Of a DNA stretch of 64,000 nt, positions 1 to 64,000 are shown in pieces. Under the pieces are notes generated by a model. That model ran no database searches. It was not told the DNA's origin and saw nothing but the letters and a program-made list of their open reading frames with translations. The position numbers were made by a program, and so were the translations under genes. Location of the stretch: the NCBI RefSeq assembly GCF_003315205.1, contig NZ_QNRR01000011.1:124001-188000 (forward strand), in the 5' to 3' direction. Numbering within the stretch: the stretch's first letter is position 1; the number at the start of each line of letters is the position of its first letter. Origin of the DNA: Roseimicrobium gellanilyticum (GTDB lineage: Bacteria; Verrucomicrobiota; Verrucomicrobiia; Verrucomicrobiales; Verrucomicrobiaceae).

Positions 1-1
1 C

Positions 2-1018
2 ATGACGCCGAAGGAAGCTGCACTTCATCTGAAGTGCCAGCGGCCTAACATTTATCCTCTCATCAAATCAGGCAAGCTCGTGGGCGTCAAGAAGGAGCGC
101 ATCACGATGGTCACGAAGGAATCCGTTTCGGCGCTCGCGAAGGCGCGGGGCCACAACGCTCCGGAAATCCAATCTCAGGATCTCAAGACATCGAAGCACG
201 TGGCTGGTGAGACTGGAGATCCTGCCGCCATCAAAAAAGCGGACGTGGTGGACACGCCATCGATCAACCCCCGCGAGCCCGCCAACACCGGCGAGTCGAC
301 TCTCCAGATCACGACCATGGAGCGCAGGGTTCCCATCCGCACCATCGTGTTTGATGAAAGCGTCCAAGTGCGTGTGAACCTCGACGAGGCCACGGTCCTT
401 GAATACTCCGAGCGGATGCGCGCCGGTGAAATGTTCCCCCCGGTCCAACTATTTGATGACAAGGGAAAGCTTTTTATCGGCGATGGATGGCATCGTTTGA
501 AGGCCGCGAAAACGCTCAACTACGTCCATTTCCCTGCGGTTGTGAGCACCGGCGGCAGGCTCGCTGCCATCAAGTTTGCATTGTCCGCAAATGCCTCCCA
601 CGGCTTGCCGCGCAGCCAGGCGGACAAGCACAAGGCGATTGTGGTCGCAGCTCTCGAGTTTCCCAACATCAGCAACCGCGAGCTCGCGCGCCTTTGCGCC
701 GTCAGCGAGGGATTTGTCAGAACGCACCGCACCAGTTGCGTAACAAACGCACCTGATACTCGGCTGGGTGCGGATGGGAAGCGCTATGCGTCCCGGAAGC
801 CCAGCGGACAGCAGAAGAAAGCCGGGCTACTTGATCCCCGCGTCCGTCAGAAGGCGAACGAGGCTCAGGCGAAAAAGGTCTGCGCATTACTTGAGCGCTT
901 AGACCTCCCCTCACTGCTTGCCATCCGCGGCACCCTTGAGTCGAAGATTGCGCTGTTCGCAGCGGAAAAGAACAGCGCCGCAGCAACACCGACCACCCCT
1001 TCGAAGAAGGTCGCATGA
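2..1018 (+). CDS. ParB-like nuclease-domain protein with N-terminal HTH
   Basis: 338 residues. Residues 1-50 look like an excisionase/MerR-type helix-turn-helix (TPKEAALHL..., SGKLVGVKK). A ParB/Srx-like domain follows at about 110-240: VPIRTIVFDESVQVR, then the GDGWHRLKAA signature in place of the usual G.rR..A, then a helical region (SNRELARLCAVSEGFVRTHR) typical of the ParB KorB/HTH part. Such proteins bind DNA or nucleotides and are frequent on plasmids, phages and integrative elements. No parA is visible, so a partition role is unproven; a regulator or accessory protein is equally likely. The stop overlaps the next start (ATGA), so the two genes are translationally coupled. The ATG at base 2 may be internal because the upstream sequence is outside the window. 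Confidence 0.7.
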   Translation: MTPKEAALHLKCQRPNIYPLIKSGKLVGVKKERITMVTKESVSALAKARGHNAPEIQSQDLKTSKHVAGETGDPAAIKKADVVDTPSINPREPANTGESTLQITTMERRVPIRTIVFDESVQVRVNLDEATVLEYSERMRAGEMFPPVQLFDDKGKLFIGDGWHRLKAAKTLNYVHFPAVVSTGGRLAAIKFALSANASHGLPRSQADKHKAIVVAALEFPNISNRELARLCAVSEGFVRTHRTSCVTNAPDTRLGADGKRYASRKPSGQQKKAGLLDPRVRQKANEAQAKKVCALLERLDLPSLLAIRGTLESKIALFAAEKNSAAATPTTPSKKVA

Positions 1019-1878
1019 CCACATTCCATTTTTCTCTCATGAAGGACACAAAAATCGAGTGGGCACACCACACATTCAATCCGTGGTGGGGATGCAGGAA
1101 GGTCTCCCCTGCTTGCCTGCACTGCTATGCTGAGACCTTTGCCAAACGTGTGGGACAGCCCGTGTGGGGTAGCCGCGCACCCAGGCGTTTCTTTGGCGAT
1201 GCTCACTGGAACGAACCTCTCAAGTGGAACGAGGAAGCGAAGGCCAATGGTGTTCGCCGGCGCGTGTTCTGCGCCAGTATGGCGGACGTGTTTGAGAACC
1301 GCACTGACTTGAATCCCTGGCGTGAACGGCTCTGGGCATTGATCGAAGCCACACCCTGGCTCGATTGGCTCCTGCTTACGAAACGCCCCGAGAACATCGA
1401 ATCCATGGTGCCTTGGAAGAATGGTTCATGGCCCCCTAACGTGTGGCTTGGAACGACCGTCGAGTCTCAGGAATACGCCGAGCAGAGGCTGCCTCATTTG
1501 CTGAAGCATGCTGCAGCGGTCCGCTTCCTTTCGTGTGAGCCGTTACTGGGGCCGGTTGACCTTTCGGCCTGGTTCCAGAAGCCGGAACTCTATCCCATCG
1601 ACTGGGTAATCGTAGGAGGCGAAAGCGGTCACCACTCTCGCCCGATGTATCCGCAGTGGGCTCAGGACCTGTTGCATCAGTGTGTTGCCGCCAAGGTGCC
1701 TTTCCATTTCAAGCAGTGGGGTGATTGGAAGCCGGTTCGCAAATCCAGCGGCCGGAGGAAGACGTTGCACGATTCGGTAGATGGAAAGAGCATTATCCTG
1801 GAACGCGTCGGGAAGAAGGCAGCGGGAAGGACGTTGCTTGGCAGGACCTGGGATCAGGTTCCGAAGCCGCGGTCGTAG
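1015..1878 (+). CDS. DUF5131 (phage Gp37/Gp68) family protein
   Basis: 287 residues, overlapping the ParB-like gene by ATGA, with AAGAAGG about 6 nt upstream supporting this start (an internal ATG at 1039 is the alternative). The N-terminal TKIEWAHHTFNPWWGC, the cysteine group CRKVSPACLHCYAE (about residues 28-40) and LLTKRPENI are the hallmarks of the Gp37/Gp68 family. The cysteine spacing suggests a metal or Fe-S site; the biochemical activity of the family is, as far as I know, unsettled. These genes sit on phages and integrative elements, often beside ParB-like or three-Cys-motif partner proteins, which fits the context here. Confidence 0.8.
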   Translation: MTTFHFSLMKDTKIEWAHHTFNPWWGCRKVSPACLHCYAETFAKRVGQPVWGSRAPRRFFGDAHWNEPLKWNEEAKANGVRRRVFCASMADVFENRTDLNPWRERLWALIEATPWLDWLLLTKRPENIESMVPWKNGSWPPNVWLGTTVESQEYAEQRLPHLLKHAAAVRFLSCEPLLGPVDLSAWFQKPELYPIDWVIVGGESGHHSRPMYPQWAQDLLHQCVAAKVPFHFKQWGDWKPVRKSSGRRKTLHDSVDGKSIILERVGKKAAGRTLLGRTWDQVPKPRS

Positions 1879-1933
1879 ACCGCAGGTTCCCCGTGCTCCC
1901 TCGCACGTGAGCACCATCAGCGACTCATGACAC

Positions 1934-2176
1934 CTACTGCCTGGAGGCCTTGAGCTTGTCTCTGAGTTCTTCTAATCGCTGTGTTTTCTTGCGCTGCGCA
2001 TCGCGTTGCTGCAGCTCACTGCGACACGCGATGGAGCCAAGTACGCCGATGATGATCACATACGTCCATGTGCGCCAAACAGGACGCCTCTTCTGAGTTC
2101 CCAGGACAGCAGAGATCAACAGCAAAATGGTGCCCAGAGGGCCGAGCAAAGCTGAGAAACCTTCGGACATGGCCAA
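1934..2176 (-). CDS. Small membrane protein
   Basis: 80 residues with two hydrophobic segments (about 7-25, GPLGTILLLISAVLG, and about 37-50, TYVIIIGVLGSIAC), then a charged helical tail (QRDAQRKKTQRLEELRDKL) likely to form a cytoplasmic coiled coil. It lies 5 nt downstream of the secreted protein gene at 2182-3033 on the same strand, so the two form an operon. No family recognised. Confidence 0.5.
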   Translation of the reverse strand: MAMSEGFSALLGPLGTILLLISAVLGTQKRRPVWRTWTYVIIIGVLGSIACRSELQQRDAQRKKTQRLEELRDKLKASRQ

Positions 2177-2181
2177 TGGGG

Positions 2182-3033
2182 CTACTTCGATTCCAACAGC
2201 GAATCCATGGCGGCTTTCCCGAGAATCACTCCAATGCCAAAGGCGATTTCTCCGACTTCTTGGTTTGTGGTGCCAGTAGTTTCCACCAATTCATGGGCAG
2301 TCACTGCGTTCAGGGCAGCGTTGAACTTCAGGCGTAGCTTCGTATGTCCCGTGGGGCGCACGACCCCCTGCCAGAAGAGGGTGTAATCCACAACGTAGCG
2401 CTGGATGCCCTCCGCAGATGTCTTGGTGGCACCTTCCTTCCAGTCGATAGAAACATCCGTCACGCATACACTTACCCCGGAGCCGACCGGGTGGATTGCT
2501 TGGAAGAGCCCCTGGGCACCGGTAACGGTCGTGCCATCCTGTAACTTAATCGGCGAGTTCAGGTCAGCCTCCAGTCGCAACTTGAAGAGCTTCCGGAAGG
2601 ACTCCTCAGATGTGATTGCTCCGTCTGTCTCTGCGGTCTCCAGTTCCGCCTCCCACTCGCCGACTTGCCGATCTGTTCCTGTCTTTGGATTTGCAGCACT
2701 GACGTATTCGCCGATTAGCTTATCTCCTCGACGCACCCCTTCCCAAGTGATGGAAAGTCCCCATAGCGGGTCGGAGGTGGTGAACTTGTAGGTATTACCG
2801 GCGCGGGATCCCTTGAGCGGCCCGCTGCCGACCAGCCACCCACTGATGGACATGTATCCTTCAAGAGCGCCGTCGGGCTTCTGCACAACGAAGAGCTTGA
2901 GCAAGCCGTCCACCCCGTGGGTGACGTTCCGGCAGGTGCCTGCGAATAATGTTGAGTCGTCCGCGCGGACGGTAAAGGCGAGTGTCAAAAGACTCACCAG
3001 CAAAAGGGCCGAACGACATGTTTTCGACTTCAT
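2182..3033 (-). CDS. Secreted protein of unknown function
   Basis: 283 residues with a clear signal peptide (KSKTCRSALLLVSLLTLAFTVRA, cleavage after ...VRA near residue 24). The mature part is rich in short beta-like stretches and contains two cysteines (CRNVTHG, VCVTDVS); the C-terminus is helical (GEIAFGIGVILGKAAMDSLL). I do not recognise the family. It is the first gene of a two-gene minus-strand operon and is divergent from an XRE regulator, whose operator-like repeats (3073-3112) lie just upstream of its start. Confidence 0.6.
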   Translation of the reverse strand: MKSKTCRSALLLVSLLTLAFTVRADDSTLFAGTCRNVTHGVDGLLKLFVVQKPDGALEGYMSISGWLVGSGPLKGSRAGNTYKFTTSDPLWGLSITWEGVRRGDKLIGEYVSAANPKTGTDRQVGEWEAELETAETDGAITSEESFRKLFKLRLEADLNSPIKLQDGTTVTGAQGLFQAIHPVGSGVSVCVTDVSIDWKEGATKTSAEGIQRYVVDYTLFWQGVVRPTGHTKLRLKFNAALNAVTAHELVETTGTTNQEVGEIAFGIGVILGKAAMDSLLESK

Positions 3034-3072
3034 GGGTAATAACCGTGTTTTAGCACCGGCTACCCAAACCTA

Positions 3073-3112
3073 TTTGCTCTCATTTTGGAAGCAAGAGGTT
3101 TTGCTCTCAAAA
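3073..3112. promoter_or_regulatory. Operator-like repeats between divergent genes
   Basis: TTTTGGAAGCAA (3083-3094) and TTGCTCTCAAAA (3101-3112) form an inverted repeat matching at 10 of 12 positions around a 6-nt centre. TTTGCTCTCA also occurs directly at 3073-3082 and again at 3100-3109. The site lies between the divergent 3033 (minus) and 3120 (plus) starts, where an XRE repressor would be expected to act. Confidence 0.5.
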
Positions 3113-3119
3113 TCGCAGC

Positions 3120-3371
3120 GTGCGCAAAGCCGTCCACAGCGCCCTGTCCAAAATTTTCTGCGACCGCGTGAGGGCGCTGCGGGAGAAAGCTGGCATGACC
3201 CAACGAGACCTTGCTGAAGCCTTGGGCCGCGAGCACGGCATGGTTGCACGTATTGAGTTGGGTGAGCGCCGGGTGGATCTGGTGGAGGCATATGAGCTAT
3301 TCAAAGCCCTGAAGGTCGATCCGGTCCGGGAAACGGCAGTGCTCATGAAACGGTTTGCCGAGGCCGGTTGA
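3120..3371 (+). CDS. XRE-family helix-turn-helix regulator
   Basis: 83 residues, GTG start. A single HTH_3/XRE domain fills the protein: VRALREKAGMTQRDLAEAL (helices 1-3), a recognition helix near HGMVARIELGERR, and LVEAYELFKALKVDP. It is a small DNA-binding repressor type. Its start falls 8 nt after an inverted repeat that also covers the promoter of the divergent secreted-protein gene, so autoregulation and control of that operon are likely. Confidence 0.7.
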   Translation: MRKAVHSALSKIFCDRVRALREKAGMTQRDLAEALGREHGMVARIELGERRVDLVEAYELFKALKVDPVRETAVLMKRFAEAG

Positions 3372-3464
3372 TTTTGGCCTTGGAAAGTCTGCAGTCCTCC
3401 AACGACACCACCTGCAAAACTGACAATTGACAATTCGCGGTGGGCCTTCATCGTTACAATCGAA

Positions 3465-3860
3465 ATGAGATCCCCTCTCAAAAACCGGCTTCTTGGCCTT
3501 CTGACGTTGCTGCTTTTTGCGGCGGGGATTTTCTATCAACCGCTCTGTTCGGCAGGGTTCATCGACTGCCCGCCGTGTCATGAGGAGTCTACCGCGGGTG
3601 GCGGTGAGGAGGAAGGTGATTGCCCGACTTGCCAGAAGTCGGCGCAGTTGGCTCATTCGACCCAGCAGCCGACGAAGTCAGTGGATGCACAGGTTGCGCT
3701 TTTCCAACTAGCCTTTGCCTTGGCTGAACAATTTGTGCTTACGGCTCCGGAGAGTCCGGTTGAGGTGCCCAAGCCTCAGACGACCGACACACCAAAGTCG
3801 CTCATTATCCGGGACATCAAGCGAAGTATCCCGATTCGCGGCCCATCGATCACGGCCTAA
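3465..3860 (+). CDS. Cys-containing secreted/anchored protein upstream of RND operon 1
   Basis: 131 residues with a signal peptide or anchor (LLGLLTLLLFAAGIFYQ), then a cysteine group (CSAGFIDCPPCHEES ... DCPTCQKSAQ) in the first third of the mature protein, an acidic Gly/Glu linker, and a basic C-terminus. Two CxxC pairs suggest periplasmic metal or thiol chemistry. It is 129 nt upstream of the TolC-like gene. A positional analogue (10185-10604) precedes RND operon 2, suggesting a recurring accessory component. Family not recognised. Confidence 0.5.
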   Translation: MRSPLKNRLLGLLTLLLFAAGIFYQPLCSAGFIDCPPCHEESTAGGGEEEGDCPTCQKSAQLAHSTQQPTKSVDAQVALFQLAFALAEQFVLTAPESPVEVPKPQTTDTPKSLIIRDIKRSIPIRGPSITA

Positions 3861-3989
3861 CAGAAGCTGCCGCTAGAGCGAGCTTCTGACCTAGCGACCT
3901 GCCCCAATACAGGGGCGATGGCGCATTTTCGTGTCTTCATGCCGAGCAGTGGCAGGGCACATTTCCTCAAACCGTGATCTGTCAAAATT

Positions 3990-5267
3990 ATGCCTCGAAT
4001 CTACGTCTTCCTTACCCTTCTGCTTGCCCTGGCGCAGGCCCCTCGCATGCCCGGCGCGGCGCCTGAGCGTGCGGTGGACACTCTCGTCAAAGAGGTGCTC
4101 GCCAAGAACCCCGAGATTGCTTTCTACGAAGCGGAGATTGCTGCAGCCCGGGCCGGACGGTCTGTAGCGGGACGCCTCTCCAATCCTGAATTGAGCCTGG
4201 AAATTGGGCACAAAAGGGTATCTTCTGGCAACGGAACTTCCGAGGGGCTTGCCTACGCGACAAGCATCGTCCAGCCCATCGAATGGCCAGGCCGACTCGG
4301 GCTCCGGAAGGCCATTGCCAACCGCGACATTGCCCTGGCAGAACTTGGGCTGGAACGCTTCAAATTCCACCTCGCATCACGGGTGCGCACACTGGCGTAC
4401 ACGCTGGCGGCAAATCAGGATGTCTCCAAGGCTGCCAACGAAGTGGCGGATCGCTACAAGGACCTCAAGGACGTGATGGTGCAACGCGAGCCGGCGGGCA
4501 TAGCCCCACAGCTCGAACTCAAGACCATCGAAGCCGCTGCCGTGGTGTCCCAATCGAAGGCCGCCAAGGCGGACATCGAGGTGCAGAAGGCATTGCTGGA
4601 GCTGAATCAGCTCATGGGTCTGCGTGCCGATTCCACCCTGACCGTCGTTCGACCGGCATTCACTCTGGGGGAACTTCCTTCTTCCGAAAAGCTGCTGCGA
4701 ACCGCTGCTGAAAACAACTATGAGCTGCGAATTCGCCGCTCAGAGCTTGAGCAACAGGGCTTCAAAGTCGCCCTGGCCGAGAACGAGCGCTATCCCACCT
4801 TCACTGTCGGCCCGTATGTTTCGCAAGAACGAGCGGATGAGCGGGAGACCGTTGTCGGACTCAGCTTGTCGGTCCCTCTACCGGTGTGGAACGACGGCAA
4901 GGCGAACGTGACCACGGCGCAGGCTCGGCAGATTCAGGCTCAAGCCACGCTCAATACCGCTCAGCGGGAGATGGAAAAGCAGGTGATGGAAGCCGTCCTG
5001 CTCTTCAGATCGCATCAAAAGCGGCTGAGTCTCTGGAAGGACGATGGCATCGCCAAGTTCAGCGAGGCGGCCTCTCTTGCCGATCGCCACTACCGCCTTG
5101 GAGCAGTTCCCATCACCACATACGTCGAGCTCCAGGATAAGTATCTCGAAGCAGTTGAAGCCATCAATGAGGCACAGGCCGAAGCGCTGGAAGCGGCCCT
5201 TACACTCGAAGAGCTGACCGGAACCCCGGCAAGCCTCGTCCGTCCAGCTAAACAAAAAGCTGAATAA
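3990..5267 (+). CDS. TolC/CzcC-type outer-membrane efflux channel, RND set 1
   Basis: 425 residues: signal peptide (IYVFLTLLLALAQA) followed by the two-repeat OEP fold. Typical signatures are LSNPELSLEIG near residue 65, long heptad helices with EVQKALLELNQLMG, a second repeat with LAENERYPTFTVG and LSLSVPLPVWN, and LEAALTLEELTG at the C-terminus. It is the outer-membrane duct that joins the adaptor at 5287 and the pump at 6008 to export divalent metal ions. The three genes are tightly spaced and form one operon. Confidence 0.85.
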   Translation: MPRIYVFLTLLLALAQAPRMPGAAPERAVDTLVKEVLAKNPEIAFYEAEIAAARAGRSVAGRLSNPELSLEIGHKRVSSGNGTSEGLAYATSIVQPIEWPGRLGLRKAIANRDIALAELGLERFKFHLASRVRTLAYTLAANQDVSKAANEVADRYKDLKDVMVQREPAGIAPQLELKTIEAAAVVSQSKAAKADIEVQKALLELNQLMGLRADSTLTVVRPAFTLGELPSSEKLLRTAAENNYELRIRRSELEQQGFKVALAENERYPTFTVGPYVSQERADERETVVGLSLSVPLPVWNDGKANVTTAQARQIQAQATLNTAQREMEKQVMEAVLLFRSHQKRLSLWKDDGIAKFSEAASLADRHYRLGAVPITTYVELQDKYLEAVEAINEAQAEALEAALTLEELTGTPASLVRPAKQKAE

Positions 5268-5286
5268 GCAAAACAGGACCCTCACC

Positions 5287-6006
5287 ATGAAAATTCTAAT
5301 CGCTACTCTCATTCTTTCCCTCGCCGGCATCATGACGAGCTGCACGGAATCTCAGGCCAGCAATGTGCATGCAGCCGAAGCCGCTCCTGAGAACGGCGCT
5401 CAGTTCAAGGAGGGCAAAGGTGTTGCCCTGACGGAGGTGATGGCAAAATCCATCAATCTCCAGACTGCCGAGGTGGCGGAGGAAACACTCACGCCGACGA
5501 TCTCCCTTCAGCTACAGACGGTGGAACGAGGCGCCGAAGCCTGCGGATGGCTGACCGAGGAACAGGCGGCAAGCATCCGTCCTGGCATGGAAGTGGAACT
5601 TCAAGCTACCCAGCCCAAGCCTGCCACACTCAAGGGCAAGGTGACTCGGGTGGACAAGGCGGGCTTCTCAACCACCGGGGAACTGGAGGTCGCTGTAGCG
5701 CTGCCCTCGGCTTTCGATGCGGGCATCGCCTTCAGTGGCACCGTTAAGCTGCCAGAGAGCGAAGGGCACACCGCCATCGCGAAATCCGCACTTCTTTCCA
5801 CCGCGGAAGGCAACTTCGTTTATGCGAAGAACGGAGAGTTCTACGTCAGGACCCCAATCAAAGTGGGAGCCGTGAGCGGCGAACATGTGGAGATAGCCGA
5901 GGGGCTCTATGCTGGCGATGAAGTTGTGACGTCGCCCGTGATGTCACTGTGGCTTGCGGAGCTGCAGGTGCTTCGTGGTGGCAAAGCATGCACATGCGGA
6001 CACTGA
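5287..6006 (+). CDS. Compact lipoprotein adaptor (CzcB-like), RND set 1
   Basis: 239 residues, against about 380-420 for normal CzcB. It has a lipoprotein signal with lipobox LAGIMTSC. The visible part corresponds to the beta-barrel and membrane-proximal domains of a membrane-fusion protein: SIRPGMEVELQATQPK, GKVTRVDKAG, VAVALPSAFDAGIAFSGTVKLP, then AIAKSALLSTAEGNFVYAKNGE and GLYAGDEVVTSPVMSLWLAEL. The alpha-hairpin and lipoyl half-motifs are not evident. The C-terminus ends GGKACTCGH, a cysteine tail related to that of the small proteins at 9169 and 16482. It lies between channel and pump genes, so an adaptor role is strongly implied. Confidence 0.7.
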   Translation: MKILIATLILSLAGIMTSCTESQASNVHAAEAAPENGAQFKEGKGVALTEVMAKSINLQTAEVAEETLTPTISLQLQTVERGAEACGWLTEEQAASIRPGMEVELQATQPKPATLKGKVTRVDKAGFSTTGELEVAVALPSAFDAGIAFSGTVKLPESEGHTAIAKSALLSTAEGNFVYAKNGEFYVRTPIKVGAVSGEHVEIAEGLYAGDEVVTSPVMSLWLAELQVLRGGKACTCGH

Positions 6007-6007
6007 T

Positions 6008-9000
6008 ATGCTTGGCCGTCTCATCGAGTACGCAATGCGGCAACGGGTGACCGTGCTGCTCGCCACAATCGTGTTGATCGGTGTAGGCTCATGGTCAGCG
6101 CTCAAGCTGCCCATCGATGCCGTTCCGGACATCACCAATCCGCAGGTGCAGATCAACACAGCAGTTCCGGCCCTCGCGCCTGAGGAAGTGGAGAAGCTGG
6201 TCACCTTCCCCATTGAGAGCGAGATGTCGGGCCTGCCGGACATGATGGAGCTGCGATCTCTTTCGAAGTTCGGACTCTCGCAGGTTACGATGACCTTCAA
6301 AGATGGGGTCGACCTCTATCGCATGCGGCAGCTCGTTACCGAGCGCTTGCAGGGCGTGCTGGATGAACTGCCGGAGGGGCTCAGTCCCAAGCTCGCTCCC
6401 GTAGCCACCGGCCTTGGTGAAATCTTCTACTACAGTCTAGACTATACGGAAGACGCAGAGCACAAGCCGGCGACTCGTGAAGAGCAATTGATGGCTTTGG
6501 CGCAGATCCAGGAATATCAGGTTAAGCCACTCCTGAGAGGAACGAAGGGGGTGGTCGAGGTGAATACCAGTGGGGGCTACGAGAAGCAGATCGTCATTCA
6601 ACCTGACCCGGCCCGCCTCGCGTCACGCGGCCTCTCGCTCGATTCGCTTGCCGAAATCGTGGAGCAGAACACCAAGAACTCCGGCGGAGGGTATGTCGAA
6701 ATTGGGGGAGAGCAGCTCATCGTCCGGGCGCCGACGCGGGTAAACACCATCGAAGAGATTGCCAGCCTGCCGCTCAAGTTTGGCGGCGGAGTGAAACCGA
6801 TTCTGCTGAGTGAAGTGGCCACGGTTTCCATCGGCAGCAACTTCCGAACCGGCGCGAGCACTGACGACGGAAAAGAATCGCTGGTCGGCGCTGCCATCAT
6901 GCTTGCCGGGGAGAACTCCCGACTGGTCGCAAAGGCCGTCCGTGCCCGGTTGGATGAGATTCAGGAAAAGCTCCCCCACGGAGTTGTGATCCGCCCTCTC
7001 TATGACCGCAGCGAATTGGTGAATCGCACCATTGCAACGGTAGAGAAGAATCTCGCGGAGGGTGCCCTGCTCGTGGTGGTGGTGCTTTTCCTGCTTCTGG
7101 GCAATTGGCGCGCAGCATTCATTGTCGCACTCGTCATCCCGCTTTCGATGCAGTTCGCCATATCCGGAATGGTGCAGTGGCATTTGAGCGGCAACCTCAT
7201 GAGCCTCGGGGCCATCGACTTTGGCCTCATCATCGACGGGGCGGTCGTCATGGTGGAGAACATCGTCCGCCACCTCGGAGAGAGACAGCATGAGCTGGGA
7301 CGAAAGCTGACCTCCGATGAACGGCGGCAGGAGGTTCTGCGCTCCGCCAGGGAGGTGGCCAATCCGATGTTCTTCGGCGTGCTCATCATCACCGTGGTGT
7401 ATGTGCCTATCCTCGCGCTTCAGGGAATTGAGGGGAAGATGTTCCAGCCTATGGCTCTGGTGGTGATGCTGGCACTCGGCGGCTCCCTGGTGCTGGCCCT
7501 GTTCCTGATGCCGGTGCTTTGCTCCTACCTCCTGGGGGGCAACATCAAGGAAAAAGACAACTGGCTCGTGACAGCTACCAAGCGTGTCTATGCACCGCTC
7601 CTGAAATTTGGCCTGCGTTTCCGCCTGCTGGTGGTCCTGCCCATGGTGCTGCTCTTCTGCTCGTCCATCTGGCTCTTCACCAAAATGGGAGCGGAGTTCA
7701 TCCCTCAGCTTGATGAAGGTGACTTCGCCTTTCAACTCATTCGCAGCAGCAGTGCAGGACTCTCGGCTTCGCTGGAGCTTCAGAAGCAAAGCGAGGCTGT
7801 AATCCGAAAGGAGTTCCCGGAGGTGAAGGAAATATTCTCCCGCATCGGCACAGCCGAGGTGGCTACGGATCCGATGAATCCGAATGTGGCTGACACTTAC
7901 ATCATGCTCAAACCGCGGGAGCAGTGGCGGCAGAAAAACGGGAAACCCATCTCGAAAGAAGAGCTGGGTGCTCTCATGCGCAAGGCTCTCCTGGATCAGG
8001 TGCCGGGGCAGAACATCCTCGTCACCCAGCCCATTCAAATGCGTTTCAATGAGATCATGGCCGGTGCGCGAGCTGACCTTGTCTGCAAAGTGTTTGGTGA
8101 CAGCTATGATGAACTCGAGCGCTTGGCAGGTGAGGTGCGAACCGCAATCATGGCGGTTCCCGGAGGTGGCGAAACCGAGTTCGACAGCATTGGCAAGAAC
8201 CCAATGATCGAGATCCAGCCCGACCGGGAGGCTCTCCGCAAATTCAACGTCCATGCAGATGACCTCAATCGCTTGATTGAGACGGCCCTCGCCGGCGCAG
8301 AAGTGGGCATGGTCATTGAAGGCAATCGTCGCTCTCCCATCGAGGTCAGACTGTCCGATGAACGACGCAACGATATCGCGGCGATGTCGCGGCTTCCCCT
8401 GAGAACGGAGGAGGGCAGCATGCTCACGTTGGGGCAAGTCGCAAAAATCCAGCTCGTTCCGCAACCTGTGCAAATCGCGCGGGAAGATACACAGCGAAGA
8501 GTCAGCATCCTTATCAACGTGAGAGGGCGGGATACCGAGAGTTTCGTGCAGGAAGCAACCCGTGCCATCCACGAGAAAGTGAAGTTCCCGGACGGCTACT
8601 ACTTCGAATTCGGCGGGCAGTTCAAGAATCTCGTGGAAGCCAGAGAGCGACTCCTCGTGGTCGTGCCAATGGCGTTGGCGCTCATCTTTGCCCTCATCTT
8701 CCTGTCCTTCGGCTCTCTCCGGCAGGCGGCCTTGATCTTCACCTGCGTGCCACTGGCTGTCACGGGTGGGATTTTCGCTCTCTACCTCAGAGGCATGCCT
8801 TTCACCATTTCGGCAGCCGTGGGGTTCATTGCCCTCAGCGGTATTGCCGTCTTGAACGGCATCATGCTGATTAGCTTCATCAACCAGCTTCGGACGCAAG
8901 GTTTGTCTCTTCGCGATGCCGTCGTTGAAGGGACTCTCACCCGTCTCCGGCCCAAACTGATGACCGCCTTTGTGGCCTCACTAGGCTTCGTTCCCATGGC

Positions 9001-9172
9001 CATCGCGACCGGCGCAGGAGCGGAAGTGCAGCGGCCCATCGCTACTGTGGTCATCGGCGGCATCATCACCTCGACTTTCCTCACCCTGCTCGTCGTGCCT
9101 GTGCTCTACGAGTGGATCGAGAGAAACACCAACCCGAAACCGAAATCAGAACCCGAAATCCGAACCTTATGA
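6008..9172 (+). CDS. czcA-like: CzcA-type heavy-metal RND pump, set 1
   Basis: 1054 residues, normal for HME-RND pumps. The start at 6008 (MLGRLIEYAMRQRVTVLLA) is preferred over an in-frame ATG at 5954 that lies inside the adaptor gene. Signatures: LPIDAVPDITNPQVQINT after TM1, GEIFYYSLDY, TM4 motif LGAIDFGLIIDGAVVMVEN (the acidic relay of CzcA-type divalent-cation pumps), and TDPMNPNVADTYIMLKP and PIQMRFNEIMAGARAD in the periplasmic domains. TMs 7-12 follow from about residue 895. The TM4 DFG...DG arrangement points to Zn/Co/Cd rather than Cu/Ag. Proton-driven inner-membrane antiporter. The 3' end overlaps the next gene by ATGA. Confidence 0.9.
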   Translation: MLGRLIEYAMRQRVTVLLATIVLIGVGSWSALKLPIDAVPDITNPQVQINTAVPALAPEEVEKLVTFPIESEMSGLPDMMELRSLSKFGLSQVTMTFKDGVDLYRMRQLVTERLQGVLDELPEGLSPKLAPVATGLGEIFYYSLDYTEDAEHKPATREEQLMALAQIQEYQVKPLLRGTKGVVEVNTSGGYEKQIVIQPDPARLASRGLSLDSLAEIVEQNTKNSGGGYVEIGGEQLIVRAPTRVNTIEEIASLPLKFGGGVKPILLSEVATVSIGSNFRTGASTDDGKESLVGAAIMLAGENSRLVAKAVRARLDEIQEKLPHGVVIRPLYDRSELVNRTIATVEKNLAEGALLVVVVLFLLLGNWRAAFIVALVIPLSMQFAISGMVQWHLSGNLMSLGAIDFGLIIDGAVVMVENIVRHLGERQHELGRKLTSDERRQEVLRSAREVANPMFFGVLIITVVYVPILALQGIEGKMFQPMALVVMLALGGSLVLALFLMPVLCSYLLGGNIKEKDNWLVTATKRVYAPLLKFGLRFRLLVVLPMVLLFCSSIWLFTKMGAEFIPQLDEGDFAFQLIRSSSAGLSASLELQKQSEAVIRKEFPEVKEIFSRIGTAEVATDPMNPNVADTYIMLKPREQWRQKNGKPISKEELGALMRKALLDQVPGQNILVTQPIQMRFNEIMAGARADLVCKVFGDSYDELERLAGEVRTAIMAVPGGGETEFDSIGKNPMIEIQPDREALRKFNVHADDLNRLIETALAGAEVGMVIEGNRRSPIEVRLSDERRNDIAAMSRLPLRTEEGSMLTLGQVAKIQLVPQPVQIAREDTQRRVSILINVRGRDTESFVQEATRAIHEKVKFPDGYYFEFGGQFKNLVEARERLLVVVPMALALIFALIFLSFGSLRQAALIFTCVPLAVTGGIFALYLRGMPFTISAAVGFIALSGIAVLNGIMLISFINQLRTQGLSLRDAVVEGTLTRLRPKLMTAFVASLGFVPMAIATGAGAEVQRPIATVVIGGIITSTFLTLLVVPVLYEWIERNTNPKPKSEPEIRTL

Positions 9173-9603
9173 AAAAGCTACTGCTCTCCTTCGCCATGCT
9201 TGCCCTGGTCATCTCACCTGCGCTGGCGGACAAACACGTAAAGGCGGGCCCACGCAAAGGCCTCATCATGGAACTTCAGGGAAAGAATGCGGAGTTCTTT
9301 GTGGAGAAGGATCATACCGTGAGCATCGCATTCTATGATGCTTCAGGAAAAGCCCTCACCCCATCTGACGAGGTGGTGACCGCTACTGCTGAAGCTCCTT
9401 CCGGGAAGGCAAAGCTGGAGTTCGAGAAGAAAGGAAATCTCCTTGTCTCCAAAGCCCCGCTGCCTTCAGGCGATGGCTATCAAGTAGTGGTGCAGGCGAA
9501 GGCCAGCGCAGATGCGAAGTCCAAGAACTTCCGGGTCAAGCTGCAACTTCACACCTGCGCTGGGTGCAGCAACCCCGAGTATGCCTGTACCTGTGATGAA
9601 TAG
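9169..9603 (+). CDS. Secreted protein with C-terminal Cys motif (YACTC family)
   Basis: 144 residues starting at the ATG that overlaps the pump stop (ATGA). Signal peptide KKLLLSFAMLALVISPALA, then an immunoglobulin-like beta-rich body (KAGPRKGLIMELQGKNAEFF) and a cysteine tail CAGCSNPEYACTCDE. A paralogue at 16482-16967 follows RND set 2 and shares AGP.GG/KGL...AEFFV and CxxCxxxEYACTC. Position at the 3' end of two RND operons suggests a periplasmic metal chaperone or scavenger; this is inference. Confidence 0.65.
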   Translation: MKKLLLSFAMLALVISPALADKHVKAGPRKGLIMELQGKNAEFFVEKDHTVSIAFYDASGKALTPSDEVVTATAEAPSGKAKLEFEKKGNLLVSKAPLPSGDGYQVVVQAKASADAKSKNFRVKLQLHTCAGCSNPEYACTCDE

Positions 9604-9614
9604 GTTTTGAGAAG

Positions 9615-9648
9615 TGCAGCCGTCGCCATCATGCCGTCGGCGGCTGCA
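9615..9648 (+). terminator. Hairpin after RND operon 1
   Basis: TGCAGCCG (9615-9622) pairs with CGGCTGCA (9641-9648), 12 nt after the stop at 9603. No long T-tract follows, so it may be a terminator or an mRNA-stabilising hairpin. Confidence 0.45.
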
Positions 9649-9748
9649 TGTCCGTCCCCCCCTGTCCTCTGGGCATTCCAGCAACTCTCCCTGAACATCT
9701 TGAGCATTTCTCGCTGAAGTCGGACAAACAATAGTACGAAAGGAAGCC

Positions 9749-10132
9749 ATGAACTCATATCCAAGATGTCAAATCTTGATGTGGCTGACGATTGCCACCC
9801 TTGGTATCGGAGGACACTCAAACAAAGCATTGGCCCTGCCTCCGTCTTCGAGGACCTCTGATGGTACGATTGAAGATGTATGCACCACATGCAAGGCGGT
9901 CACCTTCAAGGATTCCAAAACGCAAAAGGCGTATTTTTTGGAGGTGACTCCACGCACAAAAATCTACTCCAACGGTATGGTATTGCCTTTTAGTTCGTTA
10001 CAGCCCGGCACTGAAGCAAGAGTGACGCGAAAGCATCCTCTGTTCACACCGGCCTCGGCCAAGCGAATCTCAATCGATGGCCGTCCGAACGTTGATGCAC
10101 GAACGAATGCTATAGGATCATCCAGCAAATGA
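9749..10132 (+). CDS. Small secreted protein of unknown function
   Basis: 127 residues with GGAAG 4 nt before the ATG. Hydrophobic leader (ILMWLTIATLGIGGHS...ALA) typical of a signal peptide. The mature part has a CTTC pair near residue 45 and a beta-rich segment (KAYFLEVTPRTKIYSNG, SLQPGTEARVTRK) reminiscent of small OB-fold or copper-site periplasmic proteins. No family assigned. It lies between RND operons 1 and 2. Confidence 0.5.
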   Translation: MNSYPRCQILMWLTIATLGIGGHSNKALALPPSSRTSDGTIEDVCTTCKAVTFKDSKTQKAYFLEVTPRTKIYSNGMVLPFSSLQPGTEARVTRKHPLFTPASAKRISIDGRPNVDARTNAIGSSSK

Positions 10133-10184
10133 CATTGAACAAACTTGACGCCTTCACCGTCTGACAGCAGACTCTCGATAGCTA

Positions 10185-10604
10185 ATGCGCAAACTCTGGC
10201 AGCTCACAGCTTTGCTTATGCTGGTACTATTTGTACCAGCATCGGGGCATTGCCTGTCCCCCGCTGGTGGGATTTTTGGCCTGCTGCCCTCGCTCGAAAC
10301 GGATGCTGATCGCTCGCATGCAGAGCATTCCGAGAACGAGCCGGGGCACAATGAGAGTCAGCATGACTGCCCGACCAACAGTCTGCCAAAATCAACGTTA
10401 CCTGTTCAGGTTCTGGCGCCAGCAGCTCCTTGCGAAGACATGCTGGCCATCTTTGCACTCTTGCAGCGTCTCGCTAATGAAGCGTTGCTGACCGAACAGG
10501 CCTCGTTGCCTGATACAGATGTTGATACCACGGCACTCACTAGTTCGTGGATCTTCACTTCGCGAGCGGCATTGCCTGCTCGCTGGCCATCAGAATTGGC
10601 CTGA
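10185..10604 (+). CDS. Secreted His/Cys-containing protein upstream of RND operon 2
   Basis: 139 residues. Signal peptide LWQLTALLMLVLFVPASGHC, then an acidic His-rich stretch (DADRSHAEHSENEPGHNESQ) with a following HDC, plausible for metal binding. Then a proline/alanine linker and a helix (MLAIFALLQRLANEALL). Low similarity in layout to the 3465 protein: both are short, secreted, metal-ligand-rich and precede an RND operon. Unrecognised family. Confidence 0.45.
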   Translation: MRKLWQLTALLMLVLFVPASGHCLSPAGGIFGLLPSLETDADRSHAEHSENEPGHNESQHDCPTNSLPKSTLPVQVLAPAAPCEDMLAIFALLQRLANEALLTEQASLPDTDVDTTALTSSWIFTSRAALPARWPSELA

Positions 10605-10771
10605 TCCCTGAGCGTCGCGGCTCCCTCACCTGAGGGGATTTGCCAACGCTCACCCATGAATACTCCGTAAGGCGGACTGCCTTCACGTGGAGTCACATCT
10701 GCGCCTTTTCGGCGAAGCCATGCTCATGGCGCTAGCAATTGCACTCACCATTCACTCAACGCGTTTCTCTT

Positions 10772-12016
10772 ATGTTTCGGTTATTCTCTTTCCTCGCTGC
10801 GCTATCCATTGCCGGGCAGCTCTCAGCCCTGACGGTCAGCATCGATGGCATTCCCACTCGTGTACGCTCATCGAACCCGGACTTGGCCGCAGCGCGGCTT
10901 CGAATCGAAGAAGCCAAAGGCCGACTGCTCGGGGCCGGCCGTCTTTCCAATCCTGAAGCAGGGGCAGCATTCAAACACGACAAGAGATTTGAGGAAGGCA
11001 CGGTCGAATTGTCTTTTGATCAAAGGTTCCCCGTTACAGCGCGTCTCCGACTCGAAAAGGTGCTCTCTGCGAAGCTGGTAGAAGCCGCCGAACTCGAAGT
11101 GCGTGACCGCGAAAGACTAACGATTGCGGAAGCGCAAGTCCTGGCGGTCAAGCTACTGGCCATTGATCAGCAGGCCGCTCTCCGCACGCAACAGGTTCAG
11201 CTTGCCAACAAACTCTCTACATTCGCAACGGATCGTGCGGCCAAGGGTGAAATCTCAGCGCTCGATGCAGCGCAGGCTCAAGTGGACAGCCAGCGCCTCC
11301 TCCTGGAGAGCAAAAAGCTGGAAGCCGAGCGCGTTGGTTTGGTAGGTGAATTGAAGCCGAAACTCGGGGTGTCAGCGACGGGCAACCTCGAAGTGACTGG
11401 GCCGCTTCCCAAAACAGCCTTGCCCAGCACGATTCCGTGGCAGCGCCGTGCTGACTACCAACTCTCATTGGTCAATGAACAAGCCTCTCTCATGGAGGTG
11501 GACCTCGCACGAGCCAAGAAGTGGGACGACGTCACCGCAGGCGTGATGTGGGAAGGAGAGCGCATGGAAGACGCTCCTGAAGGACTGGAGCGCACCGGCT
11601 TTTTTGGCTTCCGAGTCTCCATCCCGCTTCCGTTCTGGAACAAGAACCAGGGTGAGATCGCGGAGAAGACCGCTTCTGCCACAAGAGCAGTGCTCGAAAC
11701 GAAAGCCTTGGCTTCCGACATCACCAATCAAGCGGCAGCTGCACGGGCGGATATGGCCGCCAACGCAAAACTCGCCACAGACACCAAGGACACCCTCCTT
11801 CCTCTCGTGCTTGAGCAGACCAGCAAGCTCGAAAAGGCATACGAGCAAGGACAAGTGGACCTCTTTACGGTTCTTCGTGCCCGCGAGCAGCGCCTTCAGC
11901 TTGAGGTCGCAGTGATCGACGCAACACGAGACTTCCACCTTGCCCGCATCAGGTACGAGTCCGCCACCGGCAAGCATGCTCCGGCAACTCTTAAACCCGC
12001 TTCCAGTTCGAAGTGA
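10772..12016 (+). CDS. TolC/CzcC-type outer-membrane channel, RND set 2
   Basis: 414 residues from the ATG at 10772, which places the signal peptide (FRLFSFLAALSIAGQLSA) correctly; an in-frame TTG at 10739 is less likely. OEP repeats: RSSNPDLAAARLRIEEAKG, GAGRLSNPEAGAAF, a long helical pair to about residue 190, then a second repeat with FFGFRVSIPLPFWNKNQGE and YEQGQVDLFTVLRAREQRL. Outer-membrane duct for the pump at 13219. Adaptor gene 26 nt downstream. Confidence 0.85.
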   Translation: MFRLFSFLAALSIAGQLSALTVSIDGIPTRVRSSNPDLAAARLRIEEAKGRLLGAGRLSNPEAGAAFKHDKRFEEGTVELSFDQRFPVTARLRLEKVLSAKLVEAAELEVRDRERLTIAEAQVLAVKLLAIDQQAALRTQQVQLANKLSTFATDRAAKGEISALDAAQAQVDSQRLLLESKKLEAERVGLVGELKPKLGVSATGNLEVTGPLPKTALPSTIPWQRRADYQLSLVNEQASLMEVDLARAKKWDDVTAGVMWEGERMEDAPEGLERTGFFGFRVSIPLPFWNKNQGEIAEKTASATRAVLETKALASDITNQAAAARADMAANAKLATDTKDTLLPLVLEQTSKLEKAYEQGQVDLFTVLRAREQRLQLEVAVIDATRDFHLARIRYESATGKHAPATLKPASSSK

Positions 12017-12042
12017 ACTCCCGGCAAAATCTCTCCCATGTC

Positions 12043-13215
12043 ATGAAAATCTCGCGATACCACATCATCATCATTGGTCTGCTTGCTGCAGTGTGCAGCG
12101 TTCAAGCCGTCGACACTAAACGTGCTGCAGCAACCGTCGTCCTAGACGATACGGGCGTGAAGAACCTCCGCATCGAGACGGTTGAGGTAGAAGAAACCGA
12201 CTTCGAACAGACTGTGTTCGCTCTTGGAAGAGTCGAACACATACCGATTCGTGCGGGAGCGGTGAGCAGCCGCATTTCTGGAAGGGTCATCGATCTGAAA
12301 GTCAGTGTTGGCGACGCGGTCAAAAAAGGTCAGGAAGTGGCCCGCGTCGAGAGCAGGCAGCCCGGCGATCCTCCGCCGGTGGTTCCGCTCCTGGCTCCTC
12401 TTGACGGACTGGTCACTGAAAGCTCGGTGCGGATTGGCCAACCGGTAGAGCCTGAAAATGCCCTACTGGAAATTACCGACCTTTCCGAAGTGTATGCCAT
12501 CGCCCGGGTGCCAGAGCATCAGGCTGGCAAGATGAAACCCGGCACCATTGCGCACATCAAGGTTACGGCGCTCCCTCAGGAGAAGTTCGATGGCGAGTTG
12601 CTGCGCTTTGGCACGACCGCCGATAAGGCGAGTGGCACCATAGACGCCATCTTTCGTCTACCGAATCCCACGGGGCTGCTGCGTCCGGGCATGCGCGCAG
12701 AGTTCAGCATTGTGATGAGCAAACGCGCCAATGTGGTGAGCATACCGCGTGCCTCTTTGCAAGGTGAAGCGAGTAACCGCTTCGTCTATGTGAAGGACTT
12801 CGACCTTCCCAACGCGTTTGTGAAAACTCCTGTCACGGTCGGCGAGATCAATGATCGTTTCGTGGAAGTCACCAACGGCCTGTTGCCGGCTGACGAGGTG
12901 GTGACGCGGGGAGCCTATTCCCTCTCCTTTGCGGGAGCCAGCAGCGTCTCTCTCAAAGAAGCGCTTGATGCCGCACATGGACATGAACATGCGGCAGATG
13001 GATCAGAGCTGACCCCGGAAAAGCTCGCAGAGGCGGAAGCCAAGAAGAAGGGCACGGCTGGCGGGCACGGCCACGAGGAGGGAGCCAGTCCGATGTGGAA
13101 GTACGCCAGCGGTGTTCTGCTGGTCTTGCTACTCATCTCCGTTTTCACAAAATCTCGTGGCTCACGCGATAGCGATGAAGCTCCCGCCAAGCCTGCTGGA
13201 AAGGAGGCTGCATAG
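12043..13215 (+). CDS. CzcB-like periplasmic adaptor with C-terminal His segment and TM helix, RND set 2
   Basis: 390 residues from ATG 12043 (KISRYHIIIIGLLAAVCSVQA signal/anchor). Lipoyl half-motifs GRVIDLKVSVGDAVKKGQEVA and LLAPLDGLVTESSVRIGQ, a barrel region VYAIARVPEHQAGKMKPG, and a membrane-proximal domain (VVSIPRASLQGEASNRFVYV, LLPADEVVTRGAYSL). Unusually, the protein continues into HGHEHAADG, a His-containing linker GGHGHEEGAS, a C-terminal transmembrane helix (WKYASGVLLVLLLISVF) and a basic tail. There is no obvious long coiled-coil hairpin between the lipoyl halves. Joins the channel at 10772 and the pump at 13219. Confidence 0.8.
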   Translation: MKISRYHIIIIGLLAAVCSVQAVDTKRAAATVVLDDTGVKNLRIETVEVEETDFEQTVFALGRVEHIPIRAGAVSSRISGRVIDLKVSVGDAVKKGQEVARVESRQPGDPPPVVPLLAPLDGLVTESSVRIGQPVEPENALLEITDLSEVYAIARVPEHQAGKMKPGTIAHIKVTALPQEKFDGELLRFGTTADKASGTIDAIFRLPNPTGLLRPGMRAEFSIVMSKRANVVSIPRASLQGEASNRFVYVKDFDLPNAFVKTPVTVGEINDRFVEVTNGLLPADEVVTRGAYSLSFAGASSVSLKEALDAAHGHEHAADGSELTPEKLAEAEAKKKGTAGGHGHEEGASPMWKYASGVLLVLLLISVFTKSRGSRDSDEAPAKPAGKEAA

Positions 13216-13218
13216 TCC

Positions 13219-16200
13219 ATGCTCAATAGAATGATCCATTGGGCGCTCGCTAACCGCGCGCTCGTATTCGGAGCTTCGCTCGTGCTCATGGTGCTTGGGC
13301 TTCGCACCGCAGTGCAGTTGCCTGTTGAGGTGCTTCCGGACCTTACGAAACCCACCGTAATCATCCTGACGGAAGCGCCTGGTCTTGCCCCGGAAGAAGT
13401 AGAAACTCGCGTCACTCAGCCAATCGAAAGCGCTCTTATGGGCGTGGCCGGGCTCACTCGCGTGCGCTCGAACTCTGACGTGGCGCTGTCGCTCGTCTAT
13501 GTGGAGTTTGGCTGGGAGACGGACATCTACAAAGCGCGCATACTCGTGCAGGAGCGGTTGCAGGGCGTGCGTGAGCAGCTGCCTGAGGGTGTGCAGCCGT
13601 TCATGACGCCTGTTGCTTCCCTCATGGGAGAAATCCTGCTCGTCGGCGTGCGCAGCACGGTGAAAGAAGGTGAACCTGGTTACTTGCCCCCGCGTGAAGT
13701 CCGCTCGCTTGCTGATTGGACGATAAAGCGCCGTCTGCAAAGCATCTCCGGCATTGCGGAGATCCTCAACATGGGCGGCGGTGTCAAGCAGATCGAAATC
13801 CAGCCGGATCCTTACAAGATGCAGGCTAACGGAATCAGCTTCGACGAGCTTGAAGAAGCAGCGAGCGAAGCCGCTAACAATACCACGGGTGGATTCATCA
13901 ATACCGGGCCCACGGAAATCATGGTGCGCAATCTCGCTATGACGGTGGAGTTGGACGACATCGCACGTACGCCGATCAAGAAGATCAACGACCGACCGAT
14001 TTCAATCGGTGACGTGGCAGATGTTGTCTGGGGCATTGAGCCGATGCGCGGTGATGCCACTGTCAGCCAGTCGCCTGAGACTTCGCCTACCTACGGAGTC
14101 ATCATGTCGATCACCAAGGCTCCCGGATTTGATACCCGAAAGCTCACCGAGCAGGTCAAAGCCGCACTTGAGGAGCTGAAGCCTACGTTCCCAAAAGGAG
14201 TGGAGACTACGCTTCTGTTCCAACAGAAGGACTTCATCGATCACGCCATCGGCAACCTGACGGAGGCCATTCGCGATGGTGCCATCATGGTGACCATCGT
14301 GCTCTTCCTCTTCCTGATGAACTTCCGCACGACGTTCATCACGCTCATGGCCATGCCGCTTTCCTTTGGCATCACCATGCTGGTGTTCAAATGGTTTGGA
14401 ATCAGTGTGAACTCGATGACGCTTGGCGGTCTCGCCGTGGCCATCGGCATGGTTGTGGATGATGCCATTGTAGACGTTGAGAACGTCTTCCGAAGACTGC
14501 GTGAGAATGCAGCTCGCGAGAAACCGCACCCCCGGTTGCAGGTCATCGCCAATGCATCGGGTGAAGTGCGAAACTCCATCCTCTACGCGACGGTGCTCAT
14601 CATCCTGGTGTTCCTGCCGCTGCTTGGGCTCACCGGCGTTGAGGGCAAGCTATTTGCCCCCATCGCGGTAGCCACGATCATCTCAATGGTCGCGTCCTTC
14701 ATTGTGTCGCTGACGGCTATTCCCGTTCTGTGCTCCATGCTCCTGAATCCAAAGGAAGGCCACGAACACAAGGATGGATTTATCACGAGGGGGATGAAGT
14801 GGCTGCTGGAGAATACTTTGCTCAAGTTCGGCCTCAACCAGCCATACCTCATGCTGGGCATCGTGTTGATGATGGTAATCGGGGCATTCTCTCTCTACCC
14901 GAGAATGAACAAGGACTTCCTGCCGAAATTCCAGGAGGAGACTGCGTTGGTGGCTGCGACTGCCGCGCCCGGGACCTCATTGGAAGAGATGAACAAGATC
15001 TCCGATGTTCTGGAACAGCAGATATTGTCCGTACCTGAGGTGCGGAAAGTCGGGCGGCGTCTGGGGCGTGCTGAGCGCGGGGACCATGTGGTGCCTGTAT
15101 CCACGGCCGAGTTTGACGTGGACTTCCGTGAACTGGAAGGGGAGCACAAAAGCAAAGGCCGCAGTCGCAAAGACATCCTGGCTGATATTAACCAGAAGGT
15201 GCGCTCTGTTCCCGGCGTCTTTGCCGTTGTCAGTGGTCCACTTGCTGACCGCATCGGCCACATGATGAGCGGCGTCTCCGCCCCTGTGGCAGTGAAAGTT
15301 TTTGGTCCGGACCTCGACAAGCTGCGTCAGATAGGCATCGAAATTCAGAAGGTCGCCAAAGGCATTCCTGGATTCGAAGATTGCAAGCTCGACCAGACCT
15401 CCAGCATTCCGCAGCTCCGTATCGAGGCTGACCGGGATCGTGCCAAAGCATACGGCATCGCGGCCGGAAAGCTCAACGATCAGCTCTCGGCGCTTATCGG
15501 TGGCAAAGAGGTGGCAGAACTCCGTGAGGGGCAGCGAGCGGTCAACCTTGTGACACGCCTACCTCTGGAATGGCGGGATTCTCCTGACAAGATCGCCGAA
15601 CTGCCGGTAGAGACCGAGGAAGGACAGCGCATCCCGCTTTCTCTCGTTGCCGACGTGCGCGAGGCAAAGGGGCCCAACGTTATCTTCCGCGAGAATTCTC
15701 AGCGGCGCTTCGCTCTTGCGATCAAGCCGACGGTGCAGGATGTGACCAATCTGGTTACCCGTCTGCGCGATGAGGTGACTGCGCAGGTACAGTTCCCCGA
15801 GGGCTACTTCGTTACTTACGAAGGAGAGTTCCAGGCACAGAAGGAAGCGACGCAGCGTATCGCGATCTTCACGGCTGTGGTCCTCGGCATCATTGCCTTC
15901 CTGCTCTACGGCTACTTCCGCACGCCATTCTTCGCGTTTCAGGTGTTGTGCGACATCCCGCTGGCTCTGGTGGGCGGTCTCGTATTCACTTACTTCAAGC
16001 TGAACAACATCAGCATTGCCACGCTGGTGGGCTTTATCGCCGTAGCTGGTGTGGCTGCTCGAAACAGCATCATGCTGCTGAGCCACTACCTGCACCTGAT
16101 GCAGCACGAAGGTGAGAGCTTCAGCAAGAAGATGGTGATTCGCGGCACCAAGGAACGGCTTGTACCCGTTCTTATGACTGCACTCGCGGCCGGCATCGGG

Positions 16201-16389
16201 CTTATCCCGCTTGTGTTGGCTGCAGACCAGCCGGGCAAGGAAATCCTGCATCCTGTGGCAGTAGTTATCGTCGGCGGCTTGGTGACGAGCACCATCCTGG
16301 GGCTCGGCGTCACGCCCACTGTCTTCTACACCTTCGGACGCAAGGCGGCTGACAAGGCAATCCAGAATGAGGCCCCAGCTTCACACTAG
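13219..16389 (+). CDS. CzcA/CusA-family heavy-metal RND pump, set 2
   Basis: 1056 residues, 3 nt after the adaptor stop. RND signatures: PVEVLPDLTKPTVIILTEAPG, VTQPIESALMGVAGLTRV, TM4 LGGLAVAIGMVVDDAIVDVEN, GPLADRIGHMMSGVSAPVAV and FIAVAGVAARNSIMLLSHY. TM4 has the double-Asp type (VDDAIVDVEN) rather than DFG..DG (set 1) or LVDAAIVVTEN (set 3), so the substrate class probably differs from both. Inner-membrane proton antiporter; metal specificity cannot be read from sequence alone. Confidence 0.88.
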   Translation: MLNRMIHWALANRALVFGASLVLMVLGLRTAVQLPVEVLPDLTKPTVIILTEAPGLAPEEVETRVTQPIESALMGVAGLTRVRSNSDVALSLVYVEFGWETDIYKARILVQERLQGVREQLPEGVQPFMTPVASLMGEILLVGVRSTVKEGEPGYLPPREVRSLADWTIKRRLQSISGIAEILNMGGGVKQIEIQPDPYKMQANGISFDELEEAASEAANNTTGGFINTGPTEIMVRNLAMTVELDDIARTPIKKINDRPISIGDVADVVWGIEPMRGDATVSQSPETSPTYGVIMSITKAPGFDTRKLTEQVKAALEELKPTFPKGVETTLLFQQKDFIDHAIGNLTEAIRDGAIMVTIVLFLFLMNFRTTFITLMAMPLSFGITMLVFKWFGISVNSMTLGGLAVAIGMVVDDAIVDVENVFRRLRENAAREKPHPRLQVIANASGEVRNSILYATVLIILVFLPLLGLTGVEGKLFAPIAVATIISMVASFIVSLTAIPVLCSMLLNPKEGHEHKDGFITRGMKWLLENTLLKFGLNQPYLMLGIVLMMVIGAFSLYPRMNKDFLPKFQEETALVAATAAPGTSLEEMNKISDVLEQQILSVPEVRKVGRRLGRAERGDHVVPVSTAEFDVDFRELEGEHKSKGRSRKDILADINQKVRSVPGVFAVVSGPLADRIGHMMSGVSAPVAVKVFGPDLDKLRQIGIEIQKVAKGIPGFEDCKLDQTSSIPQLRIEADRDRAKAYGIAAGKLNDQLSALIGGKEVAELREGQRAVNLVTRLPLEWRDSPDKIAELPVETEEGQRIPLSLVADVREAKGPNVIFRENSQRRFALAIKPTVQDVTNLVTRLRDEVTAQVQFPEGYFVTYEGEFQAQKEATQRIAIFTAVVLGIIAFLLYGYFRTPFFAFQVLCDIPLALVGGLVFTYFKLNNISIATLVGFIAVAGVAARNSIMLLSHYLHLMQHEGESFSKKMVIRGTKERLVPVLMTALAAGIGLIPLVLAADQPGKEILHPVAVVIVGGLVTSTILGLGVTPTVFYTFGRKAADKAIQNEAPASH

Positions 16390-16481
16390 TCATATGAATT
16401 TCCAACGCGGTACCGGCATCCAACGCCGTGCCGTCGAGGCAAAACGACAAAGAACACAAACCAAACAAGGTAACTAAGACC

Positions 16482-16967
16482 ATGAAACGACACATTATCA
16501 CTACGCTTCTCACGCTTGCACTTGGGTTCACCCTGAGTGCTGCTGACAAGGACAAGCACGATCATGACCATGGCGCCAAGGCTGGCCCCACTGGAGGCAA
16601 ACTCATCACAGAGATTGAGCCACACGCTGAGTTCTTCGTAAACAAAGACAAAAAGGTGGAAATCCGATTTGTGGATGATGACAACAAGGTGGTACCGCCC
16701 GCGGCTCAGACCGTCAATGTCACGTTGGGTGACCGGTCCGCCCCAACAAAACTCACCTTCACCAAAGAGGGTGACAAGCTCATCAGCGACAAGGCGATCC
16801 CGGCTGGCAACGATCTTCCGACCGTGGTGCAGATCAAAGCCACTCCCGATGCCAAGTCTGTGACGGAGAAGTTCAATCTGAACCTCAACGATTGCCCCAC
16901 CTGCAAGAACAAGGAATACGCCTGCACCTGCGAGCACGGCGATGACCACAAGCACGAGAAGAAATAG
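16482..16967 (+). CDS. Secreted His/Cys protein (YACTC family), paralogue after RND set 2
   Basis: 161 residues from ATG 16482. Signal peptide (KRHIITTLLTLALGFTLSAA), His-rich N-terminus of the mature protein (DKDKHDHDHGAKAGPTGG), beta-rich body (PHAEFFVNKDKKVEIRF), and a cysteine tail CPTCKNKEYACTC followed by EHGDDHKHEKK. It matches the 9169 protein in layout and tail but adds His clusters at both ends. Placement directly after an RND pump gene again suggests a periplasmic metal-binding accessory. Confidence 0.65.
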   Translation: MKRHIITTLLTLALGFTLSAADKDKHDHDHGAKAGPTGGKLITEIEPHAEFFVNKDKKVEIRFVDDDNKVVPPAAQTVNVTLGDRSAPTKLTFTKEGDKLISDKAIPAGNDLPTVVQIKATPDAKSVTEKFNLNLNDCPTCKNKEYACTCEHGDDHKHEKK

Positions 16968-16978
16968 TGCTTTGATGA

Positions 16979-17014
16979 CCTGCAGCCCGGCTGCCTCAGG
17001 CACCGGGCTGCAGG
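16979..17014 (+). terminator. Strong hairpin after RND operon 2
   Basis: CCTGCAGCCCGG (16979-16990) pairs perfectly with CCGGGCTGCAGG (17003-17014) around a 12-nt loop, 11 nt after the stop at 16967. No T-tract follows; it may cut transcription or protect upstream mRNA. Confidence 0.55.
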
Positions 17015-17031
17015 TAATGCCCATTTCCACC

Positions 17032-17529
17032 ATGAAGCGATTGCTGACCTTCGTTTTGCTAACCTTGTTTACCCAAGGCATTCCGTCTGCATTCGCAGAC
17101 CATGCCGTTCGGGTTGAAGTCAAACTCTCTACGTCGCATGATGATCCCAAGAACAGCCAGGCAGAAGTGGTGAACAAGCAGATGACGGTAGTCCTCGCTG
17201 GCAGTGCGAAATCGGGAGGAGACAAGCTGACCGTCAAAGCACGTTTCTACGCGGACGACCTCAAGACCGACCAGCTTGTTGTGGAGAAGGAATTGCAGAC
17301 GGAAACAACACTCATGAGTGGCAGGGTTGAGGTACCGCTAACTGCTGTCACCTTTAACTTCACACCCGCCCACGCAAAGAGCACGGGGACTGGAAGAAGA
17401 GCAAAGTCAGTGCGGGTTCCGGCAAGCGGCAGGCGCTACCACGGCTGGGTTGTTGAGGTGCTCAAAGGTAGTGAAGTGGTCGGTCAGGCGGCGAGCCATC
17501 CATCCCTTGTTGAGTCCCGGAACCAATAG
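17032..17529 (+). CDS. Secreted protein of unknown function
   Basis: 165 residues from ATG 17032, chosen because a signal peptide (KRLLTFVLLTLFTQGIPSAFA) begins there; the in-frame extension back to 16942 overlaps the previous gene. The mature region is beta-rich and basic (VRVEVKLSTSHDD, KARFYADDLKTDQLVVEKEL, SGRRYHGWVVEVLKGSEVVG). No cysteines. It lies between RND set 2 and the ICMT-like gene; no family assigned. Confidence 0.5.
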   Translation: MKRLLTFVLLTLFTQGIPSAFADHAVRVEVKLSTSHDDPKNSQAEVVNKQMTVVLAGSAKSGGDKLTVKARFYADDLKTDQLVVEKELQTETTLMSGRVEVPLTAVTFNFTPAHAKSTGTGRRAKSVRVPASGRRYHGWVVEVLKGSEVVGQAASHPSLVESRNQ

Positions 17530-17549
17530 AAAGGCGCAAAGGTTCAAAA

Positions 17550-18200
17550 GTGAATCCCTCTACCGATTCGAGTTCGTCAAAAAGGAAGAAACGAAAGTAC
17601 ACAGGTTGGCGACGTGGACGGATCCTAGTCACTCGCATTGTCGCCACGGTACTGTTCGCAGGATTGTTTGTAATCACTCATCCAACGGAACTGCATGGAA
17701 TGAAAGATCTTCTGATGGCCGTGTTTGGATTGTATCTCGTACTTGCGAGCATCAAGGGGCGCATCTGGTGCATGCTCTACATTGGAGGAAGGAAGACCGA
17801 GACATTGGTCGTCGACGGTCCATATGCCCGGAGCCGAAATCCGCTCTACTACTACAGTGCAATGGGAGTCGTTGGGATCTCCTTCGCGTCTGGGATGTTG
17901 AGCATCGTAGCCGTCATGAGCCTCTTGTTCGCTGCCTCTTACCCGTTCGTGATTTGGGAAGAAGAGAAGCGACTGCTGAGCATTCACGGCGAGAGATACA
18001 GGCGCTATTGCGAAATGGTGCCTCGCTTTTGGCCTCGCAGAGATGTGCGCGGGGAGAATCGAAGACACGAGTTTGTGCCAAGCTTGTTTCACAAGGCGTT
18101 CTGGGACGCGGTCGGATTTCTGGTCGGCTGGCTTCTTGTCGCCGGCACGCATTTTATGCACGCCATCGAGTCTCTTCCAAGATGGATGCGGTTTGTATGA
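17550..18200 (+). CDS. Isoprenylcysteine carboxyl methyltransferase (ICMT)-like membrane protein
   Basis: 216 residues, GTG start with AAAGG 6 nt before it. A basic N-terminus precedes several TM helices (IVATVLFAGLFVITHP, LLMAVFGLYLVLASIKG, VVGISFASGMLSIVAVMSLLF). The family signature is VVDGPYARSRNPLYYYS followed by EEEKRLLSIHGERYRRYCE: the RNP(L)Y and E.. ..G..Y..Y elements of ICMT/PEMT-type membrane methyltransferases. Such genes are commonly seen next to Czc-type determinants, though their role there is not established to my knowledge. The P-type ATPase gene follows at 38 nt. Confidence 0.75.
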   Translation: MNPSTDSSSSKRKKRKYTGWRRGRILVTRIVATVLFAGLFVITHPTELHGMKDLLMAVFGLYLVLASIKGRIWCMLYIGGRKTETLVVDGPYARSRNPLYYYSAMGVVGISFASGMLSIVAVMSLLFAASYPFVIWEEEKRLLSIHGERYRRYCEMVPRFWPRRDVRGENRRHEFVPSLFHKAFWDAVGFLVGWLLVAGTHFMHAIESLPRWMRFV

Positions 18201-18238
18201 CGTCGTAGAGATTCAACATTCAATGAACGGGAGGAAAA

Positions 18239-20185
18239 ATGAGCGGAGAACATCATAGTGAAGAATCAAGTCACGGTGGCTGCGACGGATGCCACGGCGA
18301 TAGCAGGCTTCCACAGGGGCTTCTGGTCACAGTCTCGGGTGTGCTGACCGGGTTGGGTCTTGCGTTTGAGTGGTTCGTGCCAAGTCAGACCTGGCTGGCC
18401 ACTGGCTGCTTTTTGCTGGCGACGATATCGGGTGGACTGCTCGTGTTTCCCGCAGCATGGAAAGCACTTCGTGCGCGTCGTCTCGACATGAATGTCCTGA
18501 TGGCTGTCGCTGTTACTGGTGCGTGGCTTATCGGACAGGGGGAGGAAGCTGCAAGCGTGGTATTCCTGTTCGCTCTGTCTGAGCTCTTGGAATCCTGGTC
18601 AGCAGGCCGTGCTCGCCGTGCTATTGCTTCCCTTCTCAAGCTCAGCCCTGAAACAGCTCTTGTCACTGACTCCTCCGGAAAACAGGTGGAAAGGCCGGTC
18701 GGCGAACTTGAAGTCGGCACAGAGGTGCTGGTCAAGAGCGGCAGTCGTGTCCCGGTGGATGGTGTGATAGTCACCGGAAACTCCGCCATCAACCAGGCGC
18801 CCATTACGGGGGAATCTGTGCCGGTGGAGAAGCAACCCGGCGACCAGGTCTTTGCCGGCACGATCAACGGTGAGAGCTCGCTCACGGTGAAGGTCACGAA
18901 GCTCGCAGGGGATTCCACCCTGGCCAGAATCGTTCGCTTGGTTGAGGAGGCAGAAGGTCAGAAGGCTCCCACCCAGCGGTTCGTGGATCGCTTTGCAAGC
19001 TACTACACGCCCGCCGTATTCGTAGCGGCGCTGCTTGTAGCGACAATCCCCCCGTTGCTGTTTCAGCAATCATGGACCGATTGGCTCTATCGCTCACTGG
19101 TGCTGCTCGTCATCGCTTGCCCATGCGCATTGGTGATTGCAACACCCGTGTCCATCGTCTCAGGTCTCACTGCTCTTGCGCGCAGAGGGGTGCTGGTGAA
19201 GGGCGGAGCCTACCTTGAAGCGATTGGGAAGCTGCGGGCACTTGCAGTCGACAAGACCGGCACCATCACACAGGGACGTCCACAGGTGGTAAGAATTGTA
19301 TCGCTACAAGGTGTCAGTGAGTACGAGATTCTGGCCAAGGCTGCGGCGATTGATACTCATTCGGAACATCCGCTTGCCAAAGCCGTGGTAGACGAGGCGG
19401 AGAAACGCGATGTGATCTTTACGCCCGCGTTGGACTACACTTCCCGGACGGGACGAGGCGCTGAGGGGCGCATTGGAGGTCATCCATTCTTTGTGGGCAA
19501 TCATCGTATGACGCACGAATTGGGCGCGTGCACAGAAGAGGTGAAAGCCAGGCTGGCGGAGGTCGAGTCGGCAGGGCTGTCACTGGCAGTCGTTGGCCAC
19601 ATGCCCCATGATGGATGTTCCGCACAGGCTCTCGGCATCATCGCCATAGGCGATGCCCTTCGCCCTGAAACCCGGGAGGCCTTGAGGCTGCTACATGATG
19701 CCGGCCTTGAGAAGGTAGTGATGCTGAGCGGTGACAATCAGCGAACCGCGAGTGCCATCGCTCAGAAAGCCGGGATTGATGAAGCGATTGGTGACTTGCT
19801 TCCCGACCAGAAAGTTGAGCATGTCAAAGCACTGGTGATCAAGCACCGCTACGTCGGTATGATCGGCGATGGTGTCAATGACGCCCCTGCGCTCGCGGTC
19901 GCCAGTGTTGGTATCGCCATGGGAGCCATCGGCAGCGATACGGCCATTGAGACGGCAGACATGACGCTGATGAAGGATGACCTGACAAAGGTAGCTGAAG
20001 CGATCGTGCTCGGAAGACGCACCGTACGCATCATCCAATTTAATGTGGCCTTCGCCCTTGCCATCAAGGCCATTTTCCTAGTTCTAGCCCTGATGGGCCA
20101 TGCCAGTCTCTGGATGGCCATCGTCGCCGATACCGGCGCCACGTTGCTTGTGATACTGAACGCCCTTCGGCTACTTCGAAACTAA
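18239..20185 (+). CDS. zntA-like: P1B-type heavy-metal ATPase (Zn/Cd/Pb-like)
   Basis: 648 residues with GGGAGG 5 nt upstream of ATG. There is no HMA domain; instead a short N-terminal ligand patch (HHSEESSHGGCDGCHGD, residues 5-21). A-domain ITGESVPVEK (189-198), TM6 CPC (294-296), phosphorylation loop DKTGT (Asp338), SEHPLAKAV in the N-domain, and MIGDGVNDAPALA in the P-domain. The last helix contains IVADTGATLLVILNALRLL with an upstream Lys (ALAIKAIF), the K/D combination of Zn/Cd/Pb exporters. Exports soft divalent cations from the cytoplasm, feeding the RND systems that clear the periplasm. Confidence 0.9.
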   Translation: MSGEHHSEESSHGGCDGCHGDSRLPQGLLVTVSGVLTGLGLAFEWFVPSQTWLATGCFLLATISGGLLVFPAAWKALRARRLDMNVLMAVAVTGAWLIGQGEEAASVVFLFALSELLESWSAGRARRAIASLLKLSPETALVTDSSGKQVERPVGELEVGTEVLVKSGSRVPVDGVIVTGNSAINQAPITGESVPVEKQPGDQVFAGTINGESSLTVKVTKLAGDSTLARIVRLVEEAEGQKAPTQRFVDRFASYYTPAVFVAALLVATIPPLLFQQSWTDWLYRSLVLLVIACPCALVIATPVSIVSGLTALARRGVLVKGGAYLEAIGKLRALAVDKTGTITQGRPQVVRIVSLQGVSEYEILAKAAAIDTHSEHPLAKAVVDEAEKRDVIFTPALDYTSRTGRGAEGRIGGHPFFVGNHRMTHELGACTEEVKARLAEVESAGLSLAVVGHMPHDGCSAQALGIIAIGDALRPETREALRLLHDAGLEKVVMLSGDNQRTASAIAQKAGIDEAIGDLLPDQKVEHVKALVIKHRYVGMIGDGVNDAPALAVASVGIAMGAIGSDTAIETADMTLMKDDLTKVAEAIVLGRRTVRIIQFNVAFALAIKAIFLVLALMGHASLWMAIVADTGATLLVILNALRLLRN

Positions 20186-20200
20186 CCCAAAGGTAAACAT

Positions 20201-20590
20201 ATGAGCCGCGCCGTAAAGAAACGAAAAGCGCCGCCTCCTCAAAAGACGGTGATGACGTTGAGTGACAAACTCCTGGCCTTCGGGATTCCAGGGGTCATTT
20301 TCGGAAGCCTGATCTACATCTTGATTTCAGGCAACATCGAGAAGCACAGCATGGTACTCGATCGCACCCTCTCAAAGTGGCAGTCGCTATACCACCTTGA
20401 TGAGGGACAGAAAGCGGAGATTAAGAGGATTGAAGTCGAGTTCCATGGGAAGGGAAATCCCTTCGCAGTCAGGACGGAACATTCGCGTGAAGAAATTCGG
20501 GAACACCATGTCTCAATTAGCAAGGTGATGAAACCTGAGGACGGTTCACGCTTTCTTGAAGCCATGGAGAGGGAACAAAGGTCCCACTAA
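20201..20590 (+). CDS. Membrane-anchored periplasmic metal-sensor-like protein
   Basis: 129 residues with AAAGG before the ATG. Basic N-terminus, one TM helix (LLAFGIPGVIFGSLIYILIS), then a periplasmic helical domain with several His/Glu (IEVEFHGKG, REEIREHHVSISKVMKPEDG). The phrase VMKPE.G..F/Y...M also occurs in the CnrX-like protein at 22673, so this is probably a relative of the heavy-metal resistance/CnrX helical-hairpin family. It follows the P-type ATPase by 15 nt and is likely co-transcribed. Confidence 0.5.
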   Translation: MSRAVKKRKAPPPQKTVMTLSDKLLAFGIPGVIFGSLIYILISGNIEKHSMVLDRTLSKWQSLYHLDEGQKAEIKRIEVEFHGKGNPFAVRTEHSREEIREHHVSISKVMKPEDGSRFLEAMEREQRSH

Positions 20591-20607
20591 ACAATTCTGT
20601 TTTTCGA

Positions 20608-20645
20608 ACCGGGCTGCCGTACTACTCGCTTGACGGCAGCCCGGT
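20608..20645. terminator. Terminator-like hairpin between convergent genes
   Basis: ACCGGGCTGCCGT (20608-20620) pairs with ACGGCAGCCCGGT (20633-20645), a 13-bp perfect stem between the plus-strand gene ending at 20590 and the minus-strand gene ending at 20657. It may serve both. Confidence 0.55.
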
Positions 20646-20656
20646 CGGTTCCTCCG

Positions 20657-20956
20657 TTACTCGTGCCCTGGGCAACGGTAACTTTGGTGATCTGCTCCAT
20701 GCCAGATATGTGCATGGTGATGGTGGTGGCTCCCGCATGACCGGTTGTGAACATGTCCACCGCCATGTGAGTTGCCGCCTCCACCATGAGAATGTCCTCC
20801 ATTGCCGCCGTGACCATTGCCACCGCCGTGGCTGTGGTCACCCTTCTTTTTGTGGTTGTGGTCCTTTGCTTCTAGCGGCGAGGAAAGACCGAAAGTTGCA
20901 ACAGTCGCGAAGGCCAACATGGCAATCTTGCTGGCTTTGGAAGTGAAGAGTCTCAT
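20657..20956 (-). CDS. Secreted His/Gly-rich protein
   Basis: 99 residues with a signal peptide (SKIAMLAFATVATFGLSSPLEA). The mature protein is almost all His and Gly, with GHGG/HSHGGG repeats, a run of five His, then HIWHGADH and a final CPGH, giving well over twenty His. No folded family; it is probably a periplasmic metal buffer (Ni, Zn or Cu). It is the only minus-strand gene inside the metal island. Repeated codons (ggt/ggc cat/cac) make an opposite-strand reading unlikely. Confidence 0.65.
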   Translation of the reverse strand: MRLFTSKASKIAMLAFATVATFGLSSPLEAKDHNHKKKGDHSHGGGNGHGGNGGHSHGGGGNSHGGGHVHNRSCGSHHHHHAHIWHGADHQSYRCPGHE

Positions 20957-21074
20957 TTGTCTTTTAGGTTGGGATTTTAACCGTGCGGCGTTGTATCCGT
21001 GCCGAGGTTGTTGGTGAGACGAGACCCCTCCAAAATCTATTCGACATCGGATTCGAATTCTTTCCTGCCATAGC

Positions 21075-21351
21075 GTGCAGCAGCTAACCGGCGTATCGGC
21101 ACTCGCGATCTCTTCTTGGCCAGTGGCAGTGCTCGCGACTATGTCGCGTGGGCGGATGGCTCCTCATTCCGCTACTGCTCAAGCGTCGCATCGAGTTTGG
21201 CTACTTCCTCGCGTGGACGTACTTTACCGCGATGGCAATCACCGAACTGGCTTACTTCATCTTCCCGTTCTTTTCAGGCCGGGAGCATGGTTACTTTCCA
21301 AGGATACTGAGCGTTGTTGCACTTGCGCCGGCTGCTTGGTGGGGCATGTGA
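21075..21351 (+). pseudogene. Possible frameshifted membrane-protein remnant
   Basis: The only coding-like signal in the 600-nt gap 20957-21565. One frame gives a hydrophobic start (SALAISSWPVAVLATMSRG, from 21075). At about 21145 the hydrophobic reading continues in another frame (GGWLLIPLLLKRRIEFGYF, then FTAMAITELAYFIFPFF) to a stop at 21351. A single frameshift would join them into a roughly 90-residue membrane protein. A GTG start at 21148 for a 67-residue protein is the alternative. Confidence 0.3.
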
Positions 21352-21565
21352 CGCCTCTCGAATTTTGAGAAGCAATAAGTGATTCGGCCCGAGAAGAGCG
21401 GGCGGGCAGCTTTGCAGGATGGGTCGTTTAATCGGCTCATGTTCAGTGAGTTGATGCTTCAGTGAAATCCACTGCATTTTTTCAAGGGTTTGGGGCCTGG
21501 GCGGTGTTCTCCCTAGTGAAGGCTCGAAGACATTCTTCGAACTGAAACACTGAACCAACCCTGAA

Positions 21566-21874
21566 ATGAAAACGAAACTTACCCTGCTTCTCACCGCACT
21601 GGCCATGATTGGCGGCATCTCTACGGCCACGGCGGGCCCGGACATGCTGACGCTGGAACTGCGCAAGCAGATTGCAGATTCACACCGAGCGGCCCGCATC
21701 GCAGTGAGTGACAGCGGCCCTGTCCACTATGTGGCGTCTCCTTCTGGCAAGGGCGGCACTGTTGCGCGGACGGACGGCACAACCGGCATCGCTGTGTTCA
21801 AATCCAAGCCCACCAAGATGGCGGGCTGCAATGATGCGGCGTGCTGCGCCAAGGCCAAATCTCACAGTCACTAA
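21566..21874 (+). CDS. Small secreted Cys/His-tailed protein
   Basis: 102 residues. Signal peptide (KTKLTLLLTALAMIGGISTATA), a central region predicted soluble, and a metal-ligand tail CNDAACCAKAKSHSH. Third example in this island of a small secreted protein ending in Cys/His. A hairpin terminator follows at 21912. No family recognised. Confidence 0.55.
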   Translation: MKTKLTLLLTALAMIGGISTATAGPDMLTLELRKQIADSHRAARIAVSDSGPVHYVASPSGKGGTVARTDGTTGIAVFKSKPTKMAGCNDAACCAKAKSHSH

Positions 21875-21911
21875 GCTGGATCTGCCTAAGACCCGGCATT
21901 CTAAAACTCAA

Positions 21912-21941
21912 ACGCCCCGCCTGTGAGTCTCAGGCGGGCGT
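21912..21941 (+). terminator. Terminator hairpin
   Basis: ACGCCCCGCCTG and CAGGCGGGCGT pair with one bulge around TGAGTCT, and TGGTCTTCTT follows; located 38 nt after the stop at 21874. Confidence 0.6.
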
Positions 21942-22002
21942 GGTCTTCTTAAGGCTCACAGCTCTACCTCCCGAAACCGAATTCACTCCACGAACAAAAA
22001 GC

Positions 22003-22266
22003 ATGAAAACCTCCAAGTTCCTCCTTCTTCTTGCCGCCGCTCTCTTCAGCTCCGGCATCCTCTCTGCCGCTAACGATGTGCCTGCTGGCTATCCTCTGAA
22101 AAAATGCGTCGTGTCCGGCGAATCGCTGGGAGAAATGGGCAAGCCCGTCAAGGTCACCAGCGAAGGCACGGACGTGTATCTCTGCTGCAAGTCCTGTGTG
22201 AAGGACTTCAACAAGGAGCCCGCCAAGTACGTCAAGATGGTCAAAGACGCTGCCCCCAAGAAGTAG
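22003..22266 (+). CDS. Secreted YHS/TRASH-like metal-binding protein
   Basis: 87 residues from ATG 22003 (signal peptide FLLLLAAALFSSGILSAA). The mature part PLKKCVVSGESLGEMGKPV ... YLCCKSCVKDFNKEP is a compact YHS/TRASH-type domain, with cysteines at about 35, 61, 62 and 65 and the F/Y..P/KY spacing. Such domains bind Cu or other soft metals. It lies just upstream of the CnrYXH-like module and may belong to its regulon. Confidence 0.7.
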   Translation: MKTSKFLLLLAAALFSSGILSAANDVPAGYPLKKCVVSGESLGEMGKPVKVTSEGTDVYLCCKSCVKDFNKEPAKYVKMVKDAAPKK

Positions 22267-22370
22267 CCATCCAGCCCCTTCCGCATTCTCGACAAAGCTG
22301 TCACAATGATACCGAGTCCTCCACCCCCAATCGTTCCCTCCGCCGGAAGGCGGTTGCGAGCATCCCCGCC

Positions 22371-22676
22371 ATGAATGACGAGAAACTCAATCAGATGTTG
22401 CACTCCTGGAAGGTGGAGGCGGAGTTGCCGCCCTCGTTCCAGCGCGATGTGTGGCGTAAGATCGAAACGGCACAGGCAAATACCTCTGTTTTTGCCAACT
22501 GGCTGACCTCCTTTTTGAACTGGCTCGCCAAACCCTTGCCAGCGGTCGCCACCTGTGCGCTGACCCTTGGCGCTGGGCTTGTCGTGGGCGGTTTGGTCGG
22601 CAGGGACCAATCCGTCTCCAAACCCGCCGCCTACGCATATTCCATAGATCCACTCGCACAACTCTCCAACCCATGA
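22371..22676 (+). CDS. CnrY-like membrane anti-sigma factor (predicted)
   Basis: 101 residues. Cytoplasmic N-terminus DEKLNQMLHSWKVEAELP followed by FQRDVWRKIE, like the W..elP..F...VW..I pattern of short anti-sigma factors, and one TM helix (LPAVATCALTLGAGLVVGGLVG). It overlaps the sensor gene (ATGA at 22673) and is followed by an ECF sigma gene: the order anti-sigma, periplasmic sensor, sigma, RND efflux is that of cnrYXH-cnrCBA in Cupriavidus. Function inferred mainly from size, topology and order. Confidence 0.6.
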   Translation: MNDEKLNQMLHSWKVEAELPPSFQRDVWRKIETAQANTSVFANWLTSFLNWLAKPLPAVATCALTLGAGLVVGGLVGRDQSVSKPAAYAYSIDPLAQLSNP

Positions 22677-23155
22677 AAACCGGATGGCTCATACTGATGG
22701 TCGCGGCCTTGCTCGGTGTCGCCGGCTTTACTGCCAGACTAGTTCAGTCCAAATCGCATGCCTCGTGTGCGAGCTGCGCGGCAAACGTTCGCGATCCGGG
22801 CACTGCCCTGGCGTGGATGAAGAGCGAGTTCCAGCTAAGTGAGGAAGAGTTCCAAAAGGTGTGTTCGCTGCATGAAGCCTATCTTCCGAAATGCGATGCC
22901 ATGTGTGAGCGCATGAAGGAGGCCGGCACCCGGTTGTCTTCCATCCTGGCCCAGAGCGGACCGGAGATGACTCCCGAGGCCGAGGAGGCACTCCGTAACT
23001 ATGAGACGCTCAGAGCAGAATGCCAGCGCGCGACCCTCGGCCATCTTGCCGAAACCGCCCGCGTGATGAAGCCGGAGGCGGGACGCGCCTACATGAAGAA
23101 GGTGCTGCCACACCTTTTAACCACGAACCAGCATGTCTCGGAGGTTACCCGCTAG
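22673..23155 (+). CDS. CnrX-like periplasmic heavy-metal sensor
   Basis: 160 residues: an N-terminal TM anchor (WLILMVAALLGVAGFTARL), a CASC pair (32-35), then an all-helical domain (FQLSEEEFQKVCSLHEAYL, CDAMCERMKEAG, HLAETARVMKPEAGRAYM) with the helical-hairpin layout of CnrX/heavy-metal-resistance proteins. In the known system metal binding by CnrX frees the sigma factor from CnrY. Extra cysteines suggest a thiophilic metal (Cu, Ag, Cd) instead of Ni/Co. Translationally coupled to its neighbour upstream. Confidence 0.7.
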   Translation: MKTGWLILMVAALLGVAGFTARLVQSKSHASCASCAANVRDPGTALAWMKSEFQLSEEEFQKVCSLHEAYLPKCDAMCERMKEAGTRLSSILAQSGPEMTPEAEEALRNYETLRAECQRATLGHLAETARVMKPEAGRAYMKKVLPHLLTTNQHVSEVTR

Positions 23156-23157
23156 GC

Positions 23158-23739
23158 ATGGAGACTGGCGCCGACACTGATGCCTCCGCGATGTCGCGCC
23201 TGGCGGCGGGAGAAGATATGGCCCTCACGGAACTGATGCACCGCTGGCAGGACAGGGTTGCCTCTTTCCTGCTGCGCATGACAGGTAGCCACGCTACTGC
23301 GGGTGACCTTGCCCAGGAGACGTTTGTTCGCCTCTATCAAAACCGCACGCGCTATAAGCCGTCGGCATCATTTTCCAGCTACATCTTCAGCATCGCCGCA
23401 AATCTCGCACGCAATCACCACCGCTGGAGCGCCCGGCATCCTGCGGATCCCATCCATGAGCTGCAGAAGGATGGGAAAGAACCAACGATCGATGATTCCA
23501 GCCCTGATGAGGCACTGGCGCGAAGCGAAACCGCTGACGCAGTACAGCGGGCCGTCCAGGACCTGCCACCCGACTTACGCGAGACGCTGGTGCTCTTCAC
23601 CTATCATGATCTCGGCTATCACGAAATCGCCTCCGCAGTCGGCTGCTCACGAAAAGCGGTGGAGACGCGGCTGTATCGGGCTCGGCAAACCCTGAAGGAA
23701 AAGCTGCAGCACCTCGCATCCTCACCCGTCTCCTCATGA
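23158..23739 (+). CDS. ECF RNA polymerase sigma factor (CnrH-like)
   Basis: 193 residues from ATG 23158, two nt after the sensor stop; longer in-frame starts lie inside the sensor gene. Region 2 (LMHRWQDRVASFLLRMTGS, DLAQETFVRLYQNRTRY, FSSYIFSIAANLARNHHR) and region 4 (LPPDLRETLVLFTYHDLGY, EIASAVGCSRKAVETRLYRA) are complete. The stop overlaps the channel gene (ATGA), so sigma and efflux genes are in one operon, implying positive autoregulation. Confidence 0.88.
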   Translation: METGADTDASAMSRLAAGEDMALTELMHRWQDRVASFLLRMTGSHATAGDLAQETFVRLYQNRTRYKPSASFSSYIFSIAANLARNHHRWSARHPADPIHELQKDGKEPTIDDSSPDEALARSETADAVQRAVQDLPPDLRETLVLFTYHDLGYHEIASAVGCSRKAVETRLYRARQTLKEKLQHLASSPVSS

Positions 23740-25016
23740 ATCCTCGTTTCCTGGCTATTTCCATGCTGGCTGCCACGGGCATCAGTCTTTCCACTGCGGT
23801 TGCCGCCGATGACACCACTACTACAGCGAATTCCGCGTTCATCCGGAAGCTGGTGAATGAAGCCCTGACCAATCATCCGAAGATGGACGCTGCGGAGGCC
23901 CGCACCCAAGCGGCAGAAGCTGCTGTCCGCACCGTGCGGCTGTGGGAGGATCCGCAACTCATGCTGGGCGGGACGGCTGCCCGTAAATCCATGCGCATGG
24001 ACGATGGCGACATCATGGTGGGGGCTGAACAGATGCTTCCGCGCCGTGGGCTCTTCCAAGCGGAGAAACGCCGGGCTACTGCGGAACAGGCCATGCAGGG
24101 CGCGGAACAGCGCATGACAGCCTCGGACCTCGGGCTCTCCGTCGCACAGTCTGCCCTGGAACTCGCCCTGGCAGATGACCTCTTGCGGCTGCAAGCCGCA
24201 GAGCTGCGTGAGTTAAACGCTCTGGTCGATGTGGCACGCGAGCGCGCCAAGAACCCCGATGCGACCGCGGTGGAGACGCTGCGCCTCGAAGGCGAGCTGG
24301 AACTTCGCACACAAACCTTGGAAGCCGCAAAGCGACAGCGCACTCGGTTGGGTCTTACGTTGAGCCTGCTCACGGGCCGTTCGCCTCGCGCCGAGTGGCC
24401 TGAGCTGTCCCTTCCCAATACGGTCAGCGCAGAGCCAAGCTCATCCGCCCTTCTGGCCCGGCTTGAGAAAGACAACCCGTCTCTTGCCGTGCTGCGCCAC
24501 AAGATTGAGGCCGCTCAAGCGGAAACCGACGCTTCGGTACAAAAGCGCAAACCTGCCTTCATGGTTGGTGTGGAATCAAACATCTATTCGGGCGGCGATC
24601 TGCGCGACGTCATGTTCACCCTCAAGATGTCGCTCCCTTGGTTCAACGATCCCATCTACAAGGCTGAAACGGCCCGTACGAATCTCCTCCGGGACGCTGC
24701 GCAACACGACCTCGCCTCAGAGGTGCGTACTCTCGACGGAGAACTTGCCTCAATGCTCACCGAAGCGGAGAACCAGCGGAGGCTTGCCAAAGCCTACCGC
24801 ACACAGGTGTTGCCTCGTCAGGAAAAGACGGTTGAAGCCGTCAAGAACGCTTGGGTGTCTTCCAAGGCCACACTGCTTGAAGTCCTCGAAGCTCGCCGCA
24901 TGCAGCTCGATACCCGCATGGAGATGGAGCGTGCCCTCGCCGCGCATCATGCCGCCCTGCAAAGTCTTACTGCTCTCACGGGCGGCTTTGCCCTCCCCAA
25001 AGTATCCAAGCCATGA
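23736..25016 (+). CDS. cusC-like: CusC/TolC-like outer-membrane channel, RND set 3
   Basis: 426 residues with signal peptide (FLAISMLAATGISLSTAVAA). OEP repeats include LTNHPKMDAAEARTQAAEA, VRLWEDPQLMLGG, MVGAEQMLPRRGLFQAEKR, then the second repeat FMVGVESNIYSGGDLRD, LKMSLPWFNDPIYKAE and KATLLEVLEARRMQLDTRM. It begins inside the sigma-factor stop and ends overlapping the adaptor start (ATGA), so sigma, channel, adaptor and pump are a coupled run. Confidence 0.85.
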   Translation: MNPRFLAISMLAATGISLSTAVAADDTTTTANSAFIRKLVNEALTNHPKMDAAEARTQAAEAAVRTVRLWEDPQLMLGGTAARKSMRMDDGDIMVGAEQMLPRRGLFQAEKRRATAEQAMQGAEQRMTASDLGLSVAQSALELALADDLLRLQAAELRELNALVDVARERAKNPDATAVETLRLEGELELRTQTLEAAKRQRTRLGLTLSLLTGRSPRAEWPELSLPNTVSAEPSSSALLARLEKDNPSLAVLRHKIEAAQAETDASVQKRKPAFMVGVESNIYSGGDLRDVMFTLKMSLPWFNDPIYKAETARTNLLRDAAQHDLASEVRTLDGELASMLTEAENQRRLAKAYRTQVLPRQEKTVEAVKNAWVSSKATLLEVLEARRMQLDTRMEMERALAAHHAALQSLTALTGGFALPKVSKP

Positions 25017-26719
25017 AATTTGTTCTCGTCCTAGTGCTCCTCACTGCCGCAGCGGGTGCGGGATGGTACGCCCGCGACCGTTTCGGATCCACGCAACAGC
25101 ACAGCGATGCGCCGGCAGCCAAGGGTGAACGCAAAGTGCTCTACTACCAGAGCGCCATGCATCCCTGGATCAAGAGCGACAAGCCGGGACGCTGCACCAT
25201 TTGCGGCATGGAACTCACGCCTGTCTATGAAGGAGAAAAGGGCTTCGATAGTGCAGCGGAGGGCGATGTCGTGGCACTGACGCAGACCCAGATTCAGGTG
25301 CTGCATGTACAGACCGCTGAGGCCAAGGTCCAGCCATTGACTAAAACGTTGCGAGTGGCCGGTGTGATGGATGACGATGAACGCCGCCACCGGATCATCA
25401 GCGCCTACGTCGATAGTCGTGTGGACAAGCTCTTCGCCAACCACCACGGAGCGGAAGTCGTTGCCGGCGAGCCTCTAGCCCGAATCTACAGTCCCACCCT
25501 GCTACAGGCCGAGCGTGAGTATCGTCAGCTTACCGGCGACCTGAAAAAGAACACGGCGCTCCGCCTTCAGCAGATGGGCCTCACACCCGATCAGATCGAA
25601 GCGCTTCCACAAAAGCCAGCGGACACCCTCTACTCGGAGATTCTGTCGCCTCTCACAGGGACCGTGGTGGAACACGATGTGTACGAAGGCCAGTACGTAA
25701 CGATGGGTCAGAAGCTCTTCGAGATCGCAGACTTCGGCGTCATGTGGTTTCAGTTCCGGGCCTATGAACAGGACATGCCGTGGATCAAGATCGGACAGAA
25801 GGTGGAGGTCGTTACTCCCTCTGTGCCAGGCAAGGTATTCACCGGAGAGATTACCTTCATTGACCCGAACTTTGATGAAGCCACTCGCTCAACCCAAGTG
25901 CGGGTAGAGCTGCCGAATCCCCTGGTGGATGGCCGCCGGGAGATTCTGCACCGCCTCTACGCGGATGGGGCTGTGAAAGTGGAAATTCCCGAGGTGCTCG
26001 CTGTACCGAAATCCTCGGTCATGCAGACAGGGCCGGAAGCCGTGGTGTATGTGGACGAAGGAGGCGGTGTTTACGCACGCAAGGTGGTGAGACTCGGACG
26101 CCGCGGTGACTCGTTGCTAGAGGTCCTCTCCGGCATCAAGGCAGGCGACAAAGTGGTGACCAATGGGAACCTGCTCATCGACGGACAAGCGGAAATGAAC
26201 CGTTCCTTCATGACGCCGGCGGAGCCAATACCCTCCATGCTCGGGAAACTGACCGAGCCTCAGAAGAAATCCATCGGTGACTTCCTGAAGGTGGCAGACG
26301 CCATGGCAGCCGCCCTTTCCGCCGACAACCTGGCCGCTTTCAACAAGGCCAGCGAACCGGCAATGAAGACGACTGGCGCGATGGTTGAAGCCCTGCGTGC
26401 CCATGAAGAGCTTGTCCCCAAGCTGGAGGTCTTGGAAAAAGGCAGCCACTTCCACGGGTTTGAGAACATTCAAAAAGCGCGTGAAGCCTTTTACGGGTTC
26501 ACGATGGCAACCACCGCATTGCTGGAGCCACTGAGAACGAGCGAAGGCATGCCGGAGTTCCAGGTATGGGAGTGCTACATGGTCGATCGCATCATCGATG
26601 GCGCTCCCAAGTTTGGTCACTGGGTGCAGACTGGCGGCCGCCCCGGGCACAATCCCTTCTTCGGTAGCGACATGCTGGAGTGCGTGAAGGAAATCAAACC
26701 GGGAGAGGCCAAACCGTGA
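25013..26719 (+). CDS. cusB-like: CusB-like adaptor with heavy-metal-binding and DUF3347 domains, RND set 3
   Basis: 568 residues. N-terminal TM anchor; heavy-metal-binding domain at about 43-72 (YYQSAMHPWIKSDKPGRC ... CGMELTPVYEG); membrane-fusion core with VDKLFANHHGAEVVAGEPL, an alpha-hairpin around QLTGDLKKNTALRLQQMGL, the second lipoyl half SPLTGTVVEHDVYEGQYV, and the barrel MWFQFRAYEQDMPWIKIG. After about residue 395 a DUF3347-type helical domain (LTEPQKKSIGDFLKVADAM ... FHGFENIQKAREAFYGF) ends the protein. This layout is typical of Cu/Ag CusB-family adaptors. GTGA overlap with the pump gene. Confidence 0.9.
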   Translation: MKFVLVLVLLTAAAGAGWYARDRFGSTQQHSDAPAAKGERKVLYYQSAMHPWIKSDKPGRCTICGMELTPVYEGEKGFDSAAEGDVVALTQTQIQVLHVQTAEAKVQPLTKTLRVAGVMDDDERRHRIISAYVDSRVDKLFANHHGAEVVAGEPLARIYSPTLLQAEREYRQLTGDLKKNTALRLQQMGLTPDQIEALPQKPADTLYSEILSPLTGTVVEHDVYEGQYVTMGQKLFEIADFGVMWFQFRAYEQDMPWIKIGQKVEVVTPSVPGKVFTGEITFIDPNFDEATRSTQVRVELPNPLVDGRREILHRLYADGAVKVEIPEVLAVPKSSVMQTGPEAVVYVDEGGGVYARKVVRLGRRGDSLLEVLSGIKAGDKVVTNGNLLIDGQAEMNRSFMTPAEPIPSMLGKLTEPQKKSIGDFLKVADAMAAALSADNLAAFNKASEPAMKTTGAMVEALRAHEELVPKLEVLEKGSHFHGFENIQKAREAFYGFTMATTALLEPLRTSEGMPEFQVWECYMVDRIIDGAPKFGHWVQTGGRPGHNPFFGSDMLECVKEIKPGEAKP

Positions 26720-29700
26720 TCGAGCGCATCATTGAGTGGAGCCTCAAGAACCGCTTCCTTGTCGCCTGTGGCGCCTTGCTGCTCATCGCCATGGGGGTGA
26801 GAGCCATTTACCTCACCCCGGTAGATGCGATTCCGGACCTCACGGAAAACCAAGTCCTCGTCTATGCCGACTGGATGGGCCGCAGTCCGCAGGAGGTGGA
26901 AGACCAGGTGACCTTCCCCTTGTCCACCGGCCTGCAAGGCTTGGCTGGGGTGAAGGAGGTGCGTGCGACCTCCATGTTCGGATTCTCGCTTGTCACCATC
27001 ATCTTCGAGGACAAGGTGGACACGTACTTCGCGAGGGCGCGTGTCCTGGAGCGGCTCAACTACCTGCAAGGATCCATGCCAGAGGGTGTGCAGCCTCAGC
27101 TTGGGCCGGATGCCTCGGGCCTCGGCTGGGTCTATCAATACTACTTTGATGTGGATCCGGCGCAGGCAGCAAACGGCGGCTACGACCTCTCGCAATTGCG
27201 TTCACTTCAGGACTGGTATGTGCGCTATCAGCTCGCCAGCGTGCAGGGCGTGGCCGAGGTGGCCAGCATTGGCGGTTTCGTGAAACAGTATCAGGTGGAG
27301 CTGTCCTCCACCAAGATGCGCATGGCAAACGTCACGCTCATGGACGTGATGACCGCAGTGCAGAACGCCAATCTCAACGTCGGCGGCAAGGTGGTGGAGG
27401 AGAACGGCGCGGAGTTCGTGTTGCGCGGCATTGGACTGGTCACGAGCCCTGAGGATCTGGAACTCGTCACGGTCAAATCGGTGGAGGGAACCCCCGTCTA
27501 TCTGAAGGACATCGCCACAGTCCAGATCGGCGGTGACTTCCGGCGAGGTGCTCTTGACCTGAATGGTCAAGAGGCCGTGGGGGGCACGGTGGTAATGCGC
27601 ACAGGTGAGAACGCCAAAGCTGTAATCGAACGCATAAAAGAAAAGATCGAGCAGATCGCTCCCAGCCTGCCCCCGGGAGTCACCATCAAGCCATTCTATG
27701 ATCGCAGTGAACTGATCGACAACACCATCGGCACGCTCAAGCATGCGCTGACCGAGGAGATCATTCTGGTCACGCTCGCGCACATCATCTTCCTCTGGCA
27801 TTTCCGCAGCATTCTCATCGTCACGCTGCCACTTCCTGTCTCCATCCTGATTTCCTTCCTGCTCATGAAGGAGTTCGGTATCACGAGCAACATCATGTCC
27901 CTGACGGGCATCGCCATCGCCATCGGAGTGCTGGTGGATGCCGCCATCGTGGTCACGGAGAATGTCATTCGCCACTGTGAAAGGGCCGAAGAAGAAAAGG
28001 GCGGTAGGCTGAGTTCGCAGGAGACCTGGGATGTCACGCTGGCAGCCTGCAAGCAGGTAGGCAGGCCCATCTTCTTTGCCATGGCCATCATCATCCTGGC
28101 CTTTGTGCCGGTGTTTGCTCTGGCCGGACAGGAGGGCAAACTGTTTCACCCGCTCGCCTTCACCAAGACGTTCGCGATGATCGGATCCACGCTCCTCGCG
28201 GTGACTTTGGTGCCGGTGCTGTGCTCGTTGCTGGTCCGCGGGCCATTCCACTCCGAGGAACACAACATCGTGATGAAGTTCCTGCTGCGCATCTATGAGC
28301 CGGCGCTCGATTGGGCACTCGACCATCGCAAGACGGTCATCATGACAGCGCTGTTCATCCTCTCCGTCGCACTGCTCACTGCCTTCGGACTACCACGCAC
28401 CACGGTGAAACAGATCCGCGATGCTGGCCATCCACGGCTGGCGGACGTGCTCACTGGCTTTGGCAAGGAATTCATGCCGCCGCTCAATGAGGGCAGCCTG
28501 CTTTACATGCCGGTGATGATGCCAAAAACGGGCCTCAGCGAGATCCAGCGTGTCATGTCCTGGCAGGACAAGATCATTGCAGCAACGCCCGAAGTGGAGA
28601 CGGTCGCTGGCAAGCTGGGCCGATTTGAAACCGCCACGGATCCTGCGCCCACCGAGATGCTGGAAACGACCATCATGCTCAAGCCTGAGTACATTCCGGA
28701 TGGCCGCTGGCGCGTGAAACGCAACCCCGCGTGGCGCGAAGGCATGACAGTCGAAAAGCTGAAAGCCGAACTCACCGAGAAGATGAAGCAGGTGCCTGGC
28801 TATGTCCCCGCATTCCTGCAGCCCATCGAAAACCGCATCCTGATGCTCTATACTGGCATCCGCGCGCAGGTGGGCGTGAAGATCTACGGCGACAATCTCG
28901 ACAAGATCCAGCGCAAAGCCTTCGAGGTGGAGCGGCTGATCAACAGCATCGAAGGTGCCAGCGGTGTCTCGCCCTCCCGCGTCCAGGGCAAACCGTATCT
29001 CAACATCCAGGTCGATCGTCAAGCCATGGCCCGCTATGGCCTCAGCGCTAAAGACGTACTCGATGCCGTGGAAATTGCCATCGGCGGAAAGAACGCCAGC
29101 ACCACGATTGAAGGCAGACAGCGTTTCCCCATTCAGATCCGCGTGGAGCGAGGCGAACGTGATGACATCGAAAAGCTGAGCAGCATCCTCATCGCAGCGC
29201 GGCCCGGTATGAGCGCTGCCAGTGCGTCACCGGCAGTTGGCGGAATGAGCGGTGGCATGGCTGGTGGCGGCAGTCCAGCAGCCCCAGTCGGCGGCATGGC
29301 CACCGCAGGCTCTGAGCAGCCTATTCCCTACATTCCGCTGGGCATGGTGGCGAAAATCACCCGCGAGGTAGGCGCCAACGAAATCGCCAGCGAGAATGGC
29401 CGTCTGCGCTCCTACGTGCAGGCCAACGTCCAGGACCGCGACTTGGGCGGCTTTGTGCAGGAAATCGAGCAGAAGCTCAAGAGCATTAACTGGGAGGGCA
29501 TGACCTACAAGATGACGGGCGAGTACGAGAATCAGCGCCGCTTCGTGCAGACCATGCAGGTCGTCTTTCCCATCGTCCTGCTCATCATCTTCGTCCTCCT
29601 GTACATCGTCTATCACAGCGCTCTGGAAGCCGCTCACGTCATGCTTGCCGTGCCTTTCGCACTGAGCGGTGGCGTACTCCTGCAAAAACTCCTGGGCTAC

Positions 29701-30120
29701 AATTTCAACGGTGCCGTCTGGGTTGGCTACATCGCGCTCTTCGGAACCGCCGTCCAGACCGGGGTCGTCATGGTCGTGTATCTGGAGGAAACCGTGAAAG
29801 CTCGCATGGCCGCACTCGGCAGCGCATTCTCATACGCCGACCTCGTCCAGGCCGTGAAGGACGGCGCCCGCCTCCGCCTCCGCCCAAAAGTGATGACCGT
29901 CGCCACCATCGTCGCATCCCTGATGCCCATCATGTGGAGCCACCGCCAGGGCGCCGAAGTCATGAAGCCCCTGGCGACTCCCGTGATCGGCGGCATGATT
30001 TCCAGCCTTGTTCACATCCTCATTGTCACCCCGGTGATTTTCCTGTGGCTTCGAAGCAGGGAGTTGAGAAAAGGCCATCAATTGCCATCGACCCGAGTGG
30101 ACAGTATACCAAAAGGTTGA
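26716..30120 (+). CDS. cusA-like: CusA-type Cu/Ag RND pump, set 3
   Basis: 1134 residues from a GTG that overlaps the adaptor stop. TM4 motif TGIAIAIGVLVDAAIVVTEN and RHCE are of the monovalent-cation class. Methionines sit at the three positions expected for the CusA substrate site: LLYMPVMMPKTG, PTEMLETTIMLKPE, and ENRILMLYTGIRAQVG. An unusual low-complexity Gly/Ala/Met insertion (GMSAASASPAVGGMSGGMAG and onwards, encoded at about 29205-29320) lengthens a periplasmic domain by roughly 35 residues relative to typical CusA. Exports Cu(I)/Ag(I) from the periplasm (family knowledge). Confidence 0.9.
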   Translation: MIERIIEWSLKNRFLVACGALLLIAMGVRAIYLTPVDAIPDLTENQVLVYADWMGRSPQEVEDQVTFPLSTGLQGLAGVKEVRATSMFGFSLVTIIFEDKVDTYFARARVLERLNYLQGSMPEGVQPQLGPDASGLGWVYQYYFDVDPAQAANGGYDLSQLRSLQDWYVRYQLASVQGVAEVASIGGFVKQYQVELSSTKMRMANVTLMDVMTAVQNANLNVGGKVVEENGAEFVLRGIGLVTSPEDLELVTVKSVEGTPVYLKDIATVQIGGDFRRGALDLNGQEAVGGTVVMRTGENAKAVIERIKEKIEQIAPSLPPGVTIKPFYDRSELIDNTIGTLKHALTEEIILVTLAHIIFLWHFRSILIVTLPLPVSILISFLLMKEFGITSNIMSLTGIAIAIGVLVDAAIVVTENVIRHCERAEEEKGGRLSSQETWDVTLAACKQVGRPIFFAMAIIILAFVPVFALAGQEGKLFHPLAFTKTFAMIGSTLLAVTLVPVLCSLLVRGPFHSEEHNIVMKFLLRIYEPALDWALDHRKTVIMTALFILSVALLTAFGLPRTTVKQIRDAGHPRLADVLTGFGKEFMPPLNEGSLLYMPVMMPKTGLSEIQRVMSWQDKIIAATPEVETVAGKLGRFETATDPAPTEMLETTIMLKPEYIPDGRWRVKRNPAWREGMTVEKLKAELTEKMKQVPGYVPAFLQPIENRILMLYTGIRAQVGVKIYGDNLDKIQRKAFEVERLINSIEGASGVSPSRVQGKPYLNIQVDRQAMARYGLSAKDVLDAVEIAIGGKNASTTIEGRQRFPIQIRVERGERDDIEKLSSILIAARPGMSAASASPAVGGMSGGMAGGGSPAAPVGGMATAGSEQPIPYIPLGMVAKITREVGANEIASENGRLRSYVQANVQDRDLGGFVQEIEQKLKSINWEGMTYKMTGEYENQRRFVQTMQVVFPIVLLIIFVLLYIVYHSALEAAHVMLAVPFALSGGVLLQKLLGYNFNGAVWVGYIALFGTAVQTGVVMVVYLEETVKARMAALGSAFSYADLVQAVKDGARLRLRPKVMTVATIVASLMPIMWSHRQGAEVMKPLATPVIGGMISSLVHILIVTPVIFLWLRSRELRKGHQLPSTRVDSIPKG

Positions 30121-30151
30121 CGCCGGCCGGAGTGGTCATCACATGTCAAAA

Positions 30152-31591
30152 CTATACGTAAAACTTATATTTGGGATGGGGAGTGATGTTTTCCGGAACC
30201 TCGCGGAGGATGTCGCCCACCAATCGAGCGAAGCGGACCGTTATTGGCATAAGCCCATACATGCGAGCCGAGTTCCAATTCATTTTCGTGAGGGCAAGCG
30301 CCTCCTTTAGCAACTGCGAACGAGGAGTGTCTCCGATGTGGTCGGCCAATTCAAGGGGGCTGGGAACGTGTCCTTGCGGAAATCGCCCGAGGAAGGGGAT
30401 GTAGCCCGTGGTATAGAGGAAAGAAACGTCGCCAAGAGTAAACGACGTCCCTCGCAAAGGCGGGTAGGAGCCAGCGCGAATTAAACGGATCTCGCTGGTT
30501 GGGCGAAGAGCTACCAAATCACATTGGGACACCCGTCGTAGAGACCTTTGGAAACCCCGAGTTTCGTCCGGGTCGAACCGCGAGGTCTTATGGACCACGA
30601 TTCGAGTAGGTCGTTGATGACGAAGTTTCTCATACTGCTCCAACACGTCATCAATCAATTGCGCCGCCAAATCCTCTGTCAGGTGAGGGGTCTTCCCCTG
30701 TTTCTGCTCGTCCCAATTGAAGTTGTGCCCCCTGAGTACCAGCCCTTCTCCGTTCTCGTCAAACGCCTGTACGAGGCTTGTCCGCAGCGTGGAAGCCTGT
30801 CCAAGCGGTCTGTAGAAACTGACGCCAACGAAGCAGCTGGAGGCCGGCAGATCGGCGGGTCCCCATGGCAGGCCATCGACTTTAAAATAGAGACCGTTGA
30901 AGAGATTCCATGCCCGCTCAGAAAGGTGATCGAGTTCACGGGAGCTAGCTTCTACATTCAACGTCGATTCCTGAATGATCTGGGTTGCGGTGTTGTACTG
31001 CATCGCCCTTGCTTTGAAGGCACGTCGCAGATCGCGATGGACCATTCCCACACCCTTCTCGTGGTAGTCAGCAACGCGGCACTCCTTGAACATTTCTGGA
31101 GGGACCACAAGCACCACGTAGTTCAGCGGGTGATCGTGCTCTTGTGTCATGAGCCGAAGCTTTTCCGTGAGCAGCTCCAACGTTGCGTCGAAACGTTGTT
31201 TGCTGTCGCGAATCTTAAGAAGGTCACCGAGTTCAGTTTGGGTGATCTTTTCGTTAAAGCTATCATCCATCTTGAGGGTGAAGCGGTAACCTCTGTCAAT
31301 CTTGCATCCCGGGAACGGAGCATGCTGATCGTCGCCATCAAGACCATCGCAGCAGGTCTCATAAAACCGCATCGCCTTCTGAATTCCTTCGCCCGTGCCA
31401 ATGAATCCAGCGTGCACCTCGGTCTTGTGCCGGGATGTGCCCACCGAAGCTGGACCATAGAGAGGGATTCCAACTTTGGGATCCACGTGCATCGAGCCAC
31501 CTCCGAATGTCAAAGACGGCTCTTCGAACCACTCTGATGAGGCTGTGATCTGTTTGAGCTGCTTCTGCTGAAAGGGTTTAGTCGGCCTCAT
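30152..31591 (-). CDS. Short prokaryotic Argonaute (MID-PIWI), catalytically inactive
   Basis: 479 residues from ATG 31591, preceded by GAGGAGG 9 nt upstream and overlapping the partner's 3' end by 14 nt (an open frame extends back to 31684 but without a good start). MID domain about 100-215: HPLNYVVLVVPPEMF and the 5'-end-binding helix region FKARAMQYNTATQIIQEST. PIWI about 225-479: ERAWNLFNGLYFKVDGLPW, CFVGVSFYRP, RPTRIVVHKTSRF, LTKMNWNS..., and the typical C-terminus HPKYKFYV. The catalytic Asp positions are replaced (GVS for GxD; HKTSRF for the xRDG segment), so it should bind guide/target without cutting, as in other short pAgos that signal to an APAZ partner. No N or PAZ domain. Confidence 0.85.
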   Translation of the reverse strand: MRPTKPFQQKQLKQITASSEWFEEPSLTFGGGSMHVDPKVGIPLYGPASVGTSRHKTEVHAGFIGTGEGIQKAMRFYETCCDGLDGDDQHAPFPGCKIDRGYRFTLKMDDSFNEKITQTELGDLLKIRDSKQRFDATLELLTEKLRLMTQEHDHPLNYVVLVVPPEMFKECRVADYHEKGVGMVHRDLRRAFKARAMQYNTATQIIQESTLNVEASSRELDHLSERAWNLFNGLYFKVDGLPWGPADLPASSCFVGVSFYRPLGQASTLRTSLVQAFDENGEGLVLRGHNFNWDEQKQGKTPHLTEDLAAQLIDDVLEQYEKLRHQRPTRIVVHKTSRFDPDETRGFQRSLRRVSQCDLVALRPTSEIRLIRAGSYPPLRGTSFTLGDVSFLYTTGYIPFLGRFPQGHVPSPLELADHIGDTPRSQLLKEALALTKMNWNSARMYGLMPITVRFARLVGDILREVPENITPHPKYKFYV

Positions 31592-32876
31592 CGTCGGAAT
31601 CCTCCTCATCTGTCTCTTCTTCCTCGTCATCTTGCCCAGAGGACGCTTGCTGAAGTTCACCAAAGGTGAAAAGGTCTTCATCAAAGACTTGGTTGGTAAA
31701 TGCCTTGGCGTCGGCTGGAATGCCCTCCCACTCTACATCGAGGGACAATAGCTGTGTTTCAACAATGGCGAACTGTGCCCCAAAGTTCAGGATGAAGCGC
31801 GGTTTTCCGCCAGACAAGAAGTCACGCCAAAAGTGGACTTCGCTCAAATAGCCGTCGTTGAACATCCTGGCTTTCAACTTCGTGACTTTGCGGCCGACGA
31901 ATTTTGAATTGTAAGGAGTCACTCCATCTTTGGTGACGTGCCGTTCGGGGCGAATGGTGAAGCACCATTGCTCAGCAGCGAGTTGATGGAAGCTGAGGTC
32001 GGCGGCCAGGTGAAGCCAGTGCCTTTTCCCTTCGCCTGTTTTCCGCGTTTTTGGATTCCACACGACATTGCGAGACTCGTTGCGTCCAGTGAGAGTGCGA
32101 TATGGTTCAACTCGTTCGGTTTCGGCTTCTGTCGGGACAAAGTAGAAGCGGTGATGTTCTCGGTCGAAGAAGACTCTCTTTCGTCCGCAGTGCTTCGCTA
32201 TCGCGCTATTCAGTAAACTTACGAATCGTCGCTTCCCCTCAGCCTCCGTGCACAAATCTCTCACGGGAATACGGATCGCTCCAACCGGGTTCGCAACTTT
32301 CGCGAAGGGGTTCTCATAGGCGCGAAGATCCTGGAAGGCGAACAGCCGGTTCTCTCTAAGAATGAAAGGGACGAACTCCTCTCGGCTGATGCTCATGTAA
32401 TCAATTTCCTTCTTCACTTCGTCCTTCTGCTTCTCTGTGTAGTCGGTTTCGGCAGAATAAACGTACCTTGGCAACTGCGAAACGTGAAGGAGCGTGCTGT
32501 GCAACGATTCCTTTGTTTTGGCTGTTGGCGCTTTTGTCTGAGGAAGACGGGTTGCCTTTGCGATTTTGGCCTCGTGGTCTGCCTTCATCTGCCGCAGAAC
32601 CTGCACACTGTAGACCTGGGGATTACGGTCGACTACGGTGTGGTGAGGAGAACATAACAAGAGAATATTCGTGGCCTTATTACGTTGCTCATCACTCATC
32701 TTCTCTCGACCACGAGGTCCCTGTCGTTGCTCTGCAACAATGTGAGCGAGTTCGCCAATAATCGTGGCATCGGATCCGGCATCGTAGTTGACAAGCGATA
32801 CTCCGCAGCCCGGAAAGGCGCACACGCCACCCGAAGCTAGGCAAACCAATTTCTGCTCTGGAAGCGGAATTGACAT
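31578..32876 (-). CDS. HNH nuclease-APAZ fusion, partner of the short Argonaute
   Basis: 432 residues. N-terminal HNH/Zn finger: C19 and C24 (CAFPGC), H45 (GELAHIVAE), N70, then C75, H78, H79 and D83 (NILLLCSPHHTVVD). From about 105 to 405 a region without HNH features (LPRYVYSAETDYTEKQKDE, PVGAIRIPVRDLCTEAEGK, RHWLHLAADLSFHQLAAEQ, VHFWRDFLSGGKPRFILNF) fits the APAZ domain that pairs with short pAgos. The last about 20 residues are almost all Asp/Glu. Predicted role: the Ago senses invader nucleic acid and releases HNH cleavage, killing the cell or the invader. The nuclease type is what distinguishes it from SIR2-, TIR- and DREN-APAZ systems. Confidence 0.85.
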   Translation of the reverse strand: MSIPLPEQKLVCLASGGVCAFPGCGVSLVNYDAGSDATIIGELAHIVAEQRQGPRGREKMSDEQRNKATNILLLCSPHHTVVDRNPQVYSVQVLRQMKADHEAKIAKATRLPQTKAPTAKTKESLHSTLLHVSQLPRYVYSAETDYTEKQKDEVKKEIDYMSISREEFVPFILRENRLFAFQDLRAYENPFAKVANPVGAIRIPVRDLCTEAEGKRRFVSLLNSAIAKHCGRKRVFFDREHHRFYFVPTEAETERVEPYRTLTGRNESRNVVWNPKTRKTGEGKRHWLHLAADLSFHQLAAEQWCFTIRPERHVTKDGVTPYNSKFVGRKVTKLKARMFNDGYLSEVHFWRDFLSGGKPRFILNFGAQFAIVETQLLSLDVEWEGIPADAKAFTNQVFDEDLFTFGELQQASSGQDDEEEETDEEDSDDEAD

Positions 32877-32883
32877 GTCATCG

Positions 32884-32889
32884 ATTATA
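32884..32889 (-). promoter_or_regulatory. -10 element of the HNH-APAZ/Argonaute operon
   Basis: A perfect TATAAT on the minus strand ends 7 nt before the HNH-APAZ ATG, with TTGAAA 15 nt upstream as a possible short-spaced -35. This predicts transcription starting at or next to the start codon, i.e. a leaderless mRNA; no Shine-Dalgarno is visible. Confidence 0.4.
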
Positions 32890-33019
32890 ATCTTTTTTCG
32901 ACAATTTCAAAAAGTTAATAATCGCCAATGGCAGACTCTCTTCCACTTCTGTGGAACGCCGGAGCGCACTATGGACTAGGAAGCCTAGGGATGAGAAGCT
33001 GCTTAGGGATCGCACAGCT

Positions 33020-33050
33020 AAAAGAAAAGCCCCGCTGATTCAGCGAAGCT
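33020..33050 (-). terminator. Rho-independent terminator after the DUF932 gene
   Basis: On the minus strand CGCTGA-A-TCAGCG with flanking GC pairs is followed by GGGGCTTTTCTTTT; it is 15-45 nt beyond the DUF932 stop and closes the minus-strand array before the Argonaute locus. Confidence 0.7.
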
Positions 33051-33065
33051 CTCCTTGAGGGCACC

Positions 33066-33863
33066 TCAGTTGAGCCCGAGCCCAACGTGGGTGTCCAGCA
33101 AGCCGTGGAGTGCTTCCGTGCGTTTCGGAAGCTCAGCCAGGTTGCCATCTTTTAACGATTCCGTGAATGCGTTGAAGAGCGACCAAACATTGCGTGCCTC
33201 GAATGCAGCATGCCGAGGTTCTCGCCATTCATGAAGAACGGAGGGAATGAGGCGATTACTGCAGACGCCGACATCCGTGGCCCGGATGACGAGGTCGTGG
33301 GCGCTGGCGTCGTCGATATCGGCCTCTTTGTAGGCGCCGATACGCTTGTCTTGATCGTGCCATTTGGCCATGAGGCGACCCACGGCCCGCTCAGTGAGTT
33401 GGGGCAGATCGCGCATGATGAAGCGCGTGTGCTTCCTGGCGAATTTGACCTCTCCGGAGAAGCTGAGGTTGTCGCAGCAAAAGACAGTGGCGCCAGCGAC
33501 GATACCCGCGGGGAATGTCTTGTCATGGCTGTTACGTAGGCCTAGCACCCAGCAGTAGTCCTGGCTGGAACTGCGGCCCATGATTTCCATGAGACCAAAG
33601 TAGCGATTTCCTTCAGCATCCAGGCTGTGGGCTACACTGCCCAAGCGAAGGTTAGAGGCTGCCAGAGTCCGCTCGATGGTTTGAACCAGTGTGGCATGGG
33701 GGATGGGTTGCCAGGTCGCAGTTGATGGCGGGGTGCGAACTCTGGCAACTTCATCCAATGTGGCGAGGCGGGCACCGCAATGGAGGATGAGATTTGGATG
33801 GTGTGGCCGGGCCTGAACGGGAGGCGCCGTGACGACCGGGAGTGCGAGGGCATTGTCATTCAT
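33066..33863 (-). CDS. DUF932-family protein
   Basis: 265 residues from ATG 33863, with AAAGGA about 9 nt upstream. Characteristic DUF932 phrases: LGSVAHSLDAEGNRYFGLME, YCWVLGLRNSHDKTFPAGI, VFCCDNLSFSGEVKFARKH and RFIMRDLP. The family is common on plasmids and phages, and its biochemical function is not established. A hairpin separates it from the clamp gene upstream, so it has its own expression unit. Confidence 0.75.
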   Translation of the reverse strand: MNDNALALPVVTAPPVQARPHHPNLILHCGARLATLDEVARVRTPPSTATWQPIPHATLVQTIERTLAASNLRLGSVAHSLDAEGNRYFGLMEIMGRSSSQDYCWVLGLRNSHDKTFPAGIVAGATVFCCDNLSFSGEVKFARKHTRFIMRDLPQLTERAVGRLMAKWHDQDKRIGAYKEADIDDASAHDLVIRATDVGVCSNRLIPSVLHEWREPRHAAFEARNVWSLFNAFTESLKDGNLAELPKRTEALHGLLDTHVGLGLN

Positions 33864-33902
33864 GATGGTGGTTCCTTTCTTATGGTGAGACTCAAATGAA
33901 GA

Positions 33903-33931
33903 GGCCCATGCAGCGGGTTGCTGCATGGGCC
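33903..33931 (-). terminator. Hairpin between the clamp and DUF932 genes
   Basis: GGCCCATGCAGC (33903-33914) and GCTGCATGGGCC (33920-33931) pair perfectly across a 5-nt loop. On the minus strand it is followed by TCTTCATTTGAG, and then by the AAAGGA leader of the DUF932 gene. Confidence 0.6.
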
Positions 33932-33963
33932 GGAGCGGTGGTTGCGGAGTTGAGCGAAGTCGG

Positions 33964-35463
33964 TCAGAACTGGACAGCTTGCAAAGCACGCAGGCGTTGG
34001 CGGAATGTGTGGAGTTCCTTGGTGCCTGCCTTTTGTTCCCGCAGCGCGATCCGCAGCTTGGTGCCGAGGTCGCGCAGTTTGTCCTGGGACTGGCTGTGGT
34101 AGGCGCGAAGTTCGTCCACCAGTTCGATGGCGTGTTCCATCTGACTCTTGTTGGCCGAGTTTGGCGAGGCATTGTGATCGCCGCTTTGGAGAGAGGCCAC
34201 GTTTGGTGGCGTCTCGAGCGATGCTGGGCTGGCCTCAGTCTGTTCTAGCGCAGGTGTGGGCGTTGCTTGTGGTATCGTGGCCTCCGCCTCCCTTGCTGGC
34301 ACTTCTGATGTACTGGGCGTAGTTTCGCTCGGACCGTTCGGTCGCAAGGGCATGACGATCATCTGGCGCCCCCCTTCGGTGAACCGCAGGGGTGAGATTT
34401 CGTCGATGAGGCCAATGGTGCAAAGACCGAAGCCCAGCGCCTTGGCCAGGAATCGCCGATCCACAAAGACGCGCTGGTCCGGACCTTTTGCCTCTACGTT
34501 GGGCAGGGGCACCCGGGTCCAGTCTCGGTCTTCAGGCGCTTTAGCCAGCAAGGCGGCTTCGCCATGGTCCCAGGCAATGCCGATGGTCTGATGCAGTGGC
34601 TCATGGCAGGGCAGGCGATTGATGGCCTGTTGTACCTGTTCCACAGTGTCTGCACCGAGGACCAGGGTGGTCTTGGTGGACGCTGCGTCCGGTACAGCAA
34701 CTTTCCACTCTGGGTAGTTGCCGGTCAGTTGCCGGGTGATGAAGCGCCAACGGCGGCTACTCAGCTGCACCCAGCCTGGGACGTCCGTCTCTTGCGAGGG
34801 AGTCACCTTGAGCCGCCAGTTGCCGTCGAGGGCAAAGTCCCGCCAGCCCAAAAACTTGTGCTTGGGCAGCACCATGGATTGGGTGAGCGGCAGTGTGAAT
34901 GAGTTGCTGCTGTAGAGATGTTTGCCATCGGTGCCCACCACGTAGTGAGCCCCAGCTTTGGAAACGTCAATGCAGGCGCTTTGGAGGATGTAGCGGCCGG
35001 GATCGCCGCTGGAACACTCCAGCGCCTCCAGCAGGGATTGGCGGAGGGTTTCAGGGAGCGGGATGGGCTCGCCTTTGAGCTTTGGCACTTCGGGAAACTC
35101 ACCGACCGGGAAGGCCCGGATCTTGGCCTCGCCGGTCTGTCCTGCCAGGGGGAACCTGAGCAGCGCAGTGTCTTCTGAGGCCGGTTCCAGTTGGAGGGTT
35201 TCGCCCTTGCCGCAGTTCTTGCTGAGACGCTGGAGGTCTTCGAAGGAAACCACCATGGCGCAGGGACTGCCCTGACCGGGCTGTTCGAGGCGCATGGTGA
35301 CGAACCGATCGAGGTCAGTGGCGGTGAGGCACACCCAGCCGTCGGCGGTGCGTTCCACCTGGATGCCGCCGAGGATGGGCAGGGTAGTGTGGCGATTGAT
35401 GACTTTGCTCAGGCCGGTGAGCGCGGGTTTGAGTTCATTGAGGGGAAGGGAAATCGGATTCAT
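33964..35463 (-). CDS. DnaN-like sliding-clamp paralogue with coiled-coil extension
   Basis: 499 residues from ATG 35463 (AAAGGACAACC leader); the longer open frame to 35958 runs through the terminator and the neighbouring gene. Residues 1-370 follow the beta-clamp pattern: LPLNELKPALTGLSKVINRH, TLPILGGIQVE, DLDRFVTMRL, GRYILQSACID, VGTDGKHLYSS, LTGNYPEW and a clamp-like end RFTEGGRQMIVMPLRP. A Pro/Ser/Thr linker and a coiled-coil tail (MEHAIELVDELRAYHSQSQD...LRDLGTKLRIAL) add about 125 residues not found in housekeeping DnaN. A mobile-element or specialised repair clamp is likely. Confidence is high for the clamp fold, low for its partner. Confidence 0.75.
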   Translation of the reverse strand: MNPISLPLNELKPALTGLSKVINRHTTLPILGGIQVERTADGWVCLTATDLDRFVTMRLEQPGQGSPCAMVVSFEDLQRLSKNCGKGETLQLEPASEDTALLRFPLAGQTGEAKIRAFPVGEFPEVPKLKGEPIPLPETLRQSLLEALECSSGDPGRYILQSACIDVSKAGAHYVVGTDGKHLYSSNSFTLPLTQSMVLPKHKFLGWRDFALDGNWRLKVTPSQETDVPGWVQLSSRRWRFITRQLTGNYPEWKVAVPDAASTKTTLVLGADTVEQVQQAINRLPCHEPLHQTIGIAWDHGEAALLAKAPEDRDWTRVPLPNVEAKGPDQRVFVDRRFLAKALGFGLCTIGLIDEISPLRFTEGGRQMIVMPLRPNGPSETTPSTSEVPAREAEATIPQATPTPALEQTEASPASLETPPNVASLQSGDHNASPNSANKSQMEHAIELVDELRAYHSQSQDKLRDLGTKLRIALREQKAGTKELHTFRQRLRALQAVQF

Positions 35464-35517
35464 GAGGTTGTCCTTTCTGTTTGGTTGAATTGAGGGGTCG
35501 GGTGTGGGCACAAAAAC

Positions 35518-35547
35518 GCCGATGCCACCGCGAAGGACGGCATCGGC
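35518..35547 (-). terminator. Rho-independent terminator after the membrane-protein pair
   Basis: GCCGATGCC (35518-35526) pairs with GGCATCGGC (35539-35547); on the minus strand GTTTTTG follows the stem. It separates the gene ending at 35574 from the clamp gene starting at 35463. Confidence 0.75.
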
Positions 35548-35573
35548 AGTGGTAGGGAACCGCGAGGTTGGGT

Positions 35574-36011
35574 TCAGTGGCGCAGGAGCCAGCGCAGGAG
35601 CAGGCCGCCTGCCACGGCAATGAGCACGCCTGCACTGAGGCGTCCCGGAATCTGCGCGAGATTGGAGCAGATCTGCAGCAGGGCGGCTGACCAGGTAGTG
35701 AGATGTTCCAGGAATACTGCCACCAAGGGACTGATGCACAGTAGTGGCACCGCAGTGAACAGTGCCAGCAGCAGGCAGCGGCGGCACCATTCGCGAAGCA
35801 GGCCGTTGGGGGACAGCCAGAACTCGAAGCGATGCAGCGTGTGATGCAGGACCGTGGTCGAGCGAGCCAGATGGCCTTGTCGGGGAAGCGAGCGATCCAC
35901 GCGTGGTGGTGCCAGCGGTATTGCCGACAATTTCCACCGCGAGATGGCCAGAGACCACTCTTTCCGATTCGAAACCTCGTGGGGAGGTTCGTTGTCAGGA
36001 GACGTTGTCAT
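35574..36011 (-). CDS. Membrane protein of unknown function
   Basis: 145 residues from ATG 36011. Charged N-terminal half (residues 1-75), then two hydrophobic segments (LLLALFTAVPLLCISPLVAVFL and AGVLIAVAGGLLLRWLL) joined by a short loop with cysteines. The start lies inside the upstream lipoprotein gene (17-nt overlap), so the two are translationally coupled and probably act together. No family recognised. Confidence 0.5.
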   Translation of the reverse strand: MTTSPDNEPPHEVSNRKEWSLAISRWKLSAIPLAPPRVDRSLPRQGHLARSTTVLHHTLHRFEFWLSPNGLLREWCRRCLLLALFTAVPLLCISPLVAVFLEHLTTWSAALLQICSNLAQIPGRLSAGVLIAVAGGLLLRWLLRH

Positions 36012-36351
36012 GGCTGTCTTCCGCCTCCTTTCGAGTATCGGAGCCAAGGCTCATGCCGATGAGCAGCGCCAGCACCGTGGTGACGCCGGCGATGACAGTC
36101 AGGGTCTGCCACCGGCTGCGCCAGGACTGCTCCAGGGCGAGTCGCTGCTCTGTTTTTTGGTGCAGTTCCTTTTGCGCCTGGAGTTGTTCCTCCAGGATCG
36201 TGTTCTGTTGAACGAGGTTCTCCACCGAGATTGCCGGGATGCTGGAAACTCCATGGTCCCTGGACTCCGGCGGCGTCCGGCGTCCGCACGAGGTCACGAG
36301 GCATATCAGCAGGAGCCAAAGGATGGGATGAATGATGCAGGTAATCTTCAT
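35995..36351 (-). CDS. Lipoprotein with coiled coil and C-terminal TM helix
   Basis: 118 residues: lipoprotein signal with lipobox LVTSC (IIHPILWLLLICLVTSC), a predicted coiled coil (VENLVQQNTILEEQLQAQKE ... HQKTEQRLALEQSW), then a TM helix (LTVIAGVTTVLALLIGMSLG). A lipid anchor at one end and a membrane helix at the other resembles spanin-like or phage-associated envelope proteins, but nothing else supports lysis here. Overlaps the downstream gene. Confidence 0.5.
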   Translation of the reverse strand: MKITCIIHPILWLLLICLVTSCGRRTPPESRDHGVSSIPAISVENLVQQNTILEEQLQAQKELHQKTEQRLALEQSWRSRWQTLTVIAGVTTVLALLIGMSLGSDTRKEAEDSHDNVS

Positions 36352-36432
36352 GGCTATGCAGATGGATGAGGTTAAACCCGCCTCCCAGTGGAAGACGGGC
36401 TTGGCATGTGGATGTGAGCAGCGAGGTGCCCT

Positions 36433-37509
36433 TCAGACCGTAACCGGCTCGGGTTTGTATTTGAGCTGGGCGGTAGTGCACTCTTCCGCGCGGATGTCCT
36501 CCCTTGGACCGAGATACACTGGCTGGTAGATGGAGCCGGACTCACGGAAGGCGTACAGGTAGCGGCATTCCACAATGGTGCCCGGAGCCGGGACATTGTG
36601 GTTGGGTGGAATAGTCACGTTGCCCGCGGACACGACGCGGTCCCCATCAAAGAGGATCAGGGACACGCTGCGTTTGGGGTTGGGCTTGGTGACGATGAAG
36701 GAGGCTGTCTCGCAGAACTTGTACTTGAGCTGCATTCCTCCCGAGGCGGGACGGCCCGGAGTGTACGGAGCCATCATGTGTCTGAAGACCGCCCCTTCGC
36801 GATGCTCGCGCTGAAGCCGCGTGAACATTTCCCGCTTGGCACTGAGCTGGCAGGCGATGTCCACGAGTTTGAAGTGCGGAGGAATGGAGACCTTGAGGAA
36901 CTTGCTCAGACGCACGAAGCGTTCGGCGTAGCCCTCATGGCGCAGATCCTCGCTGTGGAGGCTCAGGGCATCGAACACGTGAAGCACGTCGCCCAGACCT
37001 TCTCCATCGAGGATGAAGTCGGCAGTGCAAGCCAGGGCGCTCTCCACCATGGTTTGGGGAAGAGCGGTTTCCTGGCCGAGGCGATTGATGCCGGTGATGG
37101 TGGTGCCTTCCTTGCGGATGAGGAGACGCCGGCCATCGATTTTCTCCTGCAGCCACCAGTCCGGGTGAGTGAGCAGTTCCTGGACTTTCTCCTCCTCAAC
37201 GGGATTGAGGAGTTGGCAATGGATGCCGGTAGGTGCTTTGGCGGTTGCCGGGAGGGTGGCGGCGGTCACGCCGCCGTTGCCATCAGCTACCAGATAGCCT
37301 TTGGCAGTTTTCTCGCGCACCAACTTGTCGAAGGTGCGCTTGGCTTCGTCGTGCCTGACTGGTGTGGGTGTCTTGGTGCCTGCGTTGAGGGTCGAACCGC
37401 GACGGCCATAGGCGAAGGTGACGACATATCCGCCGTCCTTGGGCACAATGGAGGCCTGGTAGACTTTGTCAGAGGCGCCTTCGCGGTAGTAGAGGGAGAT
37501 GCTTTCCAT
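36433..37509 (-). CDS. WGR domain-ATP-dependent DNA ligase fusion
   Basis: 358 residues from ATG 37509 (AAAGGACTCCAACCC leader). Residues 1-75 are a WGR domain (LYYREGASDKVYQASIV, VVTFAYGRRGSTLNAGTKT), the fold that binds DNA ends in PARPs. From about 100 comes an ATP-dependent ligase core: motif I EKIDGRRLLI with the adenylated Lys, motif III-like ADFILDGEGL, motif V-like GGMQLKYKF and an OB part (VVSAGNVTIPPN). About 120 residues shorter than typical LigD ligases. Suggests end recognition plus ligation, and fits with the neighbouring nuclease and clamp. Confidence 0.8.
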   Translation of the reverse strand: MESISLYYREGASDKVYQASIVPKDGGYVVTFAYGRRGSTLNAGTKTPTPVRHDEAKRTFDKLVREKTAKGYLVADGNGGVTAATLPATAKAPTGIHCQLLNPVEEEKVQELLTHPDWWLQEKIDGRRLLIRKEGTTITGINRLGQETALPQTMVESALACTADFILDGEGLGDVLHVFDALSLHSEDLRHEGYAERFVRLSKFLKVSIPPHFKLVDIACQLSAKREMFTRLQREHREGAVFRHMMAPYTPGRPASGGMQLKYKFCETASFIVTKPNPKRSVSLILFDGDRVVSAGNVTIPPNHNVPAPGTIVECRYLYAFRESGSIYQPVYLGPREDIRAEECTTAQLKYKPEPVTV

Positions 37510-37563
37510 GGGTTGGAGTCCTTTCTGTCGAGGTTTGGAGTTTGAGTTTCGGGGTGAAAACAG

Positions 37564-37598
37564 AGCGACCCGCACACCGGAAAGGCGTGCGGGTCGCT
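37564..37598 (-). terminator. Terminator after the Cas4-like nuclease gene
   Basis: AGCGACCCGCAC (37564-37575) pairs with GTGCGGGTCGCT (37587-37598); on the minus strand CTGTTTTC follows the stem. The WGR-ligase leader lies just beyond. Confidence 0.75.
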
Positions 37599-37624
37599 TG
37601 TTGGTTGAGGTGGATGGTCGTTCG

Positions 37625-38461
37625 CTACTTCCAGCGCCGGCATTCGTTGAAGAACTCACAGCTGGCGCACTGCATCCCGGGCGAGGGAACGAAGTCGCCA
37701 CGCTGGAGGCCGGTCTGGTACGCGTCCATGAGATGGAACAGCCGGGTTTGCTGGTCGTCACTCATGGGTGGCATGGGAGTGATCACCACCTTGGGGTTCT
37801 TGAGTTTGACCAGGTGATGCAGTTCCAGCCCCAGCTCGCGCTGCCCGGTATTGTGCCGGTACAGCACGGCGTAGCCGCTGGTCTGCACTTCGTGGGTGTG
37901 AGCCACCTTCTCCGGGTTGGGGGTGGTGGATGAGGTCTTGTAGTCGATGATGCGGCGTTGTAGGACCAAATCGAGGATGCCCACCAGACGAGGCAGACCG
38001 TGCTGGCGCAGGTCTGCTTCGATAGACACCTCGATTGCATCCGGCTTGAGATCCTCCGGGAGGGGATGCTCCCGGAGGTACGTCTCGAATAGGCGCCAGC
38101 CGATGGCCTTCTCCTCGGCCTCGGAGCTGGCCCAGTCCACCTTGCCCTCGCTCTCATCCGTCCACGCTGCAGAGTATGCGTCGTGGAGGGCTTTGAGTGA
38201 GAGTGGCTGCTGGAGCCAGCGGGCTCGGTTGCGGGCTTTGAGCGCTACATGCACGGCATTGCCGACATGCAGGGCTGGAGTCTTGGGCTTGGGAATGGAT
38301 AGCACGTATCTAAAGAAGAACTTCAACCGGCATTGCAGGAACAGCGTCAGCCGGGAAGCTGACACGGCCTGCAGGAGTTCAGCGATGATGTCTTTTTCGG
38401 CCCGTGTGCTTGCCTCCGGGGTGGAGACAGGCGTCTTGGGCTGGGTGGTGCGGGCACTCAT
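37625..38461 (-). CDS. RecB/Cas4-like PD-(D/E)XK nuclease with Cys cluster
   Basis: 278 residues from ATG 38461, overlapping the upstream gene by ATGA. ASRLTLFLQCRLKFFFRYV and HVGNAVHVALKARNRA are the N-terminal Cys and motif I of the Cas4/RecB family. Catalytic LPRLVGILDLVLQRRIIDYKTSS has the D...DYK arrangement, and Q-motif-like VQTSGYAVLYR follows. The C-terminus MQCASCEFFNECRRW carries three Cys that, with the N-terminal one, would bind a 4Fe-4S cluster. Likely a DNA exonuclease working with its coupled partner (38458-39051). No cas genes or CRISPR are present, so it is not part of adaptation. Confidence 0.75.
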   Translation of the reverse strand: MSARTTQPKTPVSTPEASTRAEKDIIAELLQAVSASRLTLFLQCRLKFFFRYVLSIPKPKTPALHVGNAVHVALKARNRARWLQQPLSLKALHDAYSAAWTDESEGKVDWASSEAEEKAIGWRLFETYLREHPLPEDLKPDAIEVSIEADLRQHGLPRLVGILDLVLQRRIIDYKTSSTTPNPEKVAHTHEVQTSGYAVLYRHNTGQRELGLELHHLVKLKNPKVVITPMPPMSDDQQTRLFHLMDAYQTGLQRGDFVPSPGMQCASCEFFNECRRWK

Positions 38462-39051
38462 GATGAGACGGCAGGTTCGTGTTGGGATGATGACGGCTGC
38501 CTGCGGCGGTGGGTCTGACGGGGCTGACCCACCTTCGCGAGCAGTTCGTCCAAGAGCTGGGAGGCCTGCATCTTGTTGAGCTCCCGGACACCGATGCCGA
38601 AGAACTGGCGGGCCAGATCTTCTACCCCTTGCTTGTCGAGGTTGTGCTCGTTGACCAGGCGCAGGATGAACCCGCGCTGGCCATCGGTGCAGTTCCATCG
38701 CTCGCTGCTCGCATTGCCATTGCTGGCCCGAGAGTGACCGTTGACGCTGTTTCCACGGCCATTCCCGTTTCGGGCATGGCCGTTTGTGTGCCCATGGGCA
38801 TGCCCGGTTCGGTGGCCATTGTTCCCCGATTGGTCCACGGCGTCGATGCCGTAGAACTCCCCGGGAACAAAGCCGACCTGCTGGATCTCATGATCAACCG
38901 ATTGCTGAAGAAGCTGGTAGAGCTTCTGGCATTCGGCCTCCACTTGGGAGAGATCGGTGAGTTCCACTTCAACAGAAGCGCTGAAGCTGTGAGAGCTGAA
39001 GCCAGGAAGGCCGAGTTTCTTGCTGTAGTTGGCGGACAGTTTGACTGCCAT
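38458..39051 (-). CDS. Partner of the Cas4-like nuclease with His/Asn/Gly linker
   Basis: 197 residues from ATG 39051 (AAAGGAAACCAACC leader). The N-terminal about 70 residues are mixed alpha/beta (FSASVEVELTDLSQVEAECQ), then a striking linker of GH/NGH repeats (about 85-115), then a helical C-terminal domain (CTDGQRGFILRLVNEHNLDK, GVRELNKMQASQLLDELL). ASQLLDELL-type domains occur at the end of DNA annealing/recombination proteins; this is suggestive only. Coupled to the nuclease gene by ATGA, so the two probably form a complex. Confidence 0.55.
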   Translation of the reverse strand: MAVKLSANYSKKLGLPGFSSHSFSASVEVELTDLSQVEAECQKLYQLLQQSVDHEIQQVGFVPGEFYGIDAVDQSGNNGHRTGHAHGHTNGHARNGNGRGNSVNGHSRASNGNASSERWNCTDGQRGFILRLVNEHNLDKQGVEDLARQFFGIGVRELNKMQASQLLDELLAKVGQPRQTHRRRQPSSSQHEPAVSS

Positions 39052-39113
39052 GAGGTTGGTTTCCTTTCGATTGGGTTTGGTGTGGGATGAACCTTCCACC
39101 CCAGAAACGACAA

Positions 39114-39134
39114 AACCCGGCGCGGGGCCGGGTT
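39114..39134 (-). terminator. Hairpin after the ribbon-helix-helix-like gene
   Basis: AACCCGGC (39114-39121) pairs with GCCGGGTT (39127-39134) around 5 nt; on the minus strand TTGTCG follows. It precedes the leader of the gene starting at 39051. Confidence 0.55.
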
Positions 39135-39165
39135 CGGAGGTGAGGGATGGAAGGAACAAAACTGG

Positions 39166-39390
39166 CTACCGCTTGGAAGCGGTGTCAGCGTGGTCTGGAT
39201 GCTCCTGTATTGCGGATGAGGTCTGTGCTTGCATTTGGGCCAACTGCCATCCCGTAGTCCCTTGAAGGGCCACGGTCAGCAGCTCGTCCACGAGGCGAGT
39301 CATCGGCTTGCGCCGGTGTCGAGCTTCGTGGTAGAGAGCACAGACCACATTCCGCGAGATGCAGGGCACATAGTGCCGGGGACTGGACAT
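39166..39390 (-). CDS. Ribbon-helix-helix-like small DNA-binding protein
   Basis: 74 residues from ATG 39390. The core HYVPCISRNVVCALYHEARH, PMTRLVDELLTVAL and GWQLAQ matches the beta-strand plus two helices of Arc/MetJ-type proteins. It is the first gene of the minus-strand array, 182 nt from the divergent arsR1, so it could be a regulator of the array. An in-frame ATG at 39423 is less likely because it lacks the family's usual N-terminus. Confidence 0.5.
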   Translation of the reverse strand: MSSPRHYVPCISRNVVCALYHEARHRRKPMTRLVDELLTVALQGTTGWQLAQMQAQTSSAIQEHPDHADTASKR

Positions 39391-39527
39391 GGTGAATGAA
39401 GCAACCGGTAGGAGGTGCTTCACAAGTATATGACACGGCGAAGCAGCCTATTGCAGTGAGGTCCTCAGGCCGGACCGGCTGAAGTGGCGACACCAGTGCA
39501 TTCTGACTTTTTTGTAACATTTCCAGC

Positions 39528-39566
39528 CGATTCGAGATTTGACGAATCGTAAATTACCGATACGAC
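39528..39566 (+). promoter_or_regulatory. arsR1 promoter and operator
   Basis: CGATTCG (39528-39534) and CGAATCG (39543-39549) form a perfect inverted repeat overlapping a TTGACG -35 (39539-39544); TACGAC at 39561 is a plausible -10 with 16-nt spacing. TTACCGATAC at 39554-39563 is repeated exactly before arsR3 (44906-44915). Confidence 0.5.
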
Positions 39567-39572
39567 TCAGGC

Positions 39573-39989
39573 ATGGAAAGGTCGATTGCCGTCGCTCATG
39601 CCCTGGCTGATGAAACTCGCTGGCGCATCGCAGCGCTTATGACTGACGAAGCACTGTGCGTCTGCGAGCTGGCCGACGTGCTCGAAATGGCCCAGTCCAC
39701 CGTGTCCAGTCACTTGCAGGTGATGCGAAAGGGAGGGCTCGTCACTGTGGAGAAGGAAGACAAGTGGGCCTACTATCAACTGTCTGAAGAAGTGCTGCCC
39801 GTATGGAATGCGCTGCGAGCACTCGAAGCAGAAAAGGCCGACAAAACCTTGGACCGCGATCGCAAAAAGGCCATTGCGCGGTTGGCATTAAGAGGGCGCA
39901 GCGAATGCAAAGGGCCCCGTCGCAGCATTCCTCCCCTAAGAACTGCGCCCCAGCTCGGCACCGGCATGCGCAAGGCGCAGCCCGCTTGA
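39573..39989 (+). CDS. arsR: ArsR-family arsenic-responsive repressor 1
   Basis: 138 residues. Winged-helix HTH: DETRWRIAALMTDEALCVCEL, where the CxC at 29/31 is in the arsenite-sensing helix; AQSTVSSHLQVMRKGGLV recognition helix; wing KWAYYQL. The C-terminal about 45 residues are basic and proline-rich, longer than usual. First gene of arsR-gapdh-arsJ. A repressor released by As(III) is expected, binding its own promoter. Confidence 0.88.
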   Translation: MERSIAVAHALADETRWRIAALMTDEALCVCELADVLEMAQSTVSSHLQVMRKGGLVTVEKEDKWAYYQLSEEVLPVWNALRALEAEKADKTLDRDRKKAIARLALRGRSECKGPRRSIPPLRTAPQLGTGMRKAQPA

Positions 39990-40013
39990 TTTTCAATCTC
40001 TCACACAACATCT

Positions 40014-41024
40014 ATGGCAACACGCATCGGCATCAATGGTTTCGGCAGAATGGGACGTCTCGCGTTACGCGCAGGCTGGGCCTGGCCTGAAGTAGAGTTT
40101 GCTCACATCAATGAAATCGGTGGCGACGGAGCCACTTCTGCACACCTGCTCTATTTTGACTCCGTTCACGGCCGGTGGGATCGCGAATGTTCTGGCGACG
40201 CCGACAATGTCTTCATCGACGGCAAGACGGTCAGCCACACCAGCAAAAAAGACTTTTCCGAAGTGCCGTGGGGTGATCTCGGGATCGATATTGTGCTTGA
40301 GGCCAGCGGAAAGTTCCGCAAACAAGAACAGCTGGAAGCTTACTTCAAGGCCGGCGTGAAGAAGGTCATCGTCGCGGCTCCAGTAAACACCGGTGCACTG
40401 AACATCGTGATGGGCGTGAATGATCATCTTTACGAGCCCGATGAGCATCACCTGCTGACTGCCGCTTCCTGCACGACCAACTGCCTAGCCCCCGTGGTCA
40501 AAGTGATCCACGAAGGATTGGGGATTCGCCACGGGATGATCACGACACTGCACGACATCACGAATACCCAGTCGATACTCGACAAGCCTCACAAAGACCT
40601 CAGGAGAGCACGTGCCTCCAGCATGTCACTCATTCCCACGACGACTGGTTCTGCGACAGCTATCGGCATGATTTTCCCTGAACTGCTTGGGAAACTGGAC
40701 GGTGTGGCAGTTCGCGTTCCGCTCGCCAATGCATCGCTCACGGATTGCGTTTTTGAGGTCAGTCGCAAGACCACTGTTGCTGAAGTAAATTCACTTCTCG
40801 AGCAAGCGGCAAATGGGCCTCTCAAAGGAATCCTCGGCTATGAAACGCGGCCCCTGGTGTCGATTGATTACAAAGACGATCCACGCTCTTCTATCATTGA
40901 TGCGCTGTCGACCATGGTGACCAACGGCACCCAAGTAAAAATCCTCGCCTGGTACGACAATGAGTGGGGTTACGCCAACCGCTATGCGGAACTGGCGCGC
41001 AAGGTTGCATCGTCACTCTCCTAA
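40014..41024 (+). CDS. Arsenate-associated glyceraldehyde-3-phosphate dehydrogenase
   Basis: 336 residues. N-terminal NAD-binding INGFGRMGR, catalytic Cys in [32 protein letters not shown], and C-terminal [16 protein letters not shown]. Lies directly upstream of arsJ (10 nt), the arrangement in which this GAPDH turns arsenate plus glyceraldehyde-3-phosphate into 1-arseno-3-phosphoglycerate, which ArsJ exports. The whole-protein pattern is a GAPDH of the ars-associated type; a housekeeping role is unlikely in this context. Confidence 0.9.
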
Positions 41025-41033
41025 GCCTTCGGT

Positions 41034-42299
41034 ATGACGAAGAACGCGGACAACAGCAATGTGCGAAACTACGCTGTAGTCACGGCAGCGTATTGGGCGG
41101 ACACACTGGCAGACGGCGCAATCCGTATGCTGGTGCTGTTCTACTTCTACCAACTTGGCTACACGGCTCTTCAGGTCGCTTCGCTGTTTCTGTTCTACGA
41201 GGTCTTCGGCATCATCACCAACCTCTGCGGAGGATTTCTGGCAACTCGCTTTGGTCTCAAGAGCACATTGTTCATGGGACTCGGCACGCAGGTGGCGGCG
41301 CTCCTCATGCTTGGCCTGATGCCGGCCAGCTCTCTCACCGTTGCGTACGTCATGGTGTCGCAAGCTCTCTCTGGCATTGCCAAAGACCTTACGAAGATGA
41401 GCAGCAAAAGTGCGGTCAAGCTCGTTGCCGGTGAGAGCCAAGGGAGGCTTTACAAATGGGTCGCCATCCTCACTGGGAGCAAGAACGCCCTGAAAGGCGT
41501 CGGATTCTTCCTGGGAGGGGTCATGCTGTCTTTCATTGGCTTTCAGCCTGCGATCTGGACTCTCGCCTCAATCGTCGCTGCAGCCATGCTATTGGCTGCA
41601 CTGCTCATGAAAGGCAGCCTTGGCGTCTCCAACAAAAAGGTAAAGTTCCGTCAGATCTTCTCCCCAGACCGGAAGGTCAATATTCTTGCGCTGGCGAGGA
41701 TGTTCCTCTTCGGTGCCCGCGATGTCTGGTTTGTGGTCGGGGTGCCGGTGTTTCTCTCGTCCGTTCTCGGATGGAAGTTTTGGCAGTCTGGCGGTTTCAT
41801 GGCCCTGTGGGTGATTGGTTACGGGATTGTACAGGCGTCGGCTCCAGCCATCGTGGGAAAGCCGAGGCAGCAGAAGTCCGCGCAGCCCGATGGCGGAACC
41901 GCGACTTTGCTTGCATTCGTGTTGGCATTTCTACCCGCGATCATCGCAGCTGCTCTGTGGCAGAATTTCAGCACGACATTTGTCGTTGTCGGCGGGCTCA
42001 TAGCTTTCGGCATCATTTTTGCCCTCAATTCCGCAGTTCACTCCTACCTCATACTGGCATACACCGATAGCGACAAGGTCGCAATGAATGTAGGACTTTA
42101 CTACATGGCCAACGCCTGCGGTCGACTTGGCGGGACAATTCTCTCGGGCCTCCTTTACCAGCTGGGTGCCGCCCGCTCAGTGAACGGCGGACTAATCTGG
42201 TGCCTGATTGCCTCGGCTATTCTCGTCGCCAGCGCCGGCCTGTTGTCGATCTGGCTTCCCCGGGGAGGCGTGAAAGGGACCGTAGCTGAAGCAGGATAA
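41034..42299 (+). CDS. arsJ: ArsJ organoarsenical efflux permease (MFS)
   Basis: 421 residues, about 12 TM helices. Start YAVVTAAYWADTLADGAIRM and FYFYQLGYTALQVASLFLFY are strongly ArsJ-like; FKL/FRQIFSPDRKVNILALAR marks the central loop and GLYYMANACGRLGGTILSGL the C-terminal half. With the GAPDH upstream it forms the two-protein arsenate resistance route that needs no reduction step. Confidence 0.9.
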   Translation: MTKNADNSNVRNYAVVTAAYWADTLADGAIRMLVLFYFYQLGYTALQVASLFLFYEVFGIITNLCGGFLATRFGLKSTLFMGLGTQVAALLMLGLMPASSLTVAYVMVSQALSGIAKDLTKMSSKSAVKLVAGESQGRLYKWVAILTGSKNALKGVGFFLGGVMLSFIGFQPAIWTLASIVAAAMLLAALLMKGSLGVSNKKVKFRQIFSPDRKVNILALARMFLFGARDVWFVVGVPVFLSSVLGWKFWQSGGFMALWVIGYGIVQASAPAIVGKPRQQKSAQPDGGTATLLAFVLAFLPAIIAAALWQNFSTTFVVVGGLIAFGIIFALNSAVHSYLILAYTDSDKVAMNVGLYYMANACGRLGGTILSGLLYQLGAARSVNGGLIWCLIASAILVASAGLLSIWLPRGGVKGTVAEAG

Positions 42300-42321
42300 T
42301 TTCCTTAAAAAAGGCAGCATC

Positions 42322-42336
42322 CAATGACGGTCATTG
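42322..42336 (+). promoter_or_regulatory. arsR2 operator
   Basis: CAATGAC-G-GTCATTG is a perfect inverted repeat 21 nt upstream of the arsR2 ATG and partly overlaps TTGACG (42334-42339), a likely promoter element. Confidence 0.5.
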
Positions 42337-42356
42337 ACGTAATGTAAAAAGACGTT

Positions 42357-42779
42357 ATGATGAAGTCCGTCATGAAAGACCTAATCGCATTCAACCACGC
42401 ACTCTCCGACGACAAACGCTGGAGAATCCTGCAACTCATTATGAGTGAGGCACTTTGCGTGTGCGAGATCGCGGACATCATGAAGATGCCCCAGTCATCC
42501 GTCTCAAGTCACGTCCAGGTGATCAAAAAAGCCGACCTGCTGGACAGCGAGCGGCGCGAGAAGTGGATCTACTACCGGGTGCAGAGCAAGCACCGAGCTC
42601 TTCTCAATTCGATTGCCAATTACTTCGGCGTTTCGCCAGAGTCCGAACCGGTGATGCGGGCGGACGCGAAACATGCCGAAAAGCGCCTCGCCAAACGTGA
42701 GGCAAGCTGCTGCCCAAGACCGGAAGAATTAGCCAGTAAAATCCCCATTAAGAAACCAACGAAAGCAGGAAAGCCATGA
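42357..42779 (+). CDS. arsR: ArsR-family repressor 2
   Basis: 140 residues. DDKRWRILQLIMSEALCVCEI with CxC at 34/36, MPQSSVSSHVQVIKKADLLD recognition helix, KWIYYRV wing. An extra C-terminal CC pair (REASCCPRPEE) may bind metal too. Resembles ArsR1 closely in the helix-turn-helix (ALCVCE..AD....PQSSVSSH), suggesting duplication. Overlaps the DUF6428 gene (ATGA) and heads the acr3-arsC operon. ATG at 42372 is an alternative start. Confidence 0.88.
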   Translation: MMKSVMKDLIAFNHALSDDKRWRILQLIMSEALCVCEIADIMKMPQSSVSSHVQVIKKADLLDSERREKWIYYRVQSKHRALLNSIANYFGVSPESEPVMRADAKHAEKRLAKREASCCPRPEELASKIPIKKPTKAGKP

Positions 42780-43249
42780 ACCTACACGAACTGAAGACAC
42801 TCCTTCGCGACAATGCCGGAAAACATTTCCGCCTCAAGCTGCCCGACGGCGATCCTGTGCCGGTTTCATTTCACGTAACTGAGGTGGGCCGCGTTCAGAA
42901 AACCTTCATTGACTGCGGAGGTAAATTCCGCGAGTCAGTTGCCTGCCAGCTTCAGATCTGGGTAGGCGAAGATGTTGAGCATCGCATCGAAGCGCAAAAG
43001 GCGGCCGCTATCCTTGAGAAGGCCAAAACATTCCTTCCTGACGAGACTATTCCCGTCGAGATCGAGTATGAGAAAGACGTCATCTCGCAATACACCATTG
43101 AAGGGTCTGAAAGTCACGCTGACTCCCTAGTGCTGACTCTGGCGCCCAAGCATACGCAGTGCCTTGCGATGGAACTTTGCGGCGTACCCGACAAGTCCAA
43201 GAAGGAGGAGGCAGCTTGTTGCACGCCGAGCAGCGGATGCTGCGCATGA
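42776..43249 (+). CDS. DUF6428-like protein of the ars operon
   Basis: 157 residues. [20 protein letters not shown] followed by [20 protein letters not shown], and the C-terminal tail [11 protein letters not shown] with four cysteines. Proteins of this shape (DUF6428) are repeatedly found between arsR and acr3. The cysteine tail suggests arsenite or metal binding, perhaps delivery to Acr3; this is inference. Translationally coupled to arsR2. Confidence 0.7.
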
Positions 43250-43271
43250 ACCGAACCCCGGAGAATCACAA

Positions 43272-44372
43272 ATGACGCCGAAGCAGCCATCCGCCATTGC
43301 GCAGGAAGCAAGTGTAGCACGAAACATGTCCTTCATGGACCGTTATCTGACGGTCTGGATCTTTGCTGCGATGGCGCTCGGCGTCCTGCTTGGAAGTTTC
43401 GTGATCAAAGACCCGGCAGCTCTTTTCGCGCCGCTTACAATCGGGACAACCAATCTTCCCATTGCTATCGGCCTCATCCTCATGATGTATCCGCCCCTTG
43501 CCAAGGTACGGTACAGGGAACTTCCCAAGGTCTTTGCGAACCCCAAAATTCTCGGACTCTCACTTGTCCAGAACTGGGTGATCGGGCCCGTGCTCATGTG
43601 GATCCTCGCAGTCACGCTGCTTCGTGATCATCCTGACTACATGGTCGGGCTGATTCTTGTGGGACTGGCCAGGTGCATTGCGATGGTACTGGTATGGAAT
43701 GAACTGGCTGAAGGCAGCAACGAATATGCCGCCGGTCTGGTCGCTCTTAACAGCATTGCCCAGATACTCTTCTACAGCGCCTACGCGTGGCTCTTCATCA
43801 CTGTGTTGCCGCAGTATGTGGGTCTCAAAGGCGTAGTCGTCCAGGTGCCCATGAGCGAGATCTTCTGGAGTGTCATGATTTATCTTGGCATTCCGTTCGC
43901 TGCTGGTGCCCTAAGCAGAATTTTCCTCGTGAGATGGAAGGGGGAGGATTGGTACGAGAAGACCTTCATCCCCCGTATTTCGCCGATGACGTTGGTAGCC
44001 CTTCTCTTTACCATTGTCGTGATGTTCACCTTCAAAGGCGATGCGATCCTTCGGCTGCCAATGGATGTCCTCAGGATCGCCATCCCGCTCGTCATCTATT
44101 TTGTGGTGATGTTCATTGTAAGTTTTGTAATGTCCGCAAGGCTTGGCGCAGACTATCCACGTACGGCCAGCGTCGCATTTACCTCAGCCGGTAACAATTT
44201 TGAACTGGCCATCGCAGTTGCGATCGCCGTGTTCGGTCTTGAATCAAGTGTAGCCTTTGCAGCTGTCGTCGGGCCGCTCATTGAGGTTCCCGCGCTCATC
44301 GGCCTTGTGCATGTTGCTTTCTGGCTTCGCTCCAGGTTCTTTCGTCCAACAATTTCAAAGGTAGTGTCATGA
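43272..44372 (+). CDS. acr3: Acr3 arsenite efflux permease
   Basis: 366 residues from ATG 43272 (GGAGAAT before it; longer starts lie inside DUF6428). Ten-TM BART-type carrier: [38 protein letters not shown], and [20 protein letters not shown] with the essential Cys of Acr3. [17 protein letters not shown] closes the last helix. Exports As(OH)3 produced by ArsC. Overlaps arsC by ATGA. Confidence 0.92.
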
Positions 44373-44812
44373 CAAAACCCCTCATTCTAATTCTCTGTAC
44401 CGGAAACAGCTGCAGGTCGCAGATAGCAGAGGCCATCCTTCGAGCCGCGCTCGGTTCAGAATTCCGCGTGGCGAGTGCTGGCTCAAAGCCCGCGGGCCAT
44501 GTGCATCCACTGGCAATTCGCGTGATGGCCGAAGCCGGCGTCGACATCTCGAAGCAGCATTCAAAGCATCTTGATGAATTCCTAGGTTCGCCGGTGGAGA
44601 CCGTGATTACGGTCTGCGGCAAGGCCGACCAAGTCTGTCCGATGTTCCCCGGACAGTGCAACCGCCATCATTTCCCTTTTGACGATCCAGCCGACGCCAC
44701 CGGCACTGAGGAACAACAGCTGGAAGTGTTCAGGAAAGTGCGAGATGAGATCACTGAGGTCTTTGGCGCCTATGCTGCCGGAAGACGAGATGAATCTGCA
44801 CTTCACGTTTAG
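44369..44812 (+). CDS. arsC: Thioredoxin-coupled arsenate reductase
   Basis: 147 residues, low-molecular-weight phosphatase fold. P-loop CTGNSCR (Cys10, Cys15, Arg16) and the redox pair VCGKADQVC (Cys83, Cys90) match the Cys10/82/89 arrangement of the Staphylococcus-type enzyme. [15 protein letters not shown] supplies the catalytic Asp. It reduces arsenate to arsenite with thioredoxin, for Acr3. Last gene of its operon. Confidence 0.93.
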
Positions 44813-44897
44813 CCGCGCCAGCTTAAAGTGCCGAAGTTGAGTCGTTTACGCAAATGTGACGAAAACGCCAGTTTTTGCCTGCCCGATCCCGCATGAA

Positions 44898-44917
44898 GGG
44901 TATTCTTACCGATACCC
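44898..44917 (+). promoter_or_regulatory. arsR3 operator
   Basis: GGGTAT (44898-44903) and ATACCC (44912-44917) form an inverted repeat 6 nt upstream of arsR3. The minus strand reads GGGTATCGGTA, shared with motifs upstream of both pstS genes and, in part, of arsR1. Confidence 0.5.
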
Positions 44918-44923
44918 CGAGAA

Positions 44924-45349
44924 ATGAGGCGCGCTGAATCTTCCGAGAACCTGACTGAACAGGACCTGGTCCACGTATACGAGTGCTTTTGCGACTTGAG
45001 TCGTCTGAGGATCCTCAACCTACTGATGGCCTCCCCGCTTTGCGTCTGCCATTTGGAGCAGATCATCGGGCCCCCACAAGCCAAGATCTCACGGCATCTG
45101 GCCTACCTCAAGAGCCACAGGATGGTCACGACACAGCGGTACCAGAACTGGAGTATCTACCGGATTGAAGCCAGACACTCTGACCTGATGCAGATGCAAT
45201 TGAAGTGCCTTCAGGATTGCACAAATGAACTGAAAGTCTTCAAGTCTGATCTCGCCCTACTCAAGGGAATGAAGGCAGATGTCGGATGGATTGCCAAATT
45301 CGTGGACGGCAAACCGTTCAAGGTCCCCGCAAAAGGCGGGTGCTCCTGA
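44924..45349 (+). CDS. arsR: ArsR-family repressor 3
   Basis: 141 residues. HTH with CDLSRLRILNLLMASPLCVC (CxC at 40/42), PPQAKISRHLAYLKSHRMV and NWSIYRIEA wing. Further cysteines at 21 and 23 and a C-terminal GGCS. More divergent than ArsR1 and ArsR2. A monocistronic gene between arsC and the phosphate genes. Its operator motif recurs at pstS promoters, so it may link arsenic to phosphate uptake. Confidence 0.85.
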   Translation: MRRAESSENLTEQDLVHVYECFCDLSRLRILNLLMASPLCVCHLEQIIGPPQAKISRHLAYLKSHRMVTTQRYQNWSIYRIEARHSDLMQMQLKCLQDCTNELKVFKSDLALLKGMKADVGWIAKFVDGKPFKVPAKGGCS

Positions 45350-45364
45350 GTCGAGAAATGCTAA

Positions 45365-45387
45365 CGGCGCAGGTACTCCCTGCGCCG
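45365..45387 (+). terminator. Terminator after arsR3
   Basis: CGGCGCAGG (45365-45373) pairs with CCTGCGCCG (45379-45387); CTCGCATTTT follows. The convergent porin gene ends at 45451. Confidence 0.7.
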
Positions 45388-45450
45388 CTCGCATTTTGGC
45401 TTATACCTCCCAGTCAATACCCCATATCGGCCGGGAAACCTTTCTGCTGA

Positions 45451-46635
45451 TTACCAGCTGATACGCAGGCCGGCAGTGACACCCCAGCCATCATACTCGC
45501 CGCCGTCACCTGCCGAGTCGTCCAGGGTAGTGTACTGGACGCCGCCCTGCAGCTTCAGCTTGTGGCCGTAGATGTAGTAGTTCAGACCCGCGTAGATCTC
45601 GTTGTACTCATCACCACGGCCCGAGACGATCGTATTTTCATAACGGGCAAGACGGATGCCGTTGTCGCCATCGCTGTTGATGTAGGTGTAGCGAAGCACG
45701 CCCTGGAATGTCTTCGATTCGTTGAGATAGACACTCGGCATCACTTGGAGACCGAAGAGATCGGGCTGACCGAGGTAGCCTTTGGAAGCCACAAGGTCAG
45801 AGGCGAAGCCAAAACGGCCTTCTTCCATCTGGAAATTGAGGGAGCCAACCATTTCGTGATTGCGGGTGAAAGCCGAGGGTGTTCCCCTCGCGTTCCCCGG
45901 ATCTTCGTCCTGATAGATGAAATCAGCACGCACCACCGCCTTGTCGACCCCGAGTGTCTCAGCAAGATTGTAACCGATGCTGACGAGGCCGAAGCTGCCG
46001 GCATTGAACTCACCAAATTCCGGGCTGGCTTGGCCTGAGCTGAAGTAGCCGATGTTGTAAATCCACTTGCCGACTTCACCGCTGATACTGACACCCGGCA
46101 TATATTCCTCCGGGAACCAGAAGTTGTTGGCGATGTTGCTGCGGTCAATCGTGATGAGCTGCGTCGAGGAGGTCGAGCCGTCGAGCGTGAATTTTGCTCC
46201 GTGCTTGCCAACCGTAAGATTGAACTCCTTGGAGGGTGACCACTTGATATAGGCATCGGTCAGCTTGTTGTAGACCGGGTCATGATCCTGCAGGTCGAGG
46301 TCCACTTCACCGTGAATGGTGAGCGTCTCAAACATTTTGGCTTTGAGGCCAATACGTGAGCGGCGGTTGATCCAGTCGTCGTCGTTTCCCTGGTCGGCAT
46401 CGAAATAGTAGTAGTCATTCTGCTGACGACCCACGATGGCCAATTCCTGAAGGACCGGGTTCTCCTTGTCCTTGTAGATGACGGCGAGTCCCCAGATCTT
46501 GTCGAAGATGCTCTTTTCTTTCTCTGGAGTGGCCGTTGTTGTGATGGATTTGCCTGATACTGACGGGGTTTCACCTGCGACGAGGCTGGATGAAAGCCCA
46601 CCCACCAGCAAAATCAGCGGGAGTGCATGTTTCAT
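45451..46635 (-). CDS. Phosphate-selective porin (OprP/OprO family)
   Basis: 394 residues: signal peptide (HALPLILLVGGLSSSLVAG), then a long beta-rich protein with alternating strands (NDYYYFDADQGNDDDWINRR, IHGEVDLDLQDHDPVYNKLT, AYIKWSPSKEFNLTVGKHG). It ends in a strand with terminal aromatic residue (GVTAGLRISW) as outer-membrane beta-barrels do. Residue patterns match OprP/O porins, which pass phosphate (and arsenate). Divergent from pstS1, with a Pho-box-like repeat (46752-46769) oriented toward this gene. Confidence 0.8.
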   Translation of the reverse strand: MKHALPLILLVGGLSSSLVAGETPSVSGKSITTTATPEKEKSIFDKIWGLAVIYKDKENPVLQELAIVGRQQNDYYYFDADQGNDDDWINRRSRIGLKAKMFETLTIHGEVDLDLQDHDPVYNKLTDAYIKWSPSKEFNLTVGKHGAKFTLDGSTSSTQLITIDRSNIANNFWFPEEYMPGVSISGEVGKWIYNIGYFSSGQASPEFGEFNAGSFGLVSIGYNLAETLGVDKAVVRADFIYQDEDPGNARGTPSAFTRNHEMVGSLNFQMEEGRFGFASDLVASKGYLGQPDLFGLQVMPSVYLNESKTFQGVLRYTYINSDGDNGIRLARYENTIVSGRGDEYNEIYAGLNYYIYGHKLKLQGGVQYTTLDDSAGDGGEYDGWGVTAGLRISW

Positions 46636-46751
46636 ATTTTAGGCGGTTGATGTGTTTGAAGCGCCCATCGAGTTTTCCCGGTAGAATCTTCTCCGGCTCC
46701 ATAGGGTGTGCCGAGGCTAGCAACATGCATGTATACGTCTAAGCGTGTTTA

Positions 46752-46769
46752 GTGACAGATTTGTGACAT
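46752..46769 (-). promoter_or_regulatory. Pho-box-like repeat
   Basis: On the minus strand ATGTCACAAATCTGTCAC, two TGTCAC half-sites 11 nt apart, close to the PhoB box CTGTCATAAATCTGTCAC. It lies in the 237-nt porin/pstS1 divergent region and faces the porin gene. Confidence 0.6.
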
Positions 46770-46770
46770 T

Positions 46771-46792
46771 ATATGGGTAGCCGTATATACGG
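46771..46792 (+). promoter_or_regulatory. pstS1 promoter motif shared with arsR3/pstS2
   Basis: Contains GGGTAGCCGTA (46775-46785) followed by TATACGG; CCGTATATACGG is a perfect palindrome. Compare GGGTATCCGTA before pstS2 (54553-54563) and GGGTATCGGTA before arsR3. Located about 80 nt before the pstS1 ATG. Confidence 0.45.
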
Positions 46793-46872
46793 CTTCTCGC
46801 ATGGTGGATCTGAAGCCTGCTGACGACGTTCTGGTGGGCCGAACAAACACAAAGCCAACAATCCACACAAAC

Positions 46873-47826
46873 ATGAAGATCCTTCCTGTCACCCTAGCCC
46901 TTGCCGCTCTTTGCGGTGTGGCCAGCGCTGAGAAGCCAAAAGTCGACCCGGCGATCGGCGAGTACAAGCAGGTCTCCGGCGTTACCGGCAACCTCAACTC
47001 CATTGGATCCGATACACTCAACAACCTGATGACATTGTGGGCAGAAGGCTTCAAGGCCCTCTATCCGAATGTGAACATCCAGATTGAGGGTAAAGGTTCT
47101 GCAACCGCTCCTCCCGCGCTCATCGAAGGTACGGCCCAGATCGGCCCCATGAGCCGCCCCATGAAAAGCGAAGAACTGGATGCCTTCGAGAAGAAGTACG
47201 GTTACAAGCCAGTCGAAATCAAGGTCGCGGTCGACGCCTTGGCTGTGTTCGTTCACAAGGACAACCCTATCAAGGGCCTCACCATGCAGCAGGTCGACAG
47301 CATCTTTTCCTCCACCCGGAAGGCTGGCGGCCAAGACATCACGACCTGGGACAAGGTTGGCCTCAAGGACTGGTCGGGCCGGGCACTTAGCCTCTATGGC
47401 CGCAACAGCGCATCGGGCACCTATGGCTTCTTCAAGGAGCATGCCCTCGCCAAAGGCGACTTCAAGAGCACAGTGAAAGAACAGCCTGGTTCATCCGCGG
47501 TGGTCCAAGGAATTTCTGGTGACCAGTTCGGCATTGGCTATTCCGGCATTGGCTACATCACTTCCGGGGTCCGTGCTGTGCCGCTTGGCAAAGAAGAGGG
47601 ACAATATGCTGAAGCCACCTACGAGAACTGCCTCGATGGCAGCTTCCCGCTTGCCCGCTTCCTCTATATCTATATCAACGTGAAGCCCGGCACTTCCCCT
47701 GACAAGCTGACCAGCGAATTCATCAAATTCATTGTGTCGAAGGCCGGACAGGAAGTGGTCGTGAAGGATGGCTACTTCCCAATCCCTCCGGAAGTCTCGA
47801 AGGAAGTCTTGGAACAGGTCAAGTAA
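46873..47826 (+). CDS. pstS: Phosphate-binding periplasmic protein PstS (copy 1)
   Basis: 317 residues from ATG 46873 (signal peptide KILPVTLALAALCGVASA). Phosphate-binding features: LNSIGSDTLNNLMTLWAEGF, IQIEGKGSATAPPALIEG, MSRPMKSEEL, NPIKGLTMQQVDSIFSSTRK, YGRNSASGTYGFFKEH and QFGIGYSGIGY. Heads pstS-pstC-pstA-pstB-pstB-phoU, with a hairpin after it that favours higher PstS levels. Confidence 0.9.
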   Translation: MKILPVTLALAALCGVASAEKPKVDPAIGEYKQVSGVTGNLNSIGSDTLNNLMTLWAEGFKALYPNVNIQIEGKGSATAPPALIEGTAQIGPMSRPMKSEELDAFEKKYGYKPVEIKVAVDALAVFVHKDNPIKGLTMQQVDSIFSSTRKAGGQDITTWDKVGLKDWSGRALSLYGRNSASGTYGFFKEHALAKGDFKSTVKEQPGSSAVVQGISGDQFGIGYSGIGYITSGVRAVPLGKEEGQYAEATYENCLDGSFPLARFLYIYINVKPGTSPDKLTSEFIKFIVSKAGQEVVVKDGYFPIPPEVSKEVLEQVK

Positions 47827-47855
47827 CCACTTCCAAAGCGCCAAACCCTAAGATG

Positions 47856-47883
47856 GGGTGAGCCCGCGATAACGGGCTCGCCC
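47856..47883 (+). terminator. Intercistronic hairpin pstS1-pstC
   Basis: GGGTGAGCCCG (47856-47866) pairs with CGGGCTCGCCC (47873-47883), one G-U pair. With no T-tract, it probably attenuates transcription into pstC or stabilises the pstS message rather than ending it fully. Confidence 0.6.
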
Positions 47884-47904
47884 TTCCAGCCTCAGGCTTC
47901 GAAC

Positions 47905-50220
47905 ATGCCAGACCGCCAACCCACCCAACCGCGCCCCGTGCCAGCGCGGTTCCTTGCGTCGAAAGGCACCATCCTATTGGACCGCCTGATGACGCGTGCC
48001 ATCCAGTTTGGTGGACTCGGCATCATCGTTGCCGTGTTTGGGATCTTCGTATTCATTCTGATGGAGATTCTTCCCCTCTTCGGTGGGGCCAAGGCACATG
48101 AGGACAAGTCATTTTCCCTTGGGATCGTAGGGCAGGGTGTGCTTGGCGTGGATGAGTGGGCGCAGAAGCCATTCTTCTACGACGGCAATGCTGTGCGCTT
48201 TGCCGACCTCTCCACAGAAGACAGCAAAGTAGAGGAACAGCTTCCAGTTTTTCCCGAGGGTGCGAAACCAATCTGTTGGACCCTCGACAACAAATCAAAC
48301 CGCGTAACTGTTGGGACCAAGGATGGCCGCATTGGCTCATTCAAAGTTCAGTACGCCAGTAAACTAGCATCAGTTGCCGGGGAAAAGTCCAGTGTCAGCG
48401 CAAACCTCAAAATGGACGAATTCCATCCAATAGGCATTGCAGGCAAGCCCCTCAGCGCGGTGTCATTCGGAGATGGCGGCGCTGCAAAAATTATGGCGGC
48501 AATACAGAATGTCGACGGCACACCGCAAGTACATGCCCAATGCATTGCAGAAAAGCGCGGCTTGATGGGCGCAGGCAAGCCTACAGTGGTGGGCAGGTTT
48601 GACCTCACTCCACACCTCAAATCGAAACCAACGCTGATTCTGGCGTCCGCTGTGGGTGATAACCTCCTCGTGAGTGACGATCAGGGCCGACTCTACTATT
48701 TCTTCTTCACGAACGGGACAAAGATGGAACTGAGGCAGGAGTTTCAGCCGTTCTCCGACCTTAAAGACACGCGCATCAGCAGCATGGGCTACGTCTTCGG
48801 TGACGTTTCTATTGTAGCCACAAGCATGGATGGGCACCAGCAGGTCTGGAGTCTCTACAATCAGATCACGGAAAAGGACGGCCAGTCACTCCATGTCAGG
48901 CTCTATGGCAAGATCAAAGAAATGCCAGAGCTGAACGGCGCTGCCGAACTATTTGCCAGCAGCCAGCGCAACAAAACCTTCATGGTGGCGCAGGGGAAGA
49001 ATGTTTCCGTGCGACACAGCACGTCGGGCACGGTTCGCTGGGAGAAGGAGCTCCCTTTCACACTCGCCCGCGCAGTGATCGACGGCAAAGGAGAGCATCT
49101 CCTCTTTCTCGATACCTCAGGAAACCTCCACCGCTATGGCTACCACGACCCCCATCCCGAATCAGGCTGGAGAGCGTTTTTCGGGAAGATCTGGTATGAA
49201 GGCGCAGACAAGCCCGAATACACATGGCAATCCACCAGCGGAACTGATGACTTCGAACCGAAGCTGTCATTGGTTCCTCTAATTGTTGGCTCATTGAAGG
49301 GAACTCTTTACGCGCTGCTCTTCGCTGTTCCCATCGCACTGCTTGCCGCAGTTTACAGCGCCAACTTTCTTCCCCAGGAGGTGAAATCGGTAGTGAAGCC
49401 CGCCATGGAAATCATGGCTTCACTTCCTTCCGTAGTGCTCGGCTTTCTCGCAGGACTTTGGCTTGCGCCAATCATCGAGGACAAGGTTCCGTCGCTCCTC
49501 CTCACCTTTATTGCTCTTCCCCTCGGCGTAATGGCGCTTGGATGGGCATTTACAAAATTGCCGGTCACCCTCCGCTCTAGAGTTCCAGCAGGGAGTGAAT
49601 ACTGGCTTCTGGTGCTTCCCATCCTCCTCATCATTGCTGCAGCATGGACTCTCGGTCCCTGGGTGGAAAGCTGGGCCTTTGTGGTGCATCAACCTGGAGG
49701 CGGAAGCGTTGCCGACTTCCGCCTGTGGTGGCCACAGGTTACCGGAACGCCGTTTGACCAACGCAATTCGCTCGTGGTCGGATTCATGATGGGATTTGCA
49801 GTGATCCCCATCATCTTCACCATCACTGAAGATGCTCTCAGCAATGTCCCTCCCCAGCTTAAAGCGGCATCGCTCGCGCTTGGGGCAACCCGCTGGCAGA
49901 TGGTGCGCTCCATCGTCATCCCAGTTGCTTCCGCCGGGATATTCTCTGCGCTAATGATCGGCTTCGGACGCGCTGTTGGTGAAACCATGATCGTCGTGAT
50001 GGCAACAGGGAACACTCCCATCATGGACCTCAACATCTTCTCCGGCATGCGCACGCTTTCGGCAAATATTGCCGTTGAGCTCCCCGAAGCGCCTGTCCAT
50101 TCCACTCACTACCGCACGCTGTTCCTTGGCGCCATGGCGCTCTTCATAATGACCTTCGCCCTTAATACCGTGGCCGAAGTGATGCGCTTCCGCCTTCGCG
50201 AGAGGTTCAAGATAGTTTGA
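47905..50220 (+). CDS. pstC: PstC permease with very large periplasmic domain
   Basis: 771 residues, about twice a typical PstC. One N-terminal TM (about 33-58) is followed by about 380 periplasmic residues with repeated beta-blade-like segments (VDGTPQVHAQC, LLVSDDQGRLYYFF, LLFLDTSGNLHRYGYHDPHP), suggesting a propeller-like fold. The permease domain follows from about 445 with the EAA loop LKAASLALGATRWQMVRSIV and RAVGETMIVVMATGNTP. Forms the phosphate channel with PstA. Enlarged PstC proteins are known in other bacteria; the domain's role is unclear. Confidence 0.85.
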   Translation: MPDRQPTQPRPVPARFLASKGTILLDRLMTRAIQFGGLGIIVAVFGIFVFILMEILPLFGGAKAHEDKSFSLGIVGQGVLGVDEWAQKPFFYDGNAVRFADLSTEDSKVEEQLPVFPEGAKPICWTLDNKSNRVTVGTKDGRIGSFKVQYASKLASVAGEKSSVSANLKMDEFHPIGIAGKPLSAVSFGDGGAAKIMAAIQNVDGTPQVHAQCIAEKRGLMGAGKPTVVGRFDLTPHLKSKPTLILASAVGDNLLVSDDQGRLYYFFFTNGTKMELRQEFQPFSDLKDTRISSMGYVFGDVSIVATSMDGHQQVWSLYNQITEKDGQSLHVRLYGKIKEMPELNGAAELFASSQRNKTFMVAQGKNVSVRHSTSGTVRWEKELPFTLARAVIDGKGEHLLFLDTSGNLHRYGYHDPHPESGWRAFFGKIWYEGADKPEYTWQSTSGTDDFEPKLSLVPLIVGSLKGTLYALLFAVPIALLAAVYSANFLPQEVKSVVKPAMEIMASLPSVVLGFLAGLWLAPIIEDKVPSLLLTFIALPLGVMALGWAFTKLPVTLRSRVPAGSEYWLLVLPILLIIAAAWTLGPWVESWAFVVHQPGGGSVADFRLWWPQVTGTPFDQRNSLVVGFMMGFAVIPIIFTITEDALSNVPPQLKAASLALGATRWQMVRSIVIPVASAGIFSALMIGFGRAVGETMIVVMATGNTPIMDLNIFSGMRTLSANIAVELPEAPVHSTHYRTLFLGAMALFIMTFALNTVAEVMRFRLRERFKIV

Positions 50221-50249
50221 GGCGCTACTTACTCCAAATCTCCCTGCAA

Positions 50250-51923
50250 ATGCACGATATCGCAAAATCACGCTACGGCGTTCCCGGAGCGAGAATCTCC
50301 AACTCCCAGCTTGGCGAATCGAAGGTCTGGCTCTCAGCTTTGGGCCTGGCCCTCGGCATCCTGATGGTGACAGGACTGCTTCTGCTCATCTTGATACAAG
50401 GACTTGTCGTATTCTGGCCACGCGAAGTTGTGCAGGTCACCCTCCGTACCTCAGAGGGAAAGACGGAAACCACTGCCGGTGAGATCCGGAAAGTGCAGCA
50501 CCGCAAAGATGTCGGCAAAGGCGGAAAGGAGGTAGAAGAATGGCTCCTTTTCACCGGAAACAAAGATGTTACCGGTAATGGCTTCCGCTACCTCGATGTC
50601 CAGAACATCAGCGAACAGACCAAGCCTGCGGACCTCATCATCGCTGAGCGAATGGAATATGGCGACGCGATCTTCCGAGCCGTATCGCTCAAACTCAGCG
50701 ACGGAACGGTTGTTCCAAATGACGATGCTCGGCTCCTAGCAGAACTTGACCGCCTCGTTGGGGAAGCGAACAAGCGAAGAAAAGAAATCACCAAGATTGA
50801 GAAGGGGAAGATCGGTAAAATCAACACCCAGCTTGCCAAGCTTGATCTCGAGGAAAAGGAACTAAAGGCGGAATCAAGCCGGACAGAGGAACGCCTTGGG
50901 CACATCGCCCAGAAGCGAACCGCACTTCAATCCGAATATCAGAAGCTCGCCGCCGAGGCGCAAGCACTCCGGAAACAGCAGCAGGAGAATGTTCTGACCT
51001 ACAGGACTCCAGAGGGAACTGAGAAGAATCAGAATGTAGGTGATATCGTCAGTTACTACCGTCCAAATGCATTGGGATTCGGCGGAAAAATCGGCTGGTT
51101 CATTCACGGAATCTGGGACTTCATCTGGAGCGAGCCCCGCGAAGCAAACACGGAAGGCGGCATCTTTCCCGCGATCTTCGGAACCTTCGTGATGACAATT
51201 CTAATGAGCGCCCTGGTCACCCCGCTTGGTGTTGTCGCTGCGATCTACCTGCGCGAATATGCCAAGCAAGGGATGCTCGTGCAGTGCGTCCGCATCTCGG
51301 TAAACAATCTGGCCGGAGTACCTTCTATCGTCTTCGGTGTCTTCGGTCTCGGCTTCTTCGTCTACTTCCTCGGCGCATCAATTGACCAGCTTTTCTTCAG
51401 CAGTTCACTGCCAACCCCTACATTCGGGACTGGAGGTATCCTTTGGGCATCTTTCACTCTGGCGCTGCTTACGCTTCCCGTTGTGATCGTGGCAACCGAA
51501 GAGGCGCTTGTCGCCGTGCCTCGGGGCGTTCGCGAAGCCGGCCTCGCGTGTGGTGCATCGAAGTGGCAGATGATTCAGCGAGTCGTGCTTCCAAGTGCGC
51601 TTCCTGGGATCCTAACCGGCGTCATCCTCTCCATGGCAAGAGGAGCAGGCGAGGTAGCGCCCCTCATGCTGGTCGGAGTGGTAAAACTCGCGCCGTCGCT
51701 ACCGCTTGATCTGACCGCGCCATTCATTCATGCGGAGCGGAAGTTCATGCATCTGGGCTTTCACATCTACGACTTGGGATTCCAGTCTCCGGATTCCGAA
51801 GCAGCCAAACCCATGGTTTTTGCCACCACGCTTTTGCTCATCACGCTCGTCGTTGTCATGAATGTCGCGGCCATCCGTATCCGCACCAAACTGCGCAAAA
51901 AGTATGCAGCCAGCACCTTCTGA
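50250..51923 (+). CDS. pstA: PstA permease with coiled-coil periplasmic insertion
   Basis: 557 residues from ATG 50250; the in-frame TTG at 50217 inside pstC is less likely. After the first TM (about 25-50) an insertion of roughly 230 residues carries a long heptad coiled coil (GEANKRRKEITKIEKGKIGK ... LEEKELKAESSRTEERLGH ... QKLAAEAQALRKQQ). The permease core is at about 290-557, with the EAA loop REAGLACGASKWQMIQRVVL. Pairs with the similarly enlarged PstC; their insertions may meet in the periplasm. Confidence 0.85.
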   Translation: MHDIAKSRYGVPGARISNSQLGESKVWLSALGLALGILMVTGLLLLILIQGLVVFWPREVVQVTLRTSEGKTETTAGEIRKVQHRKDVGKGGKEVEEWLLFTGNKDVTGNGFRYLDVQNISEQTKPADLIIAERMEYGDAIFRAVSLKLSDGTVVPNDDARLLAELDRLVGEANKRRKEITKIEKGKIGKINTQLAKLDLEEKELKAESSRTEERLGHIAQKRTALQSEYQKLAAEAQALRKQQQENVLTYRTPEGTEKNQNVGDIVSYYRPNALGFGGKIGWFIHGIWDFIWSEPREANTEGGIFPAIFGTFVMTILMSALVTPLGVVAAIYLREYAKQGMLVQCVRISVNNLAGVPSIVFGVFGLGFFVYFLGASIDQLFFSSSLPTPTFGTGGILWASFTLALLTLPVVIVATEEALVAVPRGVREAGLACGASKWQMIQRVVLPSALPGILTGVILSMARGAGEVAPLMLVGVVKLAPSLPLDLTAPFIHAERKFMHLGFHIYDLGFQSPDSEAAKPMVFATTLLLITLVVVMNVAAIRIRTKLRKKYAASTF

Positions 51924-52116
51924 ACAATTGAACTTGAACGCTGCCATGTCGCCTGTTGGCCAAAATGGAGACGATCTACACGCTTCTTCGCGATTTGGCG
52001 AAGCATGGGTTGAGTGGGTAGCCCTGCTGACCATGATTGTGATCGATTCGGTAGCAATCCTGATTTCCCATTTCACTGGGGGGCCCGGCCGGGCTGAAGA
52101 AACGCAGGGATCCTAA
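51904..52116 (+). CDS. Possible small membrane protein in the pst operon
   Basis: 70 residues overlapping the end of pstA by 20 nt and ending 5 nt before pstB1. One hydrophobic helix ([20 protein letters not shown]) between polar ends. It fills the only sizeable gap in the operon; an alternative start is ATG 51946. Could be an unannotated regulator such as a small permease-associated peptide, or chance. Confidence 0.4.
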
Positions 52117-52121
52117 ACAAC

Positions 52122-52958
52122 ATGGCTTCCCCTAATTCCAACACAAGCGTCGTGCAAAATTCGGAGCCTCCTACGGCGACGTCATTAGTCGATGACTTTA
52201 GCAATCCCAAAATGGTCGAAGTCGATCATTTCAATTTCTACTATGGAGCAAAACAGGCAATCTTTGACGTTTGCCTGGACATCCCCGAGCGGCAGATTAC
52301 GGCATTCATTGGCCCCAGTGGTTGCGGGAAGTCCACGCTACTTCGTAATCTGAACCGCCTCAACGACCTCATCGATGGGGTTCGCCATGAAGGAGACATT
52401 CGCATCGACGGGACTAGTCTCTACGATCCCACCGTGGAAGTGATCAGCCTGCGAAAGCGCGTCGGCATGGTCTTCCAGAAATACAATCCGTTCCCCAAGA
52501 CAATCTACGAGAATGTTGTGTTCAGTCTCCGAGTAGCCGGCAGGAACAAGAAATCCGAACTTGATGAGGTCGTGGAACGAAGCCTCCGGTCCGCTGCCCT
52601 CTGGGATGAAGTGAAGGACAGGCTACACGACAGTGCATACGGCCTCTCAGGCGGACAGCAGCAACGCCTTTGCATCGCACGTGCCATCGCCAACCGGCCG
52701 CAGATTCTTCTCATGGATGAACCTTGCGCCGCACTTGACCCCATCGCGACGCTCAAAATCGAAGAACTGATGCTGGACCTCAAAAAGGAATTCACCATCG
52801 CCATCGTCACCCACAACATGCAGCAAGCCAGCCGGTGTTCGGACCGCACGGCCTTCATGTTCATGGGAAGACTCATAGAACACGGGGAGACAAAACAGAT
52901 TTTCACGGAACCGAAGGAACAACAGACTGAGTCCTACATTTCCGGACGCTTCAGCTGA
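52122..52958 (+). CDS. pstB: Phosphate ABC transporter ATPase PstB, copy 1
   Basis: 278 residues. A 35-residue N-terminal extension precedes the ABC domain. Walker [24 protein letters not shown], signature [16 protein letters not shown], Walker [15 protein letters not shown]-loop [13 protein letters not shown]-hydrolysing subunit of the Pst importer. A second pstB follows 5 nt downstream, so either they form a heterodimer or they serve different permeases. Confidence 0.92.
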
Positions 52959-52963
52959 ACCAC

Positions 52964-53803
52964 ATGGAAACCCAACTGCCATCCACAATTCCGGTGCTCC
53001 CTGAACCAATCCTGCAGCCTGGAACCCAACCTCCTGAGGCGGTTTCCGAGGCGAAGATCCGATTTGAGCATGTGGATTTCTGCTACGGCTCAAAGCAGGC
53101 GCTTTGGGATATCCATCTGGACATCCCTCCCCAGCAGGTGACTGCCTTCATCGGTCCCTCTGGCTGCGGCAAATCCACAGTCCTCAGGTGCCTGAACCGC
53201 ATGAATGACATGGTGCCCGGAGCAAGGGTTACCAGCGGCAAAATAGAGATCGATGGTGAAGATATTAACCTGGCTACCCAGGATGTTACCGATCTCAGGA
53301 AGCGCGTCGGAATGGTATTTCAAAAATCCAACCCTTTCCCAGACTCAATTTACGGCAATGTCAGTTACGGCCTCCGCATCGCGGGCGTGAAGGACCGAAA
53401 GATTCTGGACGAGGCAGTGGAAGCGAGCCTCCGCGGAGCTGCCCTCTGGGATGAGGTAAAAGACCGTCTCCAGACGAGCGCCTTCGGGCTTTCGGGAGGT
53501 CAGCAGCAAAGGCTCTGCATTGCCAGGGCCATCGCTGTCCGTCCCGAGATCATCCTGATGGACGAACCATGCAGTGCACTTGATCCGATTGCGACGAGCA
53601 AAGTCGAGGATCTCATCACAAAACTGAAGGAGGAATTCACTATCGTGATGGTCACGCACAATATGGAACAGGCGAGACGATGTGCGGACAGGACCGCATT
53701 CTTTTACGTCGGCAAGCTCGTTGAGTTCGACGACACCATGACTCTATTCCAGAACCCGGCGCAGAAACTTACCCGGGACTACATCATGGGAAGATTCAGC
53801 TGA
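52964..53803 (+). CDS. pstB: Phosphate ABC transporter ATPase PstB, copy 2
   Basis: 279 residues, clearly a paralogue of copy 1. Walker [27 protein letters not shown], signature [17 protein letters not shown], Walker [24 protein letters not shown]. Loop and N-terminal residues differ throughout, so the duplication is old. Same operon as pstS1CA. Confidence 0.92.
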
Positions 53804-53832
53804 AGGCAATTCAACCAACTTACTGACACGTG

Positions 53833-54522
53833 ATGCCTGAGCATACGGGGCCGCACATCCTGAGCCGCTTCGATCACGATCTTGAATCCTTGAGGAGGAA
53901 GATCGACGAAATGTTCTCACTGGTCCTCAAGGGACTTACCAATGTTGAGTCATGCCTTCTCGATAAGGATGTAGAGAGGTGCAACATGACCATCGCAGAT
54001 GATGAAGAAGTTGATGGTTTTGAGCGCTGCATCAGTGTTGAGGCGACCGGTCTCATCATGCGCTTCCAACCGGTGGCCGTTGACCTCCGCATTGTGATCG
54101 CGACCATTAAGGTCAGTGGTAATCTAGAGCGAGTCGGCGACAATCTCGTTGGCATCGCAAGACGGGCAAAAAAGCTGCTTGCCACACGGAGCATTCCTGA
54201 GATGGAGCCACTCAAAATCATCCTCGTTGAAACACGAACATTTCTTGAGCATGTCGTGTGCGCATTTCTTAACCGGAATCCACCGTCACTCAACTGGATG
54301 GAGTCAGCGTACACAGCGCTAATCACCCGGACGCACACCTATTCCGAGTTCGTAACCAACAGGATCTCGTACGAACTGGACCAGGGAGTGTCGTCGTGCA
54401 TTGATCTCATTCACATCGCAAAGCATCTCGAACAGCTTGCAAGCATCGGGCGGGGAATTGGCCTGGACACTCACTTTGCCATGCATCCGGATGCTGCTCT
54501 AAAGACCAGCGGAGACGCCTAA
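53833..54522 (+). CDS. phoU: Phosphate signalling protein PhoU
   Basis: 229 residues from ATG 53833. Two PhoU three-helix repeats with typical starts: HILSRFDHDLESLRRKIDEM, FSLVLKGLTNVESCLLDKD, LIMRFQPVAVDLRIVIATIK, VSGNLERVGDNLVGIARRAK and IDLIHIAKHLEQLASIGRGI. Links Pst transport state to PhoR/PhoB signalling. Closes the pst operon. Confidence 0.9.
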   Translation: MPEHTGPHILSRFDHDLESLRRKIDEMFSLVLKGLTNVESCLLDKDVERCNMTIADDEEVDGFERCISVEATGLIMRFQPVAVDLRIVIATIKVSGNLERVGDNLVGIARRAKKLLATRSIPEMEPLKIILVETRTFLEHVVCAFLNRNPPSLNWMESAYTALITRTHTYSEFVTNRISYELDQGVSSCIDLIHIAKHLEQLASIGRGIGLDTHFAMHPDAALKTSGDA

Positions 54523-54529
54523 ATCCAAA

Positions 54530-54564
54530 GTGACGCAGTTGTCACACTATACGGGTATCCGTAT
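54530..54564 (+). promoter_or_regulatory. pstS2 control region
   Basis: GTGAC (54530-54534) and GTCAC (54541-54545) form an inverted repeat. ATACGGGTATCCGTAT (54549-54564) contains the ATACGG/CCGTAT palindrome and the GGGTATCCGTA motif shared with pstS1 and arsR3. Confidence 0.5.
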
Positions 54565-54605
54565 GCAGAAGCTTCTCTAGTGTGGTGAATTCCCTCAGCA
54601 CGGTC

Positions 54606-55571
54606 ATGAAAAGCACCTCCTCTTTTTCAGCTTTGTTCGCGGTTGCGGCATTTCAATGCGCTTCCGCTGCGCCTGCAGTTGTCGACACTTCACTTCCTAC
54701 TTACAAACCAGCGGTCAGTCTCTCCGGTAGCCTCAGATCCATTGGGTCAGACACTCTGGACAAGCTGATGCATGCTTGGTCTGCGAAGTTCACCGAATTC
54801 CATCCTGGAATTCGGTTTAACTTGGAAGGCAAAGGTTCCGCCACAGCGCCTCCAGCTCTCACCGAAGGCGATGCTCAATTCGCTCCGATGAGCCGCGAAA
54901 TGTGGAAGAGCGAGGCAGAAGCCTTCGAAAAAAAGCACGGCTATAAGCCCGTCGCCATTCCCGTGGCAATTGACGCGCTCGCTGTGTTCGTCCACAAGGA
55001 CAATCCCATCAAGGGGCTGACCCTGAAGCAACTCGATGGCATCTTTTCCACCGAACGCAAACGGGGAGGCGCCAACATCACCAACTGGGACCAACTGGGT
55101 GTAGCCCACCAATGGCAAGGCAGGAAGATTGTGGTCTATGGAAGAAACACGATTTCAGGTACCCATGGTTTCTTCAGCGAGCACGCGCTCTTAAGGGGCA
55201 CGCTCAAAGGCACCGTTAAACAGCAATCGGGTTCGCAAGAAGTGGTCTCTCATGTTGCTGGCGACCTCTTCGGAATCGGCTACTCCGGCATCGGCTACAC
55301 GACATCAGGAGTCAAAGCCCTGCCTCTCGGAGAAAAGGAAGGCCACCTATGGAAGCCCACCCAGCAAAATTGTATGTTGGGCAACTACCCCCTCACGCGC
55401 CATCTATTCATCTACGTGAACAAGAAGCCGGGTCAGCAGGTGGATGCGGCTACCTTTGAGTTTCTCAAGTTTGCACTTTCCAAAGACGGCCAGGACATTG
55501 TGTCGGAGACTGGCTTCTTCCCTTTAGGGAAAGCCGGCGTCGAGCTTGGTCTCAACGCCCTGACAAAGTGA
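54606..55571 (+). CDS. pstS: Phosphate-binding periplasmic protein PstS, copy 2
   Basis: 321 residues from ATG 54606 (signal peptide SFSALFAVAAFQCASA). Same layout as copy 1: LRSIGSDTLDKLMHAWSAKF, FNLEGKGSATAPPALTEG, MSREMWKSEAEAFEKKHGYK, NPIKGLTLKQLDGIFSTERK, YGRNTISGTHGFFSEHAL. Roughly half the residues match copy 1 by eye. It has its own promoter region, so a second binding protein with different affinity or arsenate discrimination is possible. Confidence 0.9.
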   Translation: MKSTSSFSALFAVAAFQCASAAPAVVDTSLPTYKPAVSLSGSLRSIGSDTLDKLMHAWSAKFTEFHPGIRFNLEGKGSATAPPALTEGDAQFAPMSREMWKSEAEAFEKKHGYKPVAIPVAIDALAVFVHKDNPIKGLTLKQLDGIFSTERKRGGANITNWDQLGVAHQWQGRKIVVYGRNTISGTHGFFSEHALLRGTLKGTVKQQSGSQEVVSHVAGDLFGIGYSGIGYTTSGVKALPLGEKEGHLWKPTQQNCMLGNYPLTRHLFIYVNKKPGQQVDAATFEFLKFALSKDGQDIVSETGFFPLGKAGVELGLNALTK

Positions 55572-55655
55572 GAGACGATATGCATCAGGGTCTTTTGGAG
55601 CAGGACTGATTGTCGGCAGGGCATCTCAAGCTGCTGGCCTGGAACTGCGTAAGTT

Positions 55656-56366
55656 ATGGACGGTACATACCTAATCCTCGTAGCGGATGACAACGACGAT
55701 CTCCGGCAACTGGTAGCCTCAAATCTTCGCAGATCCGGGTTCGAGACTGTTGAAGCTCGTAACGGGCTCGAAACCCTGCACATGGTTCGCTATCACCGAC
55801 CAGATGCAGTTCTGCTCGATATCATGATGCCGGGGAGGGATGGCTTGCAGGTCTGCGAAGAGCTCCGCAGCGATGAAGACACAAAGCAGATTCCGATTAT
55901 GATGCTCACCGCCAAGGGGGAGGTGGAGGACCGTATCATCGGCCTGGAAGCAGGAGCGGACGATTACCTCAGTAAGCCTTTCATACTCAAAGAGCTTATC
56001 CTCCGCGTGCAGGTCATGCTTCGGAGAAGTTCAGCGACTGGACGTGTACCGGAACTCAAGATCGGACCGTTTCAATTTGACGTGATAGGAACCAAGCTGA
56101 CCCTGGATGGCCAGGTGACAGATCTGCCGCTGCTCGAGTTCAAACTCCTTCACTTACTCGCAGCAAGAAGTGGAAGAGTGGTAGAACGCGGAATCATTTT
56201 GCAAGAGGTGTGGGGTCTGGACCCAAGAACGGTGACCCGCACCATCGACACGCACGCAAGACGCGCTCGTGGAAAACTTGGCGAACATTCGGCCTGGGTT
56301 CAAACGGTCCGAGGGATAGGTTTCATTTTCAAAGAGCCTGAAGCGCTCGTGGCGGAAGTTCGGTAA
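55656..56366 (+). CDS. PhoB/OmpR-type response regulator
   Basis: 236 residues. Receiver domain with acidic patch DDNDD, phospho-acceptor Asp55 (VLLDIMMPGRDG), MLTAKGEVEDRIIGLEAGAD and LSKPF. The C-terminal winged helix (LTLDGQVTDLPLLEFKLLHL, VWGLDPRTVTRTIDTHARRA) is of the OmpR/PhoB type. No histidine kinase is adjacent, so its PhoR partner must be elsewhere. Likely activator at the Pho-box in this island. Confidence 0.85.
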   Translation: MDGTYLILVADDNDDLRQLVASNLRRSGFETVEARNGLETLHMVRYHRPDAVLLDIMMPGRDGLQVCEELRSDEDTKQIPIMMLTAKGEVEDRIIGLEAGADDYLSKPFILKELILRVQVMLRRSSATGRVPELKIGPFQFDVIGTKLTLDGQVTDLPLLEFKLLHLLAARSGRVVERGIILQEVWGLDPRTVTRTIDTHARRARGKLGEHSAWVQTVRGIGFIFKEPEALVAEVR

Positions 56367-56444
56367 TCTTTGCTGGGCGGACTTTAGTCGGGCCTCTCAG
56401 CAATCGTAAGAAGTCAGTGAAGTACATGCAAGAGTGTTATGAGC

Positions 56445-56468
56445 AGCCTTGCCCGGGTGGGCAAGGCT
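56445..56468 (+). terminator. Terminator after the PhoB-like gene
   Basis: AGCCTTGCCC (56445-56454) and GGGCAAGGCT (56459-56468) form a 10-bp stem with a 4-nt loop; GACTCATTTTC follows. Confidence 0.7.
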
Positions 56469-56544
56469 GACTCATTTTCAGGAAGCTCTGTAGAAATGCG
56501 GGCGCGAACAAGACGCTAAAGCGTAGTTAGTAGCAACCCACTGG

Positions 56545-57774
56545 ATGAATTCTGATACGCTTCAAGACGCCACAGCTTCTGCCCGTCCTCCTTGGGCACT
56601 CGCTTGGCGAATTGCTGCCGGGCAGATCCTTTCCTGGGGCATTCTCTATTACTTCTTCTCGGTAGTTGCTGGACCGATGCAAGCTGCCACCAGCTGGACC
56701 CGCGAGTTCATCAATGGTGGTCTTTCGCTGGGGCTCCTCACCTGGGGGATCTGTGCCATCCCGGCAGGCGCATGGCTACAGCGCCATGGTGGACGCCTTC
56801 TTATGTCCGTCGGCTCACTTGTGGGAGGGCTTGCGCTCATGCTGATGGGAACGTGCATCCATCCGGCAGCCTACTTGCTCAGTTGGATCGCCCTTGGTAT
56901 GTCAATGGCAGCCCTTCTTTACGAACCGGCCTTCGCGGTCGTCACGACAGAGTTCGGACCGCACTACCGTAATGGCATTACGCTCATCACGCTTGTTGCC
57001 GGTCTTGCCAGCACGGTCTTCATCCCTCTCGGGGCTTGGCTAGTCGCAAACTTTACGTGGGAAAAGGCTCTGCTCGCGCTTGGTTCCGTACAGATCCTTC
57101 TCGGTGTGCCGCTGCATGCACTCGGACTTCCTGCCTCTCGGCACGAGAACTCCCCATCTCTCAAAACTTCCATTCACCATCGAATCATGAGTTGGGGAAG
57201 AAGTCTCTACAGTGAAGCCGGCAACAGAACATTCGCCGGACTTGCGATCTGGGTTGCGGCTCACACGGCCGCATTCTCAGGAATGACCTTCCTGTTGATC
57301 CCGATGTTCCAGCATGAAGCTGTCGACATGGGAGCACTACTTTTTGCCATCGCACTCATCGGGCCCATGCAGGTGACCGGGAGATTACTTCTGGTAAGAT
57401 TCGGAAGTCACTCACCTTCGCGCACCATAGGATTCTGGGCGATGGGTGCGATCGTTGCCGCAATCTTGCTCCTGGCTGCATTCCCACACTCCCGCTGGAC
57501 CCTAGCCACCTACGCCATCCTATACGGTGCCGGCAATGGCGTGATGACGATACTGAAGGGGACCGCGGTCGCGGAATATTTCGGCCGGGCGCGCTACGCC
57601 GAACTGAATGGACTGCTGTCGGCTCCCGCCGTTCTCTCGAAGGCGGCCGCGCCGGTTCTGCTTGCAGGTATCTGGACGCATTCAGGCAAAACCGAAGTTG
57701 TCTTGGGCACCGTAGTCATCGTTCTGTTTGCAGGTATCGGGGGGCTTCTACTCGTTTCCCCGGTTCGCCAGTGA
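56545..57774 (+). CDS. MFS transporter
   Basis: 409 residues with 12 predicted TM helices in two halves: RIAAGQILSWGILYYFFSVV, LSLGLLTWGICAIPAGAWLQ, RHGGRLLMSVGSLVGG (the loop 2-3 motif), then second-half LFAIALIGPMQVTGRLLLVR and YGAGNGVMTILKGTAVAEYF. The substrate is unknown. Its place at the end of the arsenic/phosphate island suggests an anion or arsenical exporter, but the sequence has no Cys-rich or other diagnostic motif. Confidence 0.75.
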   Translation: MNSDTLQDATASARPPWALAWRIAAGQILSWGILYYFFSVVAGPMQAATSWTREFINGGLSLGLLTWGICAIPAGAWLQRHGGRLLMSVGSLVGGLALMLMGTCIHPAAYLLSWIALGMSMAALLYEPAFAVVTTEFGPHYRNGITLITLVAGLASTVFIPLGAWLVANFTWEKALLALGSVQILLGVPLHALGLPASRHENSPSLKTSIHHRIMSWGRSLYSEAGNRTFAGLAIWVAAHTAAFSGMTFLLIPMFQHEAVDMGALLFAIALIGPMQVTGRLLLVRFGSHSPSRTIGFWAMGAIVAAILLLAAFPHSRWTLATYAILYGAGNGVMTILKGTAVAEYFGRARYAELNGLLSAPAVLSKAAAPVLLAGIWTHSGKTEVVLGTVVIVLFAGIGGLLLVSPVRQ

Positions 57775-58136
57775 ACGCATGCGGACTGCCACCTTTGGTA
57801 TGTAACGTTGAAGCCTGGCGAAGCTACGACCTTGCTGCCGCGACGATCATAAAGCCGCATAGCCGCAATCGAGAAGTCCCCTAGCCGTTCCTGTACCCTT
57901 GCAATATGGGTCCAATGGTCGAGTCTATTTGTGGCTGCAGGTAGCACTCGAAGTCGGTGGTGCCGGTGACTGTCTGAAGGACAATTGAGGCGACAGTCAA
58001 CGCTGGTCGGTTGACCACGCTGTGCCACCTCGCACAACGCCATTGACTACTAATCGCACGTCAAAAGTGTCCAAATTGTGTCCAACACATGCGATCCATA
58101 TTCCCCTCATGGACGCCATAACGTGCTCATTCTGAA
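57775..58136. other. Non-coding stretch between the MFS gene and the tRNA
   Basis: About 360 nt without a convincing gene, repeat or hairpin; short open frames here lack family features. It separates the arsenic/phosphate island from the tRNA. Confidence 0.5.
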
Positions 58137-58212
58137 TGGAGCCAGTTGTCGGACTCGAACCGACGACCTGCTGATTACAAATCAGCTGCTCTACCAACTG
58201 AGCTAAACTGGC
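58137..58212 (-). tRNA. trnT: tRNA-Thr (anticodon TGT)
   Basis: On the minus strand a full 76-nt cloverleaf: acceptor GCCAGTT/AACTGGC, D-arm with AGCTCAGTTGGTAGAGC, anticodon arm GCTGA-TTTGTAA-TCAGC (anticodon TGT), T-arm with GGTTCGAGTCC, and encoded CCA at 58137-58139. The long plus-strand frames through it are artefacts. tRNA 3' ends are common integration sites, but no direct repeat of it is visible in the window. Confidence 0.95.
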
Positions 58213-58742
58213 AAGACTCTTATTTTCAACGGGTCACATCTGTAAAAAATTCGACCCGGTTTACCTTCCTATACTTGGTTTCTATACTCGGTCAATTGCA
58301 AATGAGCAAACGTCCGTCCAGAAGAAAGCTTCCGTGCCAGCCCTGATTTGGTACATTCCGTCGGGCGTTCACTGTCCGTGCCGGAGAAAGCCGCAAGTTG
58401 TCTTACGAGTCGCTCAAGGCGACCGCGTTCTCAGTGACGAAGCGGCGCAACAGTGACCCAACCTCCTGTTTGCTGCCATCTCCGGAATACGCTGCACGAG
58501 GAGACTGCAAAAGCGCGCAATACGTCCTCACAGATCAACAAAAGGCTCTGGGCGCAATTTTCAAGCCGATGGAAACGGAGTTCGACCTGTCTCAGAGACT
58601 GGGCTTTCCTTCAGTTGTCACATCGCAAAACTCAATGTGACATCGGCTCTCATCTCCCCTCCCCATTTCAGCCGGTGTCATTGTTTTGAAATTGACACGA
58701 ACATTCTCATTCGACATCATATGGTACAATTTCTCCATATCC
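58213..58742. other. Non-coding stretch with putative promoter of the conflict cluster
   Basis: No convincing gene in about 530 nt. Near its end an extended -10 (TGGTACAAT, hexamer TACAAT at 58725-58730) lies 12 nt before the ATG at 58743; TTGACA at 58692 is too distant (27 nt) to be its -35. Locally AT-rich compared with the flanks. Confidence 0.4.
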
Positions 58743-59684
58743 ATGCCTACTATTACCATTCCAACGGGGGCACACACTCCAATCACAAATATTGTGGCGA
58801 GTGAATCGGTTATCGAAAAACAACAGATTTCCCATGGGTCTGTCGGGACGGGAGAAGTGCTTGAGCTTGTCGATGGTACGGCTTCTGAAGTCCTCCCCAC
58901 ACCGGAGGTTGCGTTTGAGTCGTCGGAGGTAGTTCAATGGACGGCACCCAGCCTTGAAAACCTTTCCGACATCGGTGTTGCTTCCTTTGGCACACCGCCC
59001 GCTTTTGAGGCCGTACTGGGCACCGATGAGCGAGTACGCATTGCGGACACCACAGTATATCCGTGGCGGACAATTGCGTCACTGCTGATTACCGCCGCAG
59101 ACAATTCACAATGGATAGGCACAGCCTGGTTCATCAGTCCACGCACCCTCGTGACAGCAGGCCATTGCGTATTTATCAAGCACAGTGGCGTTGTGGGACG
59201 CGACGGCTGGGTCAAGAAGATTCAGGTCATGCCCGGCCGCAATGCAGATATCCTCCCATTCGGCGGCATCACGGCAACCGAGTTCTGGTCAGTAAAAGGC
59301 TGGGGGGAGGATGGCTCCGAAAACTATGATTACGGAGCCATCGTCTTACCGGCCGCCTTCCCGCAAGAGCTGGGATTCTTCGGTTACGGCGTGTTTACGG
59401 ACGAGGACTTGCTCGCTTCCGTCGCCAATGTCGGTGGCTATCCTGGTGACAAGCCAAAGGGCACACTTTGGTACGACAAGCGGGAGATAGGAAGCGTGAA
59501 ACCGGACAAGGTCTTTTATGCCGCCGATACGGCGGGAGGACAGAGCGGGACTGCGGCCTACATCGTTCGCAATGGTGAAAGGGTGGCGGTGGGCATCCAT
59601 GCCTATGGTGGCCAGACGTCAAACTCGGGCACCCGCATCTCCTCACAAGTGTTCGCTAATCTTGAAAGTTGGAAGCGGGACTAA
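58743..59684 (+). CDS. Cytoplasmic trypsin/V8-like serine protease
   Basis: 313 residues from ATG 58743 (an in-frame TTG at 58686 precedes the likely promoter). Residues 1-100 are a low-hydrophobicity leader without signal peptide. The protease domain follows: WIGTAWFISPRTLVTAGHCV (His141), NYDYGAIVLP (Asp196), DTAGGQSGTAAYIV (Ser268). The triad is intact, with glutamyl-endopeptidase-like spacing. Lack of export signal suggests an intracellular protease, as in NTPase-controlled conflict systems. First gene of the cluster. Confidence 0.82.
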   Translation: MPTITIPTGAHTPITNIVASESVIEKQQISHGSVGTGEVLELVDGTASEVLPTPEVAFESSEVVQWTAPSLENLSDIGVASFGTPPAFEAVLGTDERVRIADTTVYPWRTIASLLITAADNSQWIGTAWFISPRTLVTAGHCVFIKHSGVVGRDGWVKKIQVMPGRNADILPFGGITATEFWSVKGWGEDGSENYDYGAIVLPAAFPQELGFFGYGVFTDEDLLASVANVGGYPGDKPKGTLWYDKREIGSVKPDKVFYAADTAGGQSGTAAYIVRNGERVAVGIHAYGGQTSNSGTRISSQVFANLESWKRD

Positions 59685-59766
59685 CGACGAGACGCAGATC
59701 CCTGGATTGTCACATGTCGACATGGTTTGCTGCGGTGCCGCCATCCTCTGAGAACGCATTGCCAAC

Positions 59767-61518
59767 ATGAAAACATATCGAGGTATCATACATGTACTCC
59801 CCAACGAGGTGATCCTGGACGCGGGTGGAGTTGAAGTGAAGCTCCAAGGCGACCGTGCAGAGTTCTCACCGCGGGAAGGGCTCGTCACTGCGGTGACGGG
59901 GGTGCAAATGGGAGATGTGATTGAGCACGCCCGCGTGGCTCCCCAACTGGAGTCGGCGAAAGCAATCAGCATTGATGCATTCTCCCCAGTTGTTTCAGCC
60001 ATTCGAGAGGAGGGGGAAGCAATCGCGGCCCATGAGGGAGTTGTTGGCATACGACCAGGATTCCGCCTTCTGGAGAACGAGGCCGGGGAAGAACCTTGCA
60101 TGGTGATCCTGACCCGTCCTGGCGCCACGCAGGATTGGCCTCCTGCCAGCCTGAGAGGCGTGCCCGTGGAAGTCCGCACTGCTTCTGCTCTGGAGATGAT
60201 TGAGGGCACCGCTCCACTTGAGGCCTGGACGGGCCTTGTGCCTGAAGCCGCCGAAGCGGGTTCAGGCATTCACTACACGCCACCGGATCCTGATGTGGTA
60301 TCCTTGAAAGAGGCGCGCGTTCACAACATCACCTGCCATGTAGGGCCCGATTCCGGTTGGCCGATTTTGAAGGGATTTCTCGAAGGAACCACCAGTCATC
60401 TCACGGTGGCGATGTATGAGTTTTACGCCAAACACATCCTGACAGCCGTCTGTGATTTGGGCGAGGAAAGCGACGCAAGGCTGAACATCATCTTGCAGAC
60501 AGGCCCAGGCGAGAACGACAAGGATACCGAGGAACTGCTGCGTGACAGCTGGGGTGACCGGCTGGAGTTCACCAAAGCCTCAGTGTCCGGCCCCAACAAA
60601 GTATTCAAGAATTCCTATCACACCAAAGTGGTGGTGCGGGATTCACGTGCCATGTGGGCCTCCAGCGGAAACTTCAGCCCCAACAGCCAGCCAAAGGTCA
60701 CTGACAGTGACGCACCGAATTTCTACCGGCTGGGCAACCGTGAGTGGCACGTGATTATCGAAGACGAGGAACTGGCCAAAATATACGAGAAGTTCATCGA
60801 ACACGATATCAAGCAGGCACAGGAGGCCGCCGCCATGCCAGCTCCGGAGGCCATGCCCGAAGCCATGCCGGATCTCCTGATTCCCATGGAGGCCTTCGCT
60901 GCAGAGGCTGCTGTGTTGCAGGATCACCAGTTCGTGGCCAGGACTTTCGCGACGAGCGGCACCCCGGTTAAGGTCCAGCCGTTGATGAGCCCGGACAACT
61001 ACGCGGCCGAAATTCTGAAATTGATCCAGAAGGCGAAGAAGAGCTTGTATCTCCAATTTTCATATATCCGACAACCTTCACTCGAAATCTTCGATGATAT
61101 CATTTCCGCCATTGCCGAAAAGATGGCTGACCCCGAGATCGATGTGCGCGTACTGGTCAGTCAAAATCAAAAGTCCGAGCACTCCGATCTGCTCGTAGGA
61201 CCCCGACGCTGGAAGCGGCGCATGTTCCGCCGGCAAACCAGCAAGATGCACAACAAGGGCGTCCTCATAGACGGCAAGATTGCCGTGGTGGGAAGCAACA
61301 ACTGGTCCAGCGACGGAACGCAGTTCAACCGCGATACCAGCCTGGTATTTCATTCCCGGGAAATCACCAAATATTATACTGAGGTCTTCCTCTTTGACTG
61401 GGACAACCTCTCCAAACCCGCCACAGGCTCAGAAGAGATCGTGCCTGAGCTTGCCGGAGACGGTCCGACTCCTCTGGGGAAACTACGCATTCCCTGGCAG
61501 GCATGGTATGATGAATGA
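59767..61518 (+). CDS. Phospholipase D-like protein with two HKD motifs
   Basis: 583 residues. N-terminal 180 residues are of unknown fold (RGIIHVLPNEVILDAGGVEV, APLEAWTGLVPEA). First HKD: H285-T-K287, D292 (SYHTKVVVRD) then ASSGNFSPNS; second: H495-N-K497, D502 (KMHNKGVLID) then VVGSNNWSSDG. A Pro/Ala/Met/Glu linker (about 356-372) joins the halves. Such enzymes act on phospholipids or nucleic acids; in this context a nuclease or membrane effector is likely. No signal peptide. Confidence 0.85.
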   Translation: MKTYRGIIHVLPNEVILDAGGVEVKLQGDRAEFSPREGLVTAVTGVQMGDVIEHARVAPQLESAKAISIDAFSPVVSAIREEGEAIAAHEGVVGIRPGFRLLENEAGEEPCMVILTRPGATQDWPPASLRGVPVEVRTASALEMIEGTAPLEAWTGLVPEAAEAGSGIHYTPPDPDVVSLKEARVHNITCHVGPDSGWPILKGFLEGTTSHLTVAMYEFYAKHILTAVCDLGEESDARLNIILQTGPGENDKDTEELLRDSWGDRLEFTKASVSGPNKVFKNSYHTKVVVRDSRAMWASSGNFSPNSQPKVTDSDAPNFYRLGNREWHVIIEDEELAKIYEKFIEHDIKQAQEAAAMPAPEAMPEAMPDLLIPMEAFAAEAAVLQDHQFVARTFATSGTPVKVQPLMSPDNYAAEILKLIQKAKKSLYLQFSYIRQPSLEIFDDIISAIAEKMADPEIDVRVLVSQNQKSEHSDLLVGPRRWKRRMFRRQTSKMHNKGVLIDGKIAVVGSNNWSSDGTQFNRDTSLVFHSREITKYYTEVFLFDWDNLSKPATGSEEIVPELAGDGPTPLGKLRIPWQAWYDE

Positions 61519-61582
61519 CACCGCAGACAGAGGGATGGAGGAAAGAATTCCCCAGTCCACGCGCGTATTTTTTTAAATTGCG

Positions 61583-62656
61583 ATGGCTCACCCGTTTTTC
61601 GATGAGATCACTTTCCCCTTTCATCTGCGGGAAGCACAGGAGTTGGAAGCGGTACTTATCCTGGTCTACGACAACAGGGACGCGATCACGCACCTCTGTG
61701 ACATGTGTGGGCTCAATCGTTCCGAACTGAACATCGAGCAAGCGCCAGCGCCACTATGGAGAGAGGCTCTCAAGCTCTTCGCCAGACAGGCACGCGTAAA
61801 AAGCTTGTGCGAACGAGTTGGCAGAAGTTTTCAAGGAACTCCCAGAGTGGTCAAAGCAATTCAGGCCGTTTTCGATGCTGAAGATCCAAGAAAGCAGGTA
61901 TACGCTGCGGACCGCATGCTGGTGCTCAATCGCAAGAGCCTTCGGGAAAAGCTCAGCGAGTTCGAAGTAAGTGATAGTCCGATCCGGGTGTTGCTGGTCC
62001 GGGGAGAGGCCAAAAGTGGCAAGAGCCACGGTCGATATCTATTTTTCCGTATCGCGACGAGCCTTGGAGCACAGCCAATTTATCTCCATCGAGCCCGGGT
62101 GAGTACGGTGCCGGTAGCGGTCGATACGATCTTTGCTGCACTCGGACTGCCAAACACCGCCCCTCCCCAAGGTGATTCCACAAAGGTAGCGTGGTATCAG
62201 GCCATTTGCCGCGAGATCCTGCGGCAGACTGCACATTCCGGTATCAGGGCGTGGATTGCCGTAGACGATCTGGGGCTCGATGCGAATGGCCAACCTTTGC
62301 TGGACCCAGACATCAAACTTTTCTTCGACGAGTTTGCCGCATTCATGAACACGCCCCAGTTCCAGAGTCGATTCTGGCTGCTCCTGATTCACTACCCAGA
62401 CGGGGAGGTGCCCACACATTGGGAGGAAGGGTTTTGGCTTGAGGATCGCACCAGTACAGGTGACCTGACCCTTGATGATGTGGCGGAAGCCTTGCGCGAA
62501 GGGATAAAACGCCAGGGCCTCGTCGGTTTGGAAGACCAGATCAAGGCGGATGCCGAGCAAGTGATCCGCACTGCCGATACGCTTGCTCCGTCAGCCCGGC
62601 TCAAAGGTATCAACACCGATGTCAAAAACCGGCTGACAAACCTGACCACGCCCTAA
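61583..62656 (+). CDS. EAD1-like domain with P-loop NTPase
   Basis: 357 residues. N-terminal about 85 residues form an all-helical domain in the style of effector-associated domain 1 (FHLREAQELEAVLILVYDNR, LCDMCGLNRSELNIEQAPA). Then a linker and a P-loop at 136-148 (VLLVRGEAKSGKS), Walker-B-like IAVDDLGLDANG, and a helical C-terminal part (LDDVAEALREGIKRQGL). The reduced NTPase resembles the adaptor-type iSTAND proteins found with EADs. It probably tethers an effector to the NTPase gene downstream (2 nt away). Confidence 0.6.
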   Translation: MAHPFFDEITFPFHLREAQELEAVLILVYDNRDAITHLCDMCGLNRSELNIEQAPAPLWREALKLFARQARVKSLCERVGRSFQGTPRVVKAIQAVFDAEDPRKQVYAADRMLVLNRKSLREKLSEFEVSDSPIRVLLVRGEAKSGKSHGRYLFFRIATSLGAQPIYLHRARVSTVPVAVDTIFAALGLPNTAPPQGDSTKVAWYQAICREILRQTAHSGIRAWIAVDDLGLDANGQPLLDPDIKLFFDEFAAFMNTPQFQSRFWLLLIHYPDGEVPTHWEEGFWLEDRTSTGDLTLDDVAEALREGIKRQGLVGLEDQIKADAEQVIRTADTLAPSARLKGINTDVKNRLTNLTTP

Positions 62657-62658
62657 CC

Positions 62659-64000
62659 ATGATTCTAGGACAGCAAAGTCGAATCGTGTCGATGGATGTA
62701 TTCCAGGCGGGCTTGCAGAAGGCCGCGCAAGGGGTGCTGCTTTTTCTCAGCCGGGATGCGGAAAGCTCATCCAGGGGGCCAACTTATGCCACGACTTGGC
62801 TAATCACCGACACATTAGTGGTCGTGCCAAGGTACGTGCTTCTGCCCCATGAGAAGGTTGTCTTCTCTGTACGCCGCTCCGGCGACACCACTGAAACCAT
62901 AGCAACACCGGTGGATCCATCCCCACCATCTTATGCAGTAGATGCAAACACCGATTCCTTTCACAAGTCGGCGGTACTCCTGCGCCTCGCGCAGCCGATG
63001 CCTGGCTGCGCGCTACCTCTTGAGACGGCCAGCGCCCTGTCCGATCACACACTGTTCCTGCTGCACTTCTCAGGCGGGATGGACTCCATGAAGATCAGTG
63101 TGGGGCGATTCGTGGGCGTCTCTTCTGATACGTTGGAATACGATGCCGATTCGATGGCCGGATCGAGTGGGGCACCGATATTCTCGGAGTCGGGTTGGAC
63201 GGTGTTGGGAATGCACACTGGCTCGGGAGAATCCCGAAGTTCGAACTACGGGAGACCCTTGGCACTGGTGCTGGAGGACTTGCGACAATCCTCCGCCTGG
63301 CCGGAAATCGCAGCACACCATCGCTTGGCCAATGTCTCTGCGACAGGCCAAGGCACAGAAGCCGGTCCTGCCATGTCGAGAGCGCTCGAATCCACCATCG
63401 TTCAGCCTTCATACGCGATGATGGTTGAAACCTCAAGCACAGGAGCTTCCAAGCCCGAACTACTCGCCGCAGCGCTGCGCTGGACCTTCGATCCCGACGT
63501 TTTGGGCCGCCGGGAGCAATACGCGCCTTTTGTGATAGATGCTGACGAATCTTCAAGGCAGTGGGTACTGGAAGACGATACTCGCCGCGAGCTTCTGCAA
63601 GGCCGCACGCTCACGGAACTGCGACGCGTGCGCGGGAAAGAGAAGAGCGAGAATCCAGGCCAGGAGGTGATCGACAAGATTCTACAGGGGCCGCCCTATC
63701 CAATGTCGAAGATCGCTGATGCTGCACTGCCCTACTGGCTCCAAGCCGTCCGCTGGTTCAAAGGGATTGCGCCAGGACTTCCAACTGTAGCCACGATCAA
63801 CCGCGAGTTGGGCCGGCGTCGGGTGCGTGGTGATCTGAGAGTCCTGACCAAGGACAAAGTGCGGGGTCGCAAAACGGAACTGGAACACGTGCAGGCCTGG
63901 TTCGAGAACACGAGGAAGGGGCCACTGGTCATTTCGGGCTTGGGAGGGATCGGCAAGTCCACTTTGATCGCTCAATTCGTGCTCGACCAGCCGGAGAAGA
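62659..64000 (+). CDS. Degenerate trypsin-like domain fused to STAND NTPase (partial at window end)
   Basis: Open to the window edge: at least 447 residues from ATG 62659, 2 nt after the previous stop. Residues 1-210 resemble a trypsin-like fold (GVLLFLSRD..., TTWLITDTLVVVPRYVLLPH, SMAGSSGAPIF, VLGMHTGSG). The nucleophile Ser170 is present (GSSGAP), but the catalytic His position reads PRYV and the Asp position HKSAVLLRL, so the triad looks incomplete. A linker follows with LRVLTKDKVRGRKTELEHVQ, then Walker A GLGGIGKST (427-435) with TLIAQFVLDQ. Likely a STAND (NACHT/NB-ARC-like) sensor whose C-terminal repeats lie beyond the window. Confidence 0.75.
   Translation, partial: MILGQQSRIVSMDVFQAGLQKAAQGVLLFLSRDAESSSRGPTYATTWLITDTLVVVPRYVLLPHEKVVFSVRRSGDTTETIATPVDPSPPSYAVDANTDSFHKSAVLLRLAQPMPGCALPLETASALSDHTLFLLHFSGGMDSMKISVGRFVGVSSDTLEYDADSMAGSSGAPIFSESGWTVLGMHTGSGESRSSNYGRPLALVLEDLRQSSAWPEIAAHHRLANVSATGQGTEAGPAMSRALESTIVQPSYAMMVETSSTGASKPELLAAALRWTFDPDVLGRREQYAPFVIDADESSRQWVLEDDTRRELLQGRTLTELRRVRGKEKSENPGQEVIDKILQGPPYPMSKIADAALPYWLQAVRWFKGIAPGLPTVATINRELGRRRVRGDLRVLTKDKVRGRKTELEHVQAWFENTRKGPLVISGLGGIGKSTLIAQFVLDQPEK

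Follow-up and report, generated by a model that had tools for sequence, protein, structure and literature searches.

A conserved, hairpin-punctuated array of recombination-like genes in tyrosine-recombinase islands of the Verrucomicrobiaceae

Positions 33066-39390 of the window (the whole 64-kb stretch of DNA analysed) form a single co-directional gene array on the minus strand (Table 1), as the initial annotation had observed: all eight DNA-transaction and accompanying genes lie on that strand. The array is conserved as well as co-directional, and several copies lie inside tyrosine-recombinase islands of Verrucomicrobiaceae. Before most of its units stands the same succession: a terminator-shaped hairpin that is conserved, then a T-rich tract, then a leader rich in C and A. 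The hairpins suggest that mobile DNA may here keep a gene set under tight transcription control. We hold, with about even confidence, that the best overall explanation is an island-borne operon resembling the lambda Red system, transcribed from one promoter through terminators that are read through. The interpretation first offered for the region is, as a whole, partly supported.

Table 1. Coordinates in the window of the genes, hairpins and other elements of the array and its island
Feature	Position	Strand	Remarks
Promoter-like element (TGCAAT / TATACT) and 5'UTR inverted repeat	39391..39455	-	Upstream of first gene
Small RHH-like protein, first gene	39166..39390	-	RHH by sequence reading; no family match
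Hairpin before SSAP-like gene	39113..39135	-	Kept in C12 copy; score 22.8 vs best shuffle 26.0
SSAP candidate, 197 aa, otherwise unnamed (label HNGH)	38458..39051	-	C-terminal domain modelled like lambda Red-beta C-terminal domain
PD-(D/E)XK nuclease (PF12705; Cas4-like)	37625..38461	-	Start overlaps stop of upstream gene (ATGA)
Hairpin before WGR-ligase	37564..37598	-	From scan; conserved
WGR domain and ATP-dependent ligase core	36433..37509	-	Family matches
Hairpin before env1	about 36374-36402	-	Absent from the initial annotation
env1, lipoprotein-like small protein	35995..36351	-	Matches all below curated cut-offs
env2, membrane-protein-like	35574..36011	-	No family match
Hairpin before clamp	35517..35548	-
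Beta sliding clamp homologue with C-terminal extension	33964..35463	-	Profile match
Hairpin before DUF932	33903..33931	-
DUF932 protein, last gene of conserved array	33066..33863	-	Family match
Last hairpin (about 33022-33056) and TTTAGCT motif	33014..33056	-	C12 alignment ends here
tRNA-Thr	58137-58212	-	att repeat of island at 58127-58185

The array apparently amounts to a DNA-recombination gene set like the lambda Red system, with a ligase and a sliding clamp added, and its content suits break processing and recombination, in keeping with the break-processing and repair or replication toolkit that had been envisaged. A second copy in the same genome, on contig C12, aligns with it as one block of 6,441 columns at 88.65% identity, the alignment ending in the window at 33014 and 39441; altogether the genome holds three further cassettes besides that of the window. 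The order of units in relatives is RHH-SSAP-exo-env-WGR-clamp-DUF932 with losses and swaps, so that units are indeed gained, lost and reordered, the modular behaviour for which a check had been proposed. A profile of the 197-aa SSAP-like protein matches 34 of 68 genomes of the family Verrucomicrobiaceae. Two of the 51 loci are labelled with taxa of other phyla (Bacteroidetes L040 and Robiginitomaculum L068), possibly as mis-binned MAG contigs. L054 shares a contig with L010 and was left out of the scripts; in L064 and L050 the SSAP frame, as read by script, is interrupted by a stop, and the match in L074 spans 16 residues only. Gene starts were assigned by script.

The hairpins listed earlier at most unit boundaries were found at their positions and are conserved in relatives, gaps of 20-420 bp being used for that comparison. 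Five of the six in the window score higher than every one of 20 dinucleotide shuffles; the exception follows the RHH gene. A weak consensus scanner run over 28000-44000 gave 19 sites against 13.5 expected (sd 3.9), a small excess; conservation in relatives makes the better case. Taking gaps of 60-160 bp in the window and related loci, a strong hairpin (score at least 20) is present in 77/86 cassette gaps, redundant loci being counted more than once, but in only 4/39 neighbouring co-directional gaps (p 3e-18); the non-redundant figure for the cassettes is 65/74. Five loci added later have a hairpin in 18 of 21 gaps, there counted within 160 nt of the beginning of each gap, for all gaps of 40 nt or more. 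Some neighbouring gaps do carry such structures, three of the four scoring at least 25, and hairpins in gaps might be common throughout these genomes, with nothing special about the array; the contrast at score 20, drawn against a sample of 39, contradicts this reading and leaves it scarcely credible.

The structure of the hairpins is conserved. That before the ligase is 100% paired over 10 distinct rows, with changes on both sides at 5/14 pairs (1/500 shuffles) and a covariation score reached in 0/500. In a set of 90 hairpins that score at least 20 and lie no further than 130 nt from the next start, 61% of the bases in the 8 nt following the stem are T, and 75 hairpins have at least four T there. 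GC-rich stems followed by T tracts, as found here, fit predicted intrinsic terminators. Conserved structure with varied sequence, together with the gain and loss of units and the recombination enzymes of the array, would also suit DNA sites recognised in single-stranded form and exchanging units as integron attC sites do. We regard this as very improbable: R''..R' pairs (RYYYAAC/GTTRRRY) occur in 1 of 121 gaps, where chance predicts 0.97, a result on which an integron array was rejected. The one-sided T-rich tracts and C/A leaders point instead to RNA, and there are small ORFs that sit behind a shared hairpin and have none of their own (aligned in L053/L058 and L024/L041). An att-like repeat at the leaders, suggested as a check, was not found as far as tested, att repeats lying at the island ends.

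The notion that each hairpin purely terminates the gene upstream was also rejected, since likeness among hairpins follows the downstream gene slightly more (mean 0.34 vs 0.24, baseline 0.23). This downstream likeness is mostly that of the ligase, among loci that are not independent. Small ORFs behind a fixed hairpin speak, for their part, against a strict rule.

It had been proposed that the units are modules expressed independently, each having a leader and a terminator to itself, with AAAGGA shared among the leaders; on this reading every unit would also have a promoter. That leader is present in 4/8 window genes, yet it is not general, being found in 36/250 cassette genes; the general type is C/A-rich and G-poor, and comparison with leaders of flanking genes is biased towards G because the rough caller used for those genes demands a Shine-Dalgarno-like motif. 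The occurrence of hairpin and leader at most units, and the shuffling of units among relatives, would agree with independent modules. Against this, the distance from hairpin to next start has a median of 35 nt and is at most 40 nt in 55/90 cases, leaving little room for a promoter. Furthermore, a promoter-like element precedes the RHH gene in 33/49 loci (shuffled mean 1.9) and other cassette genes in 0/124, a count that concerns that element type only. In 4/5 of the later copies TGGTATAAT is found upstream of the first gene, and the two promoter-like patterns are absent in 16 and 20 of the 49 loci. A consensus promoter scan found none in the gaps of the window, though it missed the element before RHH too. 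Independent expression is thus doubtful and, in our estimation, improbable.

Our preferred reading is a single promoter whose transcripts run on past the terminators, perhaps through antitermination of the type known from Tn916. Transcription may start upstream of the first gene, at the only promoter-like site that is conserved. While the element is integrated, the hairpins, acting as intrinsic terminators, might insulate its genes from read-through of tRNA or other host promoters; once the operon is switched on they might be read through, possibly via antitermination of the Tn916 kind. A quite possible competitor, which we nevertheless rate below even, has one operon in which leaky terminators, or hairpins that stabilise or process mRNA, set the ratio of products with no part for antitermination or integration. 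The T tracts do differ by boundary, with means of 2.0-5.5 of 8 (3.9 for ligase-clamp, 2.0 for the three exo-env2 hairpins), the C/A-rich, G-poor leaders suit independent initiation, and a single hairpin is common to the gene pairs SSAP-exo, env1-env2, small ORF-DUF932 and lipoprotein-clamp. On the other hand, a strong T-tailed hairpin lies within 90 nt before the RHH gene itself in 9/49 loci, which stoichiometry alone explains poorly.

Some 58 kb of the 64-kb window belong to an island of about 63.5 kb in tRNA-Thr, bounded by att repeats of 59 bp and 98.3% identity on the same contig; the copy outside the window (C11:118671-118729) lies 5.3 kb to its left, beside a tyrosine recombinase. A recombinase beside an island end is found at L017:14975-16162 (PF00589). 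A one-contig genome (G350) has tRNA-Leu repeats of 66 bp (98.5%) near a recombinase, a further pair of 79 bp (100%) near a recombinase spans two contigs, and three MAGs have repeats of 79, 81 and 59 bp near a recombinase, on two contigs each. Those islands with both ends found end in tRNA genes. In four genomes a recombinase domain lies 2.9-42.4 kb from 8/8 cassettes. In the stretches examined, no second att copy was found in G217 and no tRNA in G355; G294 (L041) has an 88% tRNA copy on its C26, a contig with no recombinase listed. Of the suggested plasmid or integrative element, the att repeats, recombinases and tRNA sites uphold the second; the first is opposed by few or no matches. Searches of plasmids and of viral_contigs gave no match to the SSAP-like protein, the clamp has one distant plasmid match and DUF932 two, while the WGR-ligase matches 22 plasmid records and one phage record, all at <60% identity, and plasmid or virus origin was rejected.

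A co-directional tRNA lies 178-418 bp upstream in 11/49 loci, and 38/49 have none within 460 bp upstream. In the window, 18.7 kb separate the cassette from tRNA-Thr, and the C12 cassette is oriented away from the recombinase, unlike the one on C11, so that insulation from the tRNA is no general rule.

The candidate annealing protein is proposed from its modelled structure, sequence-family searches having given no match that supports an SSAP for the 197-aa protein. Foldseek ranks 1-6 are all Red-beta C-terminal domains, with a match probability of 0.95-1.00 and E of 0.14-0.44, and by VIA the Z-scores are 7.5-8.0 (at Z 8.0, rmsd 1.6 over 58 residues) against 5.4 for the first unrelated row. The match concerns one small helical domain, for which VIA warns that such Z may reflect a common arrangement. 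On the model, the protein would carry at its C-terminus a Red-beta-like domain for binding nuclease or SSB. Its N-terminal half, a beta-hairpin and helix (block pLDDT 62-82; mean pLDDT 67), has no convincing structural match; ERF-named entries occur among the weak viral structure matches of the protein, with low TM-scores. The SSAP-like and nuclease genes overlap in 35/38 loci and the nuclease motif is present in 37/38. The two proteins may form a pair like Red-beta and lambda exo, resecting and annealing DNA ends, after which ligase and clamp would finish the joint, the whole serving to recombine or replicate the island once excised.

The clamp is a DnaN sliding clamp by profile match across the clamp domains: its alignment (A5) matches solved clamps at E 4.5e-25 over profile positions 24-366, while as a single sequence it falls under the Pfam and NCBIfam cut-offs. 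For the predicted fold of DUF932, Foldseek gives no match at E 0.001 (best 0.098); the top match by VIA is the C-terminal domain of TnsE (Z 7.3, with rmsd 3.0 over 113 residues), level with Fbxo7, so that likeness to TnsE is only a lead.

More tentatively, and rather doubtfully as yet, this may be a new family of Verrucomicrobiaceae islands in which a new protein family supplies a miniature annealase-nuclease system. The whole recombination operon would be silent in the integrated state, owing to terminators at almost every unit that are passed only by a modified, terminator-resistant RNA polymerase. If true, there would be a tractable integrated element, outside the Tn916 family, with its own recombination enzymes locked behind terminators, and a small candidate annealase that lacks a match in the viral contigs searched yet matches half of the family genomes searched (34/68).

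Lambda Red and other phage SSAP-exonuclease pairs likewise have adjacent, overlapping genes and a PD-(D/E)XK nuclease, and the C-terminal domain of the partner in the array is modelled as three helices resembling the Red-beta domain whose structures in complex with lambda exo and with an SSB peptide have been solved. Unlike lambda Red, that partner has about 200 aa and no recognised annealing domain, and the nuclease belongs to PF12705 with Cas4-like matches; unlike phage pairs, the array sits in islands and has no relative in viral_contigs. Integron cassette arrays likewise line up their genes and place hairpins between them, but here there are no attC-like sites above chance and a promoter-like element stands before the first gene only.

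Tn916 has a terminator T1 and an antiterminator canT (PMC11658703). Like the array, Tn916 is an integrated element inserted downstream of host promoters, with a DNA-processing operon that contains intrinsic terminators (PMC11658703); in contrast to it, the array has a hairpin at most unit boundaries. In the array no counterpart of canT was found, Rfam having no match across 32800-39700 and the 5'UTR alignment showing weak structure only.

PRTRC-related plasmid gene sets are linked to the array by a relative of the WGR-ligase that adjoins PRTRC genes on a Rhodanobacter plasmid, although the proteins of the array lack any PRTRC family match. Finally, tRNA-integrated islands and tycheposons have a tyrosine recombinase, a tRNA target, a 3'-end repeat and variable cargo. 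The island described here shares all four with them, and differs in that its common core is a recombination gene set.

The array, called a cassette here together with its versions in relatives, comprises eight genes (see table). Family searches gave no matches for the small RHH-like protein, while the sole match of the unnamed 197-aa protein, to a Pfam model at E = 0.044, lies under that model's cut-off. The clamp was recognised through its family profile, which matches solved beta clamps with E = 4.5e-25, a single clamp sequence falling below the cut-offs. The D/E-x-K motif and a C-terminal cysteine cluster are each present in 37 of the 38 nuclease genes read, and an iron-sulphur centre may sit in that cluster, as in the Cas4/AddB family. 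In VIA the DUF932 model scores highest against the TnsE C-terminal domain (Z = 7.3), level with an unrelated protein; this modelled likeness is weak, and suggestive in that TnsE is a partner of the sliding clamp.

Genes of the array in the window, in order of transcription
Product	Position	Strand	Order and remarks
Small RHH-like protein	39390-39166	-	first
Unnamed 197-aa protein	39051-38458	-	second
PD-(D/E)XK nuclease	38461-37625	-	third
WGR-ligase	37509-36433	-	fourth; WGR domain and ligase-core match
env1	36351-35995	-	fifth
env2	36011-35574	-	sixth
Sliding clamp	35463-33964	-	seventh; family profile against solved beta clamps
DUF932	33863-33066	-	eighth, last

The second and third genes suggest a Red-like pair. 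The best six PDB matches of the model of the unnamed protein (mean pLDDT 67, about 90 over residues 121-170) are all to the Red-beta C-terminal domain, with probabilities of 0.95-1.00 but E-values of 0.14-0.44, in structures that show it bound to lambda exonuclease (6m9k) or to a peptide of SSB (8tg7, 8tfu). VIA superposes 58-59 residues on that domain with Z of 8.0, 7.8 and 7.5 and rmsd of 1.6-2.1, the best unrelated row having Z = 5.4, though the tool warns that for helical bundles Z below about 13 may reflect a common arrangement. Sequence profiles lent this no support, with no Red-beta chain among the PDB matches at E = 10 and no PHROG matched consistently. The pairing with the nuclease, whose gene overlaps that of the unnamed protein by ATGA in 35 of 38 cases, offers independent support for the Red-like reading. 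According to PMC5052646, Red-beta without its C-terminal domain anneals but does not recombine, and the annealing domain of Red-beta has about 180 residues. The unnamed protein has a smaller N-terminal part, modelled as a beta-hairpin plus one helix, so that SSAP activity is only proposed.

A scan of genome_contigs with the unnamed-protein alignment yielded 51 loci, 49 of them bearing names that we take to belong to Verrucomicrobia. Gene order is mostly conserved, with ligase or envelope genes absent or swapped in some loci and small additional ORFs in others; contig ends truncate many. At E = 1e-8 the corresponding profile finds matches in 34 of the 68 genomes of the window's family, the window's genome included, with at most five per genome and a few of them partial. 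When 288 genomes from the phylum were searched with the WGR-ligase, five matched, one of these by the WGR domain alone. Within the window's genome the block recurs on contig C12 (6,441 alignment columns, 88.65% identity, ending at window positions 33014 and 39441), and two further cassettes lie on C3 and C7, neither with a ligase match. A DNA polymerase A family gene lies upstream of the cassette in another genome, G217 (L010:819-2717).

Hairpins between the genes are a consistent feature of these cassettes. Among gaps of 60-160 bp, a hairpin scoring at least 20 occurs in 77 of 86 within cassettes compared with 4 of 39 between neighbouring co-directional genes (Fisher p = 3e-18), and in 65 of 74 cassette gaps when near-identical ones are taken out; of the 21 gaps in five cassettes added later, 18 reach the threshold within their first 160 nt. 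T makes up 61% of the eight nucleotides past the stem, with at least four T in 75 of 90 hairpins. The hairpin preceding the ligase gene, compared in 14 loci (10 distinct rows), is paired in all cells and has both-sided changes at 5 of its 14 pairs, a number reached in 1 of 500 shuffles, and its covariation score was reached in none of 500. Since the median distance from hairpin to start is 35 nt (range 14-101), a usual promoter would hardly fit into most gaps. The last 25 nt before cassette starts contain 38% A, 41% C, 9% G and 13% T, against 24, 26, 33 and 18% in 158 flanking genes, whose gene caller is biased to G; a Shine-Dalgarno-like tetramer precedes 57 of 183 cassette genes, nuclease and env2 genes excluded. 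Throughout the cassettes the sense strand has more C than G (mean GC skew -0.13, 41 loci) and, in most of these loci, more A than T, a bias often exceeding that of flanking genes; GC skew is positive in three loci (L069, L070 and L073).

The first gene is preceded by a conserved promoter-like element, consisting of TGCAAT, a spacer of some 17-19 nt and a TATA-like sequence. Of two patterns for it, counted in the same loci from which they were derived, one occurs there in 33 of 49 loci (shuffled mean 1.9) and the other in 29 (shuffled mean 0.1); neither was found in the control, 124 stretches upstream of other cassette genes. Four of the five later copies have TGGTATAAT at this site. The first gene itself has a strong T-tailed hairpin within 90 nt upstream in 9 of 49 loci. 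In L043, L026, L047 and L045 an additional small reading frame, membrane-protein-like, lies just upstream of the RHH gene.

At the other edge a T-rich motif containing TTAGCT lies 3' of DUF932 (for example at window 33014-33030), no more than 120 bp away in 16 of 21 loci and no more than 160 bp away in four of the five later ones. The alignment of the window with C12 stops at this motif, and the other loci compared there diverge beyond it. Among the cargo are, in the window, an HNH gene with a short Argonaute, whereas L010 has an IetS-like gene and L026 one that is RmrA-like. These two window genes share 30152-32876 (-), directly 3' of the cassette. The Argonaute matches PADLOC pAgo_I with E = 4.7e-143 and its HNH neighbour hits both Argonaute-associated (PNTD1-PNTD2) and HNH effector models; by their predicted products they are a short-pAgo defence pair. 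An Argonaute relative also adjoins the cassette in L073. Sequence reading alone names arsenic-resistance-like genes (two ArsR-like regulators, GAPDH, transporters and a small phosphatase-like protein) at window 39573-44812 (+), between tRNA-Thr and cassette, and three large RND-type efflux pump genes elsewhere in the island (5975-9172, 13219-16389 and 26680-30120, +).

The final 49 nt of the tRNA-Thr gene at window 58137-58212, with 10 nt more, are repeated outside the window, some 5.3 kb to its left (C11:118671-118729; 59 bp, 98.3%), next to a tyrosine recombinase gene (L017:14975-16162). Together these sites delimit an island of about 63.5 kb, to which some 58 kb of the 64-kb window belong; near the recombinase end of the island there is also a group II intron reverse transcriptase (L017:17548-19890). 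The layout is similar in G350, a one-contig genome from the same genus, where tRNA-Leu and a 66-bp copy (98.5%) lie about 88.8 kb apart with the cassette between them, one recombinase next to the copy and another near the tRNA. Near the recombinase of the C12 copy is a tRNA-Ser fragment (79 bp), 100% identical to a stretch of contig C20 over tRNA-Ser. In three MAGs the tRNA next to the cassette has a partial copy on a different contig, where it adjoins a recombinase; from this we infer a tie between the two contigs. In the four genomes compared, all eight cassettes have a recombinase domain at a distance of 2.9-42.4 kb (four in the window's genome, two in G355, one each in G350 and G217). Several observations speak against a fixed island layout: of the 49 loci with enough sequence, 11 have a co-directional tRNA whose end is 178-418 bp upstream of the first gene and 38 do not, the C12 cassette is oriented away from its recombinase and the window's towards its own, 18.7 kb separate the latter from its tRNA, and a search of the fetched stretches of G217 and G355 gave no att pair.

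We propose that a single promoter would serve the array and that terminators inside it would be passed conditionally. Read-through from the tRNA is likely for the 11 cassettes situated just downstream of one. Cassettes without a nearby tRNA weaken a mechanism of this kind, as does the failure of an Rfam scan and a 5'UTR alignment to find an antiterminator; leaky terminators giving graded expression would be a plainer explanation. No description of this operon appeared in the titles and abstract openings of the matches listed for WGR/DUF932/clamp, PRTRC/DUF932, islands of Verrucomicrobia and Prosthecobacter/Verrucomicrobium, and SSAP families. For the proposed combination of promoter, terminators and conditional read-through there is a precedent in Tn916. 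According to PMC11658703, a terminator insulates its DNA-processing genes if the element has inserted downstream of a host promoter; after excision, terminators can be passed by RNA polymerase owing to canT, which is most likely an RNA.
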